Below, piece after piece: positions 1 through 24,882 of a stretch of 24,882 nucleotides of DNA (its first letter is position 1; every line of letters starts with the position of its first letter). Below the pieces are notes generated by a model. It worked only from the letters and a program-made list of their open reading frames with translations, had not been told where the DNA came from and did no database searches. Position numbers and translations under genes: made by a program. Location of the stretch: IMG/VR virus record IMGVR_UViG_3300037891_000829, positions 1 to 24,882 of that record. One strand, written 5' to 3'. The DNA is from a virus.

Positions 1-29
1 TAACATAGCAGTTATTATTGAGGTAAAAA

Positions 30-524
30 ATGGCATATAATACACCGGTTAATTACGGAACAGATAGATCAGTTGCATCCAGAACAATCTCTCCATCTCA
101 AAGCGGAGCACTTTCTAACAGTACGTATGTAAGTCCAAGAGTTTATAAAGGATTTAGTTCTAACAATCCTAATGCAAAAAACAATATGTTATATGATGCC
201 GACCTTATTAAACAAGACATTTATAATCATTTTATGACTGCAAAAGGCGAAAGAGTAATGCTACCCGACTTTGGTAGCATTATCTGGGACCATTTATATA
301 ACCCATTAGATGAAGTTACTAAATCAATTGTTAAAGAAGACGCTAAACAAATTGTTTCACAAGATCCAAGAGTAGCACTTACATATTGTAGTGTTGTAGG
401 ATTTGAACATGGAATTATAGTAAACTTAACACTAACGATATTACCTCAAAATATGGTAGAACAAATGTCAATAGAATTTAATGTCAACGGAAGTACAGGT
501 ACTTCAAGTGGAGGAGGATACTAA
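30..524 (+). CDS. 25: T4 gp25-like baseplate wedge protein
   Basis: This 164-aa protein matches the GPW/gp25 family, structural baseplate wedge components near the tail sheath of contractile phages. The family core is at residues 61-93: a DIYNHFMT segment, then KGER, PDFGS and a W-D-x-L segment, which is the usual gp25 signature. The N-terminal 50 residues are polar and low-complexity, and the C-terminus ends in a Gly/Ser tail, so it is somewhat longer than T4 gp25. The ATG at 30 follows a GAGG Shine-Dalgarno at 20-23. The stop shares one base with the next ATG, pointing to translational coupling with the gp6-like gene. Family members are often labelled 'lysozyme', but no catalytic role is implied here. 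Family assignment is firm; the structural role comes from T4 knowledge. Confidence 0.92.
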   Translation: MAYNTPVNYGTDRSVASRTISPSQSGALSNSTYVSPRVYKGFSSNNPNAKNNMLYDADLIKQDIYNHFMTAKGERVMLPDFGSIIWDHLYNPLDEVTKSIVKEDAKQIVSQDPRVALTYCSVVGFEHGIIVNLTLTILPQNMVEQMSIEFNVNGSTGTSSGGGY

Positions 525-3500
525 TGAGTCAATTAGTCAGACAATCAAATTTATTTGCCGCAGAAGATTGGAAAGTAATTTATAGATCATTTAAAGATGC
601 TGATTTCAAATCATATGATTTTGAAACTATAAGAGCATCAATGTTAAATTACATCAGTAGAAACTATCCAGAAAACTTTAACGATTATATTAACTCATCA
701 GAGTTTATAGCTATATTAGATTTATTAGCATACCTAGGACAAAGTTTATCATTTAGAATTGATATAAACGCAAGAGAGAATTTTATAGATACAGCTTCAA
801 GAAGAGATTCAATATTGAAGTTAGCAAATATGCTGAGCTACAAACCAAAAAGAAATATGCCAGCAAGAGGATTAGTAAAATTACAAGCAATACAAACAAG
901 TGAACCAATTACAGATTCATTAGGAAATAATTTAAGTAATGTAGAAATAAAATGGAATGATCCAAACAATGCAAATTGGTATGAACAATTTATTACAGTA
1001 ATGAATGCTTCATTGATATCAACAAACAAGTTTGGCAAACCAACAGCATCAAAAACAATAAGTGCTATACAAAATGATTTATATACAATTAATAATACTA
1101 AAGCAATTGCTGTAGCACATCCATTTACATCAAGAATTGATAATAAAAGTTATTCGTTTGAAATTGTTTCACCATCATTTAATCCAGCAGGTTATATTGA
1201 AGAGTCGGCTCCAGATCCATTAAATGCAGTTGGCGTAATTTATAAAAATGACAGCAAAGGATTTGAAAGTTCAAATACAGGATTCTTTATGTATATGAAA
1301 GAAGGATCACTGGCTTATAAAGATTTTAATTTTTCTTCACCAGTAACTGATAGAGTACAGTCAATTGATATTGATGACATTAATGATTTAGATGTTTGGG
1401 TACAAGAAATCAACTCATCTGGACTAACAGCAACACAATGGACAAAAGTTCCAACACTTGCCGGGCAAAATATTATTTACAATAGTTTAGCATTAGGTAC
1501 ACGAACAATTTTTGAAGTTCAGTCAAAAACAGACGATCAAATAGATATTAAGTTTTCAGATGGACAGTTTGGTGACATACCAGTTGGATTATACAGAATT
1601 TGGTATAGAGCAAGTCAAACCAAAGGCGAAACAGTTTCATCAACAGATATACAAAATAAAGCAATTAGTTTTGGTTATGTTAATTCAGCAAATCAAACAT
1701 TTGATTTATCGTTAACATTTAGTTTAGAATATAACATAGAAAATTCTTTTGTAAGAGAATCTATAGAAGAAGTAAAAACAAATGCAAGCCAAGGATATTA
1801 TACACAAGACAGAATGATTAATGCTGAAGATTACAATGTATTTCCAATTACAAAAGTTTCTGGAATACAAAAATTAAAAGCAATAAACAAAACACACGCA
1901 GGTCATTCTAGATTTATTGATATACAAGATCCAACAGGTACCGTTGCAAACGTAAACTGTATTGGTGAAGATGGTATTCTTTATAAAGAACCAAACAACA
2001 CAGAAAAAGTTTTAAATGTAATTGATTCAAGTTCATATGATAGTATGGTTTTAGAAGTTGAAAAAATGCTTCAATTAATACAAACACAAAACTTTTATTT
2101 TGATCCTTATAAAAAAGCAATCGAGGCAGTACCAATTTCAGGTTACCCCGCAAAATTTATATTCTTATCAGGTGGTAATGATATAGCACATTGGAGAACA
2201 ATGCCAATTGCAACATCTAGTTATTATGGTTATCTTACACAGTCGCCAATAACAGCCAACGAGTCAACAGCAAAAAATTCTACTAACTTAAGAAAAGTAC
2301 ATAAGGTACCAACTACTGACAAGTATGGATTAATACGTAAAGGTTCAAGAATTGAATTTGTAGATAACTATGCCAATCCAACTAAAATAATTTGGGCTAC
2401 AGTTAAAAGTGTAACAGCAAATGGTGATCCAGCAAATTTAACATCAGGACCAATACAGTTAAGCGAGTCTATTCCAGCAGGTTATAGAGCTAGATCTATT
2501 ATACCAAATTTAAGAACAACCTTGACAACTGCAGAAAAAACTGCTATAAAATCAAAGTTAAGTGAATCAACAGCAACGTTAAGCAAATTTGGTATTGGTT
2601 ATAATTATTTCGATTCATCAACAAAACAAGAAGCATGGTATCTTATCGATGCTGATAAAGTTGATACTACTAGCGAATTTGATGTAATTAATAATAGTAT
2701 TGGAAGCGGAACAGCAGGAACAAATAATGATTCAAGTTGGTTAGTAAGAATAGAATTTACAGAAAAAGGTGCAAACACAAATGCCAAATTTACATTTACA
2801 TCAAGAGGATTAGATTATATATTCCAGTCAACTGATGATGTAAGATTCTTTTATCTTAAAGATTATAAAACACTAGATAGTGCAACAGGATTAAGTGTTC
2901 AAGATAAAATTGACGTACTTGCAGATGTAAATAGTAAAATTGAAGAAGGTACCGGAGCATCGGCTCTAGCAACAATAGATTTAAATATTACTACAAATTC
3001 AGCAGTTGGAACAGCAACCAAAGATGAAATAGTAACTCAAACAAATTCAGGTGCAAAAGGAAAAGTAAAAGTTAGTATTTCGGGGTCAACAAATTTACAA
3101 TTAACTGAAGTGTCAGGAACATTTACAAAGAATGCATCAGACCTATTAACAGGATCAGTTAATGGTGCTTATAACAAATATCCAAATGCTATAACAGGTG
3201 GAGCAGTAACTGGGTTTACTGATACATCAGGCGATGTAATTGCTTCTGCAAACCCAACAGGAATTAATTACACATCAGCACCAACAGTTTCTTTTGCAAG
3301 TGGCGGCGGAGCTGGTGCAACAGCAATTGCAACAGTATATCAAGGAGCAATAGTTGACTTTACAATTATTGACGGTGGGTCAAGTTACGAGTCACCTCCA
3401 ACAGTAACAATTACTCCACAAGCAGTTGGTGGAAAATTAAATGAAACAATTTCATTAGCAGTAGTTGATAGTGCTGTAGAACAAGATGGGTATGTTGACG

Positions 3501-4477
3501 ATAGAAAAATAAAAGTATCAACATATGATTCAGATGAAGACGGTATGCCGGATCTTCCTTTAGCAATTGACCAATTAGTTCAAGACACATCAAATGGTAA
3601 AAATTATGTGTTCTTTATGAGTTATACAGATTTTGACAACTATGTATATTACAAATTAACAACAACAGTAATGCAACGTTCAACATTAACTAATAATGGA
3701 ATAGAGTTTTTAACAACTGATAACAAGTTTTATAAAGATGGTGCAGTACAAACAACAACTGGATCTGGTGGGGCATACCAATCTACTATAAGTTCAATAA
3801 CATATAAAGCATTTGTTGGTAGATCATATTATACTCCAGCTGGTGTTACTGATCCAATGTTCTTCCAATGGAAGCACACAGCACCAAGAGATCAAAGAAT
3901 TGATCCAAGCATTTCAAACATTATTGAATTACAAGTTCTTACAACAACATACTATAATAATGTTTTAAGTTGGACAGCAAACGAAAAGTCTGCAATAGAT
4001 TTTCCAATTGAACCAACTGTAGAAGAATTAAATGAAATGTTTGCATCTAATTTAAATTCATACAAAGCTATTGGAGATCAATTAATTTATACTCCTGCTA
4101 AATTTAAATTGTTATTTGGAACAACAGCAGATTCAACTTTACAAAGTAAGTTTAAAGTTGTAAAAGCTATTGGGGCCACAATGACTGACAATGAAATTAA
4201 AGCAAGAACTATTCAAGCAATTAATACATTTTTTGATATATCCAATTGGAACTTTGGAGAAAGTTTTTATTACACAGAGTTATGTGCATACATACACAAT
4301 CAATTATCAACACAAATTAGTTCGGTAGTAATTGTTGGATCTGATGCTGAATCAAAATTTGGAGACTTGTTTGAAATTGTATCAGGATCAAATGAATTAT
4401 TTTATTCAACAGCCACAGTAGATAATATTGAAATTGTAAATGCATATACCGATCAGAATTTGAAAAAGGGATCATAG
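524..4477 (+). CDS. 6: T4 gp6-like baseplate wedge protein, enlarged
   Basis: This 1317-aa protein has the T4 gp6 / phage P2 gpJ type layout; gp6 forms the inner ring that joins baseplate wedges. Residues about 27-115 carry the family N-terminus, with a segment around SSEFIAILDLLAYLGQSLSF and then an INARENF-x-D-TA stretch. The last 130 residues, including NTFFDISNWNFGESFYYTEL, look like the conserved C-terminal dimerisation region. It is about twice the length of T4 gp6. The extra length lies mainly between residues 550 and 1100 and includes a Gly-rich beta module at about 894-963. The start overlaps the previous stop (TAATG) behind a strong GGAGG at 512-519. Only 3 bases separate it from the giant gene downstream. 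Confidence 0.9.
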   Translation: MSQLVRQSNLFAAEDWKVIYRSFKDADFKSYDFETIRASMLNYISRNYPENFNDYINSSEFIAILDLLAYLGQSLSFRIDINARENFIDTASRRDSILKLANMLSYKPKRNMPARGLVKLQAIQTSEPITDSLGNNLSNVEIKWNDPNNANWYEQFITVMNASLISTNKFGKPTASKTISAIQNDLYTINNTKAIAVAHPFTSRIDNKSYSFEIVSPSFNPAGYIEESAPDPLNAVGVIYKNDSKGFESSNTGFFMYMKEGSLAYKDFNFSSPVTDRVQSIDIDDINDLDVWVQEINSSGLTATQWTKVPTLAGQNIIYNSLALGTRTIFEVQSKTDDQIDIKFSDGQFGDIPVGLYRIWYRASQTKGETVSSTDIQNKAISFGYVNSANQTFDLSLTFSLEYNIENSFVRESIEEVKTNASQGYYTQDRMINAEDYNVFPITKVSGIQKLKAINKTHAGHSRFIDIQDPTGTVANVNCIGEDGILYKEPNNTEKVLNVIDSSSYDSMVLEVEKMLQLIQTQNFYFDPYKKAIEAVPISGYPAKFIFLSGGNDIAHWRTMPIATSSYYGYLTQSPITANESTAKNSTNLRKVHKVPTTDKYGLIRKGSRIEFVDNYANPTKIIWATVKSVTANGDPANLTSGPIQLSESIPAGYRARSIIPNLRTTLTTAEKTAIKSKLSESTATLSKFGIGYNYFDSSTKQEAWYLIDADKVDTTSEFDVINNSIGSGTAGTNNDSSWLVRIEFTEKGANTNAKFTFTSRGLDYIFQSTDDVRFFYLKDYKTLDSATGLSVQDKIDVLADVNSKIEEGTGASALATIDLNITTNSAVGTATKDEIVTQTNSGAKGKVKVSISGSTNLQLTEVSGTFTKNASDLLTGSVNGAYNKYPNAITGGAVTGFTDTSGDVIASANPTGINYTSAPTVSFASGGGAGATAIATVYQGAIVDFTIIDGGSSYESPPTVTITPQAVGGKLNETISLAVVDSAVEQDGYVDDRKIKVSTYDSDEDGMPDLPLAIDQLVQDTSNGKNYVFFMSYTDFDNYVYYKLTTTVMQRSTLTNNGIEFLTTDNKFYKDGAVQTTTGSGGAYQSTISSITYKAFVGRSYYTPAGVTDPMFFQWKHTAPRDQRIDPSISNIIELQVLTTTYYNNVLSWTANEKSAIDFPIEPTVEELNEMFASNLNSYKAIGDQLIYTPAKFKLLFGTTADSTLQSKFKVVKAIGATMTDNEIKARTIQAINTFFDISNWNFGESFYYTELCAYIHNQLSTQISSVVIVGSDAESKFGDLFEIVSGSNELFYSTATVDNIEIVNAYTDQNLKKGS
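3203..3412 (+). repeat. Gly-rich beta repeat module inside the gp6-like protein
   Basis: Two copies of a roughly 40-residue unit lie at residues about 894-963 of the gp6-like protein. Each copy runs as a short hydrophobic strand, then G-x-x-Y, then S-x-P-T-V, then a Gly/Ala-rich turn (SGGGAGATA). The same unit is found in tandem in the 3901-aa protein at 11291-12148, so the module is shared between neighbouring baseplate genes. It probably folds as a surface beta insertion. Its function is unknown. Confidence 0.6.
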
Positions 4478-4480
4478 ATA

Positions 4481-7400
4481 ATGGCTGAGCAATTTGTAGC
4501 TTCAAAACGATTACCATTTGTTTTACAATCATCAAAGCTAACAAACTTTTTTGATTCAACAGTTGATCAATGGTTCAAAAATGAAGAAAACGAATTTACA
4601 AATGGATTTGTTGGAAGACGTCAAGGTAGAATTTATCAAGCAAAAAAAGATGCATATTTAGGTGAACCATCGGTAGATAGATTTAATTACCAATTAGAAC
4701 CATCAGTAGTTGTAAGAGATAATGATACACAAAATATATCATACCAAACAACATATGATGATTTAGTTAACAAATTAAGATTTGATGGTGGCGACATTAG
4801 CAATCATTCAAAATTATTTGAAGAAAGTTACTATTCATTTTCTCCAGCAATTGACATCGATAAGTTTTTAAACTATGCAAATTATTATTGGTATCCATCA
4901 CATGATGATTTAACAACTGAAACAGCTGGTGTTTTTCCAATCTTGCCTGCTACGATTGTAAACGGATCAAGTGGAACACAAATTAATCCAGCAACTGACA
5001 TTGTTGGAAAGTCTACATATACAGCACCAGATGGTACGATATTCACAAATGGATTACAGATACAATTTGGACAATCGGTTACAAACAACGCATACAAATT
5101 TCATCATACAGTTACAGCATTAAATTTAACAGCTGGTGGAACTGGGTATGCTGTTAATGATACTATTATTATTTCAACAGTAGTAGTTGGTAAAGTAACA
5201 AGTGTAAGCAGTGGTGTAATTAATGGTATAGACTTAACTACAACAGCACTAGGCGACGGTGTTACTCCAACAGCAGTAACAGTAGTAAGTTCAAGTGGTA
5301 ACAATGCAAAAATAACAGCATCAACAACACAAACAAATAACACATACGTTATTGCAGGTGTTGGTAAAGAAATTAAATTAATTGATGTAAGAACTTTAAG
5401 AAACTTACAAGAACAAACAAGTTCAACAAAAGATTATATTACAATTGAACGTGGTGCCAGAGATGGTAACGTTTGGTCTAAATCAAACGGCTGGGTACAT
5501 AAAACTACATTAGAAAATTATCCAAGTTTAACAACTTCGTCAACTGATAACCATTTATGGGATACAGGTGATTGGGATGAAATTAGTCAGGCTTGGGATA
5601 GTGTTACTGTAACATCTACAACTGCATTTACTAAAACAACTGAAAGACGTGCCACAAGGCCAATTATAGAATTTAATAAAGATTTAGAATTATATGATTA
5701 TGGTAAAAAACACATACTTGACGTTACAGTTATTGAAGAAACATTATCAAAAACACAAATTGAAACGCAAGCCAATGTAGCAATTGATGGCAGACAAATT
5801 CAAAATAGAGATACTATATTATTTCCAAATGCGGCATCACAGGATGATTACGTTCAATGGGATGATGGTTTATGGGATCATGATGTAGACTCAGATGCCA
5901 CAACTGGAGGTGGCGGTAATACAGGTGGTGATACTGGTTGGGATGTATCGAGTACATCATTTACTATTGAAGGATCAATTTGGAAAGTATCAGGTGTAGG
6001 TTCACAAATAAAACTTACTCAAGTAATATCAAGTGTTGATAAAAATGACAAAGTATATATTTCAAAAGGAACAACATACGGTGGAACAGAATGGTACTAT
6101 GATGGTTACAATTGGAATCAAGCACAATTAAAAAATGCATCAAACTCTGCACCGTTATTTAATTTATATGATAACAACAAAGTTATATTAGATGACGCAG
6201 GGGTATATCCAACGTCAACATTTACAGGGTCAAAAATATTTGGCTACAAAGTTGGCACGGGTGCCAACGATACAGAATTAGGATTTCCATTATCATATAT
6301 AACTGGTACTGGACAAAGCGACATTGAGTTTAACAATTACCTTAATGTTGATTCTTACACATATAATACCTCAACTGCAATATCAGGATACAAATATTAC
6401 AAACAGTATTTGTATCCTGAAACAATTGCTAAAACAATTAATTATGAAGTAAACATCAACCCAAGTAAAAAAGATTCAACTAAAAATGTTTATTATATTG
6501 ATGGTGATGAGCAACCAATATTAATTTTGCAACGCGGTAATACATATAATTTTAAAACTAGCTCACCAGAAACTGGAAGTTCAGGATACACAAATGCAAA
6601 TCATCCTTTATATATTTCATCAGGTACAACTTGGTCAAAAAATGGATATGAGAATGAATACTTGGCTGGAGTAACTGGGTCACGAGCATACTATGGTGGA
6701 GCAAGTTCAGTTTTAGAATTTACAGTTCCATCAACAGCACCAAACACATTATATTATAATTGTGCAACACACAACTCTGCAATTAAATTAGTAATTATTG
6801 ATAATCCAATAACTAAATTAAATGATGCTATTGAGACTTATTATAAAAATGAATGGTCTAAAAATAAAAAATTAAAACAACGATTAGTACAAGAACATAC
6901 AGTTACAAGTGCAAACTTAACTGATAAACCAACACTTGAAGTTATACCAACTTCTATTATTGATATGGATGTATATAGAAATGGTGTTAAACAAGTTTTT
7001 GGTATAGACTATACTACAAACAGAAGTGTAGAAATTGTATTTGTATCTGTACTAAAAGAAAATGATTTTGTAAAAGTGTATTATGATACAAATAACAATA
7101 CTCCAATCAAAGCAATTAACTATTATGAAATACCAAAAAACTTAGAGTCAAATGCTAGTAACGAAGAAGTTGCTTCTGGATCGTATTCAGAATTTTTCCA
7201 ACACTTTGAATCTATAGTTCAAAATCAAATAGGCTTTACAGGAGATATTAGCGGAGCAAATAATTATAGAGATACTGCTAGAGATTCAAGTAAAGGGTTA
7301 GTTATCTTACAGCATGATGGCTCGCTACTTAAAACAATGGCATTTACAAATAATAATGACTTAGATGTAATGTCATCAATACGTTATGTTAAAAATAGAT

Positions 7401-10400
7401 ATCAAGAATTCCAATTAAAATTTTTAAACTCTGTAAACAAAATACAAGTTACACAAGATGCATCGTTATTAACTACAGCACAAGTAGTTGACAAAGCACT
7501 TAAAAATATTAACATTGACAAACTTCCTTCAACACCGTTTGCAAATTCATTTATGTTAGCAAGTGGTGATAGATTTACTGCTGAGACTCACAAAATTACA
7601 ACAACAACTCATACTTGGGGTAATACAAATACATTTTTACAAGGAAGTGAAACACAAGAAATATTTAATACAGAACCAGGGTTAATGATTAGCTCAGCAT
7701 ATAGTCCAATTACTGATTATGATAAAGAAGCATTATACATTTATAAAAATAATGTTTTAATGTTATATAATCATGAATATATTATTAACTCATCATCAGC
7801 AGGAACTAAACTTATTTTTATAGGATATGCATCTGATAAACCAAAAGTTAATGATACTATTACTGTTCGACACTATACAACAATTCAACCAACATGGGTT
7901 CCACCTACTCCAGCTAAGATTGGAGCATCAAAAGTTTACAAGCCAGAAGAATTATCTGATACTGTTACATATTCAAGTGGAACAAGAAACTTTATACAAT
8001 GCCATGATGGTGCATTAGTATTAAAATACGGTGACCTTCGTGATACAGCATTATTAGAATTAGAAAAAAGAATATATAATTCAATTAACAAAAGATTTAC
8101 AAATCGTGATTATGCCGTGTTACTTGATCCTAATAGTATACAACCAAACTTTTTTAATTCAACAAGTTGGACTAGAGATGATATTACAAATTTAATGAGA
8201 CCTTTGTTTACACGATGGGCTTCTGAAAATGCGTTAAACTATCAAGAAAATACTGGGTACACTAACATAATTAATTTTTCAAGTTCTTCAGGAACATTTA
8301 AAGTTGGTGAAACAGTAAATGGTGGATCATCTGGTGCAAAAGGTATTATTACTAAAGTAGGAACAAATACAATAACAGTTAATAATGTTATTGATTCGTT
8401 TCGACTTTCGGAAACAGTAACAGGAAAAACAAGTAGTGCAACAGGATCAATTGCAACAAGCAATGGAGTAGCCATTGATTGGAGAGTACTAAATTATTCA
8501 ACATTGACTGACTCTAATAATTTATCTTTACCAGGACATTGGAGAGGTATATATCGTTGGTACTATGGAACAGATAGACCACATTCTAATCCATGGGAAA
8601 TGTTAGGATTTTCACAAAAACCACTTTGGTGGGATAATTATTATTCTTGGACATCAACATCAACAAGAGCCCAATTAATAAGTGATATTGAACAAGGTAT
8701 TATTAGAGATGGTGATCGTGCAAACTACAGTAACAACACGTATCTTAATGCTGACAATGTATATAAAAAACCAGGATTTAGTTCGTATGTACCAGTAGAT
8801 TCTACTGGTAATTTATTAAGTCCACTACAAGCAGGTATTATTGCAACCAATCCAACAGAAGTAAATTCACAACTAGATTGGAAATTTGGAGACGGTGCAC
8901 CAGTTGAAAATGCATTTTATACTTCATCAACTTATCAATATGCAATACAAAAATTATTATACTTAACAACACCTGGATCATATGTTGATTTACTTTGGGA
9001 TTCAAATAGTCTTATTAAATCAAAAGCAGACAACAATCAAATTATTGACTCAACATCAGGTAAAAGATCAAACAATACTGATTATTATGTTCATAGTGAA
9101 ACTGATAGTAACCAAACAACTTATTATAAAGCAGGGGTACAGAACTTTATAGTTGACTATTTGACATATAAAGGTAAACCAATTAAGTCATCATTTGGTA
9201 ATGTTGTTAGAAATTTACAAACAAATTTAACATATCGTTGTGCAGGATTTATAGACAAGTCAACACTACAAGTTGAATCAGAAGCATATGACTCAACTAG
9301 TAATGCTACAAGTATTACCGTACCAACAGAAGATGTTAATGTATCTTTACATACCGGTGGTAGTATTCAAGAAGCGGCATACAGTGGTGTTGTGGTACAA
9401 GCTGTTGAAGGCGGATACAAACTATTTGGTTATGATATTGTTAATCCATATTTTTCTGCATTGACTCCATTAATATCTGGAAGATCTAAAAAAGTACGTG
9501 TTGGTGGAAAATCTGTTTCACCTGTAGGATACAATCCAGGTACAACATATCATAGAGATGAAGTTGTACAGCATGAAGAAAAATATTACCAAGCAACAGA
9601 AACACACGTTTCATTAACAGCTGACAAGTCTCCAAATTTAACTAAATGGAAAATACTTAGAGTTCTTCCAACAGTAGGCGGAACCGAAGTAGAACATTAT
9701 TTTGATTACGACACAAGTGAAATTAAAAAATGTGCATATGGTACAGTTTATAAAACAAGACAAGAAGTATATGATATTATATGTGGGTATGGAGAATACT
9801 TACAACAATTTGGGTGGGTATTTGATGACTTTAATACTGATATTGCTGAAAACAAAGATTTTAAATATAGTGCAAAAGAATTTTTATTTTGGAGTCTAGG
9901 TAAATGGGACAAAGGAACATTTATTACATTAAGTCCAAGTGCAGACAAAATAAGATTTATACCAACTTCTGGTGTAGTACAAGGTATAACTGATATTAAT
10001 AACGGTGTATATAGTGTATTAAATAAAGAAGGATTTGGTTTAGATGCTAAACAATTAGAAATTACCCGGGATGATGATATTGTAACTATTATACACAAAG
10101 ATAAAATTGGTATATATGGATTAAGATTATCAGTTAAAGAAACAGAACATATAATAACACTAAACAATAAAACTATCTTTAACGATACTATATACAATAC
10201 TGTTTTAGCACAAAGACAACCACGTATTAAATTAAGCACAATTAAATCATTGGGTTGGCGTGGTAAACTTGAAGCCAATGGTTATATTATTAGTGGCACA
10301 AGTTTAATTAATAACTTTGAAAAATCAGTAACTGATAGTAGATTATATTACGATGTAAATGCTTCTTTGGTTAGCACTAAATTTAGAGATGCGGCAATGC

Positions 10401-13400
10401 ATTTAATTGGTTACCAAGAAAGAGATTATTTAACAAATTTAAAAATTAGTAAAACAAATCAAGTTAAGTTTTATCAAGGTATGATAAAACAAAAAGGTAC
10501 AACAAATGCTATTGATAGATTATTGCGTTCAACAACAGTAAGTACAGATCAAACATTTAACACATATGAAGAATGGGCATTTAAAGTAGGTGACTTTGGG
10601 TCAACAGCATTTAATCAACAAATAGAATTGCAAGTAAAAGCAAATGATGTTAATAGTGATCCACAAACGTTTGAATTTTTATTACCATCAGATGGTTCAG
10701 CTTCAGCGGGTTATGATAGCAAAACTGATGACGTAATTACTATTGATATTGATGATACAACACGTTGGTTGAAAAGACCAAAAGGTGAAAAATCTTTAGC
10801 TAATTTATGGCCAACAACGTCAACAGTTAGTTCAGTTATACCAACAGCAGGTTACGTACATTATGACGATGCTTCTTACAAAGCATTAGACTCTACAGCA
10901 TTGGCAAATGTATACGCAACTGCATCGGCAAATGTTTCTATAGGTAGTACAGTTTGGGTAGCTAAAGACGTAGTAGCAGGCAAAGATTGGAATGCTTATA
11001 AATTATATGATACAAATACAACTATTGATGGTATTGTAACAACTGGTGATGCCAATACTGCAATGACTGTTACTGTATCTGGAACAGGTGCTGATATTGG
11101 GCAAGAAAAAGATTTAATACTACATAAAAAATATGATAGTTCTGGAAACTTAGAAATTGACCCTCAAGAATGGGGAACACATAAAATAAAACTTAAAACA
11201 TTAACACCAACAATACCAACTGGCACAGTTTCGTTTTCAGATATAGCTGGCTCCGGAGCAGATATTGCCGTTGGTAATATTAATGGAACAATTACAGTAG
11301 TAACAGTTTCAGGAGGTGGTGCCGGATTTGCAGAAGGTGATGTTATAACATTTACTGGCAGTGGTGGTACTGGTGCGGCAATGCAAGTTGATAAAATTAA
11401 TAATGGTAGTGGAGCCAAAGCAACTGCAACAGTAAACGATACATTCCCAATTACATCTATACAAGTTTTAGAACAAGGATCTGGATACTCTAGTGCAACA
11501 GTTAGTATATCAGGTGGTGGCGGTACTGGTGCAACAGGTTCAGCAACAATTGCCGGTGGTAAAGTAACAGGGATTACTTTAACAGCCGCTGGTACAGGAT
11601 ATACATATCAACCAACAGTCACAGTTACAGGTGACGGTACTGGAGCAACATCATTTGCAACATTAGGTTCAGAAAAAGATGGGTTAATTACTGCTATAAC
11701 AATTAGCACTGGAGGTGTTGGATATCAATCAGCGCCAATAATAAAAATTGATGATAGCTCAGGTGTAGGTGCATCAGCAACTTGTACAATTGACGGAAGT
11801 GGTACTGTTAATGCAATTACTATAACCAATGCAGGTAGCGGATATACTTCTCCAACAGTTTCATTTACAGGAGCCTTGGTAGGTAATACTGGAGGAACTG
11901 GATTAACATTAGATAGTGGTGGTGACAATTATGCAGAAGCCCCAGATAATTATTCAGTTGTTGATTCTTCCGGAACAATAAAAACTTCAGGCACACATTA
12001 TACTCCAGCAACATTTACATTTACTGGAGATGGTACAAGTGGACGTTTAGGTGAAATTAAAGATTTAACTATTTTAAATGGTGGTACAAATTATCAGGCA
12101 CCAAGTATTAAAATTATAAACAACAGTGGATCAGCAGTAGCAACATTAACAACACCAGGAAATATTACTGTAGTAAGTGGAGTTATAACTGCAATTACAG
12201 TTCCAGCAGGTTTATGGAATAAAGGATTTAGTGCAGGAATTATTAGCACAGCAACAGGTAAAATATCAGTTGTTGATACTAAAGCAAATTATACTATAGA
12301 CTTATCTCCAAATTTAAGTAAGATACACGTTTTAAATAATCTTACTGCAAACGTAACAACAGCATTTGATGGAACAGTTACAGCCGTTGTTGAAAAATGG
12401 GATGGTGCATCAGCAACAACATTATATACAATAACAGGATTGGGAACTGCAGGAGTTAAAACAGTTGCTCCATCACAAAATATTACAGACAACTCAAATG
12501 CAACGGTTAGAGCAAATATTTCAGTATCGTCAGCAACAGTTGGAGTTATGTCTTTATCATTAGATTATACTAAAAAAGAATATACAGTTACTAAACCAGA
12601 TGGCAATGCTGAGTATATTACAACTAATAATTTAGTTGGTGGAATAAAATTACTTGATTGGAAAGACGTAAGACTTAATACCGGTATAGCAACTGATAAA
12701 GCATACGTTTCAACAAGTACTGCAACAACTATTGGAAATTTCTTAACAGGAACAGGTTTATCAAATAGTGCTTGGACAGACGGTGCTCTTATTTGGTTAG
12801 ATGATGACTTTACTGGCAAATGGGGAGTATATAGATATACTGCTAACGCAACAATAATATCTTCATACAATACAATACGTGGTAGCGAACCTGCAAGTGT
12901 AAGTGCGGCAGGTGGTACATGGATTTTACATAGTGGAGTTAATTATAGTGACGCAAGTCAAACAACAACATCATATTTTGAAAAAACAAAACGTAGACAA
13001 AAAGATAAAATTGATACAGCACAATTTAATAAAACATCACTATATGATAATAGAGATCATCAAATTGATGTAGATATGAATATTTACGATCCTGCAAAAG
13101 GTATATTACCTGCAACTGCTGATCGAGAAATAACATATAAAACTGAATTAGATCCTGCAATATATAATAATCACAGTGATACAACACAAATTAGTGATAG
13201 CAATCCTTGGGCCAGTGAATATATTGGACAAGTTTGGTGGGATCAATCAACAACAAGATATATTGATTATGAAAGTCATGACAATAATTATAGACGAACA
13301 CATTGGGGTAAATTGTTTACAGGAGCAACCATTGACGTATATGAATGGGTTAAATCACCACAACTTCCAGAATCATATATTGGAACAGGAACTGTTAAAT

Positions 13401-16186
13401 CAACAACAAATTATGTTAGTGAATTAACTATTGATCCGTATACAAATACAAATATAACAACATACTATTATTGGGTTAAAAACAAAACAACAGTACCACA
13501 GATAGATTCAAGAATAAGTGATGTTGCAACTGTATCAAACTTAATGACATCACCATTAACTCAAGGGTTAAGTTATTTTGCACCAATATCACCAAATTCA
13601 TTTATGATCGCAAACGTAGTTAATAATTTAACTAAAGATAATAGTGTTTTACAAATTAACTATAGAAATAGAAAAGTAAAAGATAAAACTGATAAAGCAC
13701 ACGCACAATGGTTATTGATTAGAGAAGGATATTCTGATACACAAATTCCAAATCAAATTTGGAACAAGTTACTAGATAGTAGTTGTGGGTTTGATAGAGT
13801 AGGTAATACTGTACCTGATACAACACTTTCGCCAAACGATAGATATGGATCAAAAGTTAGACCAAGACAAACTTGGTTTGTTGATATTAAAAATGCAAGA
13901 AAAGTTTTATACCAAACGTTAAACAACATTACTGCCAATATTAGTTTAGATGTCGAACATTCTAATTGGGATAGTACAGTTACAACTTCAGTATATCATG
14001 AAAAAATAAATTGGTATTATAATAATACATTTAGTGATGCAACTGTTATTGATGAAATTGTCGATTACAAAGCTGATATTGTTACTGCTAATCTTAATCA
14101 AGATGACGTAGTTAAAGTAAATTATGATTACGCATCTAAATGGGCATTATACAAATATACTGATGCTGACTTCTTAGCAGGTACATCAACATCAATTGAT
14201 TCAGACAACTTATCATTAGTAAGAATTGGATTGCAAACAGCAACAACTAAATTAAAAACAACTGTATATACTGAAGATAATTCTACAGCACTGGCAACTG
14301 AATTAAGACTGTATATAACTGCATTAAGATCAAATGTGTTTATTAGTGATAAACTTGGAAAACAAAACGAAGTATTGTTTGCATTGGTAAGATATATTGC
14401 AAGTGAACAAAGTCATTATGATTGGTTATTTAAAACAACATACATGAATGTAATTCAACAAGATACTACACTAACACAAAAAGCATCTTTTGAAAAAGAT
14501 CCATTTAGTGATATACGAACTTACATTGAAGAAGTAAAACCTTATAAAGCAAAAATTAGAGATTTCTTAAGTAAAAAATCTCCAGCAAGAGAAAATGCAA
14601 ATTTGGCAATGACTGACTTTACTTCTACATCAGATTATACAATTAACAATAGTGGTAGTGGTACAACAAATCCTACTCCTAAAGTTACAACCAAATTAGC
14701 ATTTGATAGAGTTAGTTCTAAGATAACATTGTTATCACCTTCAACAAATAATCCAAATTATACATGGGCAAATGGACAGTCATACGTAGCAGGACAAAGT
14801 ATAAAACATAATGGTGGTTATTGGCAAGTTACTGCAAATCATACTTCGGGAAATTTTGTTACAGACGTACAAGCAGGTAAATTAATATCTTATAACTTTA
14901 GTCCAACAACTGCACCAACTGATGGAGCATTGATTGAAAAAGTTAAAACATCAACTCCTGAATCAACACACGTTGATAGATTAGCAAAATACTATTTTGC
15001 AAATGAGTTGGCAAATGTAAATACTGCAAACGCAACTCAAGTAAGTACATTTACAACTAATTTAGAAAATGCAATTACGTCATTTAAAGATTTAGATGTT
15101 CAACCAATTGGCTTTGTTGTAAACAGAGATAGAATTGGAAAAGACTTAACTAACTTTGCTTGGGATAGTTTAAGATGGGATGCCACAGCATTAGACACAA
15201 ATACTGAAATTGGCTATGATGATGAAGCAACACAAATTTGGTATAATTCAAAATTTGTAAATGAAAATTTACAATGGAAAACAGGTACATCATTTGAAAA
15301 AGATTCATTTGTAAAATATTCAGACTTAACACACTTTACAGCATGGTCGGCATCAACAAGTTATACAGTTGGTGATATTGTAAAACATAATGACAAAGTT
15401 TATGTTGCAAACGTAACACATAAAAATTTAGCAAGTGAAACAACAATGCAAACGTCACGTTGGGATTTAGTTAGTGAATTAATTTACTACACGAACGAAA
15501 CTCACACAGCGTCAGCAACATTTGAAACTGATTATGATGCAGGTAAATGGGTGTTAGTAAAATCTAAATTAGATTCAGCAGGATTTGTAAGACCAGACAA
15601 AGATCCAAATCCAGAAGAACTTGCACCAATTAAACCAAAAGAAACTTTAAACATAAAAGTTAAAACTTATGCAAGTGTAACAGGTGCCGGAAGTGATGCA
15701 GATCCATATGTTGGAGCAGGTGATTTATCACAATATATGATTCACTATAAACCATATGGAACAGTTTCATATCTAAGACAAAAGTTTGTTAACACAGGAC
15801 CTGGATCATCAACAACAGATCATACAACATTAACAGCGGCAGTTACTCCATATTCAAATAAAATTAGTGTAGCCAATGCTAGTTTATTACCTAAGCCAAA
15901 AGATGTTGGAGTAACGGCTAGTGGAGCATACACACTTCAGCCAGCTGTAATTTATATTGGCAATGAAAGAATTGAATACAGTAGAATTAACGGCAATGAC
16001 TTGTTAGATGTTGTGCGTGGTACACAAGGTACAACAATTATAACTCATGCAAATTCAAGCGAAGTATACAGTGGAGATACAAATATACCAGGATCATCCT
16101 TAGGTTTTTGGAATGATAACGGATATAGTTTGCTTGATAGCTCAAATTCAACAGGGGATACAGCAAAGTACTTGCGTAATGAATAA
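4481..16186 (+). CDS. Giant multidomain baseplate/tail structural protein (3901 aa)
   Basis: This single open frame of 3901 codons follows directly after the gp6-like gene, where T4 has gp7 and gp8. It is therefore probably a greatly enlarged wedge or peripheral baseplate protein; that role is inferred from position. The N-terminal 140 residues (KRLPFVLQSSKLTNFFDSTV onward, rich in Tyr and Asn) look like a conserved attachment domain. Modules that can be seen include Gly-rich units at about 208-280 and 2271-2556, a cupredoxin-like domain at 655-774, an FKVGETVNG-type module at 1264-1330, Trp/Tyr carbohydrate-binding-like units near 1684, 3429 and 3622, and a conserved-looking helical patch near 3345-3365 (EEVKPYKAKIRDF). 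The C-terminus has an IGNERIEYSRI...VVRGTQGT motif common in phage virion proteins. The ATG follows AAGGG at 4466-4470. No frameshift or internal stop occurs. Confidence 0.8.
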   Translation: MAEQFVASKRLPFVLQSSKLTNFFDSTVDQWFKNEENEFTNGFVGRRQGRIYQAKKDAYLGEPSVDRFNYQLEPSVVVRDNDTQNISYQTTYDDLVNKLRFDGGDISNHSKLFEESYYSFSPAIDIDKFLNYANYYWYPSHDDLTTETAGVFPILPATIVNGSSGTQINPATDIVGKSTYTAPDGTIFTNGLQIQFGQSVTNNAYKFHHTVTALNLTAGGTGYAVNDTIIISTVVVGKVTSVSSGVINGIDLTTTALGDGVTPTAVTVVSSSGNNAKITASTTQTNNTYVIAGVGKEIKLIDVRTLRNLQEQTSSTKDYITIERGARDGNVWSKSNGWVHKTTLENYPSLTTSSTDNHLWDTGDWDEISQAWDSVTVTSTTAFTKTTERRATRPIIEFNKDLELYDYGKKHILDVTVIEETLSKTQIETQANVAIDGRQIQNRDTILFPNAASQDDYVQWDDGLWDHDVDSDATTGGGGNTGGDTGWDVSSTSFTIEGSIWKVSGVGSQIKLTQVISSVDKNDKVYISKGTTYGGTEWYYDGYNWNQAQLKNASNSAPLFNLYDNNKVILDDAGVYPTSTFTGSKIFGYKVGTGANDTELGFPLSYITGTGQSDIEFNNYLNVDSYTYNTSTAISGYKYYKQYLYPETIAKTINYEVNINPSKKDSTKNVYYIDGDEQPILILQRGNTYNFKTSSPETGSSGYTNANHPLYISSGTTWSKNGYENEYLAGVTGSRAYYGGASSVLEFTVPSTAPNTLYYNCATHNSAIKLVIIDNPITKLNDAIETYYKNEWSKNKKLKQRLVQEHTVTSANLTDKPTLEVIPTSIIDMDVYRNGVKQVFGIDYTTNRSVEIVFVSVLKENDFVKVYYDTNNNTPIKAINYYEIPKNLESNASNEEVASGSYSEFFQHFESIVQNQIGFTGDISGANNYRDTARDSSKGLVILQHDGSLLKTMAFTNNNDLDVMSSIRYVKNRYQEFQLKFLNSVNKIQVTQDASLLTTAQVVDKALKNINIDKLPSTPFANSFMLASGDRFTAETHKITTTTHTWGNTNTFLQGSETQEIFNTEPGLMISSAYSPITDYDKEALYIYKNNVLMLYNHEYIINSSSAGTKLIFIGYASDKPKVNDTITVRHYTTIQPTWVPPTPAKIGASKVYKPEELSDTVTYSSGTRNFIQCHDGALVLKYGDLRDTALLELEKRIYNSINKRFTNRDYAVLLDPNSIQPNFFNSTSWTRDDITNLMRPLFTRWASENALNYQENTGYTNIINFSSSSGTFKVGETVNGGSSGAKGIITKVGTNTITVNNVIDSFRLSETVTGKTSSATGSIATSNGVAIDWRVLNYSTLTDSNNLSLPGHWRGIYRWYYGTDRPHSNPWEMLGFSQKPLWWDNYYSWTSTSTRAQLISDIEQGIIRDGDRANYSNNTYLNADNVYKKPGFSSYVPVDSTGNLLSPLQAGIIATNPTEVNSQLDWKFGDGAPVENAFYTSSTYQYAIQKLLYLTTPGSYVDLLWDSNSLIKSKADNNQIIDSTSGKRSNNTDYYVHSETDSNQTTYYKAGVQNFIVDYLTYKGKPIKSSFGNVVRNLQTNLTYRCAGFIDKSTLQVESEAYDSTSNATSITVPTEDVNVSLHTGGSIQEAAYSGVVVQAVEGGYKLFGYDIVNPYFSALTPLISGRSKKVRVGGKSVSPVGYNPGTTYHRDEVVQHEEKYYQATETHVSLTADKSPNLTKWKILRVLPTVGGTEVEHYFDYDTSEIKKCAYGTVYKTRQEVYDIICGYGEYLQQFGWVFDDFNTDIAENKDFKYSAKEFLFWSLGKWDKGTFITLSPSADKIRFIPTSGVVQGITDINNGVYSVLNKEGFGLDAKQLEITRDDDIVTIIHKDKIGIYGLRLSVKETEHIITLNNKTIFNDTIYNTVLAQRQPRIKLSTIKSLGWRGKLEANGYIISGTSLINNFEKSVTDSRLYYDVNASLVSTKFRDAAMHLIGYQERDYLTNLKISKTNQVKFYQGMIKQKGTTNAIDRLLRSTTVSTDQTFNTYEEWAFKVGDFGSTAFNQQIELQVKANDVNSDPQTFEFLLPSDGSASAGYDSKTDDVITIDIDDTTRWLKRPKGEKSLANLWPTTSTVSSVIPTAGYVHYDDASYKALDSTALANVYATASANVSIGSTVWVAKDVVAGKDWNAYKLYDTNTTIDGIVTTGDANTAMTVTVSGTGADIGQEKDLILHKKYDSSGNLEIDPQEWGTHKIKLKTLTPTIPTGTVSFSDIAGSGADIAVGNINGTITVVTVSGGGAGFAEGDVITFTGSGGTGAAMQVDKINNGSGAKATATVNDTFPITSIQVLEQGSGYSSATVSISGGGGTGATGSATIAGGKVTGITLTAAGTGYTYQPTVTVTGDGTGATSFATLGSEKDGLITAITISTGGVGYQSAPIIKIDDSSGVGASATCTIDGSGTVNAITITNAGSGYTSPTVSFTGALVGNTGGTGLTLDSGGDNYAEAPDNYSVVDSSGTIKTSGTHYTPATFTFTGDGTSGRLGEIKDLTILNGGTNYQAPSIKIINNSGSAVATLTTPGNITVVSGVITAITVPAGLWNKGFSAGIISTATGKISVVDTKANYTIDLSPNLSKIHVLNNLTANVTTAFDGTVTAVVEKWDGASATTLYTITGLGTAGVKTVAPSQNITDNSNATVRANISVSSATVGVMSLSLDYTKKEYTVTKPDGNAEYITTNNLVGGIKLLDWKDVRLNTGIATDKAYVSTSTATTIGNFLTGTGLSNSAWTDGALIWLDDDFTGKWGVYRYTANATIISSYNTIRGSEPASVSAAGGTWILHSGVNYSDASQTTTSYFEKTKRRQKDKIDTAQFNKTSLYDNRDHQIDVDMNIYDPAKGILPATADREITYKTELDPAIYNNHSDTTQISDSNPWASEYIGQVWWDQSTTRYIDYESHDNNYRRTHWGKLFTGATIDVYEWVKSPQLPESYIGTGTVKSTTNYVSELTIDPYTNTNITTYYYWVKNKTTVPQIDSRISDVATVSNLMTSPLTQGLSYFAPISPNSFMIANVVNNLTKDNSVLQINYRNRKVKDKTDKAHAQWLLIREGYSDTQIPNQIWNKLLDSSCGFDRVGNTVPDTTLSPNDRYGSKVRPRQTWFVDIKNARKVLYQTLNNITANISLDVEHSNWDSTVTTSVYHEKINWYYNNTFSDATVIDEIVDYKADIVTANLNQDDVVKVNYDYASKWALYKYTDADFLAGTSTSIDSDNLSLVRIGLQTATTKLKTTVYTEDNSTALATELRLYITALRSNVFISDKLGKQNEVLFALVRYIASEQSHYDWLFKTTYMNVIQQDTTLTQKASFEKDPFSDIRTYIEEVKPYKAKIRDFLSKKSPARENANLAMTDFTSTSDYTINNSGSGTTNPTPKVTTKLAFDRVSSKITLLSPSTNNPNYTWANGQSYVAGQSIKHNGGYWQVTANHTSGNFVTDVQAGKLISYNFSPTTAPTDGALIEKVKTSTPESTHVDRLAKYYFANELANVNTANATQVSTFTTNLENAITSFKDLDVQPIGFVVNRDRIGKDLTNFAWDSLRWDATALDTNTEIGYDDEATQIWYNSKFVNENLQWKTGTSFEKDSFVKYSDLTHFTAWSASTSYTVGDIVKHNDKVYVANVTHKNLASETTMQTSRWDLVSELIYYTNETHTASATFETDYDAGKWVLVKSKLDSAGFVRPDKDPNPEELAPIKPKETLNIKVKTYASVTGAGSDADPYVGAGDLSQYMIHYKPYGTVSYLRQKFVNTGPGSSTTDHTTLTAAVTPYSNKISVANASLLPKPKDVGVTASGAYTLQPAVIYIGNERIEYSRINGNDLLDVVRGTQGTTIITHANSSEVYSGDTNIPGSSLGFWNDNGYSLLDSSNSTGDTAKYLRNE
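6443..6802 (+). other. Cupredoxin-like domain within the giant structural protein
   Basis: Residues about 655-774 follow the cupredoxin plan. A strand precedes a GNTYNF segment, then comes a His in NHPLYIS (H708), a longer loop, an LEFTVPSTAPNTLYYNC strand with Cys761, and His764 three residues later. H, C and H are three of the four type-1 copper ligands. Related marine phage virion domains typically read C-x2-H-x2-M, but the Met position here is Ala767, so the usual axial ligand is absent. Whether copper is bound cannot be told from sequence; the fold may be purely structural. Confidence 0.55.
8270..8470 (+). other. FKVGETVNG/SETVTGKTS twin beta module
   Basis: Residues about 1264-1330 of the giant protein contain two half-repeats. 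Each has a hydrophobic-Gly-Glu-Thr-Val-x-Gly strand followed by a Ser/Gly/Ala turn (GGSSGAKG, then GKTSSATGS). Between them is a short strand-rich linker. The pattern recurs in virion proteins of marine phages as a small beta module, probably a spacer or surface domain. No catalytic residues are visible. Confidence 0.45.
9530..9658 (+). other. Trp/Tyr carbohydrate-binding-like module A
   Basis: Residues about 1684-1726 of the giant protein fit the short ChtBD3/CBM5-12-like pattern: YNPGTTY, then DEVVQHEEKYYQA, then a loop ending in TKWKIL. Spaced Tyr, a V-x-H strand, a paired aromatic and a closing W suggest a small sugar-binding or sugar-binding-derived fold. Modules B and C in the same protein follow the same plan. 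Ligand binding is inference. Confidence 0.5.
11291..12148 (+). repeat. Tandem Gly-rich beta repeat array (about six units)
   Basis: Residues about 2271-2556 of the giant protein hold about six diverged units of 38-55 residues. Each runs as an ITxIT(V/I) strand, a G-x-G-Y turn, an SxPTVxI strand and a GGGGTGATG-type Gly-rich turn. The best matches are the middle units (QGSGYSSATVSI, AGTGYTYQPTVTV, GVGYQSAPIIKI, AGSGYTSPTVSF). The DNA is correspondingly rich in ggt/gga and aca codons. Such arrays usually form an elongated beta stalk and can change copy number by recombination. Confidence 0.75.
14765..14887 (+). other. Trp/Tyr carbohydrate-binding-like module B
   Basis: Residues about 3429-3469 of the giant protein repeat the plan of modules A and C: WANGQSYVAGQSIKHNGGYW followed by a QVTANHTS strand. 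The W, Y, G, H-x-G and aromatic positions line up with the ChtBD3-like pattern. The closing Trp of modules A and C is not present here. Confidence 0.45.
15344..15472 (+). other. Trp/Tyr carbohydrate-binding-like module C
   Basis: Residues about 3622-3664 give the clearest copy of this module: WSASTSYTVGDIVKHNDKVY, then VANVTHKN, closing with SRWDLV. The W-x-x-x-x-x-Y-x-x-G-D-x-V spacing is the classical ChtBD3/CBM5-12-like signature. A degenerate further unit ending in DAGKWVLV follows directly. It lies near the C-terminus of the giant protein, so it may be exposed at the baseplate surface, where glycan contact would make sense. Confidence 0.55.
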
Positions 16187-16205
16187 ACAGAGTATATTAT
16201 ATAAG

Positions 16206-16213
16206 TATAAATA
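16206..16213 (+). promoter_or_regulatory. T4-type late promoter (TATAAATA) for the 16240 gene
   Basis: An exact TATAAATA octamer, the T4 late-promoter -10 consensus read by the phage sigma factor gp55 with the gp33 co-activator, lies in the short gap after the giant gene. By T4 geometry transcription would start near 16219. No -35 element is needed by this promoter class. The surroundings are AT-rich, so chance is possible, but a second exact copy sits in the next structural-gene gap. Confidence 0.6.
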
Positions 16214-16239
16214 TATATTAAGTTAATATGGAAAAGAAC

Positions 16240-16875
16240 ATGGAAAACAACACAGATAAAGAGCAAAACGAAACTATGCCAAATGAAGGTGCAAAAGTTA
16301 AAATGCAAGGTCATTTGCTTATTCGTGATGTTGAAACAGGCGAAGAGCTAGTTAACAAAAGAAATGCTATTCACTTTGGTAATATGGCATTTGTAATTGC
16401 GAATGCAATGTCGTACTGGAAAACAGCTGATAACGGTATATATCATATGGCTTTTGGTAATGGTGGTTCAGATGTACTTAATACTGGTGAAATAAAATAC
16501 AAAGCAACAAACACTGGAAATATTAAAGATGATTCAGCGGCTTTATATAATAAAACATATGAAAAAATTATTGGTAAAGATCCATCGACAGATACTAAGA
16601 ACAATGTAAATATTGTTACAAGTTCTAGTTCATATACAGATTTAAAAATGACGTGTACACTTGATTTTGGTGAACCGTCAAGTCAAACTACTTCAGATAC
16701 AGCAACTTCAGATGCATCAACTGATTATATATTTGACGAATTGGGAATTTATGCGTATAATGTAAGTGGTATAGCAAGTGAATATTTGTTAACACACGTT
16801 ATATTTCATCCTGTACAAAAAAGTTTGAATAGGGTAATTGAGATAGTATATACTATCAGGGTACAGCTACAATAA
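16240..16875 (+). CDS. Phage virion structural protein, baseplate/fibre region
   Basis: This protein of 211 residues (215 if the upstream ATG at 16228 is used) has a KRNAIHFGNMAFVIANAMS segment, a YHMAFGNGG segment and a Tyr/Asn-rich middle. That pattern recurs in structural proteins of marine T4-like phages, usually beside tail-fibre genes. The Gly-rich loop and beta-rich C-terminus (VIEIVYTIRVQLQ) suggest a small trimeric or connector protein. I prefer the ATG at 16240: a GGAAAAG Shine-Dalgarno-like sequence lies at 16230-16236, and the late promoter would start transcripts only about 9 bases before 16228. The N-terminal 20 residues are very hydrophilic. The exact role is not recognised; 'virion protein' rests on pattern and neighbourhood. 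Confidence 0.7.
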   Translation: MENNTDKEQNETMPNEGAKVKMQGHLLIRDVETGEELVNKRNAIHFGNMAFVIANAMSYWKTADNGIYHMAFGNGGSDVLNTGEIKYKATNTGNIKDDSAALYNKTYEKIIGKDPSTDTKNNVNIVTSSSSYTDLKMTCTLDFGEPSSQTTSDTATSDASTDYIFDELGIYAYNVSGIASEYLLTHVIFHPVQKSLNRVIEIVYTIRVQLQ

Positions 16876-16903
16876 TCTAAGTATATAGCTTTATTATTGT
16901 GGT
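16866..16903 (+). other. Long AT-rich hairpin overlapping a stop codon
   Basis: ACAATAAT at 16869-16876 pairs with ATTATTGT at 16893-16900, and G-U/C-G pairs extend the outer stem to 16866 and 16903. A small inner stem (AAG/CTT) closes a 7-base loop. No T-run follows on the + strand, so it is not a standard intrinsic terminator. It could protect the 3' end of the upstream mRNA or slow polymerase before the next promoter. Confidence 0.35.
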
Positions 16904-16909
16904 AGTTAA

Positions 16910-16917
16910 TATAAATA
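16910..16917 (+). promoter_or_regulatory. T4-type late promoter (TATAAATA) for the tail-fibre gene
   Basis: This is a second exact TATAAATA late-promoter octamer, 67 bases before the fibre ATG at 16984. The predicted start near 16923 gives a leader of about 60 bases containing an AGGAG Shine-Dalgarno at 16969-16973. The leader also holds two copies of the 10-mer TTATATAAAG (16920-16929 and 16948-16957) flanking a weak TGGTA/TACCA inverted repeat. Confidence 0.62.
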
Positions 16918-16983
16918 ACTTATATAAAGTTGGTACATTATATACCATTATATAAAGATTGAAAGTTTAGGAGAACATAAACA

Positions 16984-18309
16984 ATGCCATATACAGTAAA
17001 CAACACACGAGGAAGTATTGTTTCAACGGTAAATGACGGTACTACTGCTTCTATAGGTGGTATTACTTTAATTGGTAAAAACTTCACTGGTTATGGTGAA
17101 ACTATTGCCGAAGATTTTATAAAATTATTAGAAAACAATGCAAACACATCAGCACCAGCAGATCCACAAGAAGGACAGCTTTGGTGGGATACAACATATC
17201 AATCTTTAAAGGTTAGACTTTCAGGTTCAACTGGATGGCATCCAACAACAGTACACGTAGGTGCAACATATCCTCATGCAACTACATCAGGTTCTCTATG
17301 GTACAATACATCTACAAAACAATTAAACGTTAACGTAGATGGTACTGCAACAGGTTACAAACAATTTGCTTCAGCATCAGATAAATCATACACACAGGTT
17401 GTAGAATTAACTGCAACACACGTTGATGATGCATCAGCAAACAACAACGGTTACGTTGTTTCAGACAAAATTCAAGTAATTGCAGAAATTTTACAAACTA
17501 AAGCAGGTGCAGTTGAAGTAGCAAGAGTTGTTTCTCCAGCACATTTTAGATTTGCTGATCCAGGTGCAGGCACAGGTGTAAAAGTTGAAAAAGCAATCTT
17601 TGATGGCTTTACAGCGGCTATTACAGTAAGTTCATCTACAAGTACACAAACAGGTACATTAATTCACGGAGTTAATACTTGGGACAGTTTACAATCAGAA
17701 GGTGTTAATGCAGACCAATTAGGTGGTCATAGTGCATCATCATTTTTAAGATTAACAGCAACAGGCGGAACGTCAATTGTTCAACAACACATTGTTCCAC
17801 CAGCACACGGTTCAGCTGGTCAACCATCAGGAACACAACAAGGTTCAGCATCAATTGATTTAGGTGGCGATGGTAAGTTTTTCAGAAACGTTTATGCACA
17901 GGCAATGATTGCACAATATGGTGATATAGCAGAACGTTATGAAGCTGACGATGAATATGATTGTGGAACAGTTGTTGCACTAGCAGGTAACAAAGAAGTA
18001 ACACAAACAACAGAATTTAAAGATACAAAAGTATTTGGTGTAGTATCACAAAAACCAGGTCTAAAGTTAAATGCTTTAGCTGGAGATGATGCAACCCATC
18101 CATATATTGCTTATCAAGGTCGAGTGCTAACGAAAGTTATCGGCTCAGTAAGTAAAGGTGATCGTATTGTTTCTAGTACACTACCGGGCGTAGCACAACT
18201 AGTAGAAGACGAGAATAATGTTGATTACCGTGCGGTTATTGGCCGCAGTCTTGTCGACAAGACTTCGGAAGAAGTCGAATTAATTCCAATTGCAATAGGA
18301 GTAAAATAA
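16984..18309 (+). CDS. Tail fibre-like protein with C-terminal chaperone-like domain
   Basis: This is a 441-aa phage adhesin or fibre. The N-terminus (YTVNNTRGSIVSTVNDGT, then GKNFTGYGE) is the attachment type seen in marine phage fibres. Two beta units with a GQLWWDTTYQSLKV or GSLWYNTSTKQLNV core lie near residues 64 and 103. A fibre-type ADQLGGHSASSFLR segment lies near 243. From about residue 290 onward the protein carries the GDIAERYEADDEYDCGTVV domain (D314 onward), related to the C-terminal intramolecular chaperone or autoprocessing domains of phage appendages. Whether it is cleaved is not visible. It starts at an ATG with AGGAG 10 bases upstream, behind a late promoter, and overlaps the next gene by one base. 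The final 150 bases use unusual codons. Confidence 0.83.
   Translation: MPYTVNNTRGSIVSTVNDGTTASIGGITLIGKNFTGYGETIAEDFIKLLENNANTSAPADPQEGQLWWDTTYQSLKVRLSGSTGWHPTTVHVGATYPHATTSGSLWYNTSTKQLNVNVDGTATGYKQFASASDKSYTQVVELTATHVDDASANNNGYVVSDKIQVIAEILQTKAGAVEVARVVSPAHFRFADPGAGTGVKVEKAIFDGFTAAITVSSSTSTQTGTLIHGVNTWDSLQSEGVNADQLGGHSASSFLRLTATGGTSIVQQHIVPPAHGSAGQPSGTQQGSASIDLGGDGKFFRNVYAQAMIAQYGDIAERYEADDEYDCGTVVALAGNKEVTQTTEFKDTKVFGVVSQKPGLKLNALAGDDATHPYIAYQGRVLTKVIGSVSKGDRIVSSTLPGVAQLVEDENNVDYRAVIGRSLVDKTSEEVELIPIAIGVK
18250..18276 (+). repeat. Adjacent palindrome and GGAA-loop inverted repeat at fibre gene end
   Basis: CTTGTCGACAAG at 18250-18261 is a perfect 12-base palindrome. It is followed without a gap by GACTTC-GGAA-GAAGTC (18261-18276), a 6-bp stem closed by a GNRA-type tetraloop. 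Both lie in codons of the last 20 residues of the fibre protein. The local GC is clearly higher than in neighbouring genes. Possible roles are an RNA hairpin that tunes the coupled downstream start, or a recombination junction. Confidence 0.5.
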
Positions 18310-19247
18310 TGGCTTACCAACAAGGTGATACAATTCAAGCAAGTGATTACAACACATTTGCGACAAACATTAACACAATAATTGGTACTGGCTCAACAGA
18401 TAGTGGTTATGGGAACACAGAAGTCGCATCGATTTCTGCAGGGAACACAATTACAGCGGCACAATGGAATGCATTACTTTCTGCTTTACAGAAAGGTGCT
18501 AACCACCAAGGTACTACATTGACGAATGCGTCAAACACAGTATCAGCGGGCGGAAACATTTTGCCATTATCAAACTTAGAGGCAGATATCACATTAATTA
18601 CAAATAACAAAGCAACAGCAGATGCGTCAAATATGGCAACTGACACTGGTGTAACTTCAACAAGAACATCAGCTTGGTCAGGAACAGTACAACACATATT
18701 TACAGTAACATTTGCTAGTGCAAACGCAGGCAGACACTTTTTTAACTCAGGTGGTGAAATTAGATTTGCTGGATCACGTTCAGGTGGTTCTTCAACAGAT
18801 CAAAACACTGACTGGACTAACTTATTGTCAGATGCGGCAACAGTAAAATTTGCAGAGACTTCAACTTCATACACTGGTTCAGGTGGAACAGCGGCTTCAG
18901 TTGGTTTTGATGATTTAACAACATCAAATCAACAAATTTTTACAGCAACTGGCGATGGACAGTATACAGCGAATGATTGGACAATCGAAGCAAAAGCGAA
19001 TGCGGCTTATGGGTCAGCAACCGTTTTAACGTTTACTGTTTATTTTAAAGATGACCATGCTTCTTCAACTGGTACATTTACTGGTGGCGGTTTAGGTACT
19101 GCTCCAAACGAAGGTACAGGTTGGACTGGTGCTGACTCAGTTGATGGAACTTTAACTAGCACAATTACTACATTAAGAGCGGATAACGCCTCTAAAGTAC
19201 AAGTTGCTAATCCAAGTTCTAACACAACTACAGAAGTTAGTGCATAA
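18309..19247 (+). CDS. Second fibre/adhesin-like virion protein
   Basis: This 312-aa protein overlaps the fibre gene stop by one base (TAATG) behind AGGAG at 18297-18301, so the two are co-translated. The N-terminal 75 residues contain two similar units, DTIQASDYNTFATNINTI and NTITAAQWNALLSALQ, a Q-x-S/A-x-D/Q-Y/W-N pattern that suggests a duplicated helical cap. The middle has a RHFFNSGGEIRFAGSRSGG segment familiar from phage structural and fibre proteins. The rest is beta-strand and Gly/Ser/Thr rich, without enzyme motifs, Cys or a membrane segment. It probably caps or accompanies the fibre, possibly as a receptor-contact protein. That role is inference from the operon and composition. Confidence 0.68.
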   Translation: MAYQQGDTIQASDYNTFATNINTIIGTGSTDSGYGNTEVASISAGNTITAAQWNALLSALQKGANHQGTTLTNASNTVSAGGNILPLSNLEADITLITNNKATADASNMATDTGVTSTRTSAWSGTVQHIFTVTFASANAGRHFFNSGGEIRFAGSRSGGSSTDQNTDWTNLLSDAATVKFAETSTSYTGSGGTAASVGFDDLTTSNQQIFTATGDGQYTANDWTIEAKANAAYGSATVLTFTVYFKDDHASSTGTFTGGGLGTAPNEGTGWTGADSVDGTLTSTITTLRADNASKVQVANPSSNTTTEVSA

Positions 19248-19264
19248 TAATTAGTAAAAAGTAT

Positions 19265-19293
19265 TTGACTTTTACGCCTCCGTTATGTATAAT
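19265..19293 (+). promoter_or_regulatory. Sigma70-type promoter for the modification operon
   Basis: TTGACT at 19265-19270 and TATAAT at 19288-19293 are separated by exactly 17 bases, a near-perfect host housekeeping promoter. The predicted start is near 19300, giving a leader of about 18 bases that contains GGAGG (19307-19311). It uses a different promoter class from the late promoters upstream, so the downstream genes could be expressed early or through the whole infection. The -10 box lies inside the hairpin of the overlapping terminator. Confidence 0.65.
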
Positions 19294-19317
19294 ATTATAC
19301 ATAAACGGAGGTTTTTT
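19277..19317 (+). terminator. Intrinsic terminator overlapping promoter and RBS
   Basis: CCTCCGTT (19277-19284) pairs with AACGGAGG (19304-19311). The stem continues through ATGTAT/ATACAT with one bulged A, closing an AT-rich loop, and is followed at once by six T residues (19312-19317). This is a strong rho-independent terminator for read-through from the fibre operon. The 3' arm is also the GGAGG Shine-Dalgarno of the gene at 19318, so any read-through RNA would hide that site. Confidence 0.72.
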
Positions 19318-19668
19318 ATGAGTGATGAACGATTACACAAAGCATTAGAATTTGCTAATTATAGGCAGACATTTTTTAATCAAAAACAAATCCTGAAAAA
19401 TAAAAGTCAGGCATTGCTATCATATTCAACAGAGGGTGGTACATTTAAAGTAACACAAGAGTTAATTGCTTTTGTTGGTACTTTTGTACAACAAGGATAT
19501 GAAGAAATGGTATTGTTAGATGTAAATGAAAATCCAATTAAGATAGATAATTTAAAATCTTTCTTAACAGAAATTACATCAAGATATTTTGAAGTAACAA
19601 ATGATTATCATAAGCAATATAGTGAAATGCAAACTAAAAGAAGAACTGCAAAATTAGTAGAAGCATGA
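19318..19668 (+). CDS. Small protein of unknown function, first gene of the cassette
   Basis: This 116-aa protein (MSDERLHKALEF onward) has no recognised domain. An N-terminal amphipathic helical stretch rich in Lys, Gln and Phe is followed by a TEGGTFKVTQELIAFVGTFV beta-helix patch, then VLLDVNENPIKI and a C-terminal charged helix. There is no signal peptide, membrane segment or Cys. I choose the ATG at 19318 because GGAGG ends 6 bases before it. An in-frame ATG at 19285 lies inside the terminator stem and upstream of the predicted transcript start, so it is unlikely to be used. The stop overlaps the next start (ATGA). Its position suggests a small partner of the enzymes downstream or a phage assembly protein; neither can be shown. 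Confidence 0.72.
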   Translation: MSDERLHKALEFANYRQTFFNQKQILKNKSQALLSYSTEGGTFKVTQELIAFVGTFVQQGYEEMVLLDVNENPIKIDNLKSFLTEITSRYFEVTNDYHKQYSEMQTKRRTAKLVEA

Positions 19669-20549
19669 GCAAAGGTATAGTATTTTTTGCACATAACAAT
19701 TCTGAAATTGATTATGGTAGTATAGCATTAGCAAACGCCTTAATGATTAAACATCATATGGGGCTTGACGCTATTACTTTAATTACTGACGAAGGTACTG
19801 TAAGACACTTAAAGACACAATATGATCAAAGTTTACTTGATAGTACCTTTGAAAATATAAAAATACAACCAAGAAAAAAAGTAGATAATAACAAACGTTA
19901 TAGAGATACAAGACATACAGTAAATTTATTACAATTTTATAATATTAATAGATCAACAGTTTTTACACAATCTCCATATGATGAAACATTAGTTATTGAC
20001 GTTGATTATTTAATTTGTAATAATACGTTAAATCAAATCTGGGGACATAAAGAAGACTTGATGATTAATAGAAAAAGTTATGATTTATTATCTGGAAGAC
20101 GTCACCAAGAGTTTGATAGAGTAGATGATTTTGGAATTGACTTTTACTGGGCTACTGTATTTTTCTTTAGAAAAACAGAACAAACAGAAATATTTTTTAA
20201 TCTATTAGAAGCTATTAAAGAAAATTATCCTTACTTTAAAACACTCTACGGAATTAACACGTACAACTTTAGAAATGATCATGCATTTAGTATTGCTGTT
20301 CATATGTTTAATGGTTTTGCAAAAAGTCAATTAGTAAAAAACCTTCCAGTTGATTTTTTACAACACACATTAGATTATGATGAACTTCATAATGTAGATT
20401 CAAAAGGATCACTATCATTTTTATTAGAAAAAATAAGTGAACCTGGAAACTTTATTCCAGCACGTACTGATGGCGTTAATGTCCATGTAATGAACAAGTA
20501 TTCAATTGTACGACAGAGTAAAAAAATAGTAGAGATGTATAGTGCATAA
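19665..20549 (+). CDS. GT-A-like glycosyltransferase (first paralogue)
   Basis: This 294-aa protein resembles nucleotide-sugar transferases of the GT-A fold. It opens with a short strand (GIVFFAHNN), then helical LANALMIKHH, and carries a metal/nucleotide-binding DxD motif, D112-V-D114, in the hydrophobic context ETLVIDVDYLI. A preceding SPYDETL matches TPYEQTV in the gene at 21093, so the two are paralogues. The C-terminal part (aromatic-rich, with NVHVMNKYS) would form the acceptor side. No membrane segment is seen, so it should act in the cytoplasm, on phage proteins, DNA or host glycan precursors. The start overlaps the previous stop (ATGA) and the end overlaps the GTG start downstream by 8 bases. 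Donor and acceptor are unknown. Confidence 0.74.
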   Translation: MSKGIVFFAHNNSEIDYGSIALANALMIKHHMGLDAITLITDEGTVRHLKTQYDQSLLDSTFENIKIQPRKKVDNNKRYRDTRHTVNLLQFYNINRSTVFTQSPYDETLVIDVDYLICNNTLNQIWGHKEDLMINRKSYDLLSGRRHQEFDRVDDFGIDFYWATVFFFRKTEQTEIFFNLLEAIKENYPYFKTLYGINTYNFRNDHAFSIAVHMFNGFAKSQLVKNLPVDFLQHTLDYDELHNVDSKGSLSFLLEKISEPGNFIPARTDGVNVHVMNKYSIVRQSKKIVEMYSA

Positions 20550-21096
20550 AATTTTATTAACAGACATAGACGGCGTAGTATTAAACTGGTCAGACCATTT
20601 TCAAAAATATTTAAAACAGTATTATCCAGAAGTATCGTTGTGGGATCCTACAACATTTGCACAATCAGATCAAACAGCAGACATTATAAAATATTATAAT
20701 AATACTGCATGGATTGGGTTCTTGCCTCCTTTAAGAGATGCACAAGAAATATTACCAAAGTTTAAACAAGAGGGTTGGGAAATTATTGCTTGTACATCAA
20801 TGGGTGTAGATCAATATGCAAACGCATTACGAAAACAAAATATTGAAAGTTTATTTCCAGATGTGTTCGCAAGAATTGATATTATTCCATTTATGGAACC
20901 AAAAAACAAATGGCTATCACAATACAAAGGAAGTGGTGCTATATGGGTGGAAGACAAGTGGACAAACGCAGTAGCAGGTGCTGATATTGGGCTTAAGACA
21001 TACTTTATGAAGCATGAATACAATGCAAAGTATAGTGCAAACAATATTGAAAAAGTTGATAATTGGATACAAATTTACAATAAGGTGAACAAATGA
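20542..21096 (+). CDS. HAD-superfamily phosphatase, nucleotidase-like
   Basis: This 184-aa protein shows the HAD phosphatase motifs in order: motif I D8-I-D10-G (nucleophile and acid/base Asp), motif II CTSMG with Thr85/Ser86, a Lys region PKNKW near 120-124 as motif III, and motif IV VED (E137, D138) followed by KWTNA. Size and layout fit the small 5'(3')-deoxyribonucleotidase-like branch, which removes phosphate from nucleotides or sugar phosphates. The start is a GTG at 20542 overlapping the upstream gene by 8 bases; the in-frame sequence before it lacks a better start. Placement between two glycosyltransferases fits dephosphorylation of a sugar-phosphate or nucleotide intermediate. That substrate is inference. 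Confidence 0.78.
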   Translation: MHKILLTDIDGVVLNWSDHFQKYLKQYYPEVSLWDPTTFAQSDQTADIIKYYNNTAWIGFLPPLRDAQEILPKFKQEGWEIIACTSMGVDQYANALRKQNIESLFPDVFARIDIIPFMEPKNKWLSQYKGSGAIWVEDKWTNAVAGADIGLKTYFMKHEYNAKYSANNIEKVDNWIQIYNKVNK

Positions 21097-21968
21097 AACA
21101 AGGTTATTTGGTAATAGCACAGAATTCTAAAGATGCAGATGGCAAATCTATTAATTATGTACGTATGGCTTATGCATTAGCATTAAGTATCAAGCATACA
21201 CAATCACAAATTAAAAATATATCTATTGCTGTTATTAATAAATCAGATGTACCAGAACATTATAGAGCAGTATTTGATGAAGTTATTGAATTACCTTTTG
21301 AAGATGATGCTCAAATGGCAGATTGGAAAATTAACAACAAATGGAAATACTATCATTGCACACCTTATGAGCAAACAGTAATACTAGATACTGATATGTT
21401 GTTTATGACAGACCTAAGCCATTGGTGGGAATATTTTACACATTGGGATATGATGGCAACAACTAACGTTCAAACATATCGTGGCGAAACAATAATTGAT
21501 AATCATTATAGAAAAACATTTGGACCAAATATGTTGCCAAATGTATATACAGCATTTTTTTATTTTAACAAAAAATCAAGTATGGTAAATGAATATTTTA
21601 GTGTAGTTGAGGATATATTTAGACGTTGGGAATATTATAGAGATACATCACTAGTTTTACCAAAACAAGAATTTTTAAGTGCAGACGTTGTATATGCAAT
21701 GGCAATGAAAATGTTAGATATAGTTGAGCTATCAACTAATCCAGCAGTAACTTGTCCAACCTTTGTACACATGAAACCAAAATTACAAAATTGGAAGTCT
21801 GGAGCAAATGATGATTGGACTAAATCTATTGGAGCATATTTCACTCCTGATTGCAAATTAAAAATTGGTAATTATCAACAAACATTACCAGTTCATTATG
21901 TAACAAAGAATTTTCTTACAGATGAAATTATAAAAAGATATGAGGAGCAAGTATATGTCAACGTCTAG
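21093..21968 (+). CDS. GT-A-like glycosyltransferase (second paralogue)
   Basis: This 291-aa protein is a paralogue of the one at 19665. It has an N-terminal strand GYLVIAQNS, then MAYALALSIKHT, and the DxD motif D99-T-D101 within EQTVILDTDMLF, typical of sugar-nucleotide-dependent transferases that use a divalent metal. Downstream patches NVYTAFFYFNKKS and CPTFVHMKP align in order with WATVFFFRKT and NVHVMNKYS of its sister. It is cytoplasmic by lack of signal or membrane segments. AAGGTG at 21081-21086 precedes an ATG that overlaps the HAD stop (ATGA). Retention of two sister transferases suggests two successive sugar additions or two acceptors; the sequence does not name them. Confidence 0.76.
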   Translation: MKQGYLVIAQNSKDADGKSINYVRMAYALALSIKHTQSQIKNISIAVINKSDVPEHYRAVFDEVIELPFEDDAQMADWKINNKWKYYHCTPYEQTVILDTDMLFMTDLSHWWEYFTHWDMMATTNVQTYRGETIIDNHYRKTFGPNMLPNVYTAFFYFNKKSSMVNEYFSVVEDIFRRWEYYRDTSLVLPKQEFLSADVVYAMAMKMLDIVELSTNPAVTCPTFVHMKPKLQNWKSGANDDWTKSIGAYFTPDCKLKIGNYQQTLPVHYVTKNFLTDEIIKRYEEQVYVNV

Positions 21969-22569
21969 AATATTATATTATGATTTAGAAACAAAAGACA
22001 TTATAAAAATTGTTGGTGAAGTTGATAGCTCTGTTACACATCCATATTATGAAATTGAGTTTGAAGATATAAAAGAATTTATTGACGGTACAAAAGTACA
22101 ATCACAATATTACATAGAATTAAATCCAAAAGATCCAAATGATTTTACAATTAAGAAAAAAGAAATACATTTGAATATAAGAGAAATAGATAAAACACTA
22201 CATAAAATTAGACAAGGTACAGATGATGATTTAAGTTATGATATTAGAGTTGTACATAATAAACAAGATAAAACAATTAGTTTTGAATTTAACCCTACAT
22301 TAAAAGCATATATGGCAAGTAAGTATCAACTTACAGGTAAACAGCAAAAGTTTACTAATCCAGAAATGCTTGTAATAAATGGAACAAGTATACTAAACTT
22401 CTTTATAACACAAACAGGTGACCCACATGATTTATTTGCAAGTTATTATGTACCTGTTGTACAGCTACTTACACAAGATAAGTTAACAGCACCTTACAAA
22501 GGAGAGTTAAATACTTGTAACGTGTTTACACGAAGAATATATGACGATTACTTAATGGTGGAGAAATAA
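21955..22569 (+). CDS. Conserved-looking hypothetical phage protein
   Basis: This 204-aa protein (MSTSRILYYDLETKD onward) is Asp, Lys and Ile rich with no motif I can assign. The N-terminal half alternates strands and acidic helices, a KKKEIHLNIREIDKTLHKIR helix is central, and the C-terminus has an NGTSILNFFITQTGDPHDLF patch. The start at 21955 is chosen because GAGGAG (21942-21947) sits 7 bases before it. An in-frame ATG at 21940 would contain that Shine-Dalgarno and has none of its own. The gene overlaps the end of the glycosyltransferase by 14 bases and is 1 base from the next, so it belongs to the operon. Function unknown; it may be a partner subunit. Confidence 0.68.
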   Translation: MSTSRILYYDLETKDIIKIVGEVDSSVTHPYYEIEFEDIKEFIDGTKVQSQYYIELNPKDPNDFTIKKKEIHLNIREIDKTLHKIRQGTDDDLSYDIRVVHNKQDKTISFEFNPTLKAYMASKYQLTGKQQKFTNPEMLVINGTSILNFFITQTGDPHDLFASYYVPVVQLLTQDKLTAPYKGELNTCNVFTRRIYDDYLMVEK

Positions 22570-22570
22570 T

Positions 22571-23605
22571 ATGGAAATAGATACAAATATACAAAAAGAC
22601 AAAGAATTAAAGATAAAAATATCTGATATAGACATATTTTACCTATCATATGATGAACCTAATTACCAAGAACATTGGGCAGATATTGTAAACAAAGTTC
22701 CATGGGCAAAACACGTACATGGTGTAGAAGGTTCTGATGCGGCACACAAAGCCTGTGCTAATAGAAGTGATACTGATCGATTTATTACAGTAGATGGCGA
22801 TAACAAGTTAGTTAACTATGATAAACTAATTGATTTAGAATTAGATTTTTCAGACTATAATTTAGAAAACTTAAATCAATCGGTTATATCTTTTACAGGT
22901 TATAATAACATTAATGGATTAATGTATGGTAACGGTGGTATTAAATGCTGGCCCAAACAAGCAGTACTTGATATGAAAACCCACGAAGCGGCAGAATCAG
23001 AAGGCTCTGCGGTAGACTTTTGTTGGGATATGAATTACATACAATTAAATGAATGTTTCTCACACGTATATAATAATGCAACACCGTATCAGGCATATCG
23101 AGCAGGTTTTAGAGAAGGTGTTAAAATGTCATTAGATAGAGGATTCAAGGTCGATCCAGTTAACTTTGAAAAAAACGTACATGATAAAAACTATCATAGA
23201 CTTCTAATATGGGCATCAGTTGGTATGGATGTGCCAAATGGTTTATGGGCATTATATGGTACTAGACTTGGTTGTTACATGACTAATTGTACCGATTGGG
23301 ATTTTGTTAAAGTGCGAGACTTTGAAGAACATACTAGGTTTTGGAATGAAGAAGTTAAACCTCAATTTGCAGGTGGCAATGAAACTTGTCATTATGAAAA
23401 GTATCAATGGGATAAAGATAAACTTTGGAATGAAACTATACGGCTTGGTAAAGAGTTAAGAAACAAACTTGGAATGCAAATTGATGATTTAAGTGCAGAA
23501 GGTTCTGCATTCTTTAAGAAAGTATATTGGAATCCACCTAGATCTGGAGCATTTGTAACAGAGAAAGGTACTGACGGAATTACTCGTTATAAAGTATTGA
23601 AATGA
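22571..23605 (+). CDS. GT-A-like glycosyltransferase-type protein (third, distinct family)
   Basis: This 344-aa protein starts at an ATG with GGAG 7 bases upstream. The N-terminal 80 residues resemble a nucleotide-sugar-binding Rossmann-like domain: DIDIFYLSYDEPNYQEHW, then HGVEGSDAAHKACANRS, then a D75-G-D77 motif in FITVDGDNKLV, the place of the GT-A DxD. The C-terminal part is rich in Trp, Tyr and Cys (for example NCTDWDF) and unlike the other two transferases. It shares the operon with them and overlaps the radical SAM start by four bases. It probably transfers or recognises a sugar. The acceptor is unknown, and a binding-only role is possible because the remaining catalytic residues cannot be identified. 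Confidence 0.63.
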   Translation: MEIDTNIQKDKELKIKISDIDIFYLSYDEPNYQEHWADIVNKVPWAKHVHGVEGSDAAHKACANRSDTDRFITVDGDNKLVNYDKLIDLELDFSDYNLENLNQSVISFTGYNNINGLMYGNGGIKCWPKQAVLDMKTHEAAESEGSAVDFCWDMNYIQLNECFSHVYNNATPYQAYRAGFREGVKMSLDRGFKVDPVNFEKNVHDKNYHRLLIWASVGMDVPNGLWALYGTRLGCYMTNCTDWDFVKVRDFEEHTRFWNEEVKPQFAGGNETCHYEKYQWDKDKLWNETIRLGKELRNKLGMQIDDLSAEGSAFFKKVYWNPPRSGAFVTEKGTDGITRYKVLK

Positions 23606-24882
23606 CCGATGAAGTACTTAAAATTAAACAAACCAGAAACAAACTAAATGCTGTTTCACCAAGTTTTTGTCTAGCAAAGTGGTATCAATCAACGATACAC
23701 TTACAGTATGGACACACACATAGTTGTCATCATCCAAGAACACACAAAGTACCTGTAGAAGAACTAAAAAATAATCCTAGTGCTTTACATAATACAGAAT
23801 ATAAAAAATCACAAAGAGAATTAATGTTAAAAGGAGTAAGGCCTCCTGAATGCCAGTATTGTTGGAATGTAGAAGACCTAGGTCCAGAACATTATAGTGA
23901 TAGAAGTTCTAAATCAAATGAAGAGTGGGCTAAACCTTTTTTAAAAGAAACAGCTGACATGGTTGGTGTAGAAAATGTTAATCCAACTTATGTCGAAGTT
24001 AGTTTTTCAAATGTATGCAATTTGAAATGCTCTTACTGTTCACCTGCATTTAGTAGTTCATGGATGGAAGAAATCCAATCTCAAGGAGCATACCCAACAA
24101 GTGATAATTTTAATAATTTAGATTGGCTACGAAAAGAAGGCAAATTACCTATTCCGCATCGTGAACATAATCCGTATGTTGACGCATTTTGGAAATGGTT
24201 CCCTGACCTGTATAAAAACCTCCAAGTTTTCCGAATCACAGGTGGGGAACCGCTTTTAACTAAAGATACATTTAAAGTCTTAGATTACATTAATAATAAT
24301 CCAAGACCAGAATTAGAGTTAGCAATTAATTCTAATGGATGTGTTCCGGATAAACTTTTTGATCAGTATATCGAAAAAATGAAACGTATTACGTTAGATA
24401 ATAAAATTGGTTTAACTAGACTGTATACAAGTGTAGATACATTTGGAGAACAAGCAGAATACATTAGAGATGGATTAAATTTTAACCAATGGTATGATAA
24501 TATATGCCGTGTGTTAACAGAACTGCCAAAAACAAAAGTAACAATAATGTGTACAACTGGATTATTGAGTTTACCAAACTTTCATAAACTTGTAGATATG
24601 ATACATCCATTAAAAAGAGAATTTTATAGTCATGCTAGAAAAGTACCAATAACATTAGATACAGCAATACTAAGACATCCAAGTTATTTAAGTGGTGTAG
24701 TTGCTGATCCTAGTTATTCTAATATGTTAGATAGCTCTGTTAAAATTATGTTAGAAAATGCAGAAACATATGATAATCCTTACAAAGGATTTTTTGATTT
24801 TGAAATAGCAAAGCTAAAACGTTTTCAACAGTATATTGCGGCAGGACCCAATCCACAAGAACGATTAAATATAAAACAAGTA
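23602..24882 (+). CDS. Radical SAM enzyme with N-terminal twitch-like Cys domain, partial
   Basis: The frame starts at the ATG of an ATGA overlap and stays open for 427 codons to the window edge. The radical SAM core has C139-x3-C143-x2-C146 (CNLKCSYC), the [4Fe-4S] site that cleaves S-adenosylmethionine, and RITGGEP (G214-P217) for SAM binding. Before the core, C23, C42 (in HSCHHP) and C84-x2-C87 (ECQYCW) form a four-Cys set like the twitch/SPASM auxiliary-cluster fold. That fold usually follows the core in peptide-modifying radical SAM enzymes; here it comes first. It is probably cytoplasmic. The substrate could be a peptide, a protein side chain or a sugar; the glycosyltransferase neighbours make a sugar or glycoprotein plausible. 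The C-terminus is outside the window. Confidence 0.85.
   Translation, partial: MTDEVLKIKQTRNKLNAVSPSFCLAKWYQSTIHLQYGHTHSCHHPRTHKVPVEELKNNPSALHNTEYKKSQRELMLKGVRPPECQYCWNVEDLGPEHYSDRSSKSNEEWAKPFLKETADMVGVENVNPTYVEVSFSNVCNLKCSYCSPAFSSSWMEEIQSQGAYPTSDNFNNLDWLRKEGKLPIPHREHNPYVDAFWKWFPDLYKNLQVFRITGGEPLLTKDTFKVLDYINNNPRPELELAINSNGCVPDKLFDQYIEKMKRITLDNKIGLTRLYTSVDTFGEQAEYIRDGLNFNQWYDNICRVLTELPKTKVTIMCTTGLLSLPNFHKLVDMIHPLKREFYSHARKVPITLDTAILRHPSYLSGVVADPSYSNMLDSSVKIMLENAETYDNPYKGFFDFEIAKLKRFQQYIAAGPNPQERLNIKQV

Follow-up and report, generated by a model that had tools for sequence, protein, structure and literature searches.

Phages RB49 and phi1 of the T4 type reportedly carry short cassettes termed PeSLs (promoter-early stem-loops), which Arbiol et al. 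in 2010 and Comeau et al. in 2014 are said to have described as many per genome, lying among the early genes and mediating gene shuffling. Each combines a sigma70 promoter with a terminator stem-loop. In the RB49 sequence we located the -10 hexamer in or beside the loop at 42355, 39130, 36985, 57732 and 3201; in most of these cassettes the Shine-Dalgarno sequence (SD) is separate and downstream, and no T-run precedes the start codon. The modB cassette of this well-studied phage (AY343333, about 9482 to 9420, minus strand) has its -10 just 5' of the stem and, within the 3' arm, GGAGG with T6 after it, a layout close to that of the element described here.

A second arrangement acts on translation. 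T4 genes e, soc, 49, I-TevI and segB, and mobE of Aeh1, have hairpins that hide the SD and contain an internal late promoter; the long RNA hides the SD, and RNA from the internal promoter, which lacks the 5' arm, is translated (PMC3014915, PMC2988022). We checked the T4 gene e sequence and found that the hairpin loop contains TATAAATA and the 3' arm AGGAGG.

Here we describe an element that shares features with both systems. It lies in a complete 24,882-base IMG/VR virus entry, the whole of which was analyzed and is called the window below. The source is a marine giant phage, and the entry is probably a fragment of the genome of a giant myovirus. Jumbo phages Atu_ph07, SCTP-2, PA5oct and their relatives have baseplate proteins 37-44% identical to its gp6-like one.

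Results

The element follows a series of genes for baseplate and probable fibre proteins, and given this gene order, read-through RNA from the gene immediately upstream would run into its hairpin. A family search with that gene gave no match. The T4-type late promoter TATAAATA occurs just twice on the plus strand of the window, each time upstream of structural genes, and was not found on the minus strand. The leader behind the later of the two is about 65 nt long, compared with short leaders elsewhere, and within 16880-16985 it carries TTATATAAAG twice (16920 and 16948), flanking a possible GGTA/TACC hairpin. Beyond the element, the genes from 19665 to 24882 include a predicted nucleotidase-like protein (NT5C, 20542-21096), several others without a family match and, from 23603 onward, a gene that looks radical-SAM-like by eye and runs off the end of the record.

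Table 1. Positions of the element, its parts and its neighbors in the window.
Feature	Position	Strand	Remarks
T4-type late promoter TATAAATA, second	16206..16213	+	Upstream of the gene at 16228
T4-type late promoter TATAAATA	16910..16917	+	Upstream of the structural genes leading into the element
Upstream gene, probable tail-fibre protein	18309..19247	+	ORF; role suggested by position
-35 hexamer TTGACT	19265..19270	+	11/12 matches together with the -10; spacer 17
Hairpin 5' arm	19276..19291	+	Anti-SD side CCTCC, 19277-19281
-10 hexamer TATAAT	19288..19293	+	In top of 5' arm and loop
Hairpin loop	19292..19295	+	Minimum-energy fold
Hairpin 3' arm	19296..19312	+	A19303 bulged
Predicted transcription start	19299..19302	+	6-9 nt past the -10, beyond 5' arm and loop; from promoter geometry
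Shine-Dalgarno GGAGG	19307..19311	+	Within the 3' arm
T6 tract	19312..19317	+	Terminator U-tract and SD-to-start spacer
ATG	19318..19320	+	Opens a 116-codon ORF ending at 19668
Downstream gene, 116 aa, probable tail-fibre assembly chaperone	19318..19668	+	ORF, relatives, AlphaFold2, Foldseek

The 53 bases from 19265 to 19317 carry promoter, hairpin, SD and T6, and the start codon follows directly. This overlap, which the initial annotation had pointed out, can be read off the DNA. The hairpin it described does exist, with its boundaries one base further out on each side: the minimum-energy fold at 19276-19312 has 16 pairs, whereas 19277-19311 holds only 15. The stem (-20.7 kcal/mol) has one bulge, an outermost G-U pair and an AT-rich upper part, and runs directly into T6. 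A mechanical terminator scan of the region did not pick it up, probably because of the bulge and the AT-rich top.

We folded both of the RNAs that could cover the SD. In agreement with the initial annotation, the predicted probability that the SD is unpaired was 0.000 in the read-through RNA and 0.82 in the promoter-start RNA, which lacks the 5' arm, and it was about equal for any start from 19296 to 19304. In the sister elements the SD was likewise predicted to be closed in read-through RNA (unpaired probability 0.00-0.02, except 0.28 in L354); in the promoter-start RNA of L005 and the other sisters it was open only at 0.06-0.64, owing to weak alternative pairing of the SD.

We therefore compared the element with the described systems feature by feature. 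As in the PeSLs, a strong sigma70 promoter and a stem-loop, here a putative terminator, share one short cassette, with the -10 inside or beside the stem-loop as in RB49. Unlike them, it is present once in a 328-kb relative (the window being only a fragment), which also rules out a mobile repeat within the genome, and it stands at a fibre-gene junction rather than in a hyperplastic region of early genes; most RB49 cassettes also differ in the placement of the SD described above. As in the gene e type, the SD lies in the 3' arm of a hairpin that is stable in the long RNA, and RNA from the internal promoter, at its predicted start, would lack the 5' arm. The internal promoter, however, is late in the gene e type and of sigma70 type here. 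Read-through RNA is early or middle in the gene e type, whereas the operon upstream of our element has late promoters, and the U-tract makes our hairpin a likely terminator, unlike that of gene e. The element also has the stable stem with a U-tract directly after it that marks an intrinsic terminator in sequence, and an ordinary terminator followed by a promoter gives the same net function, as in L006-L009 and most relatives with late promoters, but as separate parts in series instead of shared bases. Because two PeSL features and one gene e feature are absent, we file the element under neither; by analogy it would work like a PeSL promoter-terminator fused to an SD-hiding hairpin of the gene e type.

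The reading that we prefer, at a probability of roughly 0.57, is a compact boundary that acts on read-through RNA as terminator and SD mask and starts a fresh sigma70 RNA from which the 116-aa gene is translated. Polymerase arriving from the fibre genes would transcribe both arms, the RNA would fold, and U6 would stop synthesis before the start codon; any RNA that escaped would have its SD paired and be poorly translated. The sigma70-type promoter, with its -10 at the hairpin apex, would start RNA at about 19300, past the 5' arm. Such RNA could not fold the hairpin, would be neither terminated nor masked, and would yield the 116-aa protein independently of the fibre mRNA. That only internal-promoter transcripts are translated is a prediction.

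To see how relatives arrange the same junction, we reached 94 readable orthologous junctions besides the window's own through the downstream protein. An automatic classifier sorted them, and several loci were reset by hand before the tree was built: the "composite" class of L006-L008 and L383-L384 and the SD-hairpin call of L009 were spurious AT-rich folds by eye, and L010, L013, L262 and L272 were assigned to terminator plus late promoter. Class A, the nested sigma70 element, comprises the window and L003-L005. Class B (L006-L009) has separate parts in the order terminator (GGGCGGCAACGCCC-T7), sigma70 promoter, GGAGG. Class C, a separate terminator plus late promoter, is the largest. Class D has a nested late-promoter element, GATAAATA, with the SD in the 3' arm, and is found in ten phages (L285/L346, L347-L354 and L307). 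Nested sigma70 elements with a different stem, ACTCCACTTG / CAAGTGGAGT, make up class E (L277, L299 and L300), and class F (L385) has TTGCAA-17-TATAAT within TCCCTGG / CCTAGGGA, with T6. Many junctions (L365-L384 and others) have a promoter and no visible terminator.

Most often, relatives retain a terminator together with a promoter of the gene's own, if by other means, which supports the initial annotation, and the nested geometry that it proposed recurs in separate lineages. Four nested sigma70 elements belong to the window's group and four to two other lineages. In a protein tree of the downstream gene, class D forms one clade (100/99), class A stands beside class B, and the nested sigma70 elements are scattered, the starred branches requiring three or more changes of the label. 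The tree rests on 114 columns, which resolve few deep forks; a few of the changes may be losses, and the position of L385, on a long branch, is unsure. Nested elements occur in several lineages, "several" being safe and an exact count of origins not.

Late promoters are plausible in these phages, since ATAAATA before ORFs is 3.5- to 17-fold enriched on the sense relative to the antisense strand, and 5 of 5 giant relatives have a late sigma resembling gp55. In class D, GATAAATA sits in the hairpin loop some 50 bases ahead of the start codon, as the late counterpart of the window's element, which brings this class closer to gene e. Upstream of the start in L365-L372, L375 and L376, sigma70 and late motifs overlap (for example TTGACAAACAATCATAAATAAGTTATAGT), as if both early and late transcription of the gene could begin at almost one position.

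The initial annotation had suggested looking for compensatory stem changes in relatives, and class D provided them. Across its alignment, 91.9% of the cells for the 16 pairs are paired, compared with 34-49% in slid controls, and four pairs have changed on both sides, including U-A to C-G in the SD stem (variants are CCCCC/GGGGG in L347 and CTCCCG/CGGGAG in L353). Seven cells are double-changed, a number reached by 1 of 500 shuffles, counts that are not probabilities because the rows are related, and slid controls gave 1-2. On a terminator score, the window reached +16.2 and its group +13.5 to +16.2, two RB49 cassettes about +27 and the T4 gene e hairpin, without a U-tract, -36. Class D scored mostly below zero, so termination may not be a shared function.

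These data bear on whether SD pairing matters at all. Terminator and promoter might act while the pairing is a mere by-product of packing, with no translational control. L006-L009, whose downstream protein is 92-94% identical to the window's, fit such a view, keeping terminator, sigma70 promoter and GGAGG while no strong stem covers the SD, and efficient termination would in any case leave little read-through to mask. It accounts less well for the recurrence of SD hairpins with nested promoters in several lineages, or for class D, which keeps the SD paired through compensatory changes though the terminator scores of most members are poor. We lean against this explanation while taking it as a real possibility. 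The initial annotation had made SD hiding part of its logic, and had itself named loss of the stem with GGAGG and promoter retained as the case against it; L006-L009 are that case, and in them terminator and promoter nonetheless both stay. Because four close relatives do without it, SD hiding may be incidental.

We also looked for similar spacers in viral contigs. Of 77 distinct GGAGG-T6-ATG sites leading into an ORF, 13 had the SD in a hairpin, and 7 of these 13 a nested promoter-like -10 or late motif (3 sigma70 and 4 late; shuffles about 0.1 and 0.02). The genes behind the hairpin sites differ, and translations read by eye include RNase H-type nuclease, dUTPase and heme oxygenase look-alikes. 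A replicate with CGGAGG-T5-ATG gave 5 SD hairpins in 72 sites and no nested promoter, so the nested-promoter enrichment was not replicated at these 72 sites. SD hairpins accompany T-run spacers (18/149) and not A-run spacers (0/98 GGAGG-A7-ATG control sites).

A preference of this kind is hard to square with the idea that the element is mainly a translational switch of the gene e type, hiding the SD in read-through RNA with termination playing a minor part; so are the T6 and positive terminator scores of the window's group. The shared layout does recall gene e, for which about 100-fold repression has been reported (PMC3014915), and the late-type sister elements have weak U-tracts. On balance we consider such a switch unlikely.

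We then asked how far the element exceeds chance. None of 200 shuffles folded as stably as the hairpin (z -4.96). Sigma70-like sites are common in the region, 50 found against 52 expected, and just two score 11/12; the promoter string on its own is not beyond chance. All 53 bases are identical in the window, L003 and L004, while fourfold sites of the next gene match at only 26/33, 30/35 and 23/34. In L005 a single base ahead of the stem is changed and the center is 2 bp longer; arms, promoter, SD and T6 are all retained. At ORF starts of three related giant-phage genomes, 5 sigma70 and 3 late matches lay within SD hairpins, at least one of the late matches (G013, 334457) looking spurious, where shuffle means summed over the three genomes were about 0.35 and 0.25. 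Nested promoter-hairpin-SD elements stand at unrelated genes in the 385-kb relative G013 (27698 and 366320) and the 290-kb relative G012 (62695). Scanning the whole genomes of three relatives brought up, for instance, TTGACA-17-TATATT nested in TCTCCGTTG...AACGGAGA and a perfect TATAAATA nested in CTCCTTG...CAAGGAG, both from the 385-kb relative. An Rfam search with the element gave no match, nor did nucleotide and protein searches of annotated phages with the region and the downstream gene.

A perfect 22-bp dyad, TTATGTATAATATTATACATAA (19283-19304), lies over the -10 and might be a DNA operator for a repressor, with the RNA hairpin incidental. The longer center of L005 alters the dyad spacing and leaves the RNA arms pairing, the conserved lower stem carries the SD, and other lineages pair different sequences, all of which makes an operator very improbable. 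That an AT-rich, promoter-like string happens to overlap a plain hairpin by chance, as the abundance of such strings might suggest, we reject on the fold, the identity of the element amid diverged synonymous sites, and a recurrence exceeding shuffles and controls. Since relatives achieve the same end in several ways, the element is real and probably selected.

The 116-aa product gave 11 relatives in a single-sequence search and no confident family in Pfam or PHROG, the Pfam matches being noise. Its AlphaFold2 model (pLDDT 90.9) had an uncharacterized phage protein as best Foldseek match, and many of the next matches were DUF4376-containing phage proteins. In Alteromonas phages V22 and A5, DUF4376 proteins whose genes directly follow fibre genes are described as chaperones of the tail fibre (PMC7289586, PMC10579305), and by this analogy to a modeled fold the 116-aa protein is probably the fibre's chaperone. 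Most relatives have a late promoter before the downstream gene. It is accordingly doubtful that the element separates late structural expression from an unrelated downstream cassette, as the initial annotation saw it; the arrangement suggests instead that the dose or timing of the chaperone is set separately from the fibre mRNA.

Discussion

Promoters within terminators and SD hiding are each already known from T4-like phages, which limits the surprise. On the reading that we favor, the compact boundary in the window carries the principle known from gene e over to a sigma70 promoter and couples it to a likely terminator. As an expression part, the nested form could provide insulation in very few bases.

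Between the window's group (CCTCCGTTA / TAAACGGAGG) and the late-promoter clade (CCTCCGTTAA / AAACGGAGG), the hairpin arms hardly differ. One tentative interpretation, which we would not expect to hold, is that giant phages reuse a boundary device in which the stem (terminator and SD mask) and the loop (promoter) are separable modules, evolution swapping the promoter in the loop from host-sigma to phage-late and leaving the SD-bearing arms in place. If so, the timing of the gene would be set by the loop alone.

At one orthologous junction, then, the same problem of stopping fibre RNA and starting fresh RNA is met by at least four layouts and two promoter classes, and the series makes a natural set for testing how terminators, promoters and translation signals become compacted.

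Follow-up and report, generated by a model that had tools for sequence, protein, structure and literature searches.

Genes and regulatory features of the locus

The window analyzed here, the whole linear stretch of 24,882 bases, is IMG/VR record IMGVR_UViG_3300037891_000829. Behind a set of tail genes, positions 19318-24882 carry seven plus-strand open reading frames (ORFs), g1 to g7, each overlapping its neighbor or lying 1 base from it. Spacings were -4 (g1/g2), -8 (g2/g3, the HAD gene), -4 (g3/g4), -14 (g4/g5, computed with the conserved g5 start at 21955), +1 (g5/g6) and -4 (g6/g7); ORFs and junctions were as described in the original prediction of seven tightly joined genes. No membrane segments were found in the block proteins of the window. 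The features were as follows:

16228..16875, + strand: v4, conserved tail/baseplate-region protein (phrog_11259), with homologs in PA5oct and Phosso
16984..18309, + strand: v5, fiber-like virion protein
18309..19247, + strand: v6, fiber-like, Ser/Thr-rich (28.5%), no Cys; immediately precedes g1 in all cases
19265..19293, + strand: sigma70-type promoter, TTGACT-17-TATAAT; the -35 element begins 53 nt 5' of the g1 start
19277..19311, + strand: near-perfect hairpin that pairs the GGAGG of g1, with T6 next (19312-19317)
19318..19668, + strand: g1, 116 aa, no assigned family; opens the core block
19665..20549, + strand: g2, GT8-like GT-A glycosyltransferase (predicted); D112, D114, H274 and K278 in 100% of 186 homologs
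20542..21096, + strand: g3, accessory HAD hydrolase (Pfam NT5C) carried by a minority of loci
21093..21968, + strand: g4, second GT8-like glycosyltransferase (predicted), homolog of g2; D99 98%, D101 99% and H268 98% of 178 homologs
21955..22569, + strand: g5, 204 aa, no assigned family, fast-evolving, core block
22571..23605, + strand: g6, protein with a probable GT-A core at residues 18-169 and a DXD at D75/D77; some relatives have it in tandem
23602..24882, + strand: g7, radical SAM enzyme of the N_Twi family (NF033640); the contig end cuts the reading frame after 427 of about 462 aa

The g1 start was placed at 19318; a longer ORF from 19285 was not conserved in most relatives. Among the upstream genes, the v5 homolog of PA5oct is an annotated virion protein that was detected by ESI-MS/MS. 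The highest Ser/Thr content among the proteins compared here was that of v6, a candidate glycan acceptor. A role of v3 as acceptor via collagen-like repeats was also considered, and was rejected since no such repeats were found in v3.

The sigma70-type promoter was enriched at the v6/g1 junction only, and strong hairpins recurred at this junction in relatives. A promoter and a hairpin at this point mark g1 to g7 as a separate transcription unit. The genes had originally been described as one operon behind phage adhesins; they are indeed joined, but with a promoter and hairpin of their own they are not a plain continuation of an adhesin operon. With its own promoter, the block may be expressed before the late tail genes, so that a target on the host would fit too.

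Predicted glycosyltransferases and the accessory HAD hydrolase

The AlphaFold model of g2 (pLDDT 95.2) matched glycogenin with a Z score of 15.4 over 219 residues and LgtC with a Z score of 14.6. For g4, which was linked to g2 by profile homology (hhalign E 3e-13), the structure model was that of g2. The GT8-like profile matched glycogenin (E 1e-5), and the DXD motif and the C-terminal metal-binding His were 98-100% conserved in g2 and g4 homologs. Thus fold, DXD and the His as third metal ligand are common to g2/g4 and the GT8 enzymes glycogenin and LgtC, although identity to the phage GT8-like proteins was only 9-14%. As none of 50 GT8-like members matched the Pfam GT8 model at E 0.01, g2 and g4 were termed GT8-like and not filed as GT8; judging from the models, they are GT8-like GT-A enzymes and predicted transferases. 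The model of g6 (pLDDT 89.7) matched both GT-A and nucleotidyltransferase chains (best Z 9.6 over 138 residues), and its DXD (D75/D77) was present in 87% of 300 homologs. Models and conserved catalytic residues together supported the claim of GT-A-like proteins, with g6 as a probable one.

Sequence searches were less informative. Pfam, PHROG and NCBIfam assigned none of g2, g4 and g6 to a GT family (g4 matched PHROG 1903, a PHROG of unknown function), and profile comparison found no relation of g6 to g2/g4. PDB sequence profiles returned nothing useful with g2 alone, g6 or g1, and for g5 weak stray matches only (best E 0.0009, no passing stretch).

The HAD hydrolase g3 scored 25.6 bits, just above the Pfam NT5C cut-off of 24.8. 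Only 15 HAD ORFs were present across all fetched loci, and the gene is accessory and outside the core; the family call of the original prediction was supported by Pfam, but membership in the core was not. The match to the NT5C deoxynucleotidase family would fit a hypermodification of DNA or nucleotides, with the GTs glycosylating phage DNA and the HAD enzyme removing canonical dNMPs, and DNA glycosylation by phage GTs is possible (PMC12619734 and references there). We consider this very improbable, however: most loci are without HAD, the block adjoins tail genes, and of 8 large contigs, just 2 had a thymidylate-synthase/hydroxymethylase family match above the cut-off. A Tet/JBP search gave no match anywhere, with the controls likewise without a match, and so has no bearing on this reading.

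Conserved block and variable radical SAM row

Across 217 phage loci, fetched using three different anchors, the order v6-g1-g2-g4-g5-g6 was kept in 174, and g1 directly followed v6 in 27/27 loci fetched with the upstream gene v4 as independent anchor. This conserved gene order argues against a chance cluster and makes the block a core element in a group of uncultured aquatic jumbo myoviruses. Distances between v6 proteins correlated with those between g1-g6 proteins (r 0.64-0.76), and four large phage contigs each had exactly two GT8-like genes, adjacent and inside the block. Conservation as a block in relatives, for which the original prediction had proposed a neighborhood search, was therefore seen in about 200 loci, well beyond chance and contrary to a scattering of independent genes; g1 and g5, the two proteins expected to travel with the enzymes, both belong to the conserved core order. 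In tblastn searches with g1, g2, g4, g6 and an intact g7 ortholog, no match was obtained among 50,697 phage records. The phage group is widespread, and the collection searched yielded no cultured member of it; its block, although a near-invariant tail-region feature, encodes metabolic enzymes. The phage had been taken for a marine T4-like one; it is a jumbo myovirus, T4-like only distantly, with tail-protein relatives in PA5oct, Atu_ph07 and Phosso.

The radical SAM identity of g7 was supported by both Pfam and NCBIfam. Its counterparts in relatives measured 460-468 aa, and the next gene there encodes a second radical SAM enzyme of about 506 aa. The intact g7 ortholog (95% identical) scored 343.7 bits on NCBIfam NF033640 and the second copy 293, relative to a curated cut-off of 170. 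All cluster cysteines are present in g7; CX3CX2C occurred in 246/246 homologs, and the twitch cysteines C23, C42, C84 and C87 in 96% each. The two largest close relatives carried 14 (328-kb contig) and 17 (243-kb contig) N_Twi_rSAM genes. No described function for this family was found in the literature searched.

In 11 bacterial genomes, 6 of 19 radical SAM loci lay ≤3 kb from GT2/GT4 genes (expected 0.45, p 4e-6); further neighbors were an ABC-2 exporter, a GT4-GT2 fusion and GT87. One phage operon combined a PP-loop protein, a NodU-like carbamoyltransferase, a nucleotide-sugar dehydrogenase and a radical SAM enzyme. The GT neighbors in bacteria and this phage operon therefore point to sugars as the likely substrates of N_Twi_rSAM enzymes, and the association of the family with GT, exporter, carbamoyltransferase and sugar-dehydrogenase genes agrees with the sugar pathway originally proposed. 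It was in predatory bacteria that these enzymes adjoined GT genes much more frequently than expected by chance. Since the nearest cellular radical SAM genes were mostly in Bdellovibrionota, this group was considered as phage host and rejected, as those contigs were without block or tail genes.

Peptides are the substrates of many twitch/SPASM radical SAM enzymes, and the block might accordingly combine two unrelated functions, with the GTs acting on sugars and the radical SAM enzymes maturing peptides or fiber proteins (RiPP-like cross-links, epimerization). The radical SAM row differed in number between loci, was missing from some that retained g1-g6, and correlated less closely with the block in its distances (0.50-0.58), all of which would fit such a split. 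The location of the bacterial relatives among glycan genes and the phage operon with nucleotide-sugar dehydrogenase and carbamoyltransferase speak against it, and we regard it as improbable.

Proposed glycan pathway and known systems

The block probably makes an unusual sugar coat, carried either by the virus or by its host. More specifically, we tentatively propose, with confidence just short of even, that it is a phage glycan-assembly unit producing a radical-SAM-modified glycan, most likely on the upstream tail fibers. We infer that its enzymes work in one pathway, in which g2, g4 and g6 would transfer sugars sequentially in the cytosol and g7, together with the variable row of N-terminal-twitch radical SAM enzymes that follows it, would alter those sugars by radical chemistry. 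The HAD hydrolase would be an optional helper, and g1 and g5 may be scaffold or adaptor proteins. The most likely acceptor would be the set of tail fibers encoded immediately upstream, v6 and perhaps v5, with glycosylation preceding assembly, and the variable radical SAM row would shift the glycan from strain to strain. Against fibers as acceptors, PA5oct carries v3-v6 but lacks such enzymes downstream of them, so that the block is dispensable for these tail proteins.

LgtC is one of the GT8 enzymes with a role in lipopolysaccharide (LPS) synthesis. The good fold match to LgtC, the block's own sigma70-type promoter and the bacterial radical SAM relatives adjoining GT2/GT4 and ABC-2 exporters would be consistent with enzymes made early that modify the infected cell's O-antigen or capsule, e.g., to block superinfection; the same role has been proposed for pelagimyophage and cyanophage GTs (PMC7029224, PMC7824862). 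However, the block is near-invariant, fixed beside tail genes and tracks v6 in its distances, unlike surface-glycan cassettes, whose occurrence has been described as sporadic (PMC7824862), and the block genes of the window include no flippase, polymerase, exporter or other membrane protein of an O-antigen or capsule locus. A host-surface target therefore seems to us possible but rather unlikely.

Returning to the fiber glycan, a broader and doubtful generalization is that a large group of uncultured aquatic jumbo phages glycosylate their own tail fibers and diversify the glycans by an expandable radical SAM row, in what would be the first radical-SAM-dependent virion glycosylation. A glycan on virions would explain the abundance of glycosyltransferase and radical SAM genes in aquatic phages and would give the N_Twi_rSAM family a function.

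The claim that no described pathway has this gene set held for the literature searched, but partial precedents exist (PMC7029224, PMC2853527, PMC12619734). The host recognition cluster of pelagimyophages, which are marine myophages, likewise has GT8-type GTs and radical SAM cassettes beside tail-fiber genes, and its radical SAM cassettes differ between close relatives (PMC7029224). That region is hypervariable and nonsyntenic, whereas g1-g2-g4-g5-g6 form a fixed core here and variation is mostly confined to the radical SAM row; the present phage group is also larger than, and different from, pelagimyophages. Moraphages, which are large aquatic phages, have four core GT orthogroups with suggested virion or DNA targets (PMC12619734). 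In contrast to our phages, neither radical SAM genes nor a block adjoining the tail were found in the moraphage text. Moraphages are also mentioned as having a glutamine synthetase; none turned up in the eight large contigs checked here. Campylobacter phages CP220 and CPt10 carry 11-12 radical SAM genes in exchangeable clusters of unknown function (PMC2853527). The genes studied here differ in being N_Twi_rSAM and adjoining GTs, and the g7 ortholog was without a tblastn match in cultured phages. Phosso and PA5oct have v4 and v5 homologs in the same order as here, and Atu_ph07 has a v5 homolog. Unlike the present block, Phosso and PA5oct are without GT8-like or g6 genes; behind its v4/v5 homologs, Phosso carries cupin and radical SAM genes.

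Gene content of the window and conservation of the block

The window, a linear IMG/VR virus record of 24,882 bases with 32% G+C, encodes the following:

30-524, T4-type gp25 wedge protein
524-4477, gp6-like wedge protein
4481-16186, virion protein of 3,901 residues (phrog_10938)
16228-16875, 16984-18309 and 18309-19247 (+), v4, v5 and v6, three more tail-region proteins
19318-19668 (+), g1, first gene of the block
19665-20549 and 21093-21968 (+), g2 and g4, GT8-like proteins
20542-21096 (+), g3, HAD gene
21955-22569 (+), g5
22571-23605 (+), g6, putative GT-A-core protein
23602-24882 (+), g7, N_Twi radical SAM protein

The seven block genes behind v6 are joined by overlaps of 4-14 bases or a 1-base gap, as the original prediction of seven close-packed genes had it, and g7 runs off the contig end. 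A relative of the 3,901-residue protein (4061 aa) is encoded in G002, a related 243-kb phage contig. Homologues of v4, v5 and v6 occur in identical order in the Pseudomonas jumbo phage PA5oct, where detection by ESI-MS/MS is annotated for all three; Sinorhizobium phage Phosso has v4 and v5 homologues. v6 consists of 28.5% Ser/Thr.

Scanning with g6 alone yielded 14 related loci, all with g1, g2 and g6 in order and all but one with g4 and g5. The block lay behind v4-v5-v6 wherever the locus extended that far, and a second radical SAM gene, ∼36% identical to g7, came next in nearly all loci with enough downstream contig. Alignment-based scans found at least 577 relatives of g6, at least 569 of g2 and 474 of g4. 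The order v6-g1-g2-g4-g5-g6, with all genes adjacent, was present in 53/77 (g6), 63/72 (g2) and 58/68 (g4) new loci, counts that are not fully independent, as the sets share some contigs; many of the remaining loci end at contig ends or lack g4. With near-identical g2 sequences removed, 147 loci had v6 and the five core genes (g1-g2-g4-g5-g6) in order. Since these anchors belong to the block, v4 was taken as an outside anchor. g1 was seen in 33 of the 56 v4 loci having at least 7 kb downstream, those without it mostly showing additional fibre genes until the sequence end, and it was the next recognised gene after v6 in all 27 v4-anchored loci with v6 seen and 2.5 kb beyond. Conservation as a block, the check named with the original prediction, was confirmed for the core, but not for the HAD gene, which is rare (15 open reading frames across the fetched loci, in only a handful of loci) and is found elsewhere inside radical SAM islands (e.g., G002:217280-217882). 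g5 evolves fastest (median identity, 18%), g6 is tandemly duplicated in some loci, and the radical SAM row comprises 0 to six genes in the stretches seen.

The 70-base gap between v6 and g1 contains a promoter-like TTGACT-17-TATAAT, as well as a hairpin with T6 in which g1's ribosome-binding sequence, GGAGG, is base-paired. Among 178 distinct loci, 42% had such a promoter-like site (at least 10/12) at this junction, compared with 3% after shuffling; seven further junctions gave 0-8%. Its distance from the start codon was nearly constant (quartiles, 52-55). Hairpin strength here also exceeded that of the remaining gaps in two relatives (median z, -3.3 versus -1.1). The block thus seems to be transcribed as a separate unit, an aspect beyond the reach of the original prediction.

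Glycosyltransferase-like and radical SAM proteins

Three GT-A-like proteins had been predicted. g2 and g4 are homologous (hhalign E, 3e-13), and a g2 model from their joint alignment (pLDDT 95) matched the GT8 structures glycogenin (Z 15.4 over 219 residues) and LgtC (Z 14.6); the joint profile also found glycogenin by sequence (E, 1e-5). Between 98 and 100% of sequences retain the DXD motif and the His serving as third metal ligand. We call the two GT8-like, since Pfam GT8 matched none of 50 members. For g6, a probable GT-A core was recovered (residues 18-169, Z 9.6; DXD retained in 87%), but its activity is less certain because nucleotidyltransferases scored nearly as high in the fold search. 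g6-like domains also form part of long reading frames at G026:16221-18524 and G024:181092-182678 (951 and 1024 aa), where part of the domain was matched several times.

The predicted radical SAM enzyme held up: an intact g7 orthologue scored 344 bits against NF033640 (cut-off, 170), and the radical SAM motif was present in 246/246 sequences. Four N-terminal cysteines, kept in 96%, would fit one auxiliary cluster. Two related contigs, G001 (IMGVR_UViG_3300020477_000990; L016-L032; 328 kb) and G002 (IMGVR_UViG_3300020477_001008; L033-L045; 243 kb), have 21 and 22 radical SAM matches, 14 and 17 of which pass the N_Twi cut-off; about ten lie near-tandem at G002:198815-215619. At least one radical SAM gene was present in 21 of 22 other large contigs (maximum, 14). 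In both G001 and G002 a ferredoxin-NADP-reductase-like gene adjoins radical SAM genes (G001:86276-87034 and G002:215743-216510), and its product may supply them with electrons. G001 also carries many tRNA genes and a permuted, alphaproteobacterial-type tmRNA (L020:14937-15228; Rfam RF01849, 131.6 bits), which hints at an alphaproteobacterial host. Its exact 75-base terminal repeat, covering tRNA-Ala, indicates that it may be a closed genome.

The closest cellular relatives of the radical SAM proteins are mostly in Bdellovibrionota metagenome bins, on contigs free of phage block genes. The sole exception, NZVE01000006.1 (L300), was binned as a Rhodobacteraceae MAG but is a piece of a phage genome that carries v4-v5-v6-g1-g2-g4-g6 together with several radical SAM genes. 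One Bdellovibrionales MAG (G021; contigs C275, C24 and C35; L301-L306) has 19 N_Twi matches, many of them on one 54.5-kb contig; this contig, either an island or a binned phage, has several families in common with the phages. Across 11 such bacterial genomes, 19 radical SAM loci were counted, and at 6 of them a GT2 or GT4 gene was no more than 3 kb away (expected, 0.45); further loci adjoin an ABC-2 exporter pair, or GT4-GT2 and GT87 proteins. In the 328-kb phage, genes for a PP-loop ATPase, a NodU-like carbamoyltransferase and a nucleotide-sugar dehydrogenase precede one radical SAM gene. Guilt by association in these neighborhoods points to sugars rather than peptides as substrates.

Proposed function and relation to known systems

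Given glycosyltransferase-like enzymes beside a sugar-linked radical SAM family, the block would assemble a glycan that the radical SAM enzymes tailor. We tentatively place this glycan on the virion, at slightly below even likelihood, based on the fixed site by the tail genes, g1-g6 distances that track those of v6 (r, 0.64-0.76), the Ser/Thr-rich v6 and the lack of export machinery; no membrane segments were found in any block protein of the window. A host target, which we consider less likely, would agree with the separate sigma70-type promoter and with how enzymes of this kind are usually interpreted elsewhere among phages (PMC7029224, PMC7824862), but the same lack of export machinery and the place beside the tail genes favor the virion.

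Glycosyltransferase and radical SAM genes adjoining tail fibres (PMC7029224), core glycosyltransferases of large aquatic phages (PMC12619734) and phages carrying 11-12 radical SAM genes (PMC2853527) have been published. New, as far as our literature search reaches, are the fixed core with its promoter, the N_Twi row joined to it, the extent to which this family has expanded, and its association with glycan loci. In Phosso, a cultured jumbo phage, a cupin and four radical SAM genes lie directly behind v3-v4-v5 homologues (L281:15999-23742; v3 precedes v4). These radical SAM genes are of another type than those of the block, but their position is equivalent, suggesting that modification genes behind these tail proteins extend beyond the present group.
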